Shown in pieces: positions 1 to 64,000 of a stretch of 64,000 nt of DNA. The position numbers and the translations under genes are program-made. How positions within the stretch are numbered: position 1 is the stretch's first letter; each line of letters opens with the position of its first letter. This DNA is from Prolixibacteraceae bacterium (GTDB lineage: Bacteria; Bacteroidota; Bacteroidia; Bacteroidales; Prolixibacteraceae). The notes below the pieces were generated by a model. The model ran no database searches, was not told the origin of the DNA, and saw only the letters and a list, made by a program, of their open reading frames with translations. The stretch is taken from positions 1 to 64,000 of the forward strand of contig JAFLKN010000033.1 in the NCBI GenBank assembly GCA_019163175.1, given 5' to 3'.

Positions 1-43
1 TTGAAAGCTTTTCAAGTTCCGAATCGAATATTCTGTTTTCCAT
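1..43 (-). CDS. phoU: PhoU phosphate uptake regulator, N-terminal fragment cut by window edge
   Basis: An ATG at 43 on the minus strand opens a frame that runs off the left edge after 14 codons (MENRIFDSELEKLS). The pattern FDxELEKL is how PhoU proteins usually begin, and phoU normally follows pstB, as here (98 bp after the pstB stop). PhoU is a cytoplasmic negative regulator linking the Pst transporter to the PhoR sensor kinase. The call rests on 14 residues plus gene order, so it is moderately sure only. A second PhoU-domain protein is encoded at 39249. Confidence 0.55.
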   Translation of the reverse strand, partial: MENRIFDSELEKLS

Positions 44-79
44 AGGAATGATTTTTTAAAGGATTGAAGGACTGATTGG

Positions 80-139
80 ATGTTGCGGGTTCCATGTTGC
101 GGGTAAACTCGTAACTCGCATCCTGCAACCCGTAACAGT
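80..139. repeat. Imperfect palindromic intergenic repeat between pstB and phoU
   Basis: The segment holds two direct copies of TGTTGCGGGT (81-90 and 96-104, the latter slightly offset) and, after a short spacer, the opposite-strand version CCTGCAACCCGTAAC. The whole can fold into a long imperfect hairpin. It sits in the only sizeable gap inside the pst operon, so it could lower transcription of phoU relative to pstB, or be a copy of a dispersed short repeat. Function is not known. Confidence 0.4.
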
Positions 140-141
140 TT

Positions 142-900
142 TCAACCAAACCTTCCGGTGATGTAATCTTCCGTTTGTTTTTTATCCGGATTGGTAAAGA
201 TCTTCTTTGTTTTATCAAATTCGATGAGTTCGCCGAGGTAAAAGAAGGCGGTCATATCGCTGATACGGGCGGCCTGCTGCATGTTGTGTGTTACGATAAC
301 GATCGTATATTTCTCTTTTAACTGTACGATCAACTCTTCTATTTTTGAGGTGGAGAGCGGATCGAGCGCACTTGCAGGTTCGTCCATCAGCACGATTTCA
401 GGGTTTACTGCCAATGTACGGGCAATGCAAAGTCGTTGCTGTTGTCCTCCTGAAAGCCCCATCGCCGAATCGGCCAAACGGTCTTTCACTTCGGTCCAGA
501 TTGCTGCGTTCTGAAGCGCAGTTTCAACAATCTCGTCGAGCTGTTTTTTATCTTTTACACCATTGATCCGGGGACCGTATGCCACGTTTTCATAAATCGA
601 TTTGGCAAATGGGTTTGATTTTTGGAATACCATTCCCACTTTTTTCCGAAGGGTGACCACATCGATGTTTTTATCGTAAATGTTGATGTTGTCGATCAGA
701 ATTTTTCCTTCAATCTTAACACCGTCAATCAGATCATTCATGCGGTTCAGGCTACGAAGAAAAGTTGATTTTCCACAGCCGGAAGGGCCAATGAAAGCGG
801 TAACCTTATTCTCCGGAATACTAATGGATATGTTGTTGAGAGCCATCTTGCTTCCGTAATGCAGAAACATGTTCTCGGTATGTATTTTTTCAAAACTCAT
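142..900 (-). CDS. pstB: Phosphate ABC transporter ATP-binding protein PstB
   Basis: ATPase subunit that powers high-affinity phosphate import on the cytoplasmic face of the PstCA channel. At 252 aa it has the normal family length. Visible motifs are Walker [10 protein letters not shown] (38-46), Q-loop VFQKSNPF (91-98), ABC signature LSGGQQQR (149-156), Walker B IVLMDEP (169-175) and the H-loop VTH (203-205). The QKSNPF and SALDP segments are typical of PstB rather than of other ABC ATPases. It starts 2 bp after the pstA stop, so it is in the same transcript; phoU follows after a repeat-containing gap. Confidence 0.97.
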
Positions 901-902
901 AG

Positions 903-1811
903 TTAGTCTCTTTTATTTTTTCTGATTCGGTATCGTAAGATGATGGCTGAAAAATTCAGGATGAATGTAAGCATTAAAAGTACAAACGTGGTTCCAAACT
1001 GGATTGGCATGGTTTGATCGACGTTGGCCGACTGGGTGCTCATCACGTAAATATGATACCCTAAAACCATGAACTGGTCGCTGAGCGAACCCGGCAATGT
1101 GGCCAGATAATAGGCTACCCCGGTAAAAAGGATTGGCGCGACTTCACCGGCGGCACGGCTTACTGCTAGAATTGTACCAGTCAGAATTCCCGAAATAGAT
1201 CCAGGAATCACCACTTTCCATATGGTTTGCCATTTAGTTGCACCAAGGGCCAGACTGGCTGCCCTCAATTCACGGGGAACTGTTTTTAAAGCTTCCTCAA
1301 CCGATACAATGACCACCGGCAAAGTTAACAGCGACATGGTCAGACTTGCCCACAAGATATTGGGTTGTCCCCATTTGAGCTGGCCACCCAAGAATGTTTC
1401 ATCCATTTGCGTACCAACGAATTTAATGAAAAAGCCAAGCCCAAACAGACCATAAATAATTGATGGAATAACTGCCAGAGTGCGCACTGCAAAGCGAATG
1501 GCTTTGGCAATTATTGAATTTTCTTTGGCGTATTCCGTCAGGTATATGGCAGTGATGGTTCCAAACGGAACTGCCGCAACCGACATTAAAACCACCAGAA
1601 GTGCGGTTCCGTATATGGCCGGGAAAATTCCACCTTTGGTCATCCCGTCTTCGGGGAAACTGGTCAAAAATTCCCATGATATCTGATCTTTTCCACCGAT
1701 GAAGATTACGGCAAACATTACCACCACAATAGCAATAATGATTAAGGCCGATGAAAGTGTAAGACCTTCAATCAGAATACCTTTGATGTTATTTTTGAAG
1801 CTCTTGATCAT
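903..1811 (-). CDS. pstA: Phosphate ABC transporter permease PstA
   Basis: Inner-membrane half of the phosphate channel, 302 aa with about six hydrophobic helices; the first spans roughly 18-38. The ABC permease EAA loop is visible as [20 protein letters not shown] followed by [17 protein letters not shown], the docking site for PstB. Its start codon overlaps the pstC stop by 4 bp (ATGA), implying translational coupling with PstC, its heterodimer partner. No oddities seen. Confidence 0.96.
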
Positions 1812-2992
1812 TTTCCCTGAATTCGTTTCATTAATTTTCCTTTCACATAGAACTCAGCGATGGCGTTGATCACAAAAGTGAAGATAAACAGCACCGATCC
1901 AATGAGAAATAACACATTGTAATGGGTGTCGCCAAAAACCACTTCAGCCATTTCTGCCCCAATGGTAGCGGCCAGAGTGCGGACCGATTCGAAAGGGTTC
2001 ATTCCCATTTGTGCAGCATTTCCGGTTGCCATCAGTGCAATCATGGTTTCGCCAAATACACGGCCAATTCCTAAAAGTACAGCTGCAAAAATCCCCGGAG
2101 TCGCTGCCGGAAGGATCACAAAAAAGGCGGTTTGCCATTTTGAAGCTCCGAGTGCCAGACTGGCTTCGTAAAACGTTTTTGGTACGGCAGTCAGTGCATC
2201 CTCTGTAATGGTGAAAATAATCGGGATCGCTGCGATGCCCATGGCAATACCCCCAACAAAGGAGTTCAGGCGGGTATCGTAATGAAAGACTTCCTGAAGA
2301 AAAGTAGCCAAAACCATCAGTGCAAAAAAACCGATAACCACAGAGGGAAATCCGGCGAGCATTTCGATGGTTGGCTTGATGATTTCTTTCAATCGCTTTC
2401 CGGCGAAAGAAGCAGTATAAAGGGCTGCAAGAATAGCGAGAGGTGCAGCAAAAAGAATTGAAATGACTGTTATTTTGAAGGTTCCGATGATGAGCGAATA
2501 CAAACCGAAACGGGGTTTTTCCGAAACAGGATACCAATCTTTACTTGCCAGAGATTTCAGGGCCGACTGGTTATCGTCGTAGCCGCTGCCATCACTTACA
2601 GCGTAGGACTCAGCAGGTGATTTGGTGGATGAGGTATCTGTAACTTCACCATACGTTTCCTGAACAGCAGACTGGTCAGTGACCTCGCCGTACGTTTCCT
2701 GGACTTCTTCGACGTTGGACTGATCCGTAACTTCGCCATATGTTTCTTGCACCTCTGTTGAAGTACTTGCGGCTTCGGTATGTTCAGCCGATTTTGCGGA
2801 TGCAAAAATTGGAAGCGATTCCCTGAACACAAAAATGAAAATCAGGATGATAATGGTGATGGAAAGAAAAGCGACACCTTTTATTATCTTCTCGGCCAGA
2901 TAATCACTCCACCTGAATTTCCGTTGGGTAATATCAATTAGACCAGAGTCGGACTCTCCAGATGTTTTTCCTTTTTTGTTTTTTTTTGTCAT
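1808..2992 (-). CDS. pstC: Phosphate ABC transporter permease PstC with a repeat-bearing periplasmic insertion
   Basis: Second channel half, 394 aa, longer than the roughly 300 aa usual for PstC. The first membrane helix is about 37-57, then comes a polar, acidic extension (about 65-150) before the conserved WYPVSEKPRFGLYSLIIGT segment. The extension carries three copies of QETYGEVTD, with the preceding Val giving 81-90, 97-106 and 110-119. The EAA loop EDALTAVPKTFYEASLALGA is intact, so the transporter core is normal. The extension should lie in the periplasm, facing PstS. It lies 22 bp downstream of pstS1. The repeats are absent from PstC proteins I know. Confidence 0.94.
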   Translation of the reverse strand: MTKKNKKGKTSGESDSGLIDITQRKFRWSDYLAEKIIKGVAFLSITIIILIFIFVFRESLPIFASAKSAEHTEAASTSTEVQETYGEVTDQSNVEEVQETYGEVTDQSAVQETYGEVTDTSSTKSPAESYAVSDGSGYDDNQSALKSLASKDWYPVSEKPRFGLYSLIIGTFKITVISILFAAPLAILAALYTASFAGKRLKEIIKPTIEMLAGFPSVVIGFFALMVLATFLQEVFHYDTRLNSFVGGIAMGIAAIPIIFTITEDALTAVPKTFYEASLALGASKWQTAFFVILPAATPGIFAAVLLGIGRVFGETMIALMATGNAAQMGMNPFESVRTLAATIGAEMAEVVFGDTHYNVLFLIGSVLFIFTFVINAIAEFYVKGKLMKRIQGK

Positions 2993-3014
2993 AAAAAATT
3001 TCTTAACCCTGAAT

Positions 3015-3854
3015 TTATTTTACAGGGAAATAACCCATTTCTACAACTAATTTTTGCCCTTCAGGACTTAAAATCCAATCAATGAATTTCTTCATCTGAC
3101 CTGTTGGTTTACTTTTTATGTACATAAATAAGTAGCGGCTAATGGGGTATGTGTCACTATTAATTGTTTCAGCCGAAGCTACTACTCCGGGACTGTTTTC
3201 ATCTTTTTTTACTTTGCAAATTTCAATGCCTTCGGCATAAGCAGCCCCACCGTATCCAATTGCGTTAGGGTCTTTTTTTACTGCATTCACAACAGCAGCA
3301 GTACCGGGCAGAGTTTGACAACTGGCTGCATAATCGCCTTCCAAAACATGCTCCTGAAAAAACACATAGGTTCCGGAACTGTTTTCGCGGCCATACAATT
3401 TAATTTTTTGGTCTGCGCCGCCAACTGCTTTCCAGTTTGTAATCTCGCCCCTGAAAATCTGGCCCAATTGTTTCATGGTTAATTCCTTCACTTTATTAGA
3501 AGGGTGCAAAAAAACCGTGATCCCATCTTTTGCACAAGCAATTTCAACACCTTTTGTGTTATAAAGCGATTTCATTTTATCCATTTCCGAAGATTTCATT
3601 TTTCGGCTCGAAATGGCAATGTCGGTCGCGCCATTGATCAAAGCCGAAATCCCGGTTCCTGAACCACCGCCAGTTACCTGAATGGCTGCATCGGGATTAC
3701 TTTTCATGTATACTTCGGCCCATTTTTGTGCCAAAATAACCATGGTATCTGATCCTTTTACAGTGATGCGTTCGGGGGCAGGGGTAAAAGCAAAACCTAC
3801 TATGCCAAGCAAAATCATCAAGATTGCAAGCTTTTTTAAATTCATTGTTTTCAT
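3015..3854 (-). CDS. pstS: Phosphate-binding protein PstS, copy 1
   Basis: Periplasmic phosphate receptor that hands phosphate to PstCA. 279 aa with a cleavable signal peptide (about 1-24) and no lipobox Cys. Phosphate-binding landmarks are KGSDTMVILAQKW near the N terminus, GGGSGTGISALINGATDIA and YGRENSSGTYVFF. It is the short Bacteroidota type. It lies 54 bp after pstS2 and 22 bp before pstC. It is nearly collinear with the neighbouring 279-aa copy, differing mainly in the signal peptide and scattered surface positions (for example DIAISSRKMK here versus EIANSSRKMK there). Confidence 0.95.
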   Translation of the reverse strand: MKTMNLKKLAILMILLGIVGFAFTPAPERITVKGSDTMVILAQKWAEVYMKSNPDAAIQVTGGGSGTGISALINGATDIAISSRKMKSSEMDKMKSLYNTKGVEIACAKDGITVFLHPSNKVKELTMKQLGQIFRGEITNWKAVGGADQKIKLYGRENSSGTYVFFQEHVLEGDYAASCQTLPGTAAVVNAVKKDPNAIGYGGAAYAEGIEICKVKKDENSPGVVASAETINSDTYPISRYLFMYIKSKPTGQMKKFIDWILSPEGQKLVVEMGYFPVK

Positions 3855-3908
3855 GTCTTCCGTTTTTTGTGTTTTCTGAACTAATTCATTATTGTGGAGG
3901 CGAACGAA

Positions 3909-4748
3909 TTATTTTACAGGGAAGTAGCCAGTTTCAACAACCAGTTTCTGGCCTTCAGGACTTAAAATCCAATCGATATAGCTTTTCATGGCTCCGGTTG
4001 GTTTGTTCCTTAAATACATGAACAGGTAGCGGGTAATCGGATATTGGTTGCTTTTGATTGTTTCAGCAGAAGCCACGTAGGCAGGACTGTTATCATCCTT
4101 TTTTACTTTGCAGATTTCAATTCCTTCGGCATAAGCAGCACCACCATAACCGATAGCATTGGGGTCTTTTTTAACGGCATTTACAACCGCAGCTGTTCCT
4201 GGTAAAGTTTGGCAGCTTGGCGCATAATCACCCTTTACTACGTTTTCCTGAAAGAAAACATAAGTTCCCGAGCTATTTTCGCGACCATATAATTTAATGT
4301 TTTGGTCAGCACCACCAACTTCTTTCCAGTTTGTAATTTCACCCCTGAAAATATCTCCCAATTGTTTTACAGTTAATTCTTTAATTTTATTCGAAGGGTG
4401 CAAATAAACGGTTATACCATCTTTAGCACATGCAACTTCAATCCCAAGAGTATTGTACCTGGCTTTAAGTTTTTCCCTTTCTGTAGGTTTCATTTTACGG
4501 CTTGAATTCGCAATTTCAGTAGCTCCATTAATCAAAGCTGAGATTCCGGTTCCTGAACCACCGCCCGTAACCTGTATGGCTGTATTTGGGTTATTCTGCA
4601 TATAAACTTCGGCCCATTTTTGAGCAAGGATAACCATGGTATCAGATCCCTTTACGGTGATGCGTTCGGGTGCCGGGGTAAAAGCAGACCCAACAAATGC
4701 GAGTAAAACAGCAACAACTGCGAATTTTTTAATATTTATTGATTTCAT
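3909..4748 (-). CDS. pstS: Phosphate-binding protein PstS, copy 2
   Basis: Paralogue of the adjacent pstS1, same length (279 aa) and without gaps in the alignable core, with its own signal peptide (MKSINIKKFAVVAVLLAFVG). The ligand loops KGSDTMV, GGGSGTGIS and ENSSGTY are kept, so both copies should bind phosphate. It is the first pst gene after the porin (32 bp gap). Tandem duplication is clear, yet silent positions have diverged, so it is not very recent. The two proteins may differ in affinity or in interaction with the porin; this is inference. Confidence 0.94.
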   Translation of the reverse strand: MKSINIKKFAVVAVLLAFVGSAFTPAPERITVKGSDTMVILAQKWAEVYMQNNPNTAIQVTGGGSGTGISALINGATEIANSSRKMKPTEREKLKARYNTLGIEVACAKDGITVYLHPSNKIKELTVKQLGDIFRGEITNWKEVGGADQNIKLYGRENSSGTYVFFQENVVKGDYAPSCQTLPGTAAVVNAVKKDPNAIGYGGAAYAEGIEICKVKKDDNSPAYVASAETIKSNQYPITRYLFMYLRNKPTGAMKSYIDWILSPEGQKLVVETGYFPVK

Positions 4749-4780
4749 TTTTTTGATTTTAGATTGTTAATTCTATTCAA

Positions 4781-6151
4781 TTAAAATTTGGCCTGAATTC
4801 TAAGGGTAAGTAAGTTCTGATTGACTACTTTGCCGTAATCAAGTCCCTTTAGCACTTTAGTTCCATCGGCTTTGGTGTAGTCTTCGGTCAAAATACCTAC
4901 AGAACCAACTTTTTCGTTCTGAACGATTTGGTAGTCTAAAGATATTCTTAAATTATCGTCGAAATAATGGTGCAAAGCTAGTCCGAACGTTGAGGTAGCG
5001 AGATCGCTTTTACTGCTTGTCCTGCTTTTCAAAGTTGTTGCATCAGCAGAAGTATATTTTACTATGGTAACATCTTTTCCAGTGATATCGGTATTTGGAT
5101 CGTAATAATCGTAGCGGAAGGCAAATTGGTTCTTCTTGCCTAAGTTCTTAATAAAATAGAGGTAGTAACCAGCGAAATTATTCTGGAAATTGGCAACACC
5201 TGGAATAGCGGCGGTTGTTCCTGCAGCAGCAACCGGAGAATAACCAATTGAGGCGTTTTTACCTGCAATATATTCCCCTTTAATAGACATTCCTCCCAAT
5301 AGGTCGGCAAAAAACTGAAATTCACCACCTACCCAGGTACGTTTTACTGCATCACCAAATTTTACATCTTCAATAGTAGTATAATCGCTGCTTAAGGTTT
5401 TCAGCGCGTTAGACTTCAAAGATCCGAAATAACCATGAGCCCCAAAGTCGAGCCCACCGAAGTTGCCCAACTGGAGATTATAAGTTGTTCGAACCATGAT
5501 GTCTTTGTAGTTGTCGAAATCTTTATTTTCTGTAGTATTCAGGTTTGTTCCTGAAGTATTGTTGATTATAATTCCATCGGCACCGTTCAGCAAAGCCAAT
5601 TGAAAATGGAAAGGAACATTTATGGGGTTGTATTCCAACTTGGCTCCAATAGCTCGTTCTCCCGGATAAAGTGTACGGATAACTGTTGAACGTTCTGCCA
5701 TTTCACGACTGCTTGAAGAGTATTCAACTTCGTAGTTTGGACGGTTAAATTTTCCGGCCCAAATGCTAAAGGCCTTCGACCAGCGATCGTTTAAAACAAC
5801 ATAAGCATCTTTAACCGACAAACTTCCAGGAACAAATTCCGGTGTCAGCACAAATTTAACACCGTCAGTCATTTCGTAAGTAAACTTCACGCGTGCGCGT
5901 CGAAGCGAGAAATAGTTGTTGGGTTGAATTGAAGGATTTTCGAAATATTGATACTGTGCCTGCATGTATCCTGACACTTTAATTTTGGTAAGTTTGGAGA
6001 GATCACTTTCGGCAATAGCAAGACGCTCTGATATTCCTGTAACTACGTCATTAATTTCTGTCACCTTTTCTTTCAGGTCTATTTCTTGTGCTTTGACCGT
6101 TTGGGTGAATACTGAAATAAACACAAAGACAATAAGAAAAATCTTCTTCAT
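4781..6151 (-). CDS. OprP/OprO-family phosphate-type porin
   Basis: Outer-membrane beta-barrel porin that leads phosphate into the periplasm for PstS. 456 aa; signal peptide about 1-21 (cut after VKA). A short coiled-coil stretch follows (ERLAIAESDLSKLTKI), then a barrel opening with KVSGYMQAQYQYF and RRARVKFTYEM and closing with LTLRIQAKF, whose terminal Phe suits BAM insertion. This fits phosphate-selective porins O and P. It is first in the pst operon, and a predicted PhoB-box array lies upstream at 6185-6241. Confidence 0.9.
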   Translation of the reverse strand: MKKIFLIVFVFISVFTQTVKAQEIDLKEKVTEINDVVTGISERLAIAESDLSKLTKIKVSGYMQAQYQYFENPSIQPNNYFSLRRARVKFTYEMTDGVKFVLTPEFVPGSLSVKDAYVVLNDRWSKAFSIWAGKFNRPNYEVEYSSSSREMAERSTVIRTLYPGERAIGAKLEYNPINVPFHFQLALLNGADGIIINNTSGTNLNTTENKDFDNYKDIMVRTTYNLQLGNFGGLDFGAHGYFGSLKSNALKTLSSDYTTIEDVKFGDAVKRTWVGGEFQFFADLLGGMSIKGEYIAGKNASIGYSPVAAAGTTAAIPGVANFQNNFAGYYLYFIKNLGKKNQFAFRYDYYDPNTDITGKDVTIVKYTSADATTLKSRTSSKSDLATSTFGLALHHYFDDNLRISLDYQIVQNEKVGSVGILTEDYTKADGTKVLKGLDYGKVVNQNLLTLRIQAKF

Positions 6152-6184
6152 TTTAAGTTGATATTTTTGGATTAAATTTTAATG

Positions 6185-6241
6185 CAAAGTATTTCTATTA
6201 ATGTTACAAATTGATTACACAAACATTAATTATAGATTACA
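6185..6241 (-). promoter_or_regulatory. Candidate PhoB box and promoter of the porin-pst operon
   Basis: Read on the minus strand, 5-mers at exact 11-bp steps are TGTAA (6241-6237), ATTAA (6230-6226), TGTAA (6219-6215) and TGTAA (6208-6204). An 11-nt gap then leads to ATACTTTG (6192-6185), whose TTTG matches the Bacteroidota -7 element TAnnTTTG. Direct repeats of about 5 bp at 11-bp spacing are how OmpR-type PhoB dimers bind in other bacteria (TGTCA repeats in E. coli). The same layout recurs at six other transcripts here. A second shorter pair, TTACA at 6288 and TAACA at 6299, lies just upstream. Confidence 0.55.
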
Positions 6242-6434
6242 CGTGTGTGCAGCGCTTATAATTTGATGTTATTTAAGCGATTGCAGATTACAAAAGCGTA
6301 ACAAATGATTTTGGAGCTATTCCAATTTTTGTTCAGTATTTTAAAAATTATTTAATATTCCTGTCACGGATATTTTCTAAAATCTAAATTCTATTATTCT
6401 GATTAATTGCTATTTACACATATTATTACAATCC

Positions 6435-6502
6435 TGTTATTGAAATGTAACTGTTCCGTAAACAAACATTCATCATTCTGTAACGACTATCCCATTCCTT
6501 CG
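6435..6502 (+). promoter_or_regulatory. Candidate PhoB box and promoter of the TonB receptor-T9SS operon
   Basis: Plus-strand 5-mers at 11-bp steps: TGTTA (6435), TGTAA (6446), CGTAA (6457), ATTCA (6468, poor) and TGTAA (6479). An 11-nt gap then leads to TTCCTTCG (6495-6502), which keeps 4 of 6 fixed positions of TAnnTTTG. Together with the opposite-facing array at 6185-6241 it makes a divergent PhoB-controlled region of about 430 bp between the porin and the receptor. Confidence 0.5.
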
Positions 6503-6580
6503 CACCATAATTAACAAGCTAACCAAGGCACAAGTTTTATACTTTATTGGTTAGTCAATTTTATACAAATGCGTTTTTGA

Positions 6581-9457
6581 ATGAAACTCAAACAAATTTT
6601 GCTGGTTGCGGTGTGGATGATCGTTGGGATTACCGCTATAGCACAAACTGGTGTTATTAAAGGAACAGTTACAGATGCAAACACCAAAGAAACCTTGATT
6701 GGAGCCACCGTCGCACTTCAGGGAACCACCAACGGTGCTATTACCGATTTTGACGGTAATTTCCGAATAGAAAAAGTGACTGCCGGAAGCTATAATCTGG
6801 TCATTTCGTATATATCCTACGACAACCAAATAGTACGCGTAGAAGTTACAAGTGCAACTGAATCGGCTCTAACAATTGAATTGAAGCCGGCATCTGTTGA
6901 TATTGAAGAAGTAAAAGTGGTTGCCAAGCGCCGCGACAATACTGATGTTTCGATGCTTTCGAGCCTTAAATCAGGAAGTTTAATAGTAAGTGGAATAACG
7001 GCACAACAAATCAGCAAATCGCAGGATAAAGATGCTGCTGAAGTCATTCGCCGTGTTCCTGGAATTACGATTACCGATGGGCGTTTTGTAATTGTACGCG
7101 GGCTGATTGAACGGTACAATTCGGTTATGCTGAATGGGGCAACCGCTCCCAGCTTCGAAGCCGATAAACGGGCTTTTTCATTCGATGCCATTCCCAGTGG
7201 GATGATCAACAACATCCTGATATATAAAAGCCCGGCGCCCGAGCTGCCTGCCGACTTTGCTGGTGCAGCCATTAATGTCGAAACAAAAAGTGTAGCCGAC
7301 GAAAATAGCCTGATTATTTCGTACGGAACCAAATATGTAGAAAACACCACGTTTAATAATGACTTTCAAACCTATAAAGGTGGCAAAACCGATTGGCTGG
7401 GGTTTTCAGATAAAACGCGCGACATTCCGTCAATTGTCCCTTCAAGCAATGAATTCGTTGATCTTTATAATTTCGATTCTTCCAATTACTTTCAAAAAAC
7501 AGAAAAACTCAATGCCATAGCAAAGTCATTCAGTAACAATTGGACAACCAGTAACAGAAGCCCACTTCCCGATCAGAATTTATCCATTGCGCTTCAGCGA
7601 CGATTCGTTCTGGGGAAAATTTCAATAGGAAACATCACCGCATTAAACTTCAGCTCTACCAGCGATTTGTTAAATATCAACCGCCTCGAATATCAGAATT
7701 ATTCAGAGGAACAAAACCTTGTGAATAAGAATTTTGACTATAAAGACAACCGGTATAAAGAATCTGCAAAATTAGGATTGATTCACAATTGGAACATCCT
7801 GTACGGAAAAAACCAAAAGCTGGAGTTTCGGAATTTCATCAATCAGATGGGCAATAAAACGACCAACATCAGGAATGGAGTTAATTATTACAATGTTGAA
7901 ACCTTACGTTTGTTTGACTTGAAATACGAAACCCGTTTTGTTTATTCCGGGCAATTGGCCGGAGAACAGAAATTCAACAACGACCTCACCAAAATAAACT
8001 GGATGGCTGGTTATGGATATACCAAAAATGATCAACCCGATAACCGCCGGTTAACATTTGTTCTTAATGATAATGAGCAGAGCGAAAGGTATAACCAGTA
8101 TTATCTCGACCTTCAAAACGAACCGAATGCCTATATGGGCGGGCGTATGTGGCTCAACATGAACGAAAAGGTATATGATTTAAAAGCCGACCTTGACCAC
8201 CAGTTCAATTTTTTAGGCAGCGAAAATCTGTGGACTTTAAAATTTGGATTTTTGTATGAAAAGAAATCGCGAGCATTTAGAAACAGGCAAATTGGGGTCG
8301 TTTCAAGAAGCCAGGCTCCTGAAGATATCATATACCAACCGGTTAGCCAGGTCTTTGACTTAAACAACTTCTATTTTGACCAAACAGCTCCCTATAATCA
8401 GCACGGGTTTTCGTACAAGGACAATACCAACGCCAAAAACAGTTACGATGCCCATGATGAACTCATGGCCGGTTATGTGGGTTTGAAAATTCCCGTCACC
8501 AGCAAAATTAGTCTATATGGCGGAGTTCGGGTTGAAAAATTTGACCGGTTGATTGCTGCTTTGCAGGAAAAAACTGAAAGCGCAGCAACAAATCTTGACA
8601 TAATAAGTGACACCATTAATTTTTTCCCCTCTGTTAACCTGACGTACAACATCAACGAAAAGAACCTGCTGCGCGCATCCTACGGAAAAACAATTAATCG
8701 TCCTGAATTCAGGGAAATGTCGAATTTCGCCTACGAGGACTTTGAGATGGCCGCAATTATCCATGGAAACGATACGCTGACAAGCGCTTACATTGATAAC
8801 TACGACTTACGCTATGAATGGTATCCATCAAGCGGTGAAATTGTTTCGGTAGCAGCTTTTTATAAAAACTTCACCAATCCAATTGAGGCGTTCCTAATCT
8901 ATGCAGGCACTGGTTATGACTATAAACCTCACAACACCGAAAAAGGCTATAGCATGGGATTGGAGCTTGATGTCAGGAAGCAATTGCTCGAATTCGAAAA
9001 TTCAACAGGTTTCCTTCGCAACCTGAAAGATCTGACTTTGATTTTTAATACTTCATTGATTAAAAGTGAAATCAATACCGAAAAGCTGGGATTTGCCCGC
9101 GACAAAAAACGCATCATGCAAGGGCAATCGCCTTACATCATCAATCTGGGGATGAATTACCAGAAACAAGAATCCAATCTTTCTGTCGGATTAAACTACA
9201 ACCGAATTGGCAAGCGTATCGCCTATGTGGGTACACCAACCAATCCTCACACCTGGGAACTTCCACGAAATTCTCTCGACCTGACTATTGAGAAAGGTAT
9301 CGGGAAAAGGATAAGCATAAAGGCGGGGGTGAAAGATATTTTGAAAGAAAATGTTCGGTTTGTACAATACTGGGGGCCAAACGATGCACTTGAGATGGAT
9401 ACACATTCCTACACCCCCAACCGAAATTTCTCTGTTGCTGTCGTAGTTAAACTTTAA
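6581..9457 (+). CDS. TonB-dependent outer membrane receptor with carboxypeptidase-regulatory-like N-terminal domain
   Basis: Outer-membrane active transporter of 958 aa. Order: signal peptide (about 1-22), CarboxypepD_reg-like beta-sandwich (about 24-105), plug (about 150-255; RRVPGITITDGRFVIVRG, RYNSVMLNGATAPS, SFDAIPSGMI) and barrel ending NFSVAVVVKL. The plug resembles that of the phytase-linked receptor at 33112 (RGM/RGL..RYNxxxLNG..PS..SxD..PS), so both probably belong to one subfamily. The substrate is not visible in the sequence. It lies divergent from the pst operon and 61 bp before the T9SS protein. A phosphorus compound is the likely cargo, by context only. Confidence 0.9.
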   Translation: MKLKQILLVAVWMIVGITAIAQTGVIKGTVTDANTKETLIGATVALQGTTNGAITDFDGNFRIEKVTAGSYNLVISYISYDNQIVRVEVTSATESALTIELKPASVDIEEVKVVAKRRDNTDVSMLSSLKSGSLIVSGITAQQISKSQDKDAAEVIRRVPGITITDGRFVIVRGLIERYNSVMLNGATAPSFEADKRAFSFDAIPSGMINNILIYKSPAPELPADFAGAAINVETKSVADENSLIISYGTKYVENTTFNNDFQTYKGGKTDWLGFSDKTRDIPSIVPSSNEFVDLYNFDSSNYFQKTEKLNAIAKSFSNNWTTSNRSPLPDQNLSIALQRRFVLGKISIGNITALNFSSTSDLLNINRLEYQNYSEEQNLVNKNFDYKDNRYKESAKLGLIHNWNILYGKNQKLEFRNFINQMGNKTTNIRNGVNYYNVETLRLFDLKYETRFVYSGQLAGEQKFNNDLTKINWMAGYGYTKNDQPDNRRLTFVLNDNEQSERYNQYYLDLQNEPNAYMGGRMWLNMNEKVYDLKADLDHQFNFLGSENLWTLKFGFLYEKKSRAFRNRQIGVVSRSQAPEDIIYQPVSQVFDLNNFYFDQTAPYNQHGFSYKDNTNAKNSYDAHDELMAGYVGLKIPVTSKISLYGGVRVEKFDRLIAALQEKTESAATNLDIISDTINFFPSVNLTYNINEKNLLRASYGKTINRPEFREMSNFAYEDFEMAAIIHGNDTLTSAYIDNYDLRYEWYPSSGEIVSVAAFYKNFTNPIEAFLIYAGTGYDYKPHNTEKGYSMGLELDVRKQLLEFENSTGFLRNLKDLTLIFNTSLIKSEINTEKLGFARDKKRIMQGQSPYIINLGMNYQKQESNLSVGLNYNRIGKRIAYVGTPTNPHTWELPRNSLDLTIEKGIGKRISIKAGVKDILKENVRFVQYWGPNDALEMDTHSYTPNRNFSVAVVVKL

Positions 9458-9518
9458 AATAATCAGGCAGAAGATAAAAGCAAAACAATTAAGAAACAGA
9501 TCATTAAATTATACAATT

Positions 9519-12458
9519 ATGAAGAAAACTTTACTTTCAATTGTTCTTTCGTTGACAGTTATTTCAGCAGTTTTTGCTCAAAATATCACCAACGAGTTTT
9601 TCGACAAGGTCAATTACATTGGCGCTTTTGACGGAGTAATCGACTGGACAAAGACCTGGACCAATTTTGATCCGGTAAATACAGCTTATCCTGAAGCAAC
9701 AGTAACCAAAGGCAATGGCCAGTTTTCACGTTCTGCCGGCTTGCAGATTACAGCTAACGAAACCTGGACGGGAGTTATTAAGCTCAATGGCTGGGTCTAT
9801 GTAAACGCCGGAGCAACCTTAACTATCGAACCGGGAACTATTATTCGTGGAACAGAAAAGAGTGTTTTGGTTATCGAACGTGGCGGAAAGATTAACGCCA
9901 TTGGAACCGAGGCAAAACCAATTGTATTCACTTCCAACCAGGGAGTCGGTTTCCGCGCACAGAGCAACTGGGCCGGTTTGGTAATCTGCGGAAAAGGTAT
10001 CAACAACAACGCTGGAGGCGAAGGTATTGCCGAAGGCGGTATCGACTCGCCTTATGGAGGAACAGACAATGCCGATAATTCAGGCGAATTAAAATATGTA
10101 CGCATCGAATTCCCAGGATACGAAGTTGCAACCGGCAAAGAAATCAATGGTTTGACATTGTACTCAGTGGGTAGCCAGACCAAAATCAATTACGTTCAGG
10201 TTTCATACTCGGGCGACGATGGTTTCGAGTGGTTTGGTGGAGCAGTAAATGCCAAATACCTGATTTCGTACAAAACAGAAGACGACGATTTTGATACCGA
10301 TAACGGTTACTGTGGAATGGTTCAGTTTGGATTGGTTTCACGCGACAATTCGATTGTTGATACCGATGCAGCCAATGCTTTTGAATCGGACAACGATGCT
10401 ACGGGAAGTGCTGCAGAGCCATTTACCAAAGCGATTTTCAGCAACATCAGTGCATTTGGACCTGCAATTAGTGCAACCGAACCAGCAACACTGGCAGCCA
10501 ATCATCTGGGTGGATCAGCTTTGCGCTTACGTCGCAATACCAAATTGCAAATTTACAACTCGGCCTTTTTGGGTTGGGGCATCGGGCTTCGTTTAGAATC
10601 AGACGGTAGCCAGACAGCTGCGCAAACAGATGTGCTGACAGTGAAAAACACGATCATTGCCGGTATTCGCAGCGCTGATAAGTTTAAAGAAGATGGAACC
10701 ATTTTCGATGCCACTACTTTGGGAGCCTGGTTCAATACAGCTTCACGTAAAAACCAGTTATTTGTTACCAGCGATGAGGTAAAAATTGCAGCTCCATTTA
10801 ATTCTGCCGCGTTTAATTTCCAACCTTTGGCTGGTTCACCTGCCAGAAATGCATCATCGTGGTATAACCCAACTACTGAAACAACATCTATAAATCATAG
10901 CTTTTTTGATAAAGTTCGTTACATCGGTGCACTCGACGGAGTAATCGACTGGACAAAGACCTGGACCAATTTTGATCCGGTAAATACAGCTTATCCTGAA
11001 GCAACAGTAACCAAAGGCAATGGCCAGTTTTCACGTTCTGCCGGCTTGCAGATTACAGCTAACGAAACCTGGACGGGAGTTATTAAGCTCAATGGCTGGG
11101 TCTATGTAAACGCCGGAGCAACCTTAACTATCGAACCGGGAACTATTATTCGTGGAACAGAAAAGAGTGTTTTGGTTATCGAACGTGGCGGAAAGATTAA
11201 CGCCATTGGAACCGAGGCAAAACCAATTGTATTCACTTCCAACCAGGGAGTCGGTTTCCGCGCACAGAGCAACTGGGCCGGTTTGGTAATCTGCGGAAAA
11301 GGTATCAACAACAACGCTGGAGGCGAAGGTATTGCCGAAGGCGGTATCGACTCGCCTTATGGAGGAACAGACAATGCCGATAATTCAGGCGAATTAAAAT
11401 ATGTACGCATCGAATTCCCAGGATACGAAGTTGCAACCGGCAAAGAAATCAATGGTTTGACATTGTACTCAGTGGGTAGCCAGACCAAAATCAATTACGT
11501 TCAGGTTTCATACTCGGGCGACGATGGTTTCGAGTGGTTTGGTGGAGCAGTAAATGCCAAATACCTGATTTCGTACAAAACAGAAGACGACGATTTTGAT
11601 ACCGATAACGGTTACTGTGGAATGGTTCAGTTTGGATTGGTTTCACGCGACAATTCGATTGTTGATACCGATGCAGCCAATGCTTTTGAATCGGACAACG
11701 ATGCTACGGGAAGTGCTGCAGAGCCATTTACCAAAGCGATTTTCAGCAACATCAGTGCATTTGGACCTGCAATTAGTGCAACCGAACCAGCAACACTGGC
11801 AGCCAATCATCTGGGTGGATCAGCTTTGCGCTTACGTCGCAATACCAAATTGCAAATTTACAACTCGGCCTTTTTGGGTTGGGGCATCGGGCTTCGTTTA
11901 GAATCAGACGGTAGCCAGACAGCTGCGCAAACCGACGTTTTGACAGTTCAGAATTCGATTATTGCCGGTATTCGCAGTGCTGATAAGTTTAAAGAAGATG
12001 GAACTATTTTCGATGCTGCGACTTTACAAACATGGTATCAGGCTGCAAGCCGCCGGAATCAATTATTTACTAACAACACTGACGTAAAAATTGCAGCTCC
12101 ATTTAATTATTCAGCTTTGAATTTTGCACCTGTTGCCGGATCACCTGTATTTAATGCCTCATACTGGGTTCCTACTGCTGTTAATCCAATGGCTGTTTCA
12201 ACTGAAACGAAGTTGGTGAATTATCCAAACCCATTTAACGGAAGCACCAACATCGAACTTCAGTTAGAAAGTGAATCGTATGTTCGTATATTTGTGATGG
12301 ACATGGCCGGGCGCACAGTAGCCTACCTACAGGAAGGAAACCTGACCGAAGGCAAACACCGCTTTACATTTGATGGAACTGCCCTTCCAAAAGGATTGTA
12401 TTTCGCAAAAGTTGTGAATGGAAGCAATCAGAAAGTAGTTAAGATGATTTCAAAATAA
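9519..12458 (+). CDS. T9SS-exported surface protein with two near-identical beta-helix-like modules
   Basis: 979 aa. Signal peptide about 1-20 (ending VFAQ). Module 1 (about 24-455) and module 2 (about 459-880) are the same domain twice. Residues 38-370 and 473-805 come from DNA identical over 998 bp; only the module ends differ. Segments such as NAGATLTIEPGTIIRG and KINAIGTEAKPIVFTS suggest a right-handed parallel beta-helix. Residues 899-979 form a type A C-terminal sorting domain (YPNPF, VFVMDMAGR-like, GLYFAKV, KVVKM) for the type IX system and surface anchoring. Probably co-transcribed with the upstream receptor. No catalytic motif recognised; a binding or scavenging role is inferred. 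Confidence 0.85.
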   Translation: MKKTLLSIVLSLTVISAVFAQNITNEFFDKVNYIGAFDGVIDWTKTWTNFDPVNTAYPEATVTKGNGQFSRSAGLQITANETWTGVIKLNGWVYVNAGATLTIEPGTIIRGTEKSVLVIERGGKINAIGTEAKPIVFTSNQGVGFRAQSNWAGLVICGKGINNNAGGEGIAEGGIDSPYGGTDNADNSGELKYVRIEFPGYEVATGKEINGLTLYSVGSQTKINYVQVSYSGDDGFEWFGGAVNAKYLISYKTEDDDFDTDNGYCGMVQFGLVSRDNSIVDTDAANAFESDNDATGSAAEPFTKAIFSNISAFGPAISATEPATLAANHLGGSALRLRRNTKLQIYNSAFLGWGIGLRLESDGSQTAAQTDVLTVKNTIIAGIRSADKFKEDGTIFDATTLGAWFNTASRKNQLFVTSDEVKIAAPFNSAAFNFQPLAGSPARNASSWYNPTTETTSINHSFFDKVRYIGALDGVIDWTKTWTNFDPVNTAYPEATVTKGNGQFSRSAGLQITANETWTGVIKLNGWVYVNAGATLTIEPGTIIRGTEKSVLVIERGGKINAIGTEAKPIVFTSNQGVGFRAQSNWAGLVICGKGINNNAGGEGIAEGGIDSPYGGTDNADNSGELKYVRIEFPGYEVATGKEINGLTLYSVGSQTKINYVQVSYSGDDGFEWFGGAVNAKYLISYKTEDDDFDTDNGYCGMVQFGLVSRDNSIVDTDAANAFESDNDATGSAAEPFTKAIFSNISAFGPAISATEPATLAANHLGGSALRLRRNTKLQIYNSAFLGWGIGLRLESDGSQTAAQTDVLTVQNSIIAGIRSADKFKEDGTIFDAATLQTWYQAASRRNQLFTNNTDVKIAAPFNYSALNFAPVAGSPVFNASYWVPTAVNPMAVSTETKLVNYPNPFNGSTNIELQLESESYVRIFVMDMAGRTVAYLQEGNLTEGKHRFTFDGTALPKGLYFAKVVNGSNQKVVKMISK
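9630..10627 (+). repeat. Perfect 998-bp direct repeat, copy A
   Basis: Identical, by line-by-line reading, to 10935-11932 (offset 1305 bp, in frame). The flanks diverge at once: before it GGCGCTTTTG against GGTGCACTCG, and after it CAAACAGATGTG against CAAACCGACGTT. Silent sites are identical too, so the identity reflects recent duplication or gene conversion, not protein selection. Confidence 0.95.
10935..11932 (+). repeat. Perfect 998-bp direct repeat, copy B
   Basis: Second copy of 9630-10627. Outside the identical core the two modules of the gene differ at many sites (10628-10902 against 11933-12200), which points to gene conversion acting on an older tandem duplication. Short-read assemblies tend to collapse such repeats, so the real copy number could be higher. 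Confidence 0.95.
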
Positions 12459-12484
12459 GAAGATTACCCATAGAAAAGAATTTG

Positions 12485-12520
12485 GAGCTTCATCGGCAAT
12501 TTGCTGGTGAAGCTCTTTTA
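12485..12520 (+). terminator. Rho-independent terminator after the T9SS protein
   Basis: GAGCTTCA (12485-12492) pairs with TGAAGCTC (12508-12515) around a 15-nt loop and is followed by TTTTA. It ends the receptor-T9SS transcript before the MORN-like gene. Confidence 0.7.
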
Positions 12521-12570
12521 AACATTTATACGCTGGCAACAGTATAAGTCAGAAAAGAAAAAAGCACAGC

Positions 12571-13041
12571 ATGAAGAAACTTGGTTTGTTAATCGCATTC
12601 ATCGGTTTATTGTCTTTTGCAGGCAAAGCCCAGGATTTAAAAGAAATCAACGGCATTTATTATGCCGACAGCGTTGCGTATACCGGAAAATATGTGACCC
12701 ATTTTCCGAATGGCAAAATCAAGGTTGAATTGAATCTTGAAAATGGGCTAAAAAATGGTACAGCCAATGTGTATTTCGAAAATGGGCAACTGAATGAAGT
12801 GCGGTCGTACAAAAACAACCTGATGCATGGTTCGTGGATTACTTACAACGAGCAAAAAGTTTTAATTGGTTTGGCTAATTATAAAGACGGGCTAAAGCAC
12901 GGTGCGTGGATGATTTGGGACGCCAATGGAAATCTGCTTTACGAATTGCATTACAACATGGGTGAAAAAGTTGGCAAGTGGCGCAACTTTGGTAAGAATG
13001 GCGAGATTGTTAGTGAGCGTGATTATCCGGAGAAAAAGTAG
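12571..13041 (+). CDS. Exported MORN-repeat (YwqK-like) protein
   Basis: 156 aa with signal peptide about 1-20 (cut after GKA). The rest is a run of short beta-hairpin repeats with the pattern G-x-Y/W-x-x-Y/F-x-x-G-x-L (TGKYVTHFPNGKIK, NGTANVYFENGQLN, HGSWITYNEQKVL, HGAWMIWDANGNLL, VGKWRNFGKNGEIV). This is the toxin_YwqK/MORN_2 type. Such proteins are common in Bacteroidota and their role is unknown. The database name antitoxin YwqK should not be read as evidence of a toxin system; no toxin gene is adjacent. It sits after a terminator, so it probably has its own promoter. Confidence 0.75.
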   Translation: MKKLGLLIAFIGLLSFAGKAQDLKEINGIYYADSVAYTGKYVTHFPNGKIKVELNLENGLKNGTANVYFENGQLNEVRSYKNNLMHGSWITYNEQKVLIGLANYKDGLKHGAWMIWDANGNLLYELHYNMGEKVGKWRNFGKNGEIVSERDYPEKK

Positions 13042-13106
13042 AAAAGTGTTCAGTGATCAGTCGCAGTGATCAAATCATGGAATTGGAACCTTAAACTTTT
13101 TCTTTT

Positions 13107-13163
13107 TGTAACAAAACTTTAATGCAATTGCAATTGAGCTCTAATCATGTGAGTCTATTTTTG
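13107..13163 (+). promoter_or_regulatory. Candidate PhoB box and promoter of the small secreted protein at 13193
   Basis: 5-mers at 11-bp steps: TGTAA (13107), TTTAA (13118), TGCAA (13129) and TCTAA (13140). After exactly 11 nt comes TATTTTTG (13156-13163), a full match to the -7 element TAnnTTTG. No TTTG -33 element lies about 20 nt upstream of it, as expected for an activator-dependent promoter. The paralogous gene at 38116 has the same arrangement with the same spacing. Confidence 0.6.
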
Positions 13164-13192
13164 TAGCGTAAAGTAAATGAAAACAGACAATC

Positions 13193-13552
13193 ATGAAAAA
13201 GTTAATTCTATCAGTTTTTGTATTGGTCGCGTCAATTAGCGCGTTTGCCGAAAAGTCTGATTCAAAAGCTGAAAATAAAAGCGCCGCAAAAAGCGAAATG
13301 GCGATGACAGCGGTTAGCGGAAATATTATCGATGAAATAACAGGTGAAGCCCTTGTTGGTGTTGAAGTAACAGTTGAAGGATCAGATTCAAAAGCATATA
13401 CCGATTTTGATGGTCATTTTACACTTAAAAACGTTAAAGCTGGCGAATGTACCTTAGTTGCCAATTACACTTCTTACAGCAAAACGGTAAAAACTGTTGA
13501 ATTGAAAACAAAAAAGAATCAGGTTAAAATTGAATTACAATCTTCAAAGTAA
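13193..13552 (+). CDS. Small secreted single-domain protein (carboxypeptidase-regulatory-like fold), paralogue 1
   Basis: 119 aa. Signal peptide about 1-19 (ending SAFA), a short Ser/Lys/Glu linker, then one free-standing CarboxypepD_reg-like domain (about 40-117) with the usual landmarks SGNIIDEITGEALVGVEV, YTDFDGHFTLKNVKAGE and YTSYSKTVK. This domain normally sits at the N terminus of TonB receptors; here it stands alone. The 115-aa product at 38116 is a clear paralogue. Both are preceded by the PhoB-box-like array, so I infer abundant phosphate-starvation exoproteins of unknown function. A strong terminator follows. Confidence 0.8.
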   Translation: MKKLILSVFVLVASISAFAEKSDSKAENKSAAKSEMAMTAVSGNIIDEITGEALVGVEVTVEGSDSKAYTDFDGHFTLKNVKAGECTLVANYTSYSKTVKTVELKTKKNQVKIELQSSK

Positions 13553-13571
13553 TCACCTGACAATAATATTT

Positions 13572-13607
13572 AAAAGCCTCCTTCGGTGAATCCGAAGGAG
13601 GCTTTTT
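13572..13607. terminator. Bidirectional terminator between convergent genes
   Basis: AAAAGCCTCCTTCGG (about 13573-13586) pairs with CCGAAGGAGGCTTTT (about 13592-13606) around a short TGAAT loop, with A-rich and T-rich flanks. It can end both the small-protein transcript (plus) and the phnW operon (minus). Confidence 0.9.
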
Positions 13608-13621
13608 GTATTGAAATATTT

Positions 13622-14737
13622 TCAGTTAGCTATACAGAATGTCATTCCCATTTCTTCCAAAACCTCTTTAATTGCAGTCAGTAGGTTTTCAATGTCATCA
13701 AGGTATAATTGTCCAATATTCCCAATCCTGAAGCAGTTGGTGTCGCTTAATTTCCCTTGATAAATCACTTGTCCGCGTTCGTGTAAGCTTTCGTAGAAAC
13801 GTGTGAAATCGAAATTCAGATGTTCAGGAAAAAGGAATGAAGTGATGATGTACCCTTGATCTTTTTTATTGAGGTACGTTTTTAAGCCTAAGGCTTCTGT
13901 TCCTTCAATTAATCGCTGGTAGTTTAGCCGGTAGCGTTCAGCTCGTTTTTCAATTCCTCCTTCCGATCTTAGTTCTCCAATAGCTTTTCGGAAGGCCAGA
14001 ATGGTTTGAATTGGCGGAGTAAACCGGAACTGGCCGTTCTTTTTCATATCGATCCATTGACTATATAAATCCAGAGATACGGTTCTTGCCTGTCCTGCAC
14101 AGGTTTCAAGGATACTGGAATTTGCGAAAACAAATGAAAAGCCGGGAACACCCTCAATACATTTATTTGATGATGAAACCAGAAAATCAATGCTACATGC
14201 TTTCAGGTTGATTGGAACAGCGCCAAAGCTGCTCATTGCATCAACAATAAATACTTTGTTGTATTTCCTTGCCAATAAACCAATTCCTTCGATATCGTTA
14301 AAAATTCCGGTTGTGGTTTCGCAATGCACAATTGCCATGTGCGTTATTGTTGTATCATTCTGCAAAACATCTTCGGCATCTTCTAGCAATGGCACAATAT
14401 TCTCCTTGTACTTCAGTGTTGTTGTCCGTATCCCATAAACTTCAGCCATCTGTTTCATTCGGTCGCCATACGCACCGTTTGTAAGAAGTAGTAAATGCCC
14501 ATAATTGGGAATAACGGTTGAAATGACTGACTCTACACCAAATGTTCCGGAGCCTTGCATCAGCACGGTATCGTATCCGTCTTCGGGGGTTAAACCGGCA
14601 ATATCCAATAGTTCGCTGCGAATTTCGTTCACAACTTCCAGAAATTCTTTATCGCGTGAGCCCATATCGTGAAGCATGGCTTCTTTTACTGAAAGCTTCG
14701 TATTTAGAGGACCGGGGGTAAAAAGTTTATTATCCAT
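13622..14737 (-). CDS. phnW: 2-aminoethylphosphonate--pyruvate transaminase
   Basis: PLP enzyme converting 2-aminoethylphosphonate plus pyruvate to phosphonoacetaldehyde plus alanine. 371 aa, normal family length (class V fold). Visible: FTPGPLN start, GSGTFGVES cofactor loop (62-70), PLP Asp in FIVDAMSSFGA (D166) and Schiff-base lysine in SSNKCIEG (K192). It is last in the operon saccharopine-DH-like, phnX, transporter, phnW (12 bp from the transporter start). phnX nearby makes the two-step AEP degradation route complete and separates this from serine-glyoxylate aminotransferases. Confidence 0.93.
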   Translation of the reverse strand: MDNKLFTPGPLNTKLSVKEAMLHDMGSRDKEFLEVVNEIRSELLDIAGLTPEDGYDTVLMQGSGTFGVESVISTVIPNYGHLLLLTNGAYGDRMKQMAEVYGIRTTTLKYKENIVPLLEDAEDVLQNDTTITHMAIVHCETTTGIFNDIEGIGLLARKYNKVFIVDAMSSFGAVPINLKACSIDFLVSSSNKCIEGVPGFSFVFANSSILETCAGQARTVSLDLYSQWIDMKKNGQFRFTPPIQTILAFRKAIGELRSEGGIEKRAERYRLNYQRLIEGTEALGLKTYLNKKDQGYIITSFLFPEHLNFDFTRFYESLHERGQVIYQGKLSDTNCFRIGNIGQLYLDDIENLLTAIKEVLEEMGMTFCIAN

Positions 14738-14749
14738 TTCGATTGATTT

Positions 14750-16072
14750 TTATTTGGTGATTTGAACTAATTCTGGTGCTCTGTTTTGTATTGTTTCTGG
14801 TTCCACTTCAGAACTTTCTTTTCCGTAATTCCACTTCAGGACAAGTAAGAAAGCGGCAATAATCGAAACGACAACAAAAAGTTGAAATAGGGCATCCCAT
14901 CCGTATTTATCAGAGACCAATGCCACTGCAAACGGCGAAAGCAATTGACCTGCCGAACCAACACCATTGATCAATCCGGCGGCCAGCGCAGCCCCATGAT
15001 TTTTGCCCATATCCATAGCTGCAGCACCCGACATGAGCGAGTCGGGCCCGTAGGTGAAAAATCCGATCAGTCCGATAGCCAATATCGTTGGAACAATGCC
15101 CAACGGAATAAGGTAAGGTTGCAGAAACAACACAAAAGCCAGCCCAAACAGCATAATAGAACTTACCGGAAACCTGCGGGTTTGGTAGAGGTAATCGGAA
15201 GCAAAACCGGCTGCAAGAATTCCTAGAAATCCGAAAGCCTCGTAGGCAATAGAAGTATAACCTGCGCGGGCATCGGAATAGTGTAATGCTTCGGATAAAT
15301 AAAGCGGTAACCAGAAAAGAAAAGCGTAGCGGGTAAACTTGACAAAAAAATACATGATCGCAGCTATCCACACTGCCCCGTTTTTTAGGACTGCCAGCTG
15401 TGCTTCTCTCTCTTTTCGCTTTCCTTTTTTTGTGCTTGTGTCTTTTTCAAAAGGTTCCAATCCAACATCTTTCGGATTATTACGGATAAACGCAATGTAA
15501 ACCAGAGCAATGACCAGCAAAAGAATGGCCGGAGCCAGAAAAGCGCGTCTCCAGGACAGATTCTCCAGTATATTTTGGTTCGAAAGCCAGTAGGTTGCAA
15601 AAGCAGTTGCGCCTATTCCTCCAATCACATAACAGGTCGTCCAGAACGACATCATCACACCACGCTCTTTTTTTCTGAACCATGGAGTCAGGTTTTTTAT
15701 CAGCCCCGACCAACCAGATGATTGCCCGAAACCGTTCAATCCCATCAGGAAAATAAATGAACCAATTGTTCCCATCCAGCCCATCAGCAGATTCGAAATA
15801 ACTGAGATGAGCAAACCAACTCCGACAATCAACCGGGCGCCATGTCTGTCGCTCAGGTATCCGTTCAGAAACTGGCCTAACATGTAAGCTATGCTGTAAA
15901 TGGTTATGACAATGGCGAACTGTTCTTTGGATGTGTTGAGTTCACGGCTCATCAATGGCATTACCACACTGAAATTCTTTCGGCAAAAGTACATGCCGAA
16001 ATAAGCCAACCAGGTTAATCCAAAGATTTGCAGCCTCCATCTTTTAAAGTCAGGAGAAAGAATTTGATTCAT
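14750..16072 (-). CDS. OPA-family MFS transporter, probably for aminophosphonates
   Basis: Inner-membrane carrier of 440 aa with about 12 helices. The start, RLQIFGLTWLAYFGMYFCRK, and GFGQSSGWSGLIKNLTPWF are characteristic of the organophosphate:phosphate antiporter family (GlpT, UhpT). Between phnX (43 bp upstream) and phnW (12 bp downstream) it is best read as an importer of 2-aminoethylphosphonate or a relative, perhaps in exchange for phosphate. The family is certain; the substrate is inferred from context. Confidence 0.85.
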   Translation of the reverse strand: MNQILSPDFKRWRLQIFGLTWLAYFGMYFCRKNFSVVMPLMSRELNTSKEQFAIVITIYSIAYMLGQFLNGYLSDRHGARLIVGVGLLISVISNLLMGWMGTIGSFIFLMGLNGFGQSSGWSGLIKNLTPWFRKKERGVMMSFWTTCYVIGGIGATAFATYWLSNQNILENLSWRRAFLAPAILLLVIALVYIAFIRNNPKDVGLEPFEKDTSTKKGKRKEREAQLAVLKNGAVWIAAIMYFFVKFTRYAFLFWLPLYLSEALHYSDARAGYTSIAYEAFGFLGILAAGFASDYLYQTRRFPVSSIMLFGLAFVLFLQPYLIPLGIVPTILAIGLIGFFTYGPDSLMSGAAAMDMGKNHGAALAAGLINGVGSAGQLLSPFAVALVSDKYGWDALFQLFVVVSIIAAFLLVLKWNYGKESSEVEPETIQNRAPELVQITK

Positions 16073-16115
16073 ACTTTTTGGTTTAATACTAGATTTGGTA
16101 TCGCGTCTGCACTAA

Positions 16116-16928
16116 TTATTTACTGTGTAAATCGTCAATTCTTGAATCAATTTCTTCCAGGATGTGCCAACAATCCCAGACACCTTCGGTTACATAATCA
16201 GCTCCGGCATTTAATAGTTTTCGTCCCGCAAACGCAATTTTTTCTGCTAGCCAGATCGGATCAGCTTTTTCTACTTCAGCTTCCGATAAGCCCAATTCGT
16301 TTCCAGATTTGGTTAGCCCGATTGCCCACATTCCGGCATTTATTCCTTCCTGAATATCAGCCACCGTATCGCCGATCTTTACTGTTTGGTAAAGGGGAAA
16401 TACATTCATCTTTTCGCAGTTTCTAAATATCATCCACGGAGATGGCCGACCGGCTGGGACTTCGGAGGAGTTGACGACTACATCGGGAATCAATCCATAG
16501 CTGGTAACAATTGGAAGTATCGTATTCATCATTCCGGCAACATATCCGGTGGTTGAACCTACTTTTATGCCTTGGTCTTTGAGCGAGTTAATCAACTCCA
16601 CAGCTCCCATAATTGGCTCGCAGTAATTGGCTACAAGTTTTGAGAGCGCTGGCTCAAGATCCTCATAAATGACATCAACATCGTTTTCTGAAGGAATCCG
16701 TCCGAATTCGCTCATCCATTGTTTTTGCACGGTATCAAGTTTAAAAAGTTCCCGAACATGATCTTTTTTTGCCAATCCCATTGGTCCGCGGGCTTCTTCC
16801 ATGCTGATGTAGATATCCCTTTTACTGAATACCTCGATAAAAACCTGGGTTGGGGCAATACAGCCGTAATCAATAATGGTTCCGGCCCAATCGAATATGA
16901 CCGCTTTAATATTTTTAAGTTTCTTCAT
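16116..16928 (-). CDS. phnX: Phosphonoacetaldehyde hydrolase (phosphonatase)
   Basis: HAD-superfamily enzyme cleaving the C-P bond of phosphonoacetaldehyde to acetaldehyde and phosphate. 270 aa, standard length. The nucleophile motif is IFDWAGTIID (D13, with Ala at +2 instead of the usual HAD Asp, a PhnX hallmark). The Schiff-base lysine lies in GPMGLAKKDHVRELF (K54 by alignment to the known GLLKIDH pattern). GSTTGY and VKIGDTVADIQEG supply HAD motifs II and IV. It starts 6 bp after the saccharopine-like gene, so it is co-transcribed. Confidence 0.95.
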   Translation of the reverse strand: MKKLKNIKAVIFDWAGTIIDYGCIAPTQVFIEVFSKRDIYISMEEARGPMGLAKKDHVRELFKLDTVQKQWMSEFGRIPSENDVDVIYEDLEPALSKLVANYCEPIMGAVELINSLKDQGIKVGSTTGYVAGMMNTILPIVTSYGLIPDVVVNSSEVPAGRPSPWMIFRNCEKMNVFPLYQTVKIGDTVADIQEGINAGMWAIGLTKSGNELGLSEAEVEKADPIWLAEKIAFAGRKLLNAGADYVTEGVWDCWHILEEIDSRIDDLHSK

Positions 16929-16934
16929 GATTTT

Positions 16935-18098
16935 CTAGTTAATCTGTTCTTCTTTCGAGTGGATAAGAATTTGCCTTTTTGCTAATTCGTTGAAAAATAT
17001 CTCGGGGTCGAATACAAACTCAGGGAATAATGCTCCTTCTCCTTTGTATTTACCTTGAGCAATAAGCTGTGCAGCAATTCCCATAGGTATTCCTACATTT
17101 CGGGTATATGCACGTAAACCTGCCCAATCGGAAATTGAGCCATCCGATGCAGGATGCGTGTGCGTTAAAGTGTGCCTGACCAACTGACCGTTTTTAATTC
17201 CTTCCACCTCAACATGCAGTGAATAGCCATACAATTCGGTCGTTTTCCCTTTATCCGACTTTTGAAGGTATTCGCCGATTGCTTCCATGATTCCAAATTC
17301 GTGTCCGTTCAGTGAAATCCGGGTGTTATTAAAAAAGCCATAGTTATAAAGGGTTTTTATGAGTTCCATATTTTCCTTAGGCCAGGTTCCGCGAACCTCA
17401 ATCAGATCAACTTCTTTGGGCGCAAGATATTTGGCTAAAGTGAAGGTTTCTGAATGCGGAATAATATATTGAATACTTTTTCCGTAAGGTTGTGGTAATT
17501 CAATTTCGCGAGGTCGGGCAAAAGGAGGAACCTGAATGAAATTGCCGTTTTCAAATACTGTTCTCCCAGGTAATTGGGGATCGTATTCGTAAATAGTTGT
17601 TTCGGTTATTGAACCTGAAAAAGCGATGGGCCGGTAGGCTCCATGACTTACCCTCACGGAATTTACTTTTTCCATCTGATCACAGGCATAAACGGCCATC
17701 ATATTTGTTGTTCCGGGAGTCATACCGAAACCAGGAACCATTATTTTCCCATGTGATTTAAATACTTCGCTGAAATTGTATTCCTCCCCAAAGCCATTGA
17801 GATTAATTCCATGACAGCCCGCATGGGCAATACATTCGGTCGATGCTGCGTTCAGTGAAATCGTTGTGCCATCAATAACCAAATCATATTCAGAAAGCAG
17901 GGCAATAGATTCCAGCTTGTTGTTTACATCAATGTAAGCATAATCAACCTTGGGATGATTTAGCCATTCAGCGGTTTCTTTTGCTGCGGTCAAATTGATA
18001 TCGCCAATCGTCAGTTTTTTAAAATCGCCAAATTGGACTATGTCAAGTGCCGATTCTCTGCATATTTTACCAGTACCACCAAGAGCAAAAATTTTCAT
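16935..18098 (-). CDS. Saccharopine-dehydrogenase-like NAD(P)-dependent oxidoreductase in the phosphonate operon
   Basis: 387 aa. N-terminal Rossmann fold with dinucleotide loop LGGTGKICRESALDI (about 6-20) and an acidic strand end (TIGDINLTAAKET), followed by the saccharopine-DH catalytic-like domain (GFGMTPGTTNMMAVYACDQ). The family covers saccharopine, carboxynorspermidine and related amino-acid dehydrogenases, so the substrate cannot be named. It is first in a four-gene operon with phnX 6 bp downstream, which suggests an amine- or amino-acid-linked step of aminophosphonate use. No known phosphonate pathway enzyme belongs to this family as far as I know. A terminator-like hairpin precedes it. 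Confidence 0.75.
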   Translation of the reverse strand: MKIFALGGTGKICRESALDIVQFGDFKKLTIGDINLTAAKETAEWLNHPKVDYAYIDVNNKLESIALLSEYDLVIDGTTISLNAASTECIAHAGCHGINLNGFGEEYNFSEVFKSHGKIMVPGFGMTPGTTNMMAVYACDQMEKVNSVRVSHGAYRPIAFSGSITETTIYEYDPQLPGRTVFENGNFIQVPPFARPREIELPQPYGKSIQYIIPHSETFTLAKYLAPKEVDLIEVRGTWPKENMELIKTLYNYGFFNNTRISLNGHEFGIMEAIGEYLQKSDKGKTTELYGYSLHVEVEGIKNGQLVRHTLTHTHPASDGSISDWAGLRAYTRNVGIPMGIAAQLIAQGKYKGEGALFPEFVFDPEIFFNELAKRQILIHSKEEQIN

Positions 18099-18149
18099 TA
18101 TACTTCTGTTTTATAAGGAAAAAAGTCATTCAATCTTAAAAATTACACT

Positions 18150-18184
18150 AAAACCCTGACAGCGAACACTGTCAGGGTTTTTAA
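18150..18184. terminator. Strong hairpin between susD and the saccharopine-like gene
   Basis: AAACCCTGACAG (18151-18162) pairs perfectly with CTGTCAGGGTTT (18169-18180) around CGAACA and is followed by a T-run in the plus direction and preceded by A/T-rich sequence in the minus direction. It probably ends or attenuates susCD transcription, so the phnX-phnW operon may be expressed partly on its own. Confidence 0.85.
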
Positions 18185-18208
18185 AACTGGGGGTATATAA
18201 GATGCTGT

Positions 18209-19699
18209 TTATTTAATGATCCACATTTCCGAATTGATGTCGTCGGTTTCGGCGCCAAACTGATTTTTCAATGCTGCCTTGTAATTATCAGCATTAGTTG
18301 TTCTTTCAGAACTTGGGTATTGCCAGCGTTTGGCAATTCGTCCGCTGTTGGCTGTACCAGCGCCGGTAAGGAATGTTGGCACGCCTGTTCTGCGGTAGTT
18401 GTTGTATGCTTCCCATCCCGAATTCTGGAAAAATGCCAGATATTTTTGAGTCAGAATCTGAGTTAATGCTGTAGCCGAAGTGGTGCTTAATTTCACAATG
18501 CTTTGTGCATAATAAGTGCTCCATTTGGTTTCTACATCGGTTACTCCATGGAAAGTCCATGAGGCTTTTATTCCTTTCGTGTAATAATCTTCTGCATTTC
18601 CGGCAACCCAACCACGATTAATAGCTTCTGCCATATTGAAACACAATTCGGAATAGCCAACCTGAATACAAGGTTCTCCCAGATATGAACTGTAGTATTT
18701 ACTTTTACTGATAGGCGAATATTCACCGTTCAACATTTTGGTTGACATATCATCGAGACTTTCACCTGAACTGGCTCCAACATAAGCTTCATAGTCGGCC
18801 GCAGTTAGCCCTGCTTTAATTTTGGCGAGAGCCGGATCGGCAACAATGAAAGTACGTGGATCTTTCAGTGATGCCAACGTATTCAGATAGGTTGCCGCCA
18901 TGTTGTTTCGAGTGGCTGTTTGCCCGTAGTTATCCTGATTGAGTGGGTATTTGTCAGTCGAACTGTTGTAGGTAAATTTCAGGTTATCATCAAGCGAAGA
19001 CATTACCGGATACTTGGTTGGATTGTTTACTATAGCGGCAAACAAAGCCTTAATATTAAGATCTGCATCTGCTTCTTTTTTGCTTAAACTAATCAAAACA
19101 CGCAGTTTGTAGGTATTCACCACTTTTTGCCATTTATTCAGATCGTTGTTGAGCATGAAATCGCCTGTAAGTGTACGATCGCCGCTGTTAATAATTGTCT
19201 GAAGTTCGGTGTTTGACTCTTCGAGCCAGGTTAGGGCCTGCTTAAATACCGCTTTTTGAGTATCATATTTTGGGGTAGTATTTTCTAGGCTTTTCAATGC
19301 ATCAGTCATTGGTACATCGCCGAGTTTCATACTCATATCGACAAAAAAGTAGGCTTTGAAAAATTTACCCAAAGCTGAATAGGCATTGATATCAGCCAAA
19401 CCAATCCGTTTGGCTTCCGAAATCATTTGGTTAACGTTTTTCAGCTGAGTATAGTTGAAACTCATGGTTGTCCAGTCGTATTCCTGATCGTCGTAATACG
19501 CATAGTTACTGCAATAAAATTGGTTCCAGCGCATTTCGTCGTTCCAGGGAGAATAGTAGGTGTTATAAAGAACATTGGTGAAAACCAGCGATGGGTGTAC
19601 ATTTCCGGGACGATTGGTATCTTTTTCCAATTCTTCGAATTTCTGGCATGACGACAATGCTACTGCCAGTACCATCATGAATATGATTATTTTTTTCAT
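18209..19699 (-). CDS. SusD/RagB-like outer-membrane lipoprotein
   Basis: Surface substrate-binding lipoprotein that works as the lid of the SusC transporter. 496 aa with a lipoprotein signal (lipobox LSSC, Cys18). It belongs to the shorter SusD-like branch with conserved NRPGNVHPSLVF and a helical TPR-like core. It lies 32 bp after susC, so they form a pair. SusCD pairs usually import glycans or peptides; this one lies inside an aminophosphonate catabolic cluster, so I infer that the ligand is a phosphonate-bearing glycan, lipid fragment or oligomer. Confidence 0.9.
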   Translation of the reverse strand: MKKIIIFMMVLAVALSSCQKFEELEKDTNRPGNVHPSLVFTNVLYNTYYSPWNDEMRWNQFYCSNYAYYDDQEYDWTTMSFNYTQLKNVNQMISEAKRIGLADINAYSALGKFFKAYFFVDMSMKLGDVPMTDALKSLENTTPKYDTQKAVFKQALTWLEESNTELQTIINSGDRTLTGDFMLNNDLNKWQKVVNTYKLRVLISLSKKEADADLNIKALFAAIVNNPTKYPVMSSLDDNLKFTYNSSTDKYPLNQDNYGQTATRNNMAATYLNTLASLKDPRTFIVADPALAKIKAGLTAADYEAYVGASSGESLDDMSTKMLNGEYSPISKSKYYSSYLGEPCIQVGYSELCFNMAEAINRGWVAGNAEDYYTKGIKASWTFHGVTDVETKWSTYYAQSIVKLSTTSATALTQILTQKYLAFFQNSGWEAYNNYRRTGVPTFLTGAGTANSGRIAKRWQYPSSERTTNADNYKAALKNQFGAETDDINSEMWIIK

Positions 19700-19731
19700 T
19701 TCTGTATGATTAAAATGATTTATGATTTTGA

Positions 19732-22700
19732 TTAGAAAGTGATATTCAGGTTAAACCCAAACCGTCTGGTCGTTGGGGTTTGTAGTCCCGACGAACCGTT
19801 CGTTCCAACATATTGCTCAATGTCGATATCGCTTCTTTCGGCAAAATATAACAGGTTACGGCCTACAAACGAGATATTGGCCTGCTTGATAAAGGTTTTT
19901 TGCAGAAACTTTTGCGGAAGATTGTAAGTCAATACCACTTCGCGAAGTTTCACAAACGTGCGGCTGATGGCATAAGCCGAATTAGTACCGTAAACGCGGC
20001 TAATGTAATCTTGCAGGAAGGTAGGCGTTGCGTTTGGCGCGTATTGTAATTTATCGTAGTTGGTAACGTTTCCGTCAACATCATAAACAATGGCTACTCC
20101 ATTACTTACTTTAACACCATCGCCAATGTATGATTTAATTCCTTTGGTATCGTTTATTCTGGCTTCGCCCATTTCGCCCAGTATAGTATTGATATGACGG
20201 CCTCCTTGATAAGTTTTTTGCTCCACATAGTCGAGGATTGTTCCGCCAAACCGGCCATCGAACTGAAATTTAAGGCTTACATTTTTGTATGAAAGCGTGT
20301 TGTTAATGGCTCCGGCCCAATCGGAATTGGCATTGCCAAGATATCGAGGAACCGAATTTCTGATCGGACGTCCACTAGCATCGTTAATTAACTGGCCATC
20401 GGTAGTGCGGACAAAGTCAGACCCGTACATTTTGTCCATGCGGTCGCCTACCTTAAGGTAGATATTCAGTTTTTCAACTCCGGGATAAATTTCTTTCAGG
20501 TATCGTTGATTGGTTGAGAAGTTAGCCGAAATGTCCCAGCTAAATCCATTGATGTTGTGCACCGGTGAACCTGAAACATTGATTTCGACACCTTTTCTCT
20601 GAACTTTAATCGCATTCACGAGAGCCGATGAATATCCGGTCGATTCTGAAATTGGCAATGAGTAGATTTTAGGGCCATCGATGCTCGAAAAATAAGTCAC
20701 ATCGAAGCGGAGTTTGTTTTCGAAAAGGCCAACATCTGTACCCACTTCCCAAGCCGAGCTTGATTCTGGTTTCAGCTCAGGATTCGTAATGGTGTTGGTA
20801 AAGGCGGCGGCTGGTTTTCCCTGGATCAAGCCAGTGGAATATGATGCAGAGTTCTGATATGAAGGGCCATCGTAGGGTGAATAATAGTTGCCACCATAAC
20901 CAGGAACCCACAATTGGCCAATTGTGCTTGATGTTAAAGCGCCACCGACTTTAGCATACGAACCCCTGACTTTCCATGATTTAACGTATGGGATGGTAAC
21001 CAATTTTGACATCTCGATACTGGTTGAAACCGAAGGATAGAAATACGTATTGTGGCTGGTTGGAAGTGTCGAGTTTTTATCAGCACGGCCAGTTAGTGAT
21101 AGAGTCAAAAAATCGTCGTAAGTAAGGTCGGCAGTGGCATAAGCACTCAACACTTGCATCGGAGCATAAAAGTTGTACGATTTAACTGGATTTTTAGAGT
21201 TATTTAGGTTATACCATCCCGGAACATTCATGTAATCAGTTGTAGCATAACTGCTTCTAAACGAGTATGAGCGAATGTTTCCCCCGGCTGTAGCATGCAA
21301 ACTAAGTTTTGGCACCACATAGCGGTCGTACGACAAAAGCACGTCGGTATTGTTTTCAAACAGGTTACGTTTGTCTTCGCGGTAATCTCCTTCGCCAGCT
21401 TCGCGGCCATAAGGGTGTGCCGAATAAGGAAGCTTTTCAGACCTGAACAAATCGTAGGTCGATATAGCAGTACGAGCCTGCAAACTTATGTAATTGTTGA
21501 ATTTGTATGATATGGTTGCATTTCCGGTAAGGTCATTTTTGTAATGCCCGCGCAACCATTCATACGACATGAAGTAAGGGTTGTGGTAACGTTGGTATTC
21601 GGCGTATATTGACTGTACGCCTTCTTTCCCTGGTTGCCAGTATTTGCGCATATCATCAATGTTCCAATCGGCACCACCCCATGCAATGATGTTGTAAATT
21701 ATACTGTTTGGACCATATTGAACATCAGGAACATTGGGGGTGTATTGGCGGCTGTATGCCATGTTTGAACTAATGCGAAGCTTCTTTGAAATATTATATC
21801 CACCGCTTAAATTAAAGTTAGTGATATTGAGCTTGGTGTTAGGGACAATACCTTTCTGGTAACTGTGCGAGGCAGAGAACCGAAGATCGTATTTGTCGCC
21901 ACTTGCTGAAAGAGCAAGACTATTGTTCGAAAGGAGTCCGTTTTCAAGAAAACGTTTTAGGTTATCTTTACCGCGTGCAACATAAGGTGTTGGCTTTATA
22001 TTGCCTTCATAGGTTTTACCGTCAGCAAACGTAGTAGTGTACTTTGTTCCTGGTGTATATTGCCCATCATACTGAGGTATTAGTTGTCCTTCAAACCTTG
22101 GGCCCCAAACGTCGTAGTCGCCATCATTCAAACCGTTTCCCTTTCCGTCAGCAAATGCATATTTCCCGTGGTCGCCGGGGCCATATTCATCCTGAACTTC
22201 AGGAATGGCCAAAAACCCACTTTCTACCATAGAGCTTGAATTAAAGTCAACAGTAAACCCGCGTTTATCAGTGGTTCCGCGTTTGGTAGTAATCTGGATG
22301 GCACCGTATTGACCCCTCGATCCATATAATGCAGCAGCAGTAGGGCCTTTTAGCACGGTATAGCTTTCAATATCATCGGGGTTGATGTTCCAGGTATCAG
22401 TCTGCACCGGAACCCCATCGACCACATAAAGTGGAGTAGCTCCACGAAGTAAAACCGAAGGTGCGCCAAGTATTTCGGAAGAAGCGCCAATAGTCAATCC
22501 AGCTATTTTCCCGGTAAGTGAATTAATGGCATTGGGTTCTCTGGCTTTTACCAGTTCGGCGCCTTTCACGTCCTGAACAGCGAAGCCGATGGTGCTTTTC
22601 ACCTTTTCGATTCCAAGTGCAGTAACAATAACTTCTTTAATCTCCTGTTTCGAATCTTCTAAAATAATGGTGATAACTTTTTGATTACCAACAGAAACTT

Positions 22701-22938
22701 CAACAGTTTCGAACCCAATATAAGAAGCTACCAAAATGTCCTTCGGCTCAGCCTGTAAAACAAAATGCCCCTTATCATCCGATAGGGTTCCAATGGTGGT
22801 TCCTTTAACCAGAATGGTTGCACTTGGCAAGCTTTCTCCATTGCTGGTCTTAACCGTTCCTTCAATATTTGCCTTTTGGGCAAATACAGTTGCCCCAATC
22901 AGGAGGAACGTGATTAGTAAAAAGATTTGTTTTTGCAT
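19732..22938 (-). CDS. SusC/RagA-family TonB-linked outer membrane transporter
   Basis: 1068 aa. Signal peptide about 1-20, CarboxypepD_reg-like domain (about 24-105), plug (about 110-225) containing LVKAREPNAINSLTGKIAGL and NPDDIESYTVLKGPTAAALYGSRG (both SusC hallmarks), and a large barrel ending RRFGFNLNITF with terminal Phe. It forms the transport half of the SusCD pair. The unknown 179-aa exported protein is 112 bp upstream and pbfA beyond it, on the same strand. The substrate is inferred from the phosphonate context only. Confidence 0.93.
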   Translation of the reverse strand: MQKQIFLLITFLLIGATVFAQKANIEGTVKTSNGESLPSATILVKGTTIGTLSDDKGHFVLQAEPKDILVASYIGFETVEVSVGNQKVITIILEDSKQEIKEVIVTALGIEKVKSTIGFAVQDVKGAELVKAREPNAINSLTGKIAGLTIGASSEILGAPSVLLRGATPLYVVDGVPVQTDTWNINPDDIESYTVLKGPTAAALYGSRGQYGAIQITTKRGTTDKRGFTVDFNSSSMVESGFLAIPEVQDEYGPGDHGKYAFADGKGNGLNDGDYDVWGPRFEGQLIPQYDGQYTPGTKYTTTFADGKTYEGNIKPTPYVARGKDNLKRFLENGLLSNNSLALSASGDKYDLRFSASHSYQKGIVPNTKLNITNFNLSGGYNISKKLRISSNMAYSRQYTPNVPDVQYGPNSIIYNIIAWGGADWNIDDMRKYWQPGKEGVQSIYAEYQRYHNPYFMSYEWLRGHYKNDLTGNATISYKFNNYISLQARTAISTYDLFRSEKLPYSAHPYGREAGEGDYREDKRNLFENNTDVLLSYDRYVVPKLSLHATAGGNIRSYSFRSSYATTDYMNVPGWYNLNNSKNPVKSYNFYAPMQVLSAYATADLTYDDFLTLSLTGRADKNSTLPTSHNTYFYPSVSTSIEMSKLVTIPYVKSWKVRGSYAKVGGALTSSTIGQLWVPGYGGNYYSPYDGPSYQNSASYSTGLIQGKPAAAFTNTITNPELKPESSSAWEVGTDVGLFENKLRFDVTYFSSIDGPKIYSLPISESTGYSSALVNAIKVQRKGVEINVSGSPVHNINGFSWDISANFSTNQRYLKEIYPGVEKLNIYLKVGDRMDKMYGSDFVRTTDGQLINDASGRPIRNSVPRYLGNANSDWAGAINNTLSYKNVSLKFQFDGRFGGTILDYVEQKTYQGGRHINTILGEMGEARINDTKGIKSYIGDGVKVSNGVAIVYDVDGNVTNYDKLQYAPNATPTFLQDYISRVYGTNSAYAISRTFVKLREVVLTYNLPQKFLQKTFIKQANISFVGRNLLYFAERSDIDIEQYVGTNGSSGLQTPTTRRFGFNLNITF

Positions 22939-23050
22939 TTTAATGTGGTTAGAATTAATACTTTATTATGGACATAGAAATAGCTGTTTACAGCATTTGG
23001 CGCTGCAAATACAAGTAAAATCAATAATTATTTTTTTTGGGGGAGGGAAC

Positions 23051-23590
23051 TTAAAACACCAGCTTAACTCGTTTGGTAAACAAGTTTGTCAGTGAATTTA
23101 CGTCGTTGGTTTCGGCAATTGCTTTTTCAAACCCTTCAGTTTCAGCTGTAAGTACGTTGAAGGCAACATCTAAAACTTTGTTGAAATCTGATGATGCTGT
23201 TTCAGCAGAAATCTCTCCTTTTTTTACCGATTTTTTCAGGTGTTTTTCAATTTTTCTTACTGCATCATATATTGCAGGTTTACGAATCATGGTGCGGGTT
23301 TGCGGATTTCCCGGAACAATAGGTACTGCGTAGGTGTATTTTGATTCGAGCAAATACAATTTTTCGGAGACCGATTGCCCAAATGCATGTTCTCCGATCA
23401 TATCTTTGGATACTGAATTCAAATCAATGTCAGCAGACGATGCCCTGAACTCAAAGATTGGTAAGGTCGGAGCATTCGATTTTGCCGTTTTTGTGTCACT
23501 TGGGGAAGTCATTGCCAGTGCTTCCTGCGCTGTTATTTTCCCTACACTCAGTAGAAAAAAGATGGTTATTAAAGATAAAATTGCTTTCAT
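23051..23590 (-). CDS. Exported protein of unknown function in the phosphonate locus
   Basis: 179 aa from ATG at 23590 (a TTG 6 bp upstream is in frame but less likely). Signal peptide about 1-20 (ITAQ). The mature part begins with a polar stretch, then FEFRASSADIDLNSVSKD, YTYAVPIVPGNPQTRTMIRKPAIYDAVRKIEKHLKK, and a helical, Lys/Glu-rich C-terminal half. I recognise no domain. It is located between the SusCD pair and pbfA, all on one strand. A weak PhoB-box-like array lies upstream. Possibly a periplasmic helper of this locus; no function can be assigned. Confidence 0.7.
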   Translation of the reverse strand: MKAILSLITIFFLLSVGKITAQEALAMTSPSDTKTAKSNAPTLPIFEFRASSADIDLNSVSKDMIGEHAFGQSVSEKLYLLESKYTYAVPIVPGNPQTRTMIRKPAIYDAVRKIEKHLKKSVKKGEISAETASSDFNKVLDVAFNVLTAETEGFEKAIAETNDVNSLTNLFTKRVKLVF

Positions 23591-23612
23591 AATCAATGTG
23601 TTTTTATTGGTG

Positions 23613-23669
23613 CAAAATTGTTTTATAGTTATTTAACTTCGATTGAATAGAAATTAATCTTTGATTAAA
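23613..23669 (-). promoter_or_regulatory. Weak candidate PhoB box upstream of the exported unknown protein
   Basis: On the minus strand, TTTAA (23669), ATTAA (23658), TTCAA (23647) and TTAAA (23636) fall at 11-bp steps, followed after 11 nt by CAATTTTG (23620-23613), five of six matches to TAnnTTTG. The geometry fits the other arrays, but no half-site is the strong TGTAA and the region is very AT-rich, so chance is a real alternative. Confidence 0.3.
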
Positions 23670-23727
23670 CCTCGTTCTATTTCAATCCGTGAGATTAAAT
23701 TTCTATTGCATAATTTGCCAGTCGGCG

Positions 23728-25077
23728 TTATGAATATTTGGAAATGGCAGCCGTCAATATCGAAATAGAAGTCTGTAAATCTTCACGACTGATGGTAAGG
23801 GCTGGCGAAAGTTGAAGCACGTTTCCCTGCGAGACTTTAAAACTCAGCCCCTGTCGCATACATTCGTACATAATTTGTTCTGATTTCTTTTTCGCTTTTT
23901 TCTTTGTTTCCCGATCTTTCACGAGTTCAATACCCCACAGAAGTCCTATTCCGCGAATGTCACCGATGAGTTGAAATCGTTCTTTCAGTGCTGTTAACTC
24001 ATTTTGCATCCAAAGACTGTCACCAGCAACTTTTTGAAGAAGATTTTCTTTTTCGATGTAGTTGATAGTTGCCAAAGCCGCCACACTTCCCAACGGACTT
24101 TTTTCGTGGGTGTAATGCCCAAGTGAAATATCACCAGCAACGTTAAACCTGTCGCGTGTTACTATGGCTGCAAATGGAATAATGCCTCCTCCCAGTCCTT
24201 TGCCCAAACAAATTATATCTGGTTCGATGTCAAAATTTTCGAATGCAAACATTTTCCCGGTGCGGCCAAGTGCAATAGGAATTTCATCAAGGATAAGCAG
24301 AACTTTGTGCTTTGTACAAATTTCACGAACCCGTTTCCAATATGCTTTTGATGGAATTTGTACATCGGTATTTCGAATGGTTTCAATCAGAAAAGCTCCA
24401 ATGTCGCCTTCTTTTTCAATCACATATTCAAGGTAATCGGCATAGTTTAACTGATCTGCTTCGGTGTCGCCGAAAACTCCCCAATATGTGGTTGGCGGAG
24501 GGATGCAGATAACTCCAGGCATCATTGGTCCCATATGTTTTTTGAAGATGGCCTCTCCTCCAGCTGAAATGGCATCGAGTGAGGCTCCATGAAAAGAATC
24601 CCAATGCGAAACTATTTTGTGTTTCCGGGTAACAACCCTTGCCAGCTTCAAAGCGATGCCAATAACCGAAGTTCCACCTGGGGCAAATAAACTACGGTTG
24701 AGGTCACCCGGAAGCAGGTCTGCTAATTTTCGGGCTAACTCAACGGCAGGCTGATTGGTGTATCGGCGTGGCGAAAATGATAAACATTGCATCTGCTCAA
24801 TAATCTGACTGATCACAAAGTCATTCCCGTAACCAAGTTGATGAACATTATTTCCGTGAAAATCGAGGATCTTTCGTCCGGAAAGTGTATGTATTTCACT
24901 GCCTTTGCAGCTTGTAAGCACATCAAGACAAGGTGTTGACATCGACTGGTGCAGAAAATAGCGGGCATCGTCTTCAAGGATTTGTCGACTCTTCAAATCA
25001 GTTATTTCCTGATCCCATTTCTGACGCTCTTCCGAGAAATTGATATCGCCTTCTGTATTTGTTCCATCCTTTTTCAT
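23728..25077 (-). CDS. pbfA: Probable (R)-1-hydroxy-2-aminoethylphosphonate ammonia-lyase (PbfA-type PLP enzyme)
   Basis: 449 aa class III aminotransferase-fold enzyme. PbfA removes ammonia from (R)-1-hydroxy-2-aminoethylphosphonate to give phosphonoacetaldehyde, feeding PhnX. Features: FLHQSMSTPCLDVL, ILDFHGNNVHQLGYG, SFSPRRYTNQPAVELA, APGGTSVIGIALKLARV, WDSFHGASLDAISAGGEA, ILDEIPIALGRTG and the PLP lysine in CLGKGLGGG. I recognise this set from the PbfA group next to phnW/phnX. It could also be a related aminotransferase. I chose the ATG at 25077: the longer frame starts with TTG and overlaps the preceding gene by 46 bp, whereas this start leaves an 11-bp gap. Confidence 0.72.
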   Translation of the reverse strand: MKKDGTNTEGDINFSEERQKWDQEITDLKSRQILEDDARYFLHQSMSTPCLDVLTSCKGSEIHTLSGRKILDFHGNNVHQLGYGNDFVISQIIEQMQCLSFSPRRYTNQPAVELARKLADLLPGDLNRSLFAPGGTSVIGIALKLARVVTRKHKIVSHWDSFHGASLDAISAGGEAIFKKHMGPMMPGVICIPPPTTYWGVFGDTEADQLNYADYLEYVIEKEGDIGAFLIETIRNTDVQIPSKAYWKRVREICTKHKVLLILDEIPIALGRTGKMFAFENFDIEPDIICLGKGLGGGIIPFAAIVTRDRFNVAGDISLGHYTHEKSPLGSVAALATINYIEKENLLQKVAGDSLWMQNELTALKERFQLIGDIRGIGLLWGIELVKDRETKKKAKKKSEQIMYECMRQGLSFKVSQGNVLQLSPALTISREDLQTSISILTAAISKYS

Positions 25078-25088
25078 TTTCAACTTGC

Positions 25089-26180
25089 TTATGGCATATT
25101 TACATGTAGAATCGAATTCGATCCTGTGTAACAATTTCTGATAGTGAGTTCCTGATAGTCCATCAGATCAAGTGTCATTGTGATTGTTGATTCAGCCGGA
25201 ACAGTAGTTACTTGTCCCTTCATGTTCTCCACGATAAACGGAATAGCTGAAATATTGGTGATTTCATAAATTTCCCGATTCTTTCCATCTGTTTTCCCGG
25301 TTGGTTTTGCGGTTACCGAAGCTTTAAATATAGCTTCCAGAAATTCCTTCTTACCAGCCAGTTTGTTGTCGAACCAAGCCAAAGTGCGGTTTTCGAACAT
25401 TGCTTCCTGAATTGATTTCAGGCTGCGGTCTTTGGCAAAAACAAGTGTCACTGGGCGGTGATGACCGTTTTCAATGTCGAAGAAATGACTTGTTACATCG
25501 TGAATATCAGAATTACTAATTACTGCCAGTTTTTTATTCAGGCACCAGTCGAGTACAATAGGGTAAAATTCCTGTTCATTAAAAACTTCGATTCCATTAA
25601 TCAGACCCTTTTCAAACAATTCCTGGTGCATTGGCATCCACAAACAGGTGTCGGGTTGCTGTGCTTTCCATCCGGGGTGGTTCCACAGAATGAATGCACC
25701 TTGCTTTTTTGCAGCCAGCAATGCGTCAATCGGTTCTTTGGTGTCAATCGGGTTTACATCGTCGAGGAAGAGGGCGTTTAAATGGCCGGGAGGCATTTTG
25801 CGGGTCACCTCGCCAGCACGGATGAGTAGAATATTTTTCTCATTGGCTCGGTCGATTGCCATTTCGTAGGAAGCATTGTGGTCGCCTGTCACATATTTTT
25901 TCGATGGCTGATTTTCGATGTGGTCGGTAATGGCAATGGCATCCAAACCCTCTTCCCATGCCTCGTCAACACGAACTGTTGGCCAAACCACCCCATCCGA
26001 AAAAATGGTATGCATGTGAAAATCACATTTCAGAGTTTGATAACCTAAGATATTGGGCATCCTGATTTCTTTACGTACAGAGGTTTTTTGCATGTGTGGA
26101 AACTGAACATTGTTCAGATCTTGGGCAAAAGATTTCAAACCGAACAATAAGATAAATGCCAAAGTAATTTTTGTATTCAT
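25089..26180 (-). CDS. Exported PHP-domain metal-dependent phosphoesterase
   Basis: 363 aa from ATG at 26180 (signal peptide MNTKITLAFILLFGLKSFAQ); an upstream in-frame ATG at 26207 would overlap the preceding gene and spoil the signal. The PHP fold is shown by CDFHMHTIFSDG, EGLDAIAITDHIE, LIRAGEVTR, WNHPGW and VISNSDIHD, which supply the His/Asp/Glu metal ligands. The C-terminal ~90 residues form a small beta-rich domain. PHP enzymes hydrolyse phosphomono- and diesters. It is exported and lies between pbfA and another exported phosphoesterase, so release of phosphate or phosphonate heads from larger molecules is a sensible inference. Confidence 0.8.
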   Translation of the reverse strand: MNTKITLAFILLFGLKSFAQDLNNVQFPHMQKTSVRKEIRMPNILGYQTLKCDFHMHTIFSDGVVWPTVRVDEAWEEGLDAIAITDHIENQPSKKYVTGDHNASYEMAIDRANEKNILLIRAGEVTRKMPPGHLNALFLDDVNPIDTKEPIDALLAAKKQGAFILWNHPGWKAQQPDTCLWMPMHQELFEKGLINGIEVFNEQEFYPIVLDWCLNKKLAVISNSDIHDVTSHFFDIENGHHRPVTLVFAKDRSLKSIQEAMFENRTLAWFDNKLAGKKEFLEAIFKASVTAKPTGKTDGKNREIYEITNISAIPFIVENMKGQVTTVPAESTITMTLDLMDYQELTIRNCYTGSNSILHVNMP

Positions 26181-26190
26181 TTTATATTTT

Positions 26191-27192
26191 TTAGAGTGTA
26201 TTTTCATTCTCCTGAAGTGATTTTTTAAAGGCCTCCTGACGTATATTTATACTTTTCTGTTTCCAGTCGTAATGAATTAATTCTGAATGGAATGTACCAT
26301 CTTCGTTTAGATCGATAACGGCGTACATTGGTGGAAATTCCTGATATTTTCCCTGCCACCAGGCACCGCAGGCTGCTCCGTTACAATGATAGTCGATACC
26401 CAGATAACTGGTTTTTTCGGCCAGATGAACATGTCCGCTGATGGCAAGTTTAATGTTGGGATAAGCCGAAAACAAGTCTTTTATTTTTCGGGCATCAATG
26501 TGCATCCAGGCACCGGGAACCTGCCAGTTGCCCGACTTTTCGTTGTCGCCATCAAAAAATACTGAAGATGAAATGATTGGAATATGCGATACCACACAGA
26601 CCGGAGTTTTTGGCGAAGTATTCTTTAAATCTTTTTCCAGCCAGCTAAACTGTTCTTTGTCAAGCTTCGCAGTGTACGAATGATTTTCCTCATCGAAAAA
26701 AGAACTGTCGAGAAAAATAAAATGCCAGCCATTTTTGTTGATACTGTAATAACGGTTTGGGATTCCCAACTCATTTACAGCCCAGTTTTTCCCAAAAAGT
26801 GGATCTTTTTCCAGCTCTTTGTCTTTCAGGCTCCAGCCCCAAACATCGTGGTTACCAACACAACTGTAAAGGTCGTACTTTAGTTTCGACCGGTAATATT
26901 TTCGCCACGATTCCCATTGAGCAGCGGTTTCCTCTTTGCTGCGCTTCAGCGAATCCATGATGTTATCGCCGGTATTGATTACAAAATCAGGCTTGTCTTT
27001 CATGGTGTGAATCTCGTCCAGAAGTTGCTGCATTGCTTTTTCAGGAACTGCATCGGGATAAAGGTGCATATCGGTCAAGTGTACAAACCGTAACGACCTT
27101 TTATTCTTTCGCTTTTCAGTTTCGGTAGTATTGGCTAAAGCAACTCCAGTTATTCCTAGAAGTGATGTTGTGAGGAAGTTTCTTCTTTTCAT
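26191..27192 (-). CDS. Exported calcineurin-like metallophosphoesterase
   Basis: 333 aa beginning MKRRNFLTTSLLGITGVALA, a twin-arginine-like or Sec leader (RR pair without the full Tat motif). The binuclear metal motifs are in order: HLTDMHL, NTGDNIMDS, CVGNHDVWG, VVSHIPII and ISGHVHLAEKTS. The family hydrolyses phosphodiesters and monoesters. It is first of the group metallophosphoesterase, PHP, pbfA (10 bp to the PHP gene). In this setting it probably acts in the periplasm on phospho- or phosphono-esters entering through SusCD. Upstream at 27270-27277 is TAAGTTTG, a good -7 element. Confidence 0.85.
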   Translation of the reverse strand: MKRRNFLTTSLLGITGVALANTTETEKRKNKRSLRFVHLTDMHLYPDAVPEKAMQQLLDEIHTMKDKPDFVINTGDNIMDSLKRSKEETAAQWESWRKYYRSKLKYDLYSCVGNHDVWGWSLKDKELEKDPLFGKNWAVNELGIPNRYYSINKNGWHFIFLDSSFFDEENHSYTAKLDKEQFSWLEKDLKNTSPKTPVCVVSHIPIISSSVFFDGDNEKSGNWQVPGAWMHIDARKIKDLFSAYPNIKLAISGHVHLAEKTSYLGIDYHCNGAACGAWWQGKYQEFPPMYAVIDLNEDGTFHSELIHYDWKQKSINIRQEAFKKSLQENENTL

Positions 27193-27525
27193 TTTTTTGC
27201 TTGATTAACAAATTGCCGTTGTTGACTTGATGTGTTTTGGATGCAAACAAATGTTGCAGCAATTCAATCCAAACTTATAAATGACTATAGAAAGTTAAGT
27301 TAGGTGATTGTTACCAAAGTGGTGAACCTAAGTTATTAAACAGCTAAACAACGATTTCAAATCGTTGCAGATTAATTAAGTGGTGAAATGGAACTGAAAT
27401 AGCGAGAGTCGAATGACTAAATTATTTATTCTGTAATAGAATTGAATCTGTTTTATAATTTCAGTTATCTATCATCGTTTTTTAATTAATTGGTTATGTG
27501 GACACGTATGTTAATAAGGGGTGAG

Positions 27526-28197
27526 ATGGTAGATATTCTTAAGCAAAACAGATACTTTCTTCTTCCTTTTTTAGTAATTCTTATTGTTTCAATTGCTTTA
27601 CTTGTTTTTCGAGGGAATACAGTAGCTTTTTTGTTCATTAATAAGCACCACTCGTTATTTGCTGATTTTTGGTTTTTAAGCTTTACCAAATTGGGTGAAG
27701 GTGTAATAACTCTTCTCGTCATTTTTATTCTATTGTGGGTTTCAATCCGCGAGGCTTTTACCTTGCTGGTAATTACTTTGCTTGTAACTATTATAACGGC
27801 TCTGTTGAAAAAAATCTTTTTTGTCGAATATGATCGTCCACTTATATTTCTTGGGGAACAAATGATCCGATTAGTTCCAGGATATTATCCACCTAAGTTG
27901 CATACATTCCCTTCAGGCCATACAGCTACTGCCTTTAGTGTTTATTTATACATATCATTCTTAGTCAGGCACCGAGGCCTAAAATTCGGTCTGTTTTTGG
28001 TAGCTTTTACTGTTGGTTATTCACGAATCTATATTTCTGCACATTTCCCAGCAGATGTAATCGCGGGATCGCTGATTGCTGTAGTTATAACAATTTTAAC
28101 ATATCTATTTTGTAGAAAGCTAAAGGCCTCATGGATTGATCGAAAAATAGTATTTAATCCGTTTAAAGTATTAATACGCCTAACCACCCAATCCTAA
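27526..28197 (+). CDS. PAP2-family membrane phosphatase
   Basis: Integral membrane lipid phosphatase of about 223 aa. All three catalytic motifs are present: KKIFFVEYDRP (KX6RP), PSGHTAT, and SRIYISAHFPADV (SRX5HX3D). Several helices, the first RYFLLPFLVILIVSIALLVF. Family substrates include undecaprenyl pyrophosphate, phosphatidate and lipid A 1-phosphate, and motifs alone do not choose. The start is uncertain: in-frame TTG 27490, ATG 27496, ATG 27508 or ATG 27526. I prefer the last because AAGGGG lies 4 nt before it. The stop overlaps the next start (TAATG), so it is translationally coupled to the glycosyltransferase. Confidence 0.85.
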   Translation: MVDILKQNRYFLLPFLVILIVSIALLVFRGNTVAFLFINKHHSLFADFWFLSFTKLGEGVITLLVIFILLWVSIREAFTLLVITLLVTIITALLKKIFFVEYDRPLIFLGEQMIRLVPGYYPPKLHTFPSGHTATAFSVYLYISFLVRHRGLKFGLFLVAFTVGYSRIYISAHFPADVIAGSLIAVVITILTYLFCRKLKASWIDRKIVFNPFKVLIRLTTQS

Positions 28198-29813
28198 TGT
28201 TATCAGTTGAGAACCAGATAAGAATACTGATTATTCTTTTTAGTTCGATGTTTTTTTTCTCCTTTAACGGGTCGATTCATCTGTTTGATTGGGACGAAAT
28301 CAATTTTGCGGAATCTGCAAGAGAAATGATAGTCACTAGAGATTATAGCACAGTTCAAATAAATTTTATTCCTTTCTGGGAAAAACCTCCACTTTATATA
28401 TGGTTGCAAGTACTTAGCATGAAAGTATTTGGCATAAATGAATTTGCTGCAAGATTTCCCAACGCGGTATGTGGTATTTTTACCTTGCTTGCATTATTCG
28501 AGATTGGGTACAAACAGAGAGATTATAAATTTGGATTGTTTTGGGCATTGGCTTACGGAGCGTCTGTTCTTCCTTTTCTTTATTTTAAATCTGGAATTAT
28601 TGATCCCTGGTTTAATCTGTTTATTTTTCTTGCTTTCTATTTTATTTACAGTCATTTTGAGAAAAAAGACAAAAGGCAAAACGGTATTTTTGATATTCTT
28701 TTGTCGGGAGCAATGCTTGGTTTTGCAATTTTAACAAAGGGCCCTGTTGCATTACTGCTATTCGGACTGACTTTGGTTTTATATATTGCTGTTGAACGAA
28801 AATTCAGGCAAATAAAGCTTATCGATTTATTTTTATTTTGTTTAACCACCATTCTGATCGGTGGCGCATACCATATTTATCAAATGAGTATTGGTAACTG
28901 GCAATTGATCTACGATTTTTTTATCTACCAAGTGCGATTACTTAAAACTGAAGATGCCGGGCATGGAGGGAGTATTTTTTATCATTCGATAGTCCTCTTC
29001 ATAGGAGTTTTTCCTGCTTCAGTATTAGCACTTCCAACATTATTCAAAAGATCGAAAAGAACTGGATTCGAGCGAATAATGGTCATCCTATTTTGGATTG
29101 TTCTGGTTATTTTTTCGCTCGTAAAAACAAAAATTGTCCATTATAGTTCGCTTTGCTATTTTCCGTTAAGCTATTTAGCTGCGATTACAATGTACCGTAT
29201 TTCCAAAGGCGAAATAAAACTTGGCAAAGCAACAAATGTATTATTGCTGATCATTGGTGGTATTTTTGCGATAAGCCCATTACTAATTCAATTATTGGTT
29301 TCGCCAGCTTTGAGGGTGCAAAAATATATCAACGATGATTTTGCACTTGCTTGTCTCACCCGATCGGTGCAATGGAGTGGGTGGGAATTCTTTCCCGGCC
29401 TTGTTTTAGCGCTGTTTCTGATAATCAGTCAGTTCTTAAATGCAGTAAAACGAATACTAATGATTTTTACAGGTATAACTGTTTTTGTAATGCTTTTTAT
29501 GATAGTGTTGCTTCCAAAAATTGAAAAATATTCCCAGGGGGCTGCTATCGACTTTATTACGGAGTTAAAAGATCAGAATGTTTGGGTGTCGACACTTGGA
29601 TATAAAAGTTATGCCCCATTTTTTTATTCTGAAAAGGCTGAAAGGGCTTGTTTAGATTGTGATGAGAAAGATTACCTTTTGAATTCTTTACAAACCCTGG
29701 ATGTTTATTTTATTGCAAAAATTACCTCGTTAGATAATCTGCTGGTAAAATATAAGCAACTCGAACTTGTTAAAAAGGATGGTGGATTTGTTTTGCTCAA
29801 ACGAGTCAGATAA
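28197..29813 (+). CDS. ArnT/PMT-like membrane glycosyltransferase (GT39/GT83 type)
   Basis: 538 aa, about 10-12 membrane helices. The opening periplasmic loop HLFDWDEINFAESAREMI has the acidic DE/E catalytic pattern of ArnT and PMT enzymes, and FWEKPPLYIWLQVLSMKVFGINEFAARFPNAV is a family signature. These enzymes transfer a sugar from an undecaprenyl-phosphate donor to lipid A or protein in the periplasm. A small soluble C-terminal domain follows (from about 445). Start ATG overlaps the PAP2 stop. With a lipid phosphatase as partner, lipid A phosphate removal plus sugar addition is a possible joint role (inference). Confidence 0.85.
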   Translation: MLSVENQIRILIILFSSMFFFSFNGSIHLFDWDEINFAESAREMIVTRDYSTVQINFIPFWEKPPLYIWLQVLSMKVFGINEFAARFPNAVCGIFTLLALFEIGYKQRDYKFGLFWALAYGASVLPFLYFKSGIIDPWFNLFIFLAFYFIYSHFEKKDKRQNGIFDILLSGAMLGFAILTKGPVALLLFGLTLVLYIAVERKFRQIKLIDLFLFCLTTILIGGAYHIYQMSIGNWQLIYDFFIYQVRLLKTEDAGHGGSIFYHSIVLFIGVFPASVLALPTLFKRSKRTGFERIMVILFWIVLVIFSLVKTKIVHYSSLCYFPLSYLAAITMYRISKGEIKLGKATNVLLLIIGGIFAISPLLIQLLVSPALRVQKYINDDFALACLTRSVQWSGWEFFPGLVLALFLIISQFLNAVKRILMIFTGITVFVMLFMIVLLPKIEKYSQGAAIDFITELKDQNVWVSTLGYKSYAPFFYSEKAERACLDCDEKDYLLNSLQTLDVYFIAKITSLDNLLVKYKQLELVKKDGGFVLLKRVR

Positions 29814-30099
29814 AAACTGCTTTGAGGTATGAGACCACCCAGTATATCTGAACTTCATATATGGTCGGATATATACCTGGTTGGTATGATGGTTTTGAGT
29901 TTGTTTGATTAAAGGGGCTAACCGGGTATACGAACTGAATAACGATGGTCTATTCTTGATTTTGTGTTTAAAATTATTTTGATAATCCGCTATTTAGGTT
30001 TCAATAGATAGTTAGTTGTTCGATAATAAATGCAAGTTACTATATTGATTTTTAAAATTTTAAATACTAATTTTAACAAAAATTCTAAATCAGATTTTT

Positions 30100-30573
30100 A
30101 TGAAAGATTCAAACAAGATTGTTGAGGGAGAAACGACTCCGGAAACCCAAAATGATTTGAAAAAAGAAAAGACTAAGCCTTCAGTAGTTAAGAAGTCTGA
30201 AGTTGGAAATAAAAGTAAGACCGAGCCCAAGGTAATAAAACCCGTCAACGAAAAAGGAACAAAAACCGATATTAAAATAGCAGTTGAAGAAGCTTCGAAA
30301 GCAGAGAGAGTTGAAAGTGAAGTAGTTGTTGGAAATGAGCTCGATTTGAATACAGAGCTGGAAAAACCTGATTCAGGAAAAAAGAAGATAGAGGTTCTTA
30401 AAAAGAACACTAAAAAGGCTGAAGAAAAGGTTGATAAGCTAAAAAAGAAAGTTAAGAAAGCCAAGAAGAAAGAAGTTAAGAAAAGCAAACTTAAGGCGTT
30501 GAAAGAAAAATTGGGAAAGGCTTTTGATAAGCTTAAGGCGAGTGTCAAAAAGCTCAAGAAGGCAAAGAAATAG
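30100..30573 (+). CDS. Lysine-rich low-complexity protein (histone H1-like composition)
   Basis: 157 aa without signal peptide or helix-spanning segment. The first 100 residues are polar and disordered-looking (Glu, Lys, Thr, Ser). The last 60 are very Lys/Ala/Leu-rich and likely coiled-coil or amphipathic helix (KKVKKAKKKEVKKSKLKALK and similar). The composition resembles histone H1-like Hc1 proteins, so nucleic-acid binding is possible. No family recognised. It stands alone with its own terminator (30598-30640). The antisense open frame across it results from the base composition. Confidence 0.65.
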   Translation: MKDSNKIVEGETTPETQNDLKKEKTKPSVVKKSEVGNKSKTEPKVIKPVNEKGTKTDIKIAVEEASKAERVESEVVVGNELDLNTELEKPDSGKKKIEVLKKNTKKAEEKVDKLKKKVKKAKKKEVKKSKLKALKEKLGKAFDKLKASVKKLKKAKK

Positions 30574-30597
30574 AATTTAAAAATGCGACTATATTAA

Positions 30598-30640
30598 ACT
30601 GGAAAAGAGCGTCTGATAAGGCACTCTTTTCCAGTTTTAG
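30598..30640 (+). terminator. Rho-independent terminator after the Lys-rich gene
   Basis: CTGGAAAAGAG (30599-30609) pairs with CTCTTTTCCAG (about 30624-30634) and is followed by TTTTAG. It may also serve the convergent phytase transcript. Confidence 0.85.
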
Positions 30641-30664
30641 ATACAGATTGTAGAGAAATTAGCT

Positions 30665-31738
30665 TTATTCGCTTATAATTTTTTGCCAGAAACTTTTCTT
30701 CCCCACAATATCCTCGGTCTTGTAAAACTGAAAAGTCTTATCAGTTGACATCGCCACAAAAATTCCTTGCGGGAAGGTGGAATTCAATGGCATATTCAAG
30801 ATATCTGAGCCGTCGCTTTCAATGGTTTTACTTTGAACAATTCTGACCAATCGATGATCGAAAGGATTGCTTTTAGTTCCTTGTCGTGTGAACAATTGAA
30901 ATTTATTGGCTTGCTGATCCGAAAGAATAATGTATCCATTTTTATCGCTTTCCCTATATATTGAGAGCCCTTCATGATCACTGGTTATTCCTGTTGTTGC
31001 AAATAGCGACAGTTCTTTGTTTCCCTTGTCGGCATCAGCGTAATATTGCCTTATACCAATCGTTTCATCAGAATAATATATATATCCTTGCTCATCGTCA
31101 ACTACAATGGCTTCGATTTCCTTTTTGCCACTATATTTTCCGAAAGTGCGGACTTTGATTCCTGAAACCGAAGCTCCAGTATCAACAAGCCGGTATTGAT
31201 AAATGTATCCATCGGCTGGTCCTGATTTACGACCAACAAAAGCAAAAATACTTTTACTTTTATCCTTATATAAGGAAATTCCCATGGGAGAACGAAGCGA
31301 ATCGTCCTCAAAAACAGGAATGCCACCGCCATCAATAAATTTGCAATCGGGTAGTGAAATGACCCGAAGCATATCTCTTCCACGTTCAGTAAAAGCAGCA
31401 ATATCAATGGTTTTACCCTGAAATTGAAACCCGTATTCGATGTCGATGTTATTCGGGCGTTTCAGATTGGTGATGCTTAAGGTGGTATCCAATTTTCCTT
31501 CAAGGTTAAATACAAAAATACCTCCGGTTGAATCGCCTTTATCAGTTCCAAGAATCAGGCTCTTTTCAGGATTTGAGCTGTTATACCAAATAGCAGGATC
31601 GTCGGTATCGTTCGGGGTTTTGTCGGTAATAATTAAGGGATTTGCGGATGTTTCTATTACCTTTTTATTTTCTGAATTGCAGGCAATAATAATTGCCAAT
31701 AATCCAAAAACTGTTATTATTTGACTTGGTTTCTTCAT
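30665..31738 (-). CDS. Beta-propeller phytase (3-phytase), lipoprotein
   Basis: Hydrolyses phosphate from phytate (inositol hexakisphosphate). 357 aa with a lipoprotein signal, Cys20 (IIIACN). Hallmarks of beta-propeller phytases: TPNDTDDPAIWYN at the start of the propeller, LKRPNNIDIEYGF, EIEAIVVDDEQGYIYYSDE and DHEGLSIYRE, which carry the calcium/phosphate-binding acids. It is last in the operon TonB receptor, beta-helix lipoprotein, phytase. Lipid anchoring keeps it on the cell envelope, so released phosphate or lower inositol phosphates stay near the receptor. Confidence 0.9.
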   Translation of the reverse strand: MKKPSQIITVFGLLAIIIACNSENKKVIETSANPLIITDKTPNDTDDPAIWYNSSNPEKSLILGTDKGDSTGGIFVFNLEGKLDTTLSITNLKRPNNIDIEYGFQFQGKTIDIAAFTERGRDMLRVISLPDCKFIDGGGIPVFEDDSLRSPMGISLYKDKSKSIFAFVGRKSGPADGYIYQYRLVDTGASVSGIKVRTFGKYSGKKEIEAIVVDDEQGYIYYSDETIGIRQYYADADKGNKELSLFATTGITSDHEGLSIYRESDKNGYIILSDQQANKFQLFTRQGTKSNPFDHRLVRIVQSKTIESDGSDILNMPLNSTFPQGIFVAMSTDKTFQFYKTEDIVGKKSFWQKIISE

Positions 31739-31817
31739 GAAGAGGTCTTAAAATTTGAAGATGCATCCTGAGAAAGGACACATCTTCAAATTTAGGATTT
31801 ATATTAAACTGTGATGT

Positions 31818-33074
31818 TTATTTTGTACCCAAAGCTCCAAAATGTACAGCAGGAGCGGGTGATTTGTAGGTTACCCCATTAATGGCAATCCCCGTTGTAG
31901 AATAGTTGCGGACAAAATCGGTTTTAGCACCAGTTAAGGCTGGCGAACCGGCTTTTAAATGGAAGTCCCAACTGGCACTGAAAGTCGCATTATTCGGGTC
32001 GGTTGCGAGGGTATAATTCTCGAACATCGGATTTTTGTCGCCCGGAGTAGCGCCAGCAATATCGTGAGTTCCACGAACAACATCTTTTACAGTAGGAAGA
32101 TAACTATCAAGCCCTTCCTGGGTATGAGCATAATAGAAAGAATAGTCGTAGGTTGAACGGGTATCGCCCGGTTCCTTGGCATTGTTTTTAACTGCAAATC
32201 GGCAGTTAACCTGCAGGTTGTTCCAAATTTCGGCATAAACACCAGCTTCGAGCCAGATACCGCCACCTTTTACTGTTGGCCTTCTCCATCCGGCATTTAC
32301 AATGGTATTGTTGTACCCAACCACATGGCACTGAGGAGTTCTGTCGCCCGAGTTTGATAATTTCAGTGCGTTGGTATTTGGACTAAAAACCATATTAAAA
32401 GCAACATCGGCAATACAACCAGCTTTCAGGTTAATGGCATCGCCACCAGTTTCGCCTTGTGTGTAGATTTTATTGTTGGCAACAATGATTTTTCCCCCTT
32501 CAAGATAAAAGCAATCTTCGCCAAGGTTGTTGAAAGTTGAATTCAGAATAACCACTTTACCATCGACATTATTCTTAAAATTCACAGCAGGCAGCCCTTC
32601 GCCGGCAGCAGCTTTAAAGAAACCAGCTTTTACCGATGGCGATTCTTCAGTGGTTACATAACCTGTATATTCCATGTGTACATATTCCATCAACAGTTCT
32701 TTTGCGGTTGGGCCACAAAGGATTCCACCCCAAAGACGCGGAAAATTGCCAGCCTTTCTGAATTTTTCAGGAACTGTAATGGTGATTGGGCTTGCAGCAG
32801 TTCCTTTGCAATACAAGTTCCCGTAAACAAGAATTTCCTGCCCTATCGAAGTGTCGTTCATTAAAACAGTAACGCCTTCTTCAATTGTAAGCGATTTTCC
32901 TTCAGGAATGACTAAATGACCTTTTACAGTTATCGTCGAACCTTTTTCCCAGGTACCGGATACATCGCCTCCGTCAAGGGTTTGGTCAACTGGTTTTGGA
33001 TCAACTTCATCTTTGCATGCCGTTAAAACAGCAATTGCCAACATAAGGCACAGAAATACTTTTTTCATTTTCAT
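31818..33074 (-). CDS. Parallel beta-helix lipoprotein of the phytase operon
   Basis: 418 aa; lipoprotein signal with Cys20 (LTAC). The body has right-handed beta-helix rungs: KGHLVIPEGKSLTIEEGVTVLM, YGNLYCKGTAASPITIT and LKAGCIADVAFNMVFSPNTNALKLSNSG. The opening rungs resemble those of the T9SS protein at 9519 (NAGATLTIEPGTIIRG, KINAIGTEAKPIVFT), so both belong to one group although one is lipid-anchored and the other T9SS-exported. It sits between a TonB receptor (37 bp gap) and phytase (79 bp gap). Function unknown; a surface binding or docking partner of the receptor is inferred. Confidence 0.78.
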   Translation of the reverse strand: MKMKKVFLCLMLAIAVLTACKDEVDPKPVDQTLDGGDVSGTWEKGSTITVKGHLVIPEGKSLTIEEGVTVLMNDTSIGQEILVYGNLYCKGTAASPITITVPEKFRKAGNFPRLWGGILCGPTAKELLMEYVHMEYTGYVTTEESPSVKAGFFKAAAGEGLPAVNFKNNVDGKVVILNSTFNNLGEDCFYLEGGKIIVANNKIYTQGETGGDAINLKAGCIADVAFNMVFSPNTNALKLSNSGDRTPQCHVVGYNNTIVNAGWRRPTVKGGGIWLEAGVYAEIWNNLQVNCRFAVKNNAKEPGDTRSTYDYSFYYAHTQEGLDSYLPTVKDVVRGTHDIAGATPGDKNPMFENYTLATDPNNATFSASWDFHLKAGSPALTGAKTDFVRNYSTTGIAINGVTYKSPAPAVHFGALGTK

Positions 33075-33111
33075 GGGTTTATAAATTAATGGGTTATAAT
33101 TATTTGGTTTT

Positions 33112-35898
33112 TTACAATTTATACCTGATTCCGATCAAATATGACGACATAGAATATTCGTCCCTGACCAGTGTATTTTTATCATCATCGCCGTGAAGAG
33201 GAACATCATTGTTCAATGGGTTCATTTTTTTGATATACACTTTCACGTGGCTGTTGAGCAGGTTGTGCGCTTTTACAAACAGGCTGATGCCATGGTTGAG
33301 TTTCTTTTCGGCTGAAGCGTCCAGTTGCCAGAAGCCTTTTTGCCATAAATCGTTGTCGATGTAGCGTGATACCGTATAAATGCGGTCGCCGGTGTATGAG
33401 AATGCCAGTTGCGAACTAAACCCGTTGTTGGATCCTTTATACAGCAGCGAGATGTTGCCCACATGAGCCGATTGCCCAAATAGGGGACGGGTTTGTGATA
33501 CATATTCGGTAATGTCGTTCCCATTCGCATCTTTGCCTCTCGATAGCTTTTCTGAGGTAATTTCAGATCGTGTCAGAGTGTAATTCCCCTTGACCCCCCA
33601 TTCGCGATAGTATTTTATCACATCGAGTTCAATCCCGTAATTTGTTGCTTTGTCGGAATTTATTGGGGCGTAAACAATTTGCTGGCTTACGTTCATAAAC
33701 TTGTCGAAAGCAAACTCGATGGGATCTTTCAGGCGCTTGTAAAATGTTCCGACCATCACCTGATCCAACTGACCCGGGAAAAATTCCCATCGAAGGTCGA
33801 AGTTATCGGCAACGGCATGTCTCAGGTTTTTATTTCCGGCGGTAACAGGTTCTTCGCTGGCATCAATGTAAGGCACGATTTCCTGAAACCCAGGTTTGTT
33901 GATTGCCCGGTAATACGACAACCTGAAGTTCTGATTTTGAAATGGGGAATATTTCAGGTGAATACTGGGCAAAACATCGGTATATTTCTGGCTTCCGTCC
34001 GGATTTGGTTCGCCAATCGGGTATTTCATGGAATAGCCCTGTTCTGTATTTTCGACCCTTACGCCGCCACATACCTGAATTTTCTGAATATCAACACGAA
34101 ACATGCTATATGCCGCCATTACCGTTTCGAACGCATCGTAATTTTCTCCAACGGCCACTGTTCCGCGTGGGTTATAAACCTGCCAGATAATGCCGTCATA
34201 AGTATTCCAATCCACGCCTTTTTCAGAATAAAACGAGGTGGTGTTATCGCTTTTCCTAACAATGGCATTCAGTGTATATTTATTGTAAAAGCTGGTGCGG
34301 TTTTTCTCGCGGTACATTGCTCCTGAAATAATTTCGGCTTTCGAACCAAATACGGTAGGTGTATATGTAAAATTTAAATATCCGGCCTTGTCTTCGTCAG
34401 AATTACGCCTCCAGATACGATCACTTCCATCAAAATCGATGTATTGCCTTACAGGTTTGAAACTTTCCAGCCCATTCCCGTATTTTACGGTTGCCTCATC
34501 GGGTGTTTGGTTAGAAGCCTTTGAATAAACCGCCGACCAATTGGCCGAAAGCATTTCGAAAATCCTGTGATCGCCCTGTAAAGTGGTAGTGAAAAGGCTC
34601 TGCGAATTAAATCGAAACCGTGAAGAATGGCTGCGGTTCAGGTTTCCATTGTCAGGGTCGTAACTTACTGCCAGATCGGTACTTTGCACTTCGCGCAACT
34701 GGTTGGTTGCAAAATCGAGGTATGCCGCGTACAACTGAATTCGATGCCTGTCATTGAACTGGTAATCAAACTTATTGTGAATGCCATAATTGCGTTTGTT
34801 TTCGTTATATATCCGTTCCTGCATCGAGATAAGCACCGGAAGATTTTTTCCGTCGCGCGAGAGATCGTCTTTAAAATACAAACTGTTTTCGCCGGTATAG
34901 GTATTCTGGTAACTACCTGAAAGTATCCATCCCAGCCTTTTTTTGAAGAAGCGGTTGCCAAGGGTTAAATTGCCATACGCATTAATGGGTACATCAACTG
35001 TTTTGATGATTAGGTTTTGATTGGGGAAATCGGATGGTACAGTGCGGTATCCGTGCTCATTTCTTTCGTAAGGCGATTTCAGATTATTGGTTTTACTGCT
35101 GAAGGTTTGAAAATCGTTTTCACTGAAAAAATGGCTGTAGCCCGCCGAAACATTAGCCTGCACCAGCAGGTTATCCGGGGCGTTTTTCATAACCAGATTA
35201 ACCGCCCCGGCAACGGCATCACCTTCCATGTTTGGGGTAAGCGTTTTTGATACTTCAATGCGATCAACCATATCCGATGGGAACATATCGAGTGAAACGT
35301 AACGGTGTTTGTTATGCGTGCTTGGGATTTTGATGCCGTTTACCAGTGTGTAGTTGTAGCGTTTGTCCATTCCCCGAAGCAGTGCATATTGACCGGAACC
35401 CGACGAGCTTTTATCTAAAGTTACCCCCGACATTCGCTGCAAAGCATTGGCCACATTCAAATCAGGAGATAACTCGATGGTTTTGGCGCTTACCACATTT
35501 ATCACTTGATTGGAATTTCTTTCCGAACTTCGGGCGCTGATGTCGGTACTTTTATCGCTTCGGCCAACCACGTTCACTTCATCCAATTCGGTGTATTGTG
35601 GTATTAACGTAAAATCGGAATTTTGCAATTCGGATTCTGTAACTGAAATTTTACGTTCGATGGTTTGATAGCTGATGTAGCTGCACTGAATTGTATAATT
35701 ACCTTTTGGAATATTTTTAATAACGAAAGAGCCATCCAGTCCTGAAATGGTTCCCTGTTTCAACTCCTTAATGTAAATGGTCGCCCCCACTAGTTCCTCT
35801 CTCGTTTTGGCATCATTGACCGTGCCCCTAATGTTGGCTGAAAAGATAAAATTTGAAAATGACAAGAAAACAATACAAATAATTAACCCACGATACAT
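33112..35898 (-). CDS. TonB-dependent receptor of the phytase operon
   Basis: 928 aa: signal peptide about 1-20, CarboxypepD_reg-like domain (about 22-105), plug (about 120-245; NALQRMSGVTLDKSSSGSGQ, RGMDKRYNYTLVNGIKIPS, SLDMFPSDMVDRIEVSKTL) and barrel ending SYLIGIRYKL. Receptor-phytase pairing is known in Bacteroidota, so uptake of phytate breakdown products or phytate itself is the best guess. It is first in the operon; a PhoB-box-like array with a full TACCTTTG element lies directly upstream. Confidence 0.9.
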   Translation of the reverse strand: MYRGLIICIVFLSFSNFIFSANIRGTVNDAKTREELVGATIYIKELKQGTISGLDGSFVIKNIPKGNYTIQCSYISYQTIERKISVTESELQNSDFTLIPQYTELDEVNVVGRSDKSTDISARSSERNSNQVINVVSAKTIELSPDLNVANALQRMSGVTLDKSSSGSGQYALLRGMDKRYNYTLVNGIKIPSTHNKHRYVSLDMFPSDMVDRIEVSKTLTPNMEGDAVAGAVNLVMKNAPDNLLVQANVSAGYSHFFSENDFQTFSSKTNNLKSPYERNEHGYRTVPSDFPNQNLIIKTVDVPINAYGNLTLGNRFFKKRLGWILSGSYQNTYTGENSLYFKDDLSRDGKNLPVLISMQERIYNENKRNYGIHNKFDYQFNDRHRIQLYAAYLDFATNQLREVQSTDLAVSYDPDNGNLNRSHSSRFRFNSQSLFTTTLQGDHRIFEMLSANWSAVYSKASNQTPDEATVKYGNGLESFKPVRQYIDFDGSDRIWRRNSDEDKAGYLNFTYTPTVFGSKAEIISGAMYREKNRTSFYNKYTLNAIVRKSDNTTSFYSEKGVDWNTYDGIIWQVYNPRGTVAVGENYDAFETVMAAYSMFRVDIQKIQVCGGVRVENTEQGYSMKYPIGEPNPDGSQKYTDVLPSIHLKYSPFQNQNFRLSYYRAINKPGFQEIVPYIDASEEPVTAGNKNLRHAVADNFDLRWEFFPGQLDQVMVGTFYKRLKDPIEFAFDKFMNVSQQIVYAPINSDKATNYGIELDVIKYYREWGVKGNYTLTRSEITSEKLSRGKDANGNDITEYVSQTRPLFGQSAHVGNISLLYKGSNNGFSSQLAFSYTGDRIYTVSRYIDNDLWQKGFWQLDASAEKKLNHGISLFVKAHNLLNSHVKVYIKKMNPLNNDVPLHGDDDKNTLVRDEYSMSSYLIGIRYKL

Positions 35899-35916
35899 TT
35901 TTTAAAATTTTAAAAA

Positions 35917-35973
35917 CAAAGGTACCGGGGGCAAATTAAATGGGTGTTAAAGATCGAACACACTTAGATTAAT
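35917..35973 (-). promoter_or_regulatory. Candidate PhoB box and promoter of the receptor-phytase operon
   Basis: Minus strand: ATTAA (35973), TGTGT (35962, imperfect), TTTAA (35951) and TTTAA (35940) at 11-bp steps, then exactly 11 nt, then TACCTTTG (35924-35917), a perfect TAnnTTTG. I predicted this position from the geometry at the other loci and then found it, which makes it a small independent test. The leader to the ATG is short (about 12 nt past the expected start). Confidence 0.55.
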
Positions 35974-36957
35974 CTAACTATTTTTTTTGAGCATGCTTTC
36001 AAGTATTTCTTTCGTCAGATCAGGAAATGTAATTTGTAACGGGTTCGAATTCTGTATCCAATCGGTTAGTTCAGGCGCAGAGTTGGTAAAATGATCGAGC
36101 ACTTTTATGCCCATTGACTTAAGGTAGGCCGCATTGCAATATTGTTCATACTGACCTTTCATAGGGATGACGCAGAGTTTTTTGCCCATGAAGATTGCTT
36201 CAGCGGGACCTTCAAACCCAGCGGTACAAATTAATCCGGTACAAGTCAGAAAACTTTCGGTAAAACCATCGAGCGAAACTGCCTGAAAGTGGATATTTCC
36301 GACCGTATAACTATTCCTGGAATGTTTGGAGAAAACTTGCCACTCGATATCTGGAATTTGGGATAGCACATCCTGAATTTGTTGATTGCTATAGGCAGGT
36401 AAATAAACCGTATAATGTGGTTTTACAGTTGGCTCGGCATTTCGTATTGCAGCACGAATAACCGGTGGGAAAATAGTTGGAAGAGAAGCCTTAAAATTAA
36501 AGCCATACTTTATATTTGCCGGGGCGTATCTTTTCAGAATTAGTTTCCCGAGTAGATCGTTAATGTCTGGCTTAGGTGCAGATGGGTGCAAAACCGCATT
36601 TTGATGACTGAGCCCGATACAGGATTTTCGACGAAGCCAGCATGCCCATGCCGATACCGGTTCAAAATCGCTGATAACCAAATCGTATTTATTGACCGGA
36701 AGAGTTCTGATATCTTGAAAAAACTGGCGAACAGGCATTCGTTTGATGGTATTCAAAATATCTACTCCTCCATTTTGCCCAACAATAAAGCTCATTCCGG
36801 AGAAGCTGTAATCAATTTGGAAGGGTACCTTCAGATCTGCCTGTGTTCCACTGACCAAAACATCGGTTTCGGACATAGATTTCAGTATAGGGACAATTTC
36901 GGTTGCCCGTGCAAGATGACCATTTCCGGTCCCTTGTATGGCATATAAAATCTTCAT
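35974..36957 (-). CDS. Glycosyltransferase of the MJ1255/VC2487 type, partner of PlcP
   Basis: 327 aa GT-B-like protein. It starts MKILYAIQGTGNGHLARATEIVPIL, the nucleotide-sugar-binding signature of this family, with a C-terminal donor site GLICTAGFEGPAEAIFMGKKL and GQYEQYCNAAYLKSMG. No signal peptide; cytoplasmic, possibly membrane-associated. It begins 8 bp after the PlcP-type phosphoesterase stop, so they share a transcript. In phosphate-starved bacteria PlcP makes diacylglycerol and a neighbouring glycosyltransferase converts it to glycolipid. The known partner (Agt) is of a different family, so this could be a replacement; acceptor unproven. Confidence 0.75.
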   Translation of the reverse strand: MKILYAIQGTGNGHLARATEIVPILKSMSETDVLVSGTQADLKVPFQIDYSFSGMSFIVGQNGGVDILNTIKRMPVRQFFQDIRTLPVNKYDLVISDFEPVSAWACWLRRKSCIGLSHQNAVLHPSAPKPDINDLLGKLILKRYAPANIKYGFNFKASLPTIFPPVIRAAIRNAEPTVKPHYTVYLPAYSNQQIQDVLSQIPDIEWQVFSKHSRNSYTVGNIHFQAVSLDGFTESFLTCTGLICTAGFEGPAEAIFMGKKLCVIPMKGQYEQYCNAAYLKSMGIKVLDHFTNSAPELTDWIQNSNPLQITFPDLTKEILESMLKKNS

Positions 36958-36965
36958 TTTTTAGC

Positions 36966-37823
36966 TTATAAAAAACTTGCCACTTTCATTTCCTCCAGGA
37001 TCGATCGGTACACCTGATTCTTATCCGGAATATAAAGTTCGTCACCTGGAGATTCTGATTCTTCATCTTCTGTCGAGTCAGTCTTATAATAATTCAGGCT
37101 CCAGATTCCATCAATACATTCGGCTGCCGAAAAATGTTCGACCCAATCGCCGCAGTTTATATACCTGACTTGACCCTGCTCCGTAACAATGGTTTTATCA
37201 ACCGGAATATGTGTATGTCCGCAAATGACCAGATCAACATTTTTGCTGAGGGCTGCGTTTGCAATCGCCTTCTCAAAGTTTGTCAATACCTTCTTTTCCT
37301 TTATTATGCGGTCTTTCATCGATTTATAGAGAATCATATCTTCACCTCCCAAAGCCCTTAGAATTCTGTTCAGCATATTATTGAATGCAGTGAGGAAGCC
37401 GTAAGCTGCGGCACCGAATTTAGCCAGCCACGGCGAATGATGTATAATATTGTCGAAAACATCGCCATGAAAAATCCATACTTTTTGGCAATTTATAGTC
37501 AGTTCCAACTGGTTTACAATGCTGAAATTACCTAGCCTGGTGTTGTTAAACTTGCGGAAAACATCATCGTGATTTCCTGTAATATAAACCACTGATACAC
37601 CTCTTTCAATCATTTTAACCAGCTGACGAATAACTTTTAGGTGCGATTTAGGAAAATAGTTTCGGCTAAACCGCCATGAATCGATAATGTCGCCATTCAG
37701 AACCAGCGTTTTAGGTTGTATCGATTTTAAATATTTAAGAAGGGGTTTCGCTTTGCTGGCCAGGGTCGCCAGATGTACGTCTGAAATAACTGAGATGTCT
37801 GGTTTCCGGATAACTTCCTCCAT
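36966..37823 (-). CDS. plcP: PlcP-type metallophosphoesterase (COG2908), probable phospholipase C for lipid remodelling
   Basis: 285 aa calcineurin-like enzyme. Metal motifs: ISDVHLA (about 13-19), NGDIIDSWRFSRNYFPKSH, ITGNHDDVFRKF, IFHGDVFD and CGHTHIPV, ending in YINCGDWVEHFSA. The SWRFSRNY and NCGDWVE segments are those of PlcP, which splits phosphate headgroups from phospholipids in phosphate-starved bacteria, rather than of true LpxH, which it distantly resembles. It is followed 8 bp later by a glycosyltransferase and preceded by a PhoB-box-like array. LpxH-like UDP-diacylglucosamine hydrolase is the alternative reading. Confidence 0.7.
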   Translation of the reverse strand: MEEVIRKPDISVISDVHLATLASKAKPLLKYLKSIQPKTLVLNGDIIDSWRFSRNYFPKSHLKVIRQLVKMIERGVSVVYITGNHDDVFRKFNNTRLGNFSIVNQLELTINCQKVWIFHGDVFDNIIHHSPWLAKFGAAAYGFLTAFNNMLNRILRALGGEDMILYKSMKDRIIKEKKVLTNFEKAIANAALSKNVDLVICGHTHIPVDKTIVTEQGQVRYINCGDWVEHFSAAECIDGIWSLNYYKTDSTEDEESESPGDELYIPDKNQVYRSILEEMKVASFL

Positions 37824-37846
37824 GTAGTACTTTACTTGAAATTGAC

Positions 37847-37904
37847 CGCAATTACACTTAATTCCATTACACGACGATTAATGTTTAGTGAAATTTTAGT
37901 TAAA
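37847..37904 (-). promoter_or_regulatory. Candidate PhoB box upstream of plcP
   Basis: Minus strand: TTTAA (37904), TTTCA (37893, imperfect), ATTAA (37882) and TGTAA (37871) at 11-bp steps. After 12 nt comes TAATTGCG (37854-37847), four of six matches to TAnnTTTG. It is weaker than the neighbouring divergent array at 38021, but the register and orientation are right. Confidence 0.4.
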
Positions 37905-38020
37905 CGATGGAATTTGTCATTGATATCAGTAATGTAAAGGATAAGAAATATGAAACATTTTCTTTTACCAATTGGTACATTTATATTGTTTTTCAACTAA
38001 TTAAAGCCAATGGCGGTATC

Positions 38021-38077
38021 TGTAACAAAACATTAATTGATGCTTAATCCTACTTTAATCCTTCAGCCGTATTTTTG
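38021..38077 (+). promoter_or_regulatory. Candidate PhoB box and promoter of the small secreted protein at 38116
   Basis: TGTAA (38021), ATTAA (38032), CTTAA (38043) and TTTAA (38054) at exact 11-bp steps, then 11 nt, then TATTTTTG (38070-38077), a perfect -7 element. The first 11 bases (TGTAACAAAAC) are identical to those of the array at 13107, although the coding regions have diverged, which argues for functional conservation of the site. Confidence 0.62.
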
Positions 38078-38115
38078 ATTTTGTGATTTAGACATAAAAC
38101 AAAAAAGATACAGTT

Positions 38116-38463
38116 ATGAAAAAAGTAATTTTAGCCTTATTGGTGGCTTTTGCATCAACAACAGCATTTGCTGAAAAGTCAGAAGCAAAAACAGAAACAA
38201 AAGCTGAGATAGCTTTAATTTCACTAAGCGGAAACGTAATTGATGAAGTTTCGGGTGAAGCTTTGGTAGGCGTTGAAGTTAAAGTAGAAGGCACCGATGT
38301 AAAAGCTTATACCGACTTTGATGGCCACTTTGTAATAGACAACTTAAAATCTGGTAAATGTAAACTGATTGCAAGCTATACTTCGTATACCAAAAACGAA
38401 AAAACTTTGCAGGTGGATTCAAAAACAAATCAAGTAAAGATTGAGCTTCAGGCCTCTAAATAA
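38116..38463 (+). CDS. Small secreted single-domain protein (carboxypeptidase-regulatory-like fold), paralogue 2
   Basis: 115 aa. Signal peptide about 1-19 (MKKVILALLVAFASTTAFA), an EAKTETKAE linker and one CarboxypepD_reg-like domain (SGNVIDEVSGEALVGVEVKV, YTDFDGHFVIDNLKSGK, YTSYTKNEKTL). The layout is identical to the product at 13193. Transcribed alone between a PhoB-box-like promoter and a strong terminator, with no partner gene. Role unknown; an abundant periplasmic or secreted starvation protein is inferred. Confidence 0.8.
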   Translation: MKKVILALLVAFASTTAFAEKSEAKTETKAEIALISLSGNVIDEVSGEALVGVEVKVEGTDVKAYTDFDGHFVIDNLKSGKCKLIASYTSYTKNEKTLQVDSKTNQVKIELQASK

Positions 38464-38499
38464 CAGCACCTTAGAGTTTAAATTATAGGTTCACATTTC

Positions 38500-38546
38500 A
38501 AAAAGAGACGGATTTGGCTTTAGTGCTGAATCCGTCTCTTTTTATG
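38500..38546 (+). terminator. Rho-independent terminator after the small secreted protein
   Basis: AAAAGAGACGGATT (38501-38514) pairs with AATCCGTCTCTTTT (about 38529-38542) around a 14-nt loop, followed by further T residues. Confidence 0.9.
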
Positions 38547-39021
38547 CTTTATTGTGAGTTTTATTTTTGGCAGAAATTACGCATAGAAATACCCGAAAGA
38601 ATTGGATGTGAGCACTCAAGGTTTCGGCCATAAGTTAGTAGAAAAGTGAACCCCGCGAAAATAATTACGGGAAAATACTGCGATTTTTATGACTCCCCTC
38701 TAAGTTTAAACAGTCAATCAGTTTCGTTATTTTTCGCAAAAAAGGTTATTGCAGGTTTACCTCTTTTGCTTCTCGCCAGTGCCTTTTAATGAATCCAAAG
38801 ATTCAATCACTAGCTGCGAGGTTGTTATTTAATTAGAGCCATTGAAGTATGCAAAGTGGTTCTTTCGTGAATTTCAAAACGATTAATAAAAGTTGATCCC
38901 CAAATTGATCATTTTGTAATAATATTCAATAAAGTTTCACTGCTTTAATATGGCGTAACTAATTAAAATATAGTACAATATATGGTTTTTAAAAGCGAAG
39001 AGCTAATCGTCGATTCAAAAA
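38547..39021. other. Non-coding stretch before the phoU2-phoB-phoR operon
   Basis: About 475 bp of AT-rich sequence. I see no open frame with coding character, no tRNA fold and no clear riboswitch. Only the downstream end (from 39022) carries a recognisable signal, the candidate PhoB box. Confidence 0.5.
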
Positions 39022-39078
39022 ATTAATGAAGTTGTAATAGGTATGCAATAAGTTTGTAATTATTTAGCATGACTTTTA
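39022..39078 (+). promoter_or_regulatory. Candidate autoregulatory PhoB box of phoU2-phoB-phoR
   Basis: ATTAA (39022), TGTAA (39033), TGCAA (39044) and TGTAA (39055) at exact 11-bp steps, then 11 nt, then GACTTTTA (39071-39078), four of six matches to TAnnTTTG. It would leave a leader of roughly 165 nt before the ATG at 39249. Autoregulation of phoB-phoR through a Pho box is standard in other bacteria. Confidence 0.55.
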
Positions 39079-39248
39079 TACTCTGAAATATTAGTAATTA
39101 AATAGCTAATAAACAGGAATTTTACCATTCTTTAATATTTTAGGATTTTATTACGAATGCAGTTACAGAATCACTATTTTTAATAGCTAAACTGTAAACT
39201 ACATATTACCTTAAGTTCCGGATTGTAGAAACGTATAAAAAAGTAAAT

Positions 39249-39968
39249 ATGTCTCAAAAAAAACATGAAGCGATTGATGACATTCTATCTGACTATGAGA
39301 AACTTGCGAATATGGTACTCAATCAGCTTGATGAGATTAAAAAATTGATTTTAGCACCGGAAGGACTGGCAGCAACAGGTCGCCTTCAGGTTTTGACAGA
39401 CAATGAGAGCAAAATAAATAAACTTGAAGTAAAGATCAGTGAAAAGATCATCAACTCCATAGCTCTTTATCAGCCGGTAGCCTCAGAAATTCGTAACTTG
39501 ATAGCCTGTTATCGCATTGTTATTAGTCTCGAACGCATTGGAGATTTGTCTATAAGTGTTGCAAAACAATTAAGCCGAATCGAAAATCAGGAGGTTTATG
39601 CCAGCCTTTCAGGATTTATTTCAAAAATGATGGATTTAAGTATTGAGATGTCAAGACGTTCGATGCTGTCATTTATTAATCGGGATATGGAACTTGCCAT
39701 GTGGACCATCAAATCGGAATCAATTGTTGATGAGTTTAACCACAAGATGCTGAAAAAGGTTGCCGAAAGGGCTTACTTTGTTGCCGAAGACAAAAACTTG
39801 CTGGTCAGCTTTATCAACATCAAAGAGATGGTGTCTAATATCGAACGGATTTCTGATCATGCAGCAAATATTGCTGAAGCTTCTATTTACGCTTTTGAAG
39901 GAAAAGATATCCGGCATCACCGGAAGAGAGAATTAGACGAAAAATCAAAATTATCAGATCATGAATAG
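39249..39968 (+). CDS. phoU: PhoU-domain protein (second PhoU)
   Basis: 239 aa, all-helical, two PhoU-like three-helix bundles. Landmarks: LANMVLNQLDEIKKLI in helix 1, LEVKISEKIINSIALYQPVASEIRNL (PhoU pattern E..I...A...P.A...R), YRIVISLERIGDLSISVAKQ and NIERISDHAANIAEASIYAFEG, the last two being the conserved E-R-I-x-D metal-binding repeats. PhoU restrains PhoR signalling when phosphate is plentiful. Its stop overlaps phoB by 8 bp. It is separate from the phoU start seen behind pstB, so this strain carries two. Confidence 0.88.
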   Translation: MSQKKHEAIDDILSDYEKLANMVLNQLDEIKKLILAPEGLAATGRLQVLTDNESKINKLEVKISEKIINSIALYQPVASEIRNLIACYRIVISLERIGDLSISVAKQLSRIENQEVYASLSGFISKMMDLSIEMSRRSMLSFINRDMELAMWTIKSESIVDEFNHKMLKKVAERAYFVAEDKNLLVSFINIKEMVSNIERISDHAANIAEASIYAFEGKDIRHHRKRELDEKSKLSDHE

Positions 39969-40638
39969 TTATAAAATATTGGTGGTTGACGACGAAAAGG
40001 ATCTTTGTGAAATTCTTCAGTTCAATTTAATCAGCGAAGGTTTTGATATTGAAGTCGCCTATTCCGGCGAAGAAGCGCTAACCAAACCTATTGACCAATT
40101 CGACCTGTTGCTGCTTGATGTAATGATGGGTGGCATGTCTGGTTTTAAACTAGCCGATAAAATAAGAAAAGAATTGGAGCTATCGGTTCCAATTATTTTC
40201 CTTACCGCACGCGAAACCGAAAACGATATGTTGACCGGGTTTAATGTTGGTGCTGATGATTATTTGTCGAAGCCATTTTCAATCAAAGAACTGGTTGCCC
40301 GTATTAAAGCGGTACTGCGCCGGGGTAAAAATGTTGAGATCAAGCCAAAGGTTATTGCCATTGATGGAATGGAACTCGATTTGAATAGAAAATCGGTGAC
40401 AATTAACAAAGAGTCTGTTTTGCTTACGCGCAAAGAGTTCGAGATATTGGTTATGCTGGTATCGAACAAAGGGAAATACCTTAGTCGACAGGAAATCCTT
40501 GATCGGATTTGGAGTGATGATGTAATTGTTACCGAGCGAAATGTAGATGTTAACATTGCCCGTCTTAGAAAAAAGATTGGTGATTTCGGCAATTGCATTA
40601 AAGGACGCTCCGGATACGGATACAGTTTCGAGAACTAG
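39961..40638 (+). CDS. phoB: PhoB-like response regulator (OmpR family)
   Basis: 225 aa. Receiver domain about 4-120 with acidic pocket VVDDEKD (D10, D11), phosphoacceptor D53 in LLLLDVMMGG, switch Thr in FLTARE and lysine in DDYLSKPFS. The C-terminal winged helix (about 130-224) has the usual LTRKEFEILVMLVSNKGKYLSRQEIL and VDVNIARLRKKIG. It is sandwiched between phoU2 (8-bp overlap) and a PhoR-type kinase, so phosphate control is well supported. It is the likely reader of the 11-bp direct repeats found in this window. Confidence 0.9.
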   Translation: MNSYKILVVDDEKDLCEILQFNLISEGFDIEVAYSGEEALTKPIDQFDLLLLDVMMGGMSGFKLADKIRKELELSVPIIFLTARETENDMLTGFNVGADDYLSKPFSIKELVARIKAVLRRGKNVEIKPKVIAIDGMELDLNRKSVTINKESVLLTRKEFEILVMLVSNKGKYLSRQEILDRIWSDDVIVTERNVDVNIARLRKKIGDFGNCIKGRSGYGYSFEN

Positions 40639-40712
40639 AAAACTAAAATATCGAGGAATCAGTTTCTTGTAATTTTCAATTTATTAACTTGATTCTTAAA
40701 TTCATATTAAAT

Positions 40713-42485
40713 ATGGTTGTACAAAGAACTTTCCGACACAGAATATTTATCAACTTCTTTGTGGTGTTTTCTATATTCACCTTGGCAGTTCTGGTTTACC
40801 AGTACGATCGTGAAAAAAGTTACCGGACTGGTCAACTCGAAAATACACTGGATAATATTTCGGAATTTACCCACCAATATATTGAGCATAAACGAATTTT
40901 TGAATCAAGTGATTTTAAGTCGCTCGATACGCTTAAAAGCCTTTTGCCTATAGCGAACACCCGATTAACTATAGTCGATATGACGGGAAAAGTTCTATAT
41001 GACAGCTTTGTTGCCGACGTTCAGAATATTGAAAACCATCTTGGTCGTCCTGAAGTGCAAAAGGCACTCTATTCCGGAAAAGGCTCAAGCATTCGCTTAT
41101 CAAATACTACCAATCAAAAGTTTTACTATTACGCCAAGAATTGCAAAAAATATTTCGTTCGTACTGCTGCCGTTTACAACGTTGACATCATCAAATTCCT
41201 GAAAACGGAACGTATATTTTTGGTTTTCATCGTCTTTCTGTTTGGTCTAATGTGGGTTTTACTGCATTATACCACCCGCAGATTGAGTGAGTTCATTGTC
41301 AAACTAAAAGACTTTGCACTTAAAGCCGGTCAGAATGAGGATATCTCGAAGATGGATAGCAATTTCCAGGACAACGAACTGGGCGTAATCCGCCGACAGA
41401 TCATCCAGATATACGATAACCTGAAAACGGCCAAAGACGATTTGACTAGTGAAAAGGAGAAATTATATGGTCATCTTCAGGTTCTGAAAGAAGGTATCTC
41501 TATTTTTTCGGCCGAGAAGCATAAAATACTGGCAAACAGTCATTTTATACAATTCATCAACATGATCTCGGATAAGTCGACTATTTCGGCAGAACATATC
41601 TTTTCGATTCCTGAATTCAGTAAAGTTGTAGACTTTATCGAGCAGTATCAACTTCAGCAGATACAGACCCCAAACAAAGAACTTCCGCAAATTGAATATA
41701 CCATTGAGAAAAGCGAGAAATTCTTTCATATCCGATGTATCATTTTCCTGGATAAAAGCTTTGAAGTACTGATTAGCGATGTGACTCGTCCGGAAAAACA
41801 GCGGTTACTGAAACAGCAGCTTACCTCTAACATTGCCCACGAGCTAAAAACACCATTATCATCGATCAAAGGATACCTCGAAACCATTTTAAACAACCCG
41901 AATATTCCTGGCGACAAGCAAAAATATTTTCTGGAGAAGGCTTTTGCGCAGTCAGAAAGATTGACCGATTTGCTCAACGATATCTCGTTGCTCAACAATA
42001 TTGAAGATGCCGGGGGCTTATTCGAGTTTAAATCGTTAAAGCTAAGTCCGGTAATCCGTGATGTGATTGAAAACCTGAAGAGCCGACTTACCGCCAGGAA
42101 TATGGAGTGTAATATTGATGTGGGGAACGATGTTGTTGTAAATGGGAATGAATCGTTGCTCTTCTCCGTTTTTCAAAATCTAATCGAAAATTCTGTAAAT
42201 TATGCCGGAAATGATTCCCATATATCAATAAGGAAATACCTGGAAGATGATAAGTTTTACTATTTCCAGTATTCCGATTCGGGTGCAGGAATTCCAGAGG
42301 AACATTTGACACGCATTTTTGAGCGTTTCTATAGGGTTGATTATGGACGCTCACGCGAAAATGGTGGAACTGGGCTCGGTCTTTCGATCGTAAAAAATGC
42401 CGTTCTGCTGCATAAGGGCGAAATCTCAGTTAGAAATAGGGCCGAAGGAGGCTTGGAATTTTTATTTTCTCTTTCAAAAAAATAA
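40713..42485 (+). CDS. phoR: PhoR-like sensor histidine kinase
   Basis: 590 aa from ATG at 40713 (an in-frame TTG lies 24 bp upstream). Helix 1 about 10-27, an extracytoplasmic sensor region of about 130 residues, helix 2 at about 160-180 (IFLVFIVFLFGLMWVLLHY), a HAMP-like/PAS-like linker, then the kinase core. It has an H-box NIAHELKTPLSSIKGY (His at about 376), N-box NLIENSVNYA, G1 DSGAGIPEEH, F-box IFERFYRVD and G2 GGTGLGLSIV. It phosphorylates PhoB when phosphate is low. The periplasmic region is longer than in E. coli PhoR, as usual for this phylum. Confidence 0.9.
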   Translation: MVVQRTFRHRIFINFFVVFSIFTLAVLVYQYDREKSYRTGQLENTLDNISEFTHQYIEHKRIFESSDFKSLDTLKSLLPIANTRLTIVDMTGKVLYDSFVADVQNIENHLGRPEVQKALYSGKGSSIRLSNTTNQKFYYYAKNCKKYFVRTAAVYNVDIIKFLKTERIFLVFIVFLFGLMWVLLHYTTRRLSEFIVKLKDFALKAGQNEDISKMDSNFQDNELGVIRRQIIQIYDNLKTAKDDLTSEKEKLYGHLQVLKEGISIFSAEKHKILANSHFIQFINMISDKSTISAEHIFSIPEFSKVVDFIEQYQLQQIQTPNKELPQIEYTIEKSEKFFHIRCIIFLDKSFEVLISDVTRPEKQRLLKQQLTSNIAHELKTPLSSIKGYLETILNNPNIPGDKQKYFLEKAFAQSERLTDLLNDISLLNNIEDAGGLFEFKSLKLSPVIRDVIENLKSRLTARNMECNIDVGNDVVVNGNESLLFSVFQNLIENSVNYAGNDSHISIRKYLEDDKFYYFQYSDSGAGIPEEHLTRIFERFYRVDYGRSRENGGTGLGLSIVKNAVLLHKGEISVRNRAEGGLEFLFSLSKK

Positions 42486-42563
42486 GACATCCTAATAGCA
42501 TACTAATTCTTAGGTCTGAAATTCAGGAGGTTAATTCGAGTGCTATAATTTCCCCTGATAGAA

Positions 42564-42588
42564 TGCCGGATTTTCCGGGATTTTTTTG
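42564..42588 (+). terminator. Weak terminator between phoR and glgA
   Basis: CCGGA-TTT-TCCGG (42566-42578) is a 5-bp hairpin followed by GATTTTTTT. It is short, so termination may be partial. Confidence 0.45.
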
Positions 42589-42721
42589 CACTTATTCCAC
42601 ATTTCAGTACAATAATTTTAACATGTTTGAAAGTACCTTCTTGCCCAGTTCTGAATATTTTTTTTAAATTTATCAACAAGAGCTTAGCTCCGGATTGGAT
42701 GAATTTGAAATGAAATAGACT

Positions 42722-44137
42722 ATGGATATAATACACATTAGTGCAGAGTGTTACCCGGCAGCTAAAGTTGGCGGATTGGCAGATGTTGTAGGTGCATTAC
42801 CCAAGTATCAGGCTCTGATGGGGCATTCGGCTACGGTGTTAATGCCGTTTTACCACGGAAAATTTAGTCGGGAAAATGAATTTTCGACTTTTTTTTCAGG
42901 TTTTGCTAGGTTAGGACACACCAATTTTGCCTTTAATGTTTTAAAACCTAAAACAAACACTTTGGGGTACGAACTGCTTCTGATTGATATTCCAGGATTG
43001 TTCGACCGCGATAATGTTTATTCCTATCACGACGATTCTGAGCGCTTTATAACTTTCCAGATTGCAGCCCTGAACTGGCTGCGGGAGCGGGAAAAGACAC
43101 CGGATGTGGTGCATTGTCACGATCAGCATACCGGTTTCATTCCCTTCATGATGTCGAAAGTTCGGGAATATCAACGTTTCGAAAATGTTCCCACGGTTTT
43201 CACAATCCACAACGGGCAGTATCAGGGGCAGTTCGGGTTCGATCGTTTGTATTACCTGCCACCGTTTCACTCCTATTTTAATGGCTTGGTTGAGTGGCAT
43301 AATCTGATCAATCCTCTGGCATCAGCAATCAAATGTGCATGGCGCGTAACCACTGTTTCTCCTAGTTATCTCGACGAAATCAGTTACTCAATGAACGGCA
43401 TGGAAGAACTGCTTCGTACCGAACGCGGAAAATCCCTTGGCATCTTAAACGGAATTGATGCTGATGTATGGAATCCGGAAACAGACCCGATGCTGGAGAA
43501 AAACTTCGATGTAAAAACAGCCGATGAAGGCAAAAAAGCCAATAAAGATTTGCTTTGCAGTCAGTTTGGGCTAGATCCCTCAAAACCTTTATTTACTTTT
43601 ATTGGCAGACTGGTTGGCGAAAAGGGTGCCGATATATTGCCCGATATTATCTACGACGTACTTCACTATAGTCCAGGCGAACAAAATATCCTTATTTTAG
43701 GTTCAGGCGAAAAGCATGTTGAACATGCTCTGCTTCAACTCGAAGACCAGTTTAAAGGTAATTACTGTTCGTACATTGGCTACAATGAAAGACTTTCGCA
43801 CCTCATATACGCTGGTGCCGATTTTTTACTGATGCCATCAAGGGTTGAGCCTTGTGGCTTGAACCAAATGTATGCGCTTCGTTACGGAACGGTTCCTATT
43901 GTAAGAAGAACCGGAGGATTAAGAGATACTGTAACCGATATTGGAGACAATGGCTTTGGTGTTTGTCACGATCAGTGTACGAAATCAGATGTTACGCATG
44001 CTATTCATAGGGCAAAGCTTTTATACCAGAATAAAAGGACATTTAAAAAGGTCAGGAAACAAATCATGGAAATTGACCATTCTTGGAACAAAGCCGCGCT
44101 GGAATATATAGAATTATACCAATCACTTAAATTATAA
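42722..44137 (+). CDS. glgA: Glycogen/starch synthase (ADP-glucose), GT5
   Basis: 471 aa GT-B enzyme extending alpha-1,4-glucan from ADP-glucose. The donor-binding motif KVGGLADVVGALPKY is at about 16-30, and the C-terminal PSRVEPCGLNQMYALRYGTVPIVRRTGGLRDTV holds the catalytic-site Glu and the TGGL loop. Length is normal. It ends 3 bp before glgC, giving a compact two-gene glycogen operon. No regulatory link to the upstream pho genes is visible beyond proximity. Confidence 0.94.
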   Translation: MDIIHISAECYPAAKVGGLADVVGALPKYQALMGHSATVLMPFYHGKFSRENEFSTFFSGFARLGHTNFAFNVLKPKTNTLGYELLLIDIPGLFDRDNVYSYHDDSERFITFQIAALNWLREREKTPDVVHCHDQHTGFIPFMMSKVREYQRFENVPTVFTIHNGQYQGQFGFDRLYYLPPFHSYFNGLVEWHNLINPLASAIKCAWRVTTVSPSYLDEISYSMNGMEELLRTERGKSLGILNGIDADVWNPETDPMLEKNFDVKTADEGKKANKDLLCSQFGLDPSKPLFTFIGRLVGEKGADILPDIIYDVLHYSPGEQNILILGSGEKHVEHALLQLEDQFKGNYCSYIGYNERLSHLIYAGADFLLMPSRVEPCGLNQMYALRYGTVPIVRRTGGLRDTVTDIGDNGFGVCHDQCTKSDVTHAIHRAKLLYQNKRTFKKVRKQIMEIDHSWNKAALEYIELYQSLKL

Positions 44138-44140
44138 AGA

Positions 44141-45406
44141 ATGAAAAAATCAACACTAGCAATTATTTTGGGAGGTGGTCAGGGATCAAGGTTGTCCCCA
44201 CTAACCGAAAACAGATCAAAACCTGCTGTGCCCGTTGCCGGGAAATACCGTTTGGTTGATATTCCAATCTCGAACTGTATTAATTCGGACATCGACCGCA
44301 TTTTTGTACTTACACAATTTAATTCGGCTTCGTTAAATAAGCACATCAAAAACACCTATCAATTCAGTTTTTTCAGCAACTCATTTGTTGATATTCTGGC
44401 CGCTGAGCAAACGCCTGACAATAAAAATTGGTTTCAGGGTACTGCCGATGCAGTTCGCCAGTGTATGCCACATTTTCTCAACTATGAGTTTGATTATGCA
44501 CTGATATTGTCTGGCGACCAGTTGTATCAGATGGATTTCAATGAAATGGTTGAGGCACATATTAAAGCGAAAGCTGATATAACCTTGGCAACTCTTCCGG
44601 TTGTGGCAAGGGAAGCTTCTGAATTCGGGATACTTAAGTCGAATGCAAAAAATATTATTCAGGAATTTATTGAAAAGCCAGCTCCTGAATTGCTCCCTGA
44701 TTGGGTTTCGGAAACTAGCGAAGAAATGAAGCGTGAAGGTAAAATATATCTGGCATCGATGGGTATTTATATTTTCAATCGCGAATTACTGGTTGAACTC
44801 ATGAAAGATCAGGAAACCAAGGATTTCGGGAAAGAAATTATTCCTCAGTCGATAAAAACACACAAGGTTTTAAGTTTCCCGTATGAAGGCTATTGGACTG
44901 ACATCGGTAATATCGATTCGTTTTATGAAGCAAACCTGGGCTTGACTGACGATATTCCAAAGTTTAACCTGTTCAATAATTCGAAACCTGTTTATACCCG
45001 TGCCCGGCTACTACCTCCTTCAAAGATTTCGGGAACAACATTAGAGAAGACAGTTGTTTCTGACGGTTGTATTATTCATGCAAGCCGCATTGAACACTCA
45101 GTAATCGGAATCAGATCAAGGATTGGCAAGAGCACCACGATTGTCAATTCCTACATCATGGGTAACGATTATTATCAGAATCTCGACGAAATTGATCAGC
45201 ACTATAACGATGGAAAGGTAATGGGAATTGGCGAACGTTGCTATTTAAACAATTGCATAGTCGACAAGAACGTGCATATTGGAAACGATGTCAGAGTGAA
45301 TGGAGGTAAACATTTACTTGATTCAAACAACGAACTTTATTCGGTAAAAGAGGGAATTGTGGTCATCAAAAAAGGTGCAATTCTTCCGAACGGATATGTG
45401 ATTTAA
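44141..45406 (+). CDS. glgC: Glucose-1-phosphate adenylyltransferase
   Basis: 421 aa enzyme making ADP-glucose for GlgA. Nucleotidyltransferase signature GGGQGSRLSPLTENRSKPAVPVAGKYRLVDIPISN at about 11-45; FQGTADAVRQ and SGDQLYQMD contribute the active site; IEKPAPE and EGYWTDIGNIDSFYEANL bind glucose-1-phosphate. The C-terminal ~120 residues form the left-handed beta-helix. Co-transcribed with glgA; a strong terminator follows. Confidence 0.95.
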   Translation: MKKSTLAIILGGGQGSRLSPLTENRSKPAVPVAGKYRLVDIPISNCINSDIDRIFVLTQFNSASLNKHIKNTYQFSFFSNSFVDILAAEQTPDNKNWFQGTADAVRQCMPHFLNYEFDYALILSGDQLYQMDFNEMVEAHIKAKADITLATLPVVAREASEFGILKSNAKNIIQEFIEKPAPELLPDWVSETSEEMKREGKIYLASMGIYIFNRELLVELMKDQETKDFGKEIIPQSIKTHKVLSFPYEGYWTDIGNIDSFYEANLGLTDDIPKFNLFNNSKPVYTRARLLPPSKISGTTLEKTVVSDGCIIHASRIEHSVIGIRSRIGKSTTIVNSYIMGNDYYQNLDEIDQHYNDGKVMGIGERCYLNNCIVDKNVHIGNDVRVNGGKHLLDSNNELYSVKEGIVVIKKGAILPNGYVI

Positions 45407-45430
45407 GCTCCCGGGTTAAATCACTTTTGA

Positions 45431-45477
45431 TAAAACTGCCATAACTAAATTGTATTAGTTATGGCAGTTTCTTTTTA
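45431..45477 (+). terminator. Rho-independent terminator of glgAC
   Basis: AAACTGCCATAACTA (45433-45447) pairs perfectly with TAGTTATGGCAGTTT (45456-45470), followed by CTTTTT. Confidence 0.93.
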
Positions 45478-45558
45478 ATGTCTTTTGCAATTTTAAGTTC
45501 CGAAAACCTTACCTTTGATAACATAAAAGATCAACCAAAACTTTAACACTTATCTCCA

Positions 45559-46458
45559 ATGAGAACAAAACTGATTTCACTTATTCTACTGGTTATTTTA
45601 TTCGTTGCCAATAACGCTGACGCCGCATCAAAAGTACTGTTGCGACTGAATCTTCAGAAAGGAACGACCTACGAAATGACAATGGTTTCGACCAACCAGA
45701 TTGATCAGGAAATGATGGGTCAAAAAATGAAGATTGACCAAAATATTGAAATGGTATTTTCATATTCTGTTTTAGATGTTTTGCCTGATAAAAACTTCCT
45801 GATTGAATATACATTCCAGAAGATGAAGATGAAAATGAACATGAGTGGTCAGGAATTTATTATGGATTCTGAAAGTGCTGATAGCAATCCGATGAATGCC
45901 CCGCTTAAAGATTTGCTTTCTTTAAAATTGAAAATGATTCTTAATCCTAAAGGTGAGGTTGTGAAAGTTGAAGGATTGGAAGAATATGCCCAAAAGCTTT
46001 CAGGAAACCAGCAAATGGCACAAGCCATGCAGATGTTTACCGATGAGGAAAACTTCAAATCCTTTTTTGCACAAACATTCAATTATTTCCCCGAGAATGA
46101 AGTTGCTGTGGCCGACCAATGGAAATCGTCTATAAAAACTCCGGCATTAATGAATACGGAGATTACATTGGTTTTTGAAGTTGCAGCTATTGAAAGCAAT
46201 CAGGTTTATTTAAATGTTGCTGCAGTGGTTGATATGGAAACTTCAATTGAGCAGATGGGCATGAAAATGGACGTGAAAATGGCGGGAAAGCAAAGTGGAA
46301 AAATGACCATTAATGCAACAGATGGTTGGTTAACTTCTTCCGATTTGATTCAAAAATTTGATATGAACATGAAGATGAAAAATCCGCAATCAGGAGAGGA
46401 TATGGTAATTCCAATGGTTCTGAATTCGGTTACAAAAATTTCAGCAGCTAAAAAATAG
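45559..46458 (+). CDS. DUF6263-family exported protein
   Basis: 299 aa with signal peptide (about 1-22, ending NADAAS). The mature part is one beta-rich domain: KGTTYEMTMVSTNQIDQEMMGQ, MVFSYSVLDVLPDKNFLIEYTF, LKMILNPKGEVVKVEG and DGWLTSSDLIQKFDMNMKMK. It is unusually rich in Met (many KMKM and QMGMKM clusters). I recognise it as the DUF6263 group, common in Bacteroidota and of unknown role. It stands alone between two terminators. Confidence 0.75.
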   Translation: MRTKLISLILLVILFVANNADAASKVLLRLNLQKGTTYEMTMVSTNQIDQEMMGQKMKIDQNIEMVFSYSVLDVLPDKNFLIEYTFQKMKMKMNMSGQEFIMDSESADSNPMNAPLKDLLSLKLKMILNPKGEVVKVEGLEEYAQKLSGNQQMAQAMQMFTDEENFKSFFAQTFNYFPENEVAVADQWKSSIKTPALMNTEITLVFEVAAIESNQVYLNVAAVVDMETSIEQMGMKMDVKMAGKQSGKMTINATDGWLTSSDLIQKFDMNMKMKNPQSGEDMVIPMVLNSVTKISAAKK

Positions 46459-46477
46459 GGTAGTTTTATGCCTAAAT

Positions 46478-46520
46478 TAGAGACCCCACAAGTATTACTT
46501 GTGGGGTCTCTAATTTTTTT
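46478..46520. terminator. Bidirectional terminator between DUF6263 gene and metF
   Basis: AGAGACCCCACAAGT (about 46480-46494) pairs with ACTTGTGGGGTCTCT (about 46498-46512) around ATT; a T-run follows on the plus strand and A-rich sequence on the other, so it can end both convergent transcripts. Confidence 0.93.
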
Positions 46521-46538
46521 ATTTCAGCTGGTCACTAA

Positions 46539-47492
46539 TTAAAATACAGCTTCTACAATTTTCCGGGTATTGTCTGAAACGCCGTAAGTGTAAATATGCA
46601 AACTCGGAACCTGATGTGCAACAAGATCTTTCGATTGATGAATAGCCCATTCGGTACCAACCACCTTAGCATCGTCGTCGGTTTTGCATTTGCCTAATTC
46701 GGTGGCCAATTCCTGAGGAATATCGATGCTGAATAGCTTTGGTAAAACAGTCAGCTGGTTTTTCAGATTGATGGGTTTGATTCCGGGAATAATCGGTACC
46801 TGAATACCAATAGCACGGCATTTATCAACGAAATCGTAGTATTTCTGATTGTCGAAAAACATCTGTGTTACAATGTAGTCGGCACCTGTATCTACTTTTT
46901 GTTTCAGGTATTGCAAATCAATTTCTGCGTTTGGAGCCTCAAAATGTTTTTCCGGATATCCGGCCACCCCGATACAGAAATCCATCGGATTCGTGTTTTT
47001 TAGTTCAGGCTCCATGTATTTTCCTTTACGAAGGTTAACAATCTGCTCAACCAACTGGTTGGCATTGGCATGTCCGTTGGGGTCTGGTCTGAAAACATGT
47101 TCGCCTTTATTGCCATCGCCACGTAAAGCAAGTACATTTTTGATACCCATAAAATTCAGGTCAATCAAAACATGTTCGGTTTCGCTTTTCGAAAAACCAC
47201 CACACAAAATATGCGGAATTACCGGAATATTGTACCTGTGCTGAATACTGGCTGCAATGGCTACCGTTCCGGGGCGCTTGCGAACGGTGCGTTTTTCGAT
47301 ACGTCCATCGGGTAATTCGATGTACATCATCTCGTCGCGGTGCGTGGTAATGTTGATGTACTTCGGATCAAAATCGACCAGTGTTTCGATGGTTTTGTAT
47401 ATTTTACTCGCATCGTTTCCTTTGAGCGGGGGCAACAACTCAAACGAAAAGACGGTTTTACTGCTTTGATTGATAATGTCAATTACTTTCAT
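46539..47492 (-). CDS. metF: Methylenetetrahydrofolate reductase
   Basis: 317 aa TIM-barrel flavoenzyme reducing 5,10-methylene-THF to 5-methyl-THF, the methyl donor for MetH. It starts MKVIDIINQSSKTVFSFELLPPLKG; this ATG (47492) fits the family start better than an in-frame ATG at 47525. Motifs: INITTHRDEM, HILCGGFSKSETEHVLIDL, LALRGDGN, FCIGVAGYPEKHFEAPN and ADYIVTQMFFDNQKYYDFVDKC. It is last gene of the methionine cluster, downstream of metH and the 52-aa membrane protein. Confidence 0.95.
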   Translation of the reverse strand: MKVIDIINQSSKTVFSFELLPPLKGNDASKIYKTIETLVDFDPKYINITTHRDEMMYIELPDGRIEKRTVRKRPGTVAIAASIQHRYNIPVIPHILCGGFSKSETEHVLIDLNFMGIKNVLALRGDGNKGEHVFRPDPNGHANANQLVEQIVNLRKGKYMEPELKNTNPMDFCIGVAGYPEKHFEAPNAEIDLQYLKQKVDTGADYIVTQMFFDNQKYYDFVDKCRAIGIQVPIIPGIKPINLKNQLTVLPKLFSIDIPQELATELGKCKTDDDAKVVGTEWAIHQSKDLVAHQVPSLHIYTYGVSDNTRKIVEAVF

Positions 47493-47548
47493 TTCAGGCT
47501 TATTTAAAATGGTCGAAAGGGGCATTTTGCCATCCTTTCAACGAATGA

Positions 47549-47707
47549 TCATTTAAAAATGTTCTCGATTTTATTTTGAGTTTTATTCATTTCACGTTTC
47601 AGTTGGGTCTCAATTGAGTTGTTGAAATGAAAAATCATATCGAGTACAAACATAACAGCCAAACCTAAAATGAAAAAAATAAATCCAGATTTTGTGTTCT
47701 TCTTCAT
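47549..47707 (-). CDS. 52-aa single-span membrane protein between metH and metF
   Basis: A complete small frame: MKKNTKSGFIFFILGL, then AVMFVLDMIFHF, giving one hydrophobic helix (about 8-28), followed by a charged amphipathic tail NNSIETQLKREMNKTQNK and a short end. It has a positive-inside N terminus and a proper stop, and lies on the same strand as metH and metF, 56 bp before the metF start I chose. No family recognised. It is too short to be sure it is expressed, but the composition is clearly that of a membrane peptide and not random frame. Confidence 0.6.
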   Translation of the reverse strand: MKKNTKSGFIFFILGLAVMFVLDMIFHFNNSIETQLKREMNKTQNKIENIFK

Positions 47708-48028
47708 GGGTTATTAATTTATAGATTATATTTTCATTCGCAATATCGTACAATTACCTTGAAATCCTAACGTTCTACTTTAGATTTTCAAGGTAAATGG
47801 ATTAGGTCAGTGAAAAATACAGAATTCTCATACTGACTTTTTGAAGTCTTTCTGATGATGATTTGTTCCATTCCGACCGAAAGAAATCATCCGCTTTGAT
47901 TTTCATTTTTGCGCTGACGAGTTCCTCCTTGCTCATTTAACCCTGGGCTACATATATTCCGCTCCTCTGGAGCTACGAGATTGTTCAAGCCAAGTTTTTT
48001 GCGACTGAAAACTGAAACTGCTAACTTT
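47708..48028. other. Intergenic region after metH: hairpin and possible dispersed repeat
   Basis: Two structures are seen. TTACCTTGAAA (47754-47764) and TTTCAAGGTAA (47786-47796) form a perfect 11-bp inverted repeat with a 21-nt loop, placed before the small membrane protein. At about 47880-47990 a GC-richer segment (CCGCTCCTCTGGAGC, CCCTGGGCTACATATATTCCG) differs in composition from its surroundings and looks like a dispersed intergenic element. No further gene seen. Confidence 0.4.
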
Positions 48029-51000
48029 CTAAATCCCCTTATAATTCAGATTCGAAGGCATGAATTTTTCGATTACCTCCACGCTCACACCTTTCCGGCG
48101 GGCGTAATCTTCAACCTGGTCTTTGCCAACCTTTTCCAGACTAAAATATTTTGATTCCGGATGCACGAAAAATTCTCCACTCACCGAAGCAGTAGGGAAC
48201 ATCATAAAGTGTTCGGTCAGAGTCATGCCAATGTCATCGGCTTTCAGCATGTTGAACAGGTTGCCTTTTTCATGGTGCTCAGGACATGCCGGATATCCAA
48301 TGGCCGGGCGGATTCCCTGGTAATCAACATGGAACATTTCTTCCAGCGAAAGCTTTTCTTCCGGAACATAACCCCAGTATTCCTTACGTACCTGGAGATG
48401 CAACAACTCGGCAAAAGCTTCCGACAAGCGGTCGGCCAGCGATTCGAGTAAAATGGCATTGTAATCGTCATGGTCATCATGGAATTTTTTCATCCATTTT
48501 TCAATTCCAACGCCACCGGTTACCGCAAAGGCACCGAAATAATCGGTTTTGCCGCTTTCAACCGGAGCAATAAAATCGGACAAGCAATAATTCGGTGAGC
48601 CCGGTTTTTTGGCTTCCTGCTGCCGGAGCTCATAAAAGCGCCCGGCCTCTTTCCGGTGGGTTTCATCTTCGTAAACCACGATATCGTCTCCATCAGCATT
48701 GGCTGGCCAGATGCCGAAAACACCATTAGCCTGCACCATTTTCTGCTCAGTTATCATGTCGAGCATCCGGTTGGCGTCGGCATACAGTTTGCGCGCTTCC
48801 TCGCCCTGAAGTTCGTCATTCAGGATATCCGGAAATTTGCCTTTCAGCTCCCAAACAAAGAAGAAGAACGTCCAATCGATGTATTGCCGGAGTTCCGAAA
48901 TAGGGTAATCAATCAACTGTTTTACGCCTACAAAATTGGGCTTGTAGATGGGCGTATTGTTCCAGTCAATTTTTAGTTTGTTGGCTCGGGCTTCTTCAAT
49001 AGGCAAGTATTTTTTAGCCTTTTTCTGACCATGCTGTTCGCGTACTTGCCGATAATCTTCATGAAGTTCTTTCAGGAACTCTTCATTTCCTGAAACCAGA
49101 TTGGAGACTACGCCCACCGCACGCGAGGCGTCTTTGACATAGATCACCGGATTTTTATATTGTGGAGCAATTTTCACGGCTGTGTGTATTTTTGAGGTTG
49201 TTGCCCCGCCAATCAACAGCGGCAAATTCATGTTTCGGCGCTCCATTTCTGTGGCCACATCCACCATAATTTCGAGTGAAGGTGTAATTAATCCACTCAG
49301 CCCAATAATATCAACCTTCTCTTGAATGGCCGTTTCCAAGATTTTTTCAGTAGGTACCATAACCCCCAAGTCGATTACCCGGTAGTTGTTGCAGCCTAAA
49401 ACCACCCCAACAATATTTTTACCGATGTCGTGCACATCGCCTTTTACGGTAGCCATCAGCACGGTTTTGCGGTTGTCGGTTGTATCCAGTTTATCTTTAT
49501 CTGCTTCAATATATGGAAGCAAATACGCTACCGCTTTTTTCATTACGCGTGCCGATTTAATCACTTGCGGAAGGAACATTTTCCCGGCGCCAAAAAGGTC
49601 GCCAACCACATTCATTCCGTCCATCAGCGGGCCTTCGATGATATTCAGAACCGGAGAATAATGAGGTAAAGCTTCAGCCAAATCAATCTCGATAAAATCG
49701 GGCAGACCTTTTATCAGTGCATGTTCCAACCGTTTTTCAACTGGGAGGTTGCGCCATTCGTCTTTACGCTCTTCTTTAGCATCCTGCTCTTTCAAAGTCA
49801 GCGAAAATTCGAGTAGTTCCTCGGTGGCTTCGGGTTTTTTATTCAAGACTAAGTTTTCTACTTTCTCCAGAAAGTCCTTCGGAATTTCGTCGTAAATCTG
49901 AAGCATCCCAGGGTTTACAATTCCCATGTCGAGTCCGGCGCGGATAGCATGGAACAGGAATACCGAATGGATTGCCTCCCGAACCTGATCATTTCCACGG
50001 AACGAAAACGAGACATTGCTGATTCCACCACTTGTTTTGGCGTGTTTCAAATGCTGTTTGATCCAGCGAACCGACTCAATAAAATCGACAGCATAGTTAT
50101 TGTGTTCTTCTATTCCTGTACCGATGGTCAGCACGTTGGTATCGAAAATGATATCCTGAGCCGGAAAGTTAATTTCATTAACGAGTATGTTATAGGCACG
50201 CTGACAAATTTCGATACGCCGTTCGAACGAATCGGCCTGACCTTTTTCGTCGAAAGCCATAACAACCACAGCAGCGCCGTAGCGTTTCAGCCGTTGAGCC
50301 TGTTTCCGAAAAACATCCTCACCTTCCTTCATACTGATGGAATTCACAATAGCTTTGCCTTGCAAGCATTTCAACCCTTCTTCAATTACCTCCCATTTCG
50401 ATGAGTCAATCATAATTGGAAGACGCGCAATATCAGGTTCGCCCATCAGCAGATTCAGGAAAGTAACCATTTCCTTTTTTGCATCGAGCATGGCATCATC
50501 AAAATTCACGTCGATCACCTGAGCACCTTCATCCACTTGGTTGCGGGCAATGGCCAGCGCTTCTTCGTATTTTTCTTCGCGGATTAGTCGGGCAAATTTG
50601 CGCGATCCGGCTACGTTGCAACGTTCTCCAATGTTGACAAAAATGGCTTCGTGAGTAATCGTTACTGGTTCAAGACCGCTTAACTTAGTATGTTTATCTT
50701 TTTTTCTTCGTAGATGCGGTTCAGATTTATCCGCAATTTTAGCCAGTTCGCGAATATGATCGGGAGTTGTTCCGCAACAACCGCCAATGATATTCACGAA
50801 TTTATTGTCGAGGAAATCGCCGACCTGATGCGCCATTTCTGCAGGAGTTTCGTCGTATTCGCCAAACTGGTTGGGCAATCCGGCATTCGGATAGGCGCTG
50901 ATAAAGAAGGAAGATTTCTTCGACAATTCTTCCAAATACGGGCGTAAATCGCGGGCGCCCAGCGAACAGTTCAGCCCGATGGAAAGCAGATCGATGTGCG

Positions 51001-51703
51001 AAACCGAAGTCAGAAAAGCTTCCACTGTTTGGCCTGAAAGGGTGCGTCCGCTGGCATCAGTAATTGTTCCTGAAACCATTACCGGAAGCCGCAATCCACG
51101 TTCTTCCAATTCATCTTCGATAGCAAATAGCGCTGCTTTTGCATTCAGCGTATCAAAAATCGTTTCAACTAGAAGCAAATCAACCCCACCATCCAGTAAG
51201 CCTTTGATCTGTTCGCTATATGAAGCTTTTACCTCATCAAAGTTTACAGACCTGAATCCCGGATCGTTCACATCAGGCGAAAGCGACAGGGTTTTATTCA
51301 TAGGGCCAATGGCTCCAGCCACATAGCGAGGTTTCTCCGGATTTTTAGCAGTGAATTCTTCTGCTACTGCAACAGCTAGTTGCGCTGCTTGTAGGTTAAG
51401 CTGATAAACCCACTCTTCCAAATGATAATCGGCCTGAGAAATACTGGTTGAATTGAACGTATTGGTTTCGATGATGTCGGCCCCAGCTTCCAGAAACTGA
51501 GCATGAATTTCGCGGATGATTTCAGGTTTGGTGATCGAAAGCAGATCATTGTTGCCTTTCAGGTCGTGCTGAAAATCTGTAAAAATAGCACCCCGAAAGT
51601 CTTCTTCCGACAGTCGGTGTTTCTGAATCATGGTCCCCATGGCGCCATCGAGTACCAAAACGCGCGACTCGAGTTCGTGTTGTATGTTTTTTTTCGTTGT
51701 CAT
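48029..51703 (-). CDS. metH: Cobalamin-dependent methionine synthase
   Basis: 1224 aa from ATG at 51703 (an in-frame TTG start would add 7 residues). It transfers methyl from methyl-THF via cobalamin to homocysteine. Domains in order: homocysteine-binding barrel ([14 protein letters not shown]; zinc Cys in [11 protein letters not shown]), pterin-binding barrel ([20 protein letters not shown]), cobalamin domain with DVHDIGKN (cobalt-ligand His at about 760), and C-terminal SAM-binding activation domain ([22 protein letters not shown]). Full length and intact. On the same strand as the homocysteine-forming genes, 125 bp downstream of UPF0280 and upstream of metF. Confidence 0.97.
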
Positions 51704-51723
51704 CTTTTCAATAATTAAAGTCA

Positions 51724-51816
51724 AGTCATCCTGAACTTCCTGCCCGCTAGCTTGGCCGGCGGGGTTTTAGGATCCACTGCATAAACATTAGACCACTAAA
51801 TAAATTCAGGATGACT
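51724..51816. repeat. Inverted-repeat-bounded element between UPF0280 and metH
   Basis: AGTCATCCTGAA (51724-51735) and TTCAGGATGACT (51805-51816) are a perfect 12-bp inverted repeat bounding 69 bp, which contains a second GC-rich hairpin CCCGC...GCGGG around 51743-51763. The GC content is well above that of nearby intergenic DNA. The shape is that of a small palindromic dispersed element; it could also fold in the mRNA and modulate metH. Confidence 0.5.
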
Positions 51817-51828
51817 GAAAGTGAAAAG

Positions 51829-52575
51829 TTATCGTATCAATTTCAGTTCAAATTTCCCCCGGATACCAATTTTGTCTCGACAAATAATCACCGCCGATAG
51901 TATCTCCGGAAACTGCTCCGTTAGCTGTGTTACCTGCTGCACATCTTCAGGCACCTGAACCAAATTGCCAAACGTTGTCGCCAGCGCATCGGCCAAAGCG
52001 GTGTTTCGGCAAACAATCATGGTCGCATCGGTTTTTCCTAAACTGACCGAAGGACCAACTGTTCCAGCAGAGGTGCAAACTCCCAGCGGCGATTCGGAAG
52101 CCTGAATTTCAATCCCGATTTTCTCCGACAATGGTGAACTTCCTGCATAAACCGACATCAGCAAATTTCGGTTAATCTTCAGGAAAATATCACCACCATT
52201 CTCCACCACCAATTCCTGAATTTCAAATTGTTGCATCAAATGTCGCCCAACCATTTCAGAAAAACCACCGGCTACGGAAGCCATCGGCCCCACTCCGGCA
52301 CGATTAGCTGCTTCGGCCATCCATCTAACAATCTCAGGGGCATTCGGTTCTACCCGATGCGGTTCGAAGGTCTTTCCAAAGATGGGATCATGAAGCAAAT
52401 AAGCCTCCATTTCCGATCGCAACTGCACTACTTTCGAGTGTGCAACCTCTTTCATTTCTTCGCGAAACGATTCCGGATCAATGCCAATCCACAAATCGGT
52501 TTCCTTGTAATTTATTCCGAACGACCGAAATCGTTCCTGCGAAAACTGGTTACGATATGTGCGCTGTTCTATCAC
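51829..52575 (-). CDS. UPF0280 (COG2122, ApbE-like) protein of the homocysteine module
   Basis: 248 aa, cytoplasmic. Visible: RTYRNQFSQERFRSF, the ApbE-like core GVGPMASVAGGFSEMVGRHL, VVENGGDIFLKIN and GVCTSAGTVGPSVSLGKTDATMIV. The family is related to the ApbE flavin transferase fold. COG2122 is repeatedly encoded with DUF39 and NIL-ferredoxin genes, and in methanogens it was linked to homocysteine formation when sulfide is scarce. It lies 31 bp after the NIL-ferredoxin here. The biochemical step is not established. Confidence 0.85.
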   Translation of the reverse strand: MIEQRTYRNQFSQERFRSFGINYKETDLWIGIDPESFREEMKEVAHSKVVQLRSEMEAYLLHDPIFGKTFEPHRVEPNAPEIVRWMAEAANRAGVGPMASVAGGFSEMVGRHLMQQFEIQELVVENGGDIFLKINRNLLMSVYAGSSPLSEKIGIEIQASESPLGVCTSAGTVGPSVSLGKTDATMIVCRNTALADALATTFGNLVQVPEDVQQVTQLTEQFPEILSAVIICRDKIGIRGKFELKLIR

Positions 52576-52606
52576 CTTTTCTTCTGCCTGTTAACTTCTG
52601 TCTGAT

Positions 52607-53026
52607 TTATTCCCTAAAATCAATCTTAAACAAATTCAGCGGACAAGCAGGAACGCAAAGTTCGCAAACAATGCATTTCTCCGGATCAAACTGAAGCTCC
52701 CATTTTACCGGATCCATTTGTAGTGCACCAGCAAAACATACGGCAGTGCAATTTCCGCAACTGATACATCGAACATGATCCCAGGTAATTTTTTTATTCA
52801 GCGGCTCACAGCTCACCTGATTTTCTTGCAAATATGCGATGCCGTTTTTCAGGTTGGTGGTTGTTCCTTCCAGTTCCAGCACCAAACTTCCGGTTTTCCC
52901 CGGCCAAACTTCGGCCCGAAGAATATTAATCCTGATGTCGAAATCCTTTACTAAATGGTAACTAAACGGCTGATCACCACTTTGAGGAGGAAACTTAAGG
53001 ACATATCTTTTTTTCTGCATTTTCAT
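52607..53026 (-). CDS. NIL-domain two-[4Fe-4S] ferredoxin, homocysteine synthesis partner
   Basis: 139 aa. NIL domain about 8-80 (KRYVLKFPPQ, GSLVLELEGT, GIAYLQENQVSCEPL) fused to a 2[4Fe-4S] ferredoxin with CISCGNCTAVC and CIVCELCVPACP. In methanogens and some anaerobic bacteria this protein supplies electrons to the DUF39 enzyme that turns aspartate semialdehyde plus sulfide into homocysteine. Its ATG overlaps the DUF39 stop by 4 bp, implying coupled translation and a complex. Confidence 0.9.
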   Translation of the reverse strand: MKMQKKRYVLKFPPQSGDQPFSYHLVKDFDIRINILRAEVWPGKTGSLVLELEGTTTNLKNGIAYLQENQVSCEPLNKKITWDHVRCISCGNCTAVCFAGALQMDPVKWELQFDPEKCIVCELCVPACPLNLFKIDFRE

Positions 53027-54189
53027 GATTGTTCACCTCCCTTAATTTCTTTAAGCGATTTAAGTGATGTATTTTTCGGAAACATCTGAACGGGCTTGCT
53101 GATTTCGAACTCGCCGTCTAAAATGGATTGTTTCAGGATTTCAGCAATTTTGCGCGCTTTGCTCAGGCTAGAAACCGGCGCTGTTCGAATCTTTTTTCCC
53201 TGAACTTCAATTTCTCCTGAACGCAATTCCGCATAAGTTACCCGGCCCAGGGCAGGGCTACCTTCTACTCCGTAATCACATACTGTGGTCTCAATCTGTT
53301 CATTCCGGATAGAAACGCATTTGGCAATGTCGGCATTCAGCACCGGAATCGGGATTCCGATACCCACGAATAAACTCACGCCATATTTCTCGTAGTAGGC
53401 AGCTTGCAGGAATTCTGAAGACATTTCTTTCAGATTACCCATTACCGCCAATGTAGCCGAATTACCTACTGGAACGCCAAATTCGTTTTTCGGTTTCGAG
53501 GTGTTGAACTGTGTTCCCGGCCAAACTACAAAACCCTGCGTTCCTCCCAGAAAAATGCGGGTTCCGATTCCAATTGTTTTCATTTCCGGATCGTTCAGCA
53601 GTGGGCTTAATTCGCCTGAAGTTGAATAAGTTGCATTGCGCATATTGGGAAGCAAATTTCCCATGTACGTGTATTTCATTTGCGAGGTGGAATTTACCGC
53701 AACGGGATAATTCTGATAGGCATTGCGCGGATTGAACAGAATCATTTCGTTCACCGTTTCCTTGTTGATGATGGTTTTGATGTGTTTCCGTGGATAACAA
53801 TCGGTGCCTTTTCCCCAGGCTTCCAGTTCAATATTTTTGCCATCTACCAAATCCTGAATAACATGAGCTCCGCCGTATTTGGGGTTCTCCGGATCGCACG
53901 CCGTAGCGCCGATGTAGGTGTCCACCGCAGCCAAACCTTCGTAGGCAGGCACTCCATTTAATCGGATTTTTTCCATTCGGATTGGCGGATTAGCATGTCC
54001 GAAATTGACAATAGCACCGGAAGAACACATGGCTCCAAAAGTTGCAGTAGTCACCACGTCAACCCTTTCCGCGATTTCTTCCGGAGAAGCGGTGAGTGCC
54101 ATTTGCGAAACTTCCTCAGCCGTGAGCACCACCGCTTCACCGCGCCGGATTTTCTCGTTGATTTCTTCGTATGTTTTTTGAATGCCCAT
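53023..54189 (-). CDS. DUF39 homocysteine-biosynthesis enzyme (L-aspartate semialdehyde sulfurtransferase)
   Basis: 388 aa, cytoplasmic, the form without C-terminal CBS domains. It makes homocysteine from aspartate semialdehyde and a sulfide-derived persulfide, bypassing homoserine activation. Visible: TYEEINEKIRRGEAVVLTAEE start, TTATFGAMCSSGAIVNFGH (C55), GATACDPENPKYGGAHVI (C98), GTDCYPRKHI (C131) and GIGTRIFLGGTQGFV. C55 and C131 sit where I recall functionally important cysteines in the archaeal enzyme. It is the first gene after a SAM-I riboswitch, which independently supports a methionine role. Confidence 0.9.
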   Translation of the reverse strand: MGIQKTYEEINEKIRRGEAVVLTAEEVSQMALTASPEEIAERVDVVTTATFGAMCSSGAIVNFGHANPPIRMEKIRLNGVPAYEGLAAVDTYIGATACDPENPKYGGAHVIQDLVDGKNIELEAWGKGTDCYPRKHIKTIINKETVNEMILFNPRNAYQNYPVAVNSTSQMKYTYMGNLLPNMRNATYSTSGELSPLLNDPEMKTIGIGTRIFLGGTQGFVVWPGTQFNTSKPKNEFGVPVGNSATLAVMGNLKEMSSEFLQAAYYEKYGVSLFVGIGIPIPVLNADIAKCVSIRNEQIETTVCDYGVEGSPALGRVTYAELRSGEIEVQGKKIRTAPVSSLSKARKIAEILKQSILDGEFEISKPVQMFPKNTSLKSLKEIKGGEQS

Positions 54190-54277
54190 ATCGTATTAAT
54201 TATCAATGATTAATTGTTATTGGAGAAAACAAAAAGGTTTGTTCTCCTGAAATTTGATGTAGTTTTATTAAAGGTAA

Positions 54278-54343
54278 CTAGCACATGCACATGTTCGAAA
54301 AGTACATGAAACTCAGGAAATAAAGATTTGCTTGTTTTTTCAT
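54278..54343 (-). CDS. Met/Cys-rich 21-aa upstream ORF (candidate leader peptide)
   Basis: An ATG at 54343, 17 bp after the SAM riboswitch 3' edge, opens 21 codons ending in TAG. The peptide starts MKKQANLYF, continues LSF and ends MYFSNMCMC: of its last nine residues five are Met or Cys. It lies in the untranslated leader of the homocysteine operon, 88 bp before the DUF39 start. Met and Cys codons at the end of a leader ORF are what a translation-based sensor of these amino acids would use. It may also be chance; expression is unproven. Confidence 0.5.
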   Translation of the reverse strand: MKKQANLYFLSFMYFSNMCMC

Positions 54344-54359
54344 TTTCTTGTTGAATTAT

Positions 54360-54450
54360 AATTCCGTTTCCGGCCGGGTATTGGCACCTTTTCTATTTAA
54401 GCTGGTTGCCAGAGTTTCGCTGAGCCCGATCTCTCCGCTCTTCTTTATAA
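54360..54450 (-). promoter_or_regulatory. SAM-I (S-box) riboswitch
   Basis: Read 5' to 3' on the minus strand from 54450: AAGAGCGGAGAGATCGGGC (start of P1/P2), then the conserved GAAACTCTGGCAACCAGC, then AAAGGTGCCAATACCCGG, and a closing 3' strand GGAATTATAA that pairs with TTATAA at the 5' end. The elements GCAACC and AAGGTGCCAAT are the core of the class I S-adenosylmethionine aptamer. It lies upstream of the DUF39, NIL-ferredoxin, UPF0280 and probably metH/metF genes, so SAM should repress them. The expression platform is not obvious; a short imperfect hairpin lies at about 54220-54247. Confidence 0.92.
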
Positions 54451-54490
54451 TCAAACAATCAGTTTGTGTGAGGATTATTTGATAATGAGA

Positions 54491-54522
54491 CAAAAATAAG
54501 TTCAAAAACCCGAACTATCAAA
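54491..54522 (-). promoter_or_regulatory. Bacteroidota-type promoter for the SAM-riboswitch operon
   Basis: TTTG (54522-54519), 20 nt, then TATTTTTG (54498-54491), a perfect match to the phylum's TTTG-N19-21-TAnnTTTG vegetative promoter. Transcription would start near 54484, about 35 nt before the aptamer. Confidence 0.65.
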
Positions 54523-54680
54523 TAAAACACAGTTTTGCCGAAAGTTTTAAAATAAATATAGCCAGACATGCTAATTGCCGACCAAATATCTTTACAGATC
54601 GTATCAATTATCCAAAATTTAAACGAATTTTGAGGGAAACAACCCTCTGATTTATTGAAGATCCACAAAAATAGTTCATT

Positions 54681-56630
54681 ATGAAACGACCAATTTCCGG
54701 AACATTTATTGTCATCGCTTTACTATCTTGTTTTGTGGCCTGTTCTGTTCAGGAGAAGAAACCTGCCTTGGTGTCGAAAATTACTGAATATCAAAGTTCA
54801 AAACCATATACCCGGTGGTGGTGGTTTGCTTCTAAATTTACCCACCAGGATATTCTTGAACAGCTAAAATGGATTAAAGACAATAATTTTGGAGGTGTAG
54901 AAATTGCCTTTATTTACCCTGTAAATCGTAATCCAAATGCTGAACGTTTCGAATGGCTGGGAGCAGAATGGCAGGATCGGGTGACTTTTGCCAAAACATG
55001 CTGTGACAGCTTGGGCCTTGGCTGCGATTTTACTTTTGGAACTTTATGGCCATTTGGTGGCACTTTTGTAAGCGATGCCGATCGCACAAAAAAATGGGGC
55101 GATAGCACTTTTATGCAGCCATTGCGACTTTCGTGGACCATGCCCGATACCGGAAATGTACTTAACCACATGGATAAGGACGCGTTTGATCGTTATGCGA
55201 AGGTGATGGGTAGAGCTTTATCTCCAGCACTGGCAGGCTCGCAATCATCCGTTTTTTGTGACTCATGGGAAGTGGAAACCAAATTTCTGTGGACTGATGG
55301 TTTTGATAATAAATTTCAGGAAAAGTTCGGTTACGACATCAAACCATTTATGGATAGCATTTACTTCGGAAATTATGGCAGTCAGAGATATGATTACATG
55401 AAGCTTATTGCTGAAAAGGTTCTGAATGAGTTTTATATTCCTTTTGATAAAAAGTGTCATGAGATGGGTGCACTAAGTCGGGTTCAATGCGCTGGTTCCC
55501 CCACCGACCTGATGACCGCTTATGCATCGGTTGATATTCCTGAAACAGAGGCCATGCTTTACAATCCATCGTATTCAAAAATTGTTGCATCTGCTGCAGC
55601 TCTGTCCGAAAAACCAATCGTTAGTTCCGAAACGTTTACATGTCTTTATGGTTGGCCAGCCAAATACATCCGCAGAGAACAAACAGCTGACCTGAAAATG
55701 GTAGCCGATGCCCTTTTTGCCAATGGTGTAAACCAAATTGTCTGGCATGGCATGCCTTTCAACCCTGTTGGAATTGACACTATTTACTTTTATGCCAGTG
55801 TTCATGTTGGAAAAAGAGGAGCCCTCTCTGGCGAAATTCCGGCGTTTAACGAGTACCTGACGAAGGTGTCCGAGAAAATGCGTTTTGGACAGACCTATTC
55901 GGATGTTGCCGTTTATCTTCCTCTCGAAGATTCATGGGTTGCTGGTGTATTGCCCAAAGAATTACAGTTGCCTTGGGCTTGGGGGACCTATGAATTACGT
56001 TACACTGACTTCAATAAAGAACTGGAAGGATACCACCCACTTTGGATAAACAATCATTTTTTGAAACAAGCTGAATTTAAAGATGGAAAACTATGGATCG
56101 ATGGTCTATCGTTTGAATTGCTTTATATTGATGTGAATTTTATGGATGTTGACGCACTAAAAACAGTCTTTCAGCTGGCAGAAAAGGGACTTCCAATTTG
56201 CCTGAAGAAGGATCCCTTGCAGGCCGGATATAAAAAGAATATTGTGTTCGGTACCTTGCTCGAAAAGCTTAAAAAGTTGCCTAACACAGCAAATAAATTC
56301 AATGAAAATTTAAATCTTCAACCTTTGATTACAGGAGAAGACCTGCCAGAATTCTGGTGTCGGTCTGATGGGAAAACAGTCCAGATATTTTTTGCCAATC
56401 CCCACAGCAAAGACTTAAAATATCCGTTGTCATACGGACAATCATTGCAGGAATCTTCACTAATCAGAAAGATTGTTGTTCATTCAAATAGGAAGAATAC
56501 ACCCGTAACATTAAAATTCGACGCTTACCAATCATTGCTACTGATTATCGACGAAATGGGAAATGTAAAATTTGAAGACATCACTTTTGTACCCAAAACA
56601 CCAGTTCAGGAAGCAGCAAAACCGAACTAA
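54681..56630 (+). CDS. Lipoprotein glycoside hydrolase related to GH106 rhamnosidases (N-terminal catalytic region only)
   Basis: 649 aa; lipoprotein signal with Cys21 (CFVAC). The start KPYTRWWWFASKFTHQDILEQLKWIKDNNFGGVEIAFIYP is the W-W-W/GGVE pattern of GH106-like alpha-L-rhamnosidases and allied unclassified hydrolases, followed by barrel segments GCDFTFGTLWPFGG, FCDSWEVETKFLWTDGFDNKFQEKFGYD and SSETFTCLYGWPAKYIRR. True GH106 enzymes are usually around 1000 aa or longer with C-terminal beta domains, so this is a shortened relative. It stands alone; its substrate cannot be named. Confidence 0.65.
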   Translation: MKRPISGTFIVIALLSCFVACSVQEKKPALVSKITEYQSSKPYTRWWWFASKFTHQDILEQLKWIKDNNFGGVEIAFIYPVNRNPNAERFEWLGAEWQDRVTFAKTCCDSLGLGCDFTFGTLWPFGGTFVSDADRTKKWGDSTFMQPLRLSWTMPDTGNVLNHMDKDAFDRYAKVMGRALSPALAGSQSSVFCDSWEVETKFLWTDGFDNKFQEKFGYDIKPFMDSIYFGNYGSQRYDYMKLIAEKVLNEFYIPFDKKCHEMGALSRVQCAGSPTDLMTAYASVDIPETEAMLYNPSYSKIVASAAALSEKPIVSSETFTCLYGWPAKYIRREQTADLKMVADALFANGVNQIVWHGMPFNPVGIDTIYFYASVHVGKRGALSGEIPAFNEYLTKVSEKMRFGQTYSDVAVYLPLEDSWVAGVLPKELQLPWAWGTYELRYTDFNKELEGYHPLWINNHFLKQAEFKDGKLWIDGLSFELLYIDVNFMDVDALKTVFQLAEKGLPICLKKDPLQAGYKKNIVFGTLLEKLKKLPNTANKFNENLNLQPLITGEDLPEFWCRSDGKTVQIFFANPHSKDLKYPLSYGQSLQESSLIRKIVVHSNRKNTPVTLKFDAYQSLLLIIDEMGNVKFEDITFVPKTPVQEAAKPN

Positions 56631-56748
56631 AGTATTTGGTAAAACAGAGTGTATTATTTTTGATGTATACTGAACCTTTCAGAACAAGTACTGATCCCTC
56701 GTTTTCATCAATAATTTTTACATTTGCAGCATCAAAAAATCGAAAGTC

Positions 56749-58224
56749 ATGATTCAGGAAATACAAGTTTACAACACACTTACCCGAAAGAAAGAAGTTT
56801 TTGAACCGCTGGTTCCCGGCAAGGTTGGGTTGTACGTTTGTGGACCAACCGTTTATGGGCCGCCACATCTGGGACATGCCCGCTCGGCTATTTCTTTCGA
56901 TCTGGTGTTTCGTTTCCTGAAACAGATTGGCTACAAAGTGCGCTATGTCCGCAACATCACCGATGTGGGTCATTTGGTTGCCGATGCCGACGAAGGCGAG
57001 GATAAAATTGCCCAACAGGCCAAACTCGACGAACTGGAGCCGATGGAAGTGGTGCAGAAATATACCAACATGTACCACGATGCGATGGCCATGCTCAATC
57101 TGGAATCGCCCAGCATTGAACCACGCGCATCAGGTCATATCATTGAACAGATTGAGGAAGTAAAGAAAATCCTGAATTCCGGATATGCCTACGAAAGCAA
57201 AGGATCGGTGTATTTTGATGTGGAAAAATTTGCTTCGGAAAATGAATACGGAAAACTATCGGGCCGAAAAATTGAAGACCTGATCAGCAATACCCGCTCG
57301 TTGGACGGGCAGGACGAAAAACGCTCCGGACTGGATTTTGCAATCTGGAAAAAAGCGCAACCTGAACACATCATGCGTTGGCCTTCGCCCTGGAGCGATG
57401 GATTCCCCGGCTGGCATATGGAATGTACGGCCATGAGCTGCAAATACCTGGGCGAAACATTCGATATTCATGGCGGCGGAATGGACTTGACCTTTCCGCA
57501 CCACGAAGCCGAGATGGCGCAGGCACAGGCTGCGCACGGAAAACCGGCCGTTCGTTACTGGATGCATAACAACATGATTACCCTGAACGGCCAAAAAATG
57601 GGCAAATCGCTTGGAAACGCTATTTCGCTGGAACAATTTTTCAATGGTAATCATCCGTTGCTCGAAAAGGCTTATAGCCCAATGACTATTCGCTTTTTCA
57701 TGTTGCAAGCGCACTACCGCAGCACACTCGATTTCTCGAACGAAGCGCTTCAGGCTTCAGAAAAAGGGTTGGAACGCCTGATGAAAGCCACTGCTAAAGT
57801 CGAATCATTGCCAGTTTCTGAAACCTCATCAGTAAATATTGCTGAATTATCAGCTAATTGTTATGCTGCCATGGCCGACGACCTGAACAGTCCGATTGCT
57901 ATTGCTTATTTGTTCGAAGGTGTGAAAATCATCAATTCGGTTGCCGACGGAAAATCAACCATCACTGCTGGAAATCGAGTCGCATTAAAATCGCTTTTCA
58001 ATACTTTTGTGTTCAATATTTTTGGCTTGAAGGCAGACAGTCAGGCTGAGTTAGGGAATAGCGAAGTGCTGAATGAAGTGGTTGATTTGCTGATGAAACT
58101 ACGCGCAGAAGCCAAAACCAACAGAGACTGGGCAACTTCGGACAAAATCCGCAACGAACTTGCTGCGATTGGCTTCGATATTAAAGACGGCAAAGACGGC
58201 GTAAGCTGGGAACTGAAGAAGTAA
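56749..58224 (+). CDS. cysS: Cysteinyl-tRNA synthetase
   Basis: 491 aa class I synthetase charging tRNA-Cys. The HIGH motif lies in [16 protein letters not shown] (about 31-46), zinc-site Cys and His in [14 protein letters not shown] and [17 protein letters not shown], and the KMSKS-type motif is KMGKSLGN (about 281). The C-terminal helical anticodon domain ends [10 protein letters not shown]. Normal length, housekeeping gene, no oddities. Confidence 0.98.
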
Positions 58225-58359
58225 TCAGCATTAAGTTGTCAGGTTAATCTAATTCTTTAGTTATATTCTTATTAATTATAGTTGTTGTTTGATTGTTGAA
58301 AACTTTGCCTTGAAGCATTGCTAATTTTTCTTACTTTTGACTTATTAAACAAGTTACGC

Positions 58360-59271
58360 GTGGAAATTAATCAATACATAAAAGAGTTGTTGTTGCTGAA
58401 TGATTGTGTAATCATTCCTGAATTTGGTGGATTTGTTGCCAATTATGAACCTGCGTCCATTGAGAACAATAAATTTTCACCTCCGGCGAAAGAAATTGCG
58501 TTCAACAACAAACTGACTTCCAACGATGGCTTATTGGTTAATTATATTTCTAACAATGAGGGAATTAATTTTTTTGAAGCAAAGCGAAAACTTGACAATT
58601 TTGTAGAGGAAACATTGCTTAATCTGGAACGTAACCGCAATGTTTATTTCGAAGGGGTTGGCTATTTGCATTATGACTCGCGTGAAAACCTTCAATTTGA
58701 GCCACAGCTGAAACAAAATTTGTTAGTTGAATCCTATGGATTGCAGAATTTCTCTTATGAGAAACTCTACCAACGTCAAATGCCAAAACCAGCTTTCAAG
58801 GTTGAATATCGTGAACCAATTCCGGTTATTTTCCAAAGACGCCAGTTACAAAAATTGATTGTGGCTGTTCCTCTTTTGATAGCTATGGCTCTCATTCCGA
58901 TGAAGAACAATAAAGAATACCTGTCGAAATCGGATATGGGCTTGTGGGAAGCAATTACACAAAGCGCTCCGGTTGCTGTCGTCATTCCTCAGGAACAAAG
59001 CGCTGCTGAATTTAAAGTTCCATCTACTACTGCCACAACAGATTTTAAGTATTATATTATTGGTGGAAGTTTCAAAAGTGAAGAAAATGCGAGTAAATAT
59101 GTTCGGCAATTAAACGAACAAGGCTATACCGGAAAAGATCTTGGTGTTTTTAAAGGCTTGCACCGTGTGGCGATGAAAGGTTTCCCAACGATGGAGGAAG
59201 CACAACATGAGTTGAATTTGCTTCTGCAACAAAGTCCTCAGTCTGGTGTCTGGATTCATGTAAACGAATAA
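58360..59271 (+). CDS. HU/CCDC81-type and SPOR-domain membrane protein
   Basis: 303 aa from GTG at 58360 (reading MEINQYIKELLLLNDCVIIPEFGGFVANYEP in this family); a longer frame starts with TTG at 58318. The N-terminal ~140 residues form a tandem HU-like domain of the CCDC81/SPOR-associated type. One membrane helix lies at about 168-186 (LIVAVPLLIAMALIP), and a C-terminal SPOR domain at about 225-300 (YYIIGGSFKSEENASKYVRQL). SPOR domains bind denuded peptidoglycan at the division site. Probably a cell-division accessory protein; exact role unknown. Confidence 0.85.
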   Translation: MEINQYIKELLLLNDCVIIPEFGGFVANYEPASIENNKFSPPAKEIAFNNKLTSNDGLLVNYISNNEGINFFEAKRKLDNFVEETLLNLERNRNVYFEGVGYLHYDSRENLQFEPQLKQNLLVESYGLQNFSYEKLYQRQMPKPAFKVEYREPIPVIFQRRQLQKLIVAVPLLIAMALIPMKNNKEYLSKSDMGLWEAITQSAPVAVVIPQEQSAAEFKVPSTTATTDFKYYIIGGSFKSEENASKYVRQLNEQGYTGKDLGVFKGLHRVAMKGFPTMEEAQHELNLLLQQSPQSGVWIHVNE

Positions 59272-59277
59272 TAGTTG

Positions 59278-59304
59278 TAAGCTCCGAAAGGAGCTTTTTT
59301 ATTT
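59278..59304 (+). terminator. Terminator after the SPOR gene
   Basis: AAGCTCC-GAAA-GGAGCTT (59279-59296) is a perfect 7-bp hairpin with a GAAA tetraloop, followed by TTTTATTT. Confidence 0.9.
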
Positions 59305-59335
59305 AAGTAAGTTTGATTGCTATTTTTAAATCGAA

Positions 59336-59375
59336 AAGCCACTCCAAAAATTTCGGAATGGCTTTATACTTCGAT
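59336..59375. terminator. Second hairpin between SPOR gene and mtnP
   Basis: AAGCCACTCC pairs with GGAATGGCTT with one mismatch around AAAAATTTC. It may end the mtnA-mtnP transcript from the other side, although about 180 bp of AT-rich sequence separates it from the mtnP stop. Confidence 0.55.
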
Positions 59376-59557
59376 ATATAATCAAATCAATTTATTAAAC
59401 CTTTTCTCTCTCTACTTTATAAATTGACCGATAAATAAAATTGTTCATGGCTTTGAGACAACTTATATATTTTGATTTTACAAAACATGTGCCAAAAAAT
59501 TTCATTTTAATGATCTTTTTTAAAGAAGATGTAATTTTTTTGAAAAAATCTTGAAAA

Positions 59558-60304
59558 TTATATTTTTCCAATCGTATGGGTTAATAAATCAATTACATGA
59601 CTTACATTTTGGTTGAATACTTTTAATACATCGCCCCAGGTTACCGGAGCTTCATCGGTTTTCCAACAGTCGTAGTCGGTACTCATTGCAATGGCTGCGT
59701 AAGGAATTTCCAGTTCATTAGCCAAAATTGCTTCCGGAGCAGTGGACATATTGATCACGTCAGCTCCCCAAATGCGGAACATATTTGACTCAGCACGGGT
59801 TGAAAAACGGGGACCTTCGATGGTAATTACAGTTCCGGTCTCAAAAATTTTTAAGTCTAGTTCTCGGGAGGTTTCAATGATTTTTGTCCGCAAATAGCTA
59901 TCAAACGGATCGGCCATTGGGGTGTGTTTCATTTCACGGGGTTCAAATGCTTCGAAAAAAGTAATTGGCCGATGCCGGGTGAAATCGATGAACTGATCGA
60001 GTACCACAAAGTCGCCACGTCCAATTTCCTGACGCAGACTTCCGCAGGCTGTAGTTGCCAGAATATGTGTGCATCCCATTTCGCGAATGGCCCATATGTT
60101 GGAGCGATTATTTACCTGCGTGGGCGGAATGGTATGTTGACGCCCGTGTCTGGAAAGGATAGCTACTTCACGATCATTGATTTCTCCGCATTTGAAATCA
60201 GAAGTTGTAGGTCCGTAAGGGGTCTCAATCTTCAGTTCTGTAGCATTTTTCAGAATCGCGGGGTTTTCGAGTCCTGAGCCGCCGATGATGGCAATTTTTG
60301 TCAT
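59558..60304 (-). CDS. mtnP: S-methyl-5'-thioadenosine phosphorylase
   Basis: 248 aa trimeric phosphorylase splitting 5'-methylthioadenosine into adenine and methylthioribose-1-phosphate. Motifs: IGGSGLENP (phosphate loop), YGPTTSDFKCGEI, ILSRHGRQHTIPP, TTACGSLRQEI, TIEGPRFSTRAE, INMSTAPEA and AMSTDYDCW (the last typical of MTA phosphorylases rather than purine nucleoside phosphorylases). Its start overlaps the aldolase stop by 4 bp in an mtnA-aldolase-mtnP operon. Confidence 0.92.
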   Translation of the reverse strand: MTKIAIIGGSGLENPAILKNATELKIETPYGPTTSDFKCGEINDREVAILSRHGRQHTIPPTQVNNRSNIWAIREMGCTHILATTACGSLRQEIGRGDFVVLDQFIDFTRHRPITFFEAFEPREMKHTPMADPFDSYLRTKIIETSRELDLKIFETGTVITIEGPRFSTRAESNMFRIWGADVINMSTAPEAILANELEIPYAAIAMSTDYDCWKTDEAPVTWGDVLKVFNQNVSHVIDLLTHTIGKI

Positions 60305-60906
60305 TTTGATAGTCGATTATAGATTTTGATAATTTCAGATGTTGCTTCTTCCAGATTTTGGCCAAATGCAAGAATCCCTTCACGGTGTCCACCCATTACA
60401 ATCACCTTTTCATCAGGTTTCATATTGGTAAGTAGTTGCTGAATCGCTCCGGCCATTTCAGGAGTTCCGTATTCAATTTCTGCTGAAGTAGTTGGAAGAA
60501 CATTCAATAGTTCCTTCCATAATTCCAGGCAGTGAACGTGAACAACTGCGCCGACTTCAGGAAGTGTTTCGTAAACTGCGGCATGACTTAGGCTTTCGGC
60601 TGATGCCTTTGTTTGGCCTGTGCATGAGATGGCGTTTTGTGTGAAATTGTATCCGGTAACTAGTGCAAAATGTTTTGGTTCGAGTTTAGCGAATTGGCCT
60701 GTTGCACTTCCTGTAATGATGAACGATGAGCTTTCTCTAGATTCGACTGAGATATTCCCAAAGCCTATACCATCAGGGTACATGCCAATCAGTCTCAATT
60801 TGTAAAGTCGGGTTCTTGCAGCTTCGAGTTGCCCGAAGATTTCATCTTGAATCTGGATTTCCTTTTGCTCCCAGTTGCAATTAAATTTGATGTATCCTTC
60901 TGTCAT
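60301..60906 (-). CDS. Class II aldolase/adducin-family enzyme, probable 5-(methylthio)ribulose-1-phosphate aldolase
   Basis: 201 aa zinc aldolase. Visible: GIGFGNISVESRES (GNIS loop), FIITGSATGQFAKLEP, the zinc HxH in VVHVHCLELWK and a third His in VIMGGHREGIL. Translationally coupled on both sides (4-bp overlaps) to mtnA and mtnP. Two readings are possible: MtnB dehydratase of the classic methionine salvage, or the aldolase of the DHAP shunt that splits methylthioribulose-1-phosphate into dihydroxyacetone phosphate and methylthioacetaldehyde. No mtnC, mtnD or mtnW gene is seen nearby, so I prefer the aldolase; the choice is inference. Confidence 0.75.
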   Translation of the reverse strand: MTEGYIKFNCNWEQKEIQIQDEIFGQLEAARTRLYKLRLIGMYPDGIGFGNISVESRESSSFIITGSATGQFAKLEPKHFALVTGYNFTQNAISCTGQTKASAESLSHAAVYETLPEVGAVVHVHCLELWKELLNVLPTTSAEIEYGTPEMAGAIQQLLTNMKPDEKVIVMGGHREGILAFGQNLEEATSEIIKIYNRLSK

Positions 60907-61997
60907 TTTTTACCTTTTTCAGGAAATAAACTTAAAATACCCTCTCGGTTAGCATTGCAAATCCCTCGTTCTGTAATTAGTCCGGTAACAAGTCGCGCCG
61001 GAGTTACATCAAATCCGTAATTGGCAACCTGACTTTTCTCCGGAAGTATTCGGAATTCGTAGATTTCATCGCCCAATTTCCCTTCCATCATGGAAACTTC
61101 GCTGGCATTACGTTGCTCAATGGGGATTTCAGTAATGCCATCATTTATGGTCCAGTCGATGGTGGTTGAAGGCAGTGCCACATAAAATGGAACACCGTTA
61201 TCGGCAGCGGCCAATGCTTTCAGGTAAGTTCCTATTTTATTGGCTACATCGCCGTTCATGGTCGTACGGTCGCTTCCAACAATAACCAGATCGACCATTT
61301 GATGCTGCATCAGGTGGCCTCCGGTATTATCAGGAATCACAGTATGCGGAATGCCGGCTTCACCCAGTTCCCATGCAGTTAATCGTGCTCCCTGGTTGCG
61401 CGGACGGGTTTCATCAACCCAGACATGAACCGGAATACCAGCTTCGTGTGCCAGATAAATGGGAGCCGTGGCAGTTCCCAACTCCACACAAGCCAATCGC
61501 CCTGCATTGCAGTGCGTGAGAATTTGAACCGGTTCCCTATTTTTCTTTTCGCTAATTACTTTTATTAATTCCAGCCCATACATTCCTATTTGCTTGCTGA
61601 ATTCAATTTCGCGCTGTTTTAAAGATTCAGCATATTCAAGTAAATGGTGAGTATTCTGTAAAATAGTATGTTGTTCTGAAATAACAGAAAGAGCCTCATC
61701 AACCGCAAAAGCCAAATTTACTGCAGTTGGTCGCGATGATTTCAACCATTCGGCAGCACGTTGCATTTCGGCTTGAAAATCATTTCCGGAGAAGTTGCTG
61801 GCAGCCAGATACATTCCATATGCTGCGGTTACACCAATAAGCGGGGCGCCTCGCACCACCATCTCGGTTATAGCGAAACGGGCTTCTTCCAATGTGCCAA
61901 TTTCATAAATCAGATTCAGAAAGGGTAGATGGCGCTGATCTATTGTTTCTACACTATTCTTCTGGTGGTTAAACCATATAGTTTGCGGATTCCCCAT
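60903..61997 (-). CDS. mtnA: S-methyl-5-thioribose-1-phosphate isomerase
   Basis: 364 aa from ATG at 61997 (MGNPQTIWF); a TTG 39 bp upstream is in frame but adds a non-family extension. It interconverts methylthioribose-1-phosphate and methylthioribulose-1-phosphate. Landmarks: VVRGAPLIGVTAAYGMYLA (RGAPAIG-type motif), LTHCNAGRLACVELGTATAPIY with the catalytic Cys, DETRPRNQGARLTAWELG, and VGSDRTTMNGDVANKIGTY with the catalytic Asp. First gene of the MTA operon. The family also includes ribose-1,5-bisphosphate isomerases, but the neighbours fix the assignment. Confidence 0.93.
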   Translation of the reverse strand: MGNPQTIWFNHQKNSVETIDQRHLPFLNLIYEIGTLEEARFAITEMVVRGAPLIGVTAAYGMYLAASNFSGNDFQAEMQRAAEWLKSSRPTAVNLAFAVDEALSVISEQHTILQNTHHLLEYAESLKQREIEFSKQIGMYGLELIKVISEKKNREPVQILTHCNAGRLACVELGTATAPIYLAHEAGIPVHVWVDETRPRNQGARLTAWELGEAGIPHTVIPDNTGGHLMQHQMVDLVIVGSDRTTMNGDVANKIGTYLKALAAADNGVPFYVALPSTTIDWTINDGITEIPIEQRNASEVSMMEGKLGDEIYEFRILPEKSQVANYGFDVTPARLVTGLITERGICNANREGILSLFPEKGKK

Positions 61998-62118
61998 GAT
62001 TGTGCATTTTTTTGAAACCCAAAGATAAATATCCAATCATTTAAACTACTCATAACATTTGTGTTCCTTTCATTTTCCGGATTTTTTATGACTTTTGTGG
62101 TCTCACAAATCTGACTTT

Positions 62119-62748
62119 ATGGAAATTCTAAGCGGTGTAAAAAATATCATTTTCGATCTTGGTGGTGTTTTACTGAATATAGATCCTAAAAAAACTATTG
62201 AAGCATTCAATCGACTTGGTATGGATCAACTTATTGGAGATAAAGGTCTTTCGTACGATCACGACATTTTTTACCTGATGGAGCAGGGTAAAGTTACTCC
62301 GGAAGAATTTCGAAATGGTGTCCGGCAATTAATTTCCGCAGAAGTTACAGATGATCAGATTAATGCTGCATGGACAGCGATGTTGCTCGATTTTCCGGCG
62401 AATCGGGTTGAACTGGTGAAAAATCTTCGGAATAATTATAAAATATATCTGTTCAGCAATACCAATTCTATTCATGTTGCAAAATATCATGCCGATTTTC
62501 TAGAACTACATGGTTTTGAAGTTTCATCACTTTTTGAGATAGATTTCTATTCCAACGAAATTGGCTACCGTAAACCATCACCCGAATCGTTTCAGGAAAT
62601 CATCCGACTTTCAGGAATAAATCCTGAAGAGTCTATTTTTATTGACGATTCGCTACCCAATGTGGAAGCTGCCATTGGTTGCGGGCTGAAGGGATACTGG
62701 TTGGAACCAGGGCAAAAAATAGAAGAAGTGTTTTCGAATTTTCTTTAA
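62119..62748 (+). CDS. HAD-IA family phosphatase (YihX-like)
   Basis: 209 aa from ATG at 62119 (a longer frame starts with TTG at 62095). HAD motif I is IIFDLGGVLLNID with Gly at the +2 position, as in YihX-type glucose-1-phosphatases (FDLGNVI). Motif II is YLFSNTNSIH, motif III GYRKPSPESF and motif IV IFIDDSLPNVEAA. The cap is small and helical. The substrate is probably a sugar phosphate; it cannot be fixed from sequence. Divergent from mtnA, with which it may share the short intergenic region. Confidence 0.85.
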   Translation: MEILSGVKNIIFDLGGVLLNIDPKKTIEAFNRLGMDQLIGDKGLSYDHDIFYLMEQGKVTPEEFRNGVRQLISAEVTDDQINAAWTAMLLDFPANRVELVKNLRNNYKIYLFSNTNSIHVAKYHADFLELHGFEVSSLFEIDFYSNEIGYRKPSPESFQEIIRLSGINPEESIFIDDSLPNVEAAIGCGLKGYWLEPGQKIEEVFSNFL

Positions 62749-62902
62749 TTTGACAAATTTGCCTTGACTTTTTAGTAGAAGACGTAATTTATTACTTAAA
62801 ACCACGATGAAGAGACGGAAACATCGAAGTCATTCCACTCAATGCAATCTCGATACTGATCAAGAATAACTGAGGCTGGTAACTGCAATTGTCAACTTTA
62901 TA

Positions 62903-64000
62903 TTAGGCTTCGCGATCTTTCCAATCCCCGTTTTCACGAATAATGGCTTCGAGTTCTTCCACCGCTTGCTCAAACGGAATGTGCCGTTTTATCAGTACTT
63001 GTCGTTTGTAAAGGTTTACATTTCCGGGGCCAGCACCAACAAACCCATAATCTACATCGCCCATTTCGCCGGGACCATTAACCACACAGCCCATTACTCC
63101 AATTTTAAGGTGATCGAGATGATTGAAATGTGCTTTTATTTTAATTGTGGTTTCGTGCAAATCGAACAAGGTTCGCCCACATCCCGGACATGAGATGAAT
63201 TCTGTTTTTGTAACTCGCATCCTACTTGCCTGAAGAATAGAGAAACTCAAATCTTTCAAGTCGGTAAAGGTGGTTTGATCGAGTTCGTTGGTAATGCAAA
63301 GTCCATCGCCATAACCATCAATAAGCAATCCGCCAAGGTCGGCAGCTGCTTTTATCTGAAGATTTTCAAGGTAGCGTTCGTTATATTTCCTGAAGATTAC
63401 CACCGGAACTTTCCAGATGTGCGATTCAAGTGTCATAAAGAAAGCTCGCAGCTCGGCAAAAGGATTTTTATTGAAACTCTCCAGGATCAAAATCGTTTTC
63501 CGGGTTTGTTTGAGCTTGGTGATGATTTCCGGATTTTCGTTCATGAAATGATCAAACTCTTCCTTGTTGGTGCGGATAAACTTGGTTTGCCCCCAGTGCG
63601 ATCCGCCGAACAAATATTCTTCGAGCGTAAGTACAGGATACGAATTTCCTTCCAAATCGAGCACTTCGTGGTTGTTGAAAAAGTATTCAGGAATTTGTTT
63701 TCCACGCAAAGGCAGAATTTCGGAAAGTGTTCTTCCGCGTAAATCGGCCATTACAATGGGCAGAAATTTATCGCCCATCCGTAATACGGGTCGGGTTGAC
63801 CGGCGTTCGTATTCAAACGGGTTAATCTGCGCAAAAAGTGGTGCTTTAATCGGTTTATGTCCTTTGTACGTTTCGATATGGTTTACCAGCTTTCGTGCTA
63901 CTGAAATTTCATTTTCAGGAGCTTCGGTTAGCGAAACACGAATGGTGTCACCAATTCCGTCGGCAAGCAGCGCACCGATACCAACCGCTGATTTAATACG
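62903..64000 (-). CDS. ispG: 4-hydroxy-3-methylbut-2-enyl-diphosphate synthase, C-terminal part, cut by window edge
   Basis: MEP-pathway [4Fe-4S] enzyme. The frame is open without a start from the right edge (first visible residues RIKSAVGIGALLADGIGDTIRVSL) to the stop at 62903, 365 residues. The iron-sulfur cysteines are visible in ISCPGCGRTLFDL and IGVMGCVVNGPGEM. Between the barrel and the cluster domain lies the extra domain typical of the long, plant-like and Bacteroidota IspG (FNKNPFAELRAFFMTLESH). Incomplete only because the window ends. Confidence 0.95.
   Translation of the reverse strand, partial: RIKSAVGIGALLADGIGDTIRVSLTEAPENEISVARKLVNHIETYKGHKPIKAPLFAQINPFEYERRSTRPVLRMGDKFLPIVMADLRGRTLSEILPLRGKQIPEYFFNNHEVLDLEGNSYPVLTLEEYLFGGSHWGQTKFIRTNKEEFDHFMNENPEIITKLKQTRKTILILESFNKNPFAELRAFFMTLESHIWKVPVVIFRKYNERYLENLQIKAAADLGGLLIDGYGDGLCITNELDQTTFTDLKDLSFSILQASRMRVTKTEFISCPGCGRTLFDLHETTIKIKAHFNHLDHLKIGVMGCVVNGPGEMGDVDYGFVGAGPGNVNLYKRQVLIKRHIPFEQAVEELEAIIRENGDWKDREA

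Follow-up and report, generated by a model that had tools for sequence, protein, structure and literature searches.

Bacteroidota dominate gut, marine and plant-root communities, and their TonB receptors, PusCD, phytases and PlcP are ecologically important. Among the regulators of phosphate-starvation genes, Bacillus subtilis PhoP reads TTAACA-like hexamer repeats with an 11-bp period, often four of them, which replace the -35 element of a Firmicute promoter, and Escherichia coli PhoB holds RNA polymerase via region 4 of sigma70. The E. coli Pho box is built of 11-nt direct repeat units, bound head-to-tail by PhoB, at a distance of ~10 bp upstream of the -10 element (PMC4415409, PMC1906773). 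In cyanobacteria, the SphR site consists of 8-bp CTTAACCT units, three or more in number and joined by linkers of 3 bp, giving an 11-bp period and a TTAAC core (PMC1906773). For Riemerella anatipestifer, a DAP-seq study gives TTTAACA as the most conserved nucleotides of the PhoP motif, which its authors liken to the ArcA motif; among the bound regions were those preceding phoPR and a TonB receptor, the in-vitro peaks numbered 583 but regulated genes were few, and the regulator was linked to virulence and redox and not to a Pho regulon (PMC9603813). In view of SphR and Riemerella PhoP, the original prediction was incomplete in naming TGTCA as what PhoB binds in other phyla. The PHO regulon of Flavobacterium johnsoniae has been charted by Pi depletion (Lidbury et al., PMC8115612) in an article whose main text holds no occurrence of "motif" or "promoter" and no analysis of either. 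The papers searched contained no study of a Bacteroidota Pho box, in agreement with the earlier statement that no described box of this phylum with such a four-site geometry was known to its author.

Here we describe a strict four-repeat code, 11 letters before the promoter core, through which phosphate-scavenging genes of the class Bacteroidia appear to be switched on. With the E. coli box it shares the 11-bp direct repeats just before the promoter core, but its own core is (T/G)TAA(C/T) and not CTGTCAT, its units number nearly always four as against at least two, and they precede the Bacteroidota -7 element TAnnTTTG instead of a sigma70 -10. Closest in sequence is the cyanobacterial box, which has the TTAAC core and the 11-bp period in common with our sites but consists of three repeats in another phylum at another type of promoter, whereas the sites described here read KTAAY, four times, without the following CCT. 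The PhoP/PhoR regulator of Riemerella is, like the present system, from the Bacteroidota, but its site is reported as one motif and not a four-repeat array with fixed spacing to a -7 element. The gene set agrees with the PHO regulon of F. johnsoniae, which comprises PhoBR, TonB receptors with pectate-lyase-like lipoproteins, phytase, PlcP and PusCD (PMC8115612). Either the TTAAC core or the 11-bp repeat is thus already known from the E. coli, cyanobacterial and Riemerella sites; what is new is that the repeats are strictly four, that they keep a fixed register with TAnnTTTG and that they are spread across the class.

Results

Box arrays precede phosphate genes in the window

The window is a stretch of 64,000 nt, ~1% of a Prolixibacteraceae genome of 5.92 Mb. 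It encodes PhoU (39249..39968, +; two stretches of PF01895, with the NCBIfam model phoU_full under its cut-off), the response regulator PhoB (39961..40638, +; equivalog NF053854, 321.7 bits against a cut-off of 270), which is the presumed reader of the boxes, and the sensor kinase PhoR (40689..42485, +; equivalog NF053855, 676 bits against a cut-off of 500). On the minus strand lie the genes of a Pst phosphate transporter with an ATPase, two permeases and two PstS (142..4748; TIGR02136), headed by a gene for an OprP-like outer-membrane protein (4781..6151) that was assigned by phmmer clustering with OprP-like proteins and hit no family in a Pfam scan on its own. The two PstS-like genes stand in tandem within this one operon (3015-4748).

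The box-array sites follow a common plan, with four NKTAAY elements at 11-bp steps followed by a -7 element whose register is fixed. All seven sites of the original prediction were found where it had placed them; the phytase is not directly preceded by one, as the site concerned stands before the TonB receptor at the head of its apparent operon. We ranked the window with a matrix trained solely on 62 class A sites (the classes are defined below) from outside the window genome; the seven sites took ranks 1, 2, 3, 4, 5, 7 and 10, where the genes behind the matches are independent but the box columns of the matrix are not fully so, because the pattern used for collecting was derived from the window.

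The top rank, with 35.9 bits, fell to the site at 6185..6241 (-), whose -7 element TACTTTG occupies 6185-6191; it is the candidate promoter of the pst operon, in which the 456-aa OprP-like gene comes first, and a like sequence occurs in several congeners. Rank 2 is held by 38021..38077 (+), with the boxes TGTAA-ATTAA-CTTAA-TTTAA at 11-bp steps, an 11-nt gap and the -7 element TATTTTTG at 38070-38077. This array, a perfect pattern match in the whole-genome scan and kept in orthologous promoters, is the candidate promoter of a small CarboxypepD_reg-like protein (38116-38463). A second small protein of this kind (13193-13552) has its candidate promoter at 13107..13163 (+; rank 5), again with TATTTTTG as -7 element (13156-13163) and kept in relatives. 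At 35917..35973 (-; rank 4) the second box is degenerate and the -7 element is TACCTTTG (35917-35924); the site is the candidate promoter of an apparent operon (30665..35898, -) of TonB receptor (33112-35898), pectate-lyase-like lipoprotein (31818-33074) and phytase (30665-31738), and is kept before orthologous TonB receptors in G009, G013 and G015. Another TonB receptor (6581-9457) lies behind the candidate promoter at 6446..6502 (+; rank 7), with a weaker third box and -7 element (ATTCCTTCG) and with the same site type in G011, G013, G016 and G019. The start at 6435 given for it earlier takes in one extra 11-bp step.

The array at 37848..37904 (-; rank 10) carries the -7 element TAATTGC (TACTTGC in congeners) and is the candidate promoter of genes for a PlcP-type metallophosphoesterase (36966..37823, -; PF00149/PF12850) and a glycosyltransferase. 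The weakest of the seven sites, 39022..39078 (+; rank 3), has a poor -7 element (TGACTTTTA), lies 170 nt upstream of phoU in phoU-phoB-phoR and lacks an orthologous site in the single relative examined; single weak sites such as this one could be chance products. An eighth site, absent from the original list, ranks 6 at 23613..23669 (-) and reads TTTAATC/ATTAATT/TTCAATC/GTTAAAT followed by AATTTTG, with a like sequence in the congener G020 (C14:50943). It lies ~25 nt upstream of the gene for a secreted 179-aa protein, which precedes a SusC/SusD pair and phosphonate-type genes. This apparent operon (13622..23590, -) holds, by Pfam, the secreted protein, SusC (19732-22938), SusD (18209-19699), a saccharopine dehydrogenase-like protein, a HAD hydrolase, an MFS protein and a class V aminotransferase; it looks like a phosphonate-use PUS locus, and its gene content would fit the use of aminoethylphosphonate.

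The arrays exceed expectation and are conserved in the genus

Every position was scored, out of 18, for its agreement with four TAA spaced 11 bp apart and a following TAnnTTTG. Four positions of the window reach at least 16/18, where dinucleotide shuffles average 0.1, and two reach at least 17/18, a score that none of 60 shuffles attained; the ten best-scoring positions include all seven sites. Shuffled sequence, which had been named as a check that could overturn the pattern, hence does not yield it. When the whole genome was scanned with up to 2 mismatches, four of the six matches fell inside the window. Two hits were excluded from the Pho set: G000 C1:364196, the only other match in the genome with 0 mismatches, has a multihaem cytochrome gene downstream, and G000 C37:46073 has no clear phosphate gene downstream.

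The box-array sites are conserved across the genus. Upstream of plcP, 17 congeneric species retain TTTAAt-caaac-ATTCAc-tgtat-ATTAAT-cgtaa-TGTAAT, in most cases with TACTTGC as the -7 element, 23-27 nt upstream of the start codon. Arrays are likewise retained at the pst, small-protein and TonB-receptor promoters of the relatives that carry them, and the lipoprotein and phytase genes inside their operon, which serve as an internal control, score at background in congeners.

The -7 element stands in fixed register after four boxes

Counted from the last TAA, the TTTG/TTGC part of the -7 element occupies +15 to +18 at nearly all sites, whereas its TA shifts between +11 and +12. This explains the apparent 12-nt gap described earlier at plcP; the TA of the pst site (TACTTTG) is shifted likewise. 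Of the four or five boxes originally described, four are borne out; a fifth box upstream of the array is not enriched in the 62 class A sites of other genomes. The same 62 sites show no TTG peak at the usual -33 distance, in keeping with the earlier remark that a -33 TTTG element was not seen at the sites checked, and the TTG 27-28 nt upstream is part of the box-2 spacer.

For the spacing test, four perfect boxes were searched alone without demanding a -7 element, which gave 54 non-repetitive arrays. In 17 of the 54, TTTG starts at +15 after the last TAA, and no other start position is seen in more than three; TAnnTTTG starts at +11 in 8/54 and elsewhere in at most one. The 11-nt gap thus emerges although the search did not demand it.

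The pattern recurs before phosphate genes across the class

We searched 395 genomes for KTAAY(N6KTAAY)x3-N11-W-NN-TTKS with at most 1 mismatch and without gene information, leaving G098 out of the count, as its 46 matches are tandem 11-bp repeats. The pattern gave 106 non-repetitive matches and its reversed form 10; a control with 12-bp spacing gave 28, of which ~15 lie in simple repeats, so that ~13 are non-repetitive. Only 86/395 genomes contain the strict pattern, implying that degenerate sites are common or that some lineages lack the code.

The first downstream genes of the sites listed outside the window genome (n=98) were clustered. They comprise 21 TonB receptors, 12 pectate-lyase-like lipoproteins, 12 OprP-like porins, 6 PhoB, 4 DUF47, 3 PstS, 2 PiT and 2 PlcP. 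Pfam and NCBIfam scans confirmed the main names, with the PhoB equivalog in 6 and PhoX in 1; four of the 12 OprP-like porins match Porin_O_P with E < 1e-5. Core phosphate genes make up 29/98, a binomial probability of ~1e-44 given a background of ~0.4%, which is our own estimate. The recurrence of phoB among the targets is what autoregulation would predict.

A second class of sites (class B, ~19) has TTTAAT boxes with a following C and the consensus tTTAAT..c.TTTTAATtY. Class B precedes genes for TolC-like proteins (L223, L246, L251, L254, L297-L300), SulP transporters (L241, L243, L244, L247, L256), HlyD proteins (L252, L255) and small receiver proteins (L273, L293). The two consensuses are TTAACATT/KTAAT for class A and TTTAATnC for class B. 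Eight class B members match the divalent-metal exporter model NF045679.

Boxes in Flavobacterium and the response to phosphate depletion

F. johnsoniae lies outside the scanned collection, and seven species of close relatives were fetched in its place; orthology to Fjoh genes is by gene order and not by sequence comparison. Across a 12-kb region, the clade repeats the gene order of Fjoh_0542 to 0546, namely OprP-PhoR-PhoB-TonB receptor-lipoprotein. Matrix matches fall in the promoters of OprP and the TonB receptor in 7/7 species and, more weakly, in the lipoprotein promoter in most. On Pi depletion, the TonB receptor Fjoh_0545 rose by a log2FC of 8.0 and the lipoprotein Fjoh_0546 by 9.9, and the OprP gene Fjoh_0542 was not induced (-1.3, n.s.; Lidbury et al., PMC8115612 Table 1). 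Boxes hence stand before the apparent orthologues of the induced Fjoh_0545/0546 and also of the uninduced Fjoh_0542, and together with the gene-order orthology this makes the link to the phosphate experiment good but not clean.

The best match of the clade (L375, reverse strand, ~2009-2066; also L376-L381) is the one that precedes the apparent orthologue of Fjoh_0542. The matrix scan found no site upstream of phoB in the clade, though Fjoh_0544 rose by 3.06, and the plcP promoter there has only two clear boxes, though Fjoh_4577 rose by 8.59 (PMC8115612). Two lipoprotein groups of the clade have no site. The strict pattern with 2 mismatches gave few matches in this clade, where the matrix did better, and PhoX (PF05787), used as an anchor in Flavobacterium, yielded one weak match only.

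Discussion

The features that mark a Pho box can be set against what the arrays contain. Instead of the minimum of two direct repeats at 11-bp spacing there are four; they lie just upstream of the -7 element, at an 11-nt gap and in the place of a -33 element of which no TTG peak is seen; phosphate-starvation genes and often phoB follow; and PhoB and PhoR are both encoded in the genome above their cut-offs. The original reading of the arrays as PhoB boxes is strengthened by the occurrence of the pattern elsewhere before phoB, pstS, oprP, PiT, DUF47, plcP and TonB receptor/lipoprotein genes and by the cognate PhoB/PhoR in the window. On this genomic evidence the arrays are very probably a real Pho box, and we consider it highly likely that they are PhoB operators, which would stand in for the -33 element in promoting Pho genes.

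In the mechanism we propose, the four N-K-T-A-A-Y half-sites, one per 11 bp or about one helical turn, would all be presented on the same side of the double helix. Four protomers of phosphorylated PhoB, each on its own repeat, would line up on them head-to-tail and through contact with the sigma factor would hold RNA polymerase at the TAnnTTTG -7 element over the missing -33. Low Pi would be the signal, and phosphate starvation would so activate phoB together with lipid remodelling and the uptake of phosphate and organophosphates. By analogy with E. coli PhoB (PMC4415409), the simplest model has a single protomer on every repeat and a sigma contact. The recognition helix as the cause of the box sequence was set aside, as these helices are too variable (VHIRRLR in E. 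coli, VNIARLR in the window and VHIRKLR in others).

Were the boxes read by one or more other regulators of the OmpR/PhoB family, the phosphate link would reflect partly overlapping regulons with a common 11-bp grammar. The identical four-box, fixed-register geometry of class B before TolC, SulP, HlyD and small receiver genes points this way: the search pattern itself imposed it on both classes, but TAnnTTTG at +11 also turns up in the class B arrays collected with no -7 element demanded. Geometry alone is therefore not PhoB-specific, and some sites could have an OmpR-family paralogue as their reader. Another pointer in this direction is a TTAAC array with five to six units that is found again in congeners and lies upstream of a cytochrome gene in G000. 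However, the two classes differ in consensus as well as in target genes, where the consensus is the independent part of the difference, as classes were assigned by downstream gene family; phoB is a recurrent target, as autoregulation predicts, and PhoB/PhoR are encoded among the targets. We regard another reader as improbable.

The uninduced OprP orthologue behind the best Flavobacterium site (PMC8115612 Table 1) could instead suggest that PhoB is a repressor or has a dual operator, its binding upstream of the -7 element blocking polymerase at some genes. This we hold to be very improbable, since apparent orthologues of other box-bearing genes (TonB receptor, lipoprotein, PlcP and phytase receptor) are strongly induced (PMC8115612), and the fixed 11-nt gap and absent -33 suit an activator that compensates for a missing element. 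Least credible, to the point of being negligible, is the reading that intergenic DNA, being AT-rich, is periodic here by chance and drew attention because the genes looked like phosphate genes. At 3 mismatches the pattern is indeed no commoner than its reversed control, so that looser matches are uninformative, and some genomes contain long tandem repeats of 11 bp that resemble the box; yet the shuffles, the reversed pattern, the 12-bp control, the footprint in the genus and the gene-blind recovery of phosphate genes refute chance for the set as a whole.

Taking the arrays as PhoB operators, phosphate-starvation genes, and so regulons, would become predictable from sequence across the class, uncultured genomes included, and many unnamed lipoproteins and TonB receptors could be assigned to phosphate scavenging. 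The arrays also suggest how a Bacteroidota activator compensates for the absent -33 element, and offer a promoter architecture ready for testing. The four-box geometry is probably general to OmpR/PhoB-family activators of the class, with the repeat sequence giving specificity. We give even odds to the stronger proposal that Bacteroidota have one promoter architecture for several such regulators, in which an obligatory four-repeat operator in fixed register replaces the -33 element and the repeat sequence alone selects the regulator, KTAAC/T for PhoB and TTTAATnC for a TolC/SulP regulator.

Two kinds of repeat were seen besides these sites. In one, a conserved array, TTAAC/GTAAA/CTAAA units recur five to six times with an 11-bp step (G000:C1:364173-364250, with like sites in G006, G008, G012, G013 and G017); in G000 it is followed by TAGCTTTG and, 76 nt on, by the multihaem cytochrome gene. 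Long tandem 11-bp repeats, for example (GTAACAAATAC)n and (GTAATACGATT)n, occur in G006 (C42, C76, C77), G017, G098 and G000:C2:76006-76077; as mimics of the box they inflate the counts of motif scans. They are possibly minisatellites; heptamer repeats with the unit TAACTGA, known from reports on Beggiatoaceae and certain Bacteroidetes (PMC4679880), may be compared with them.
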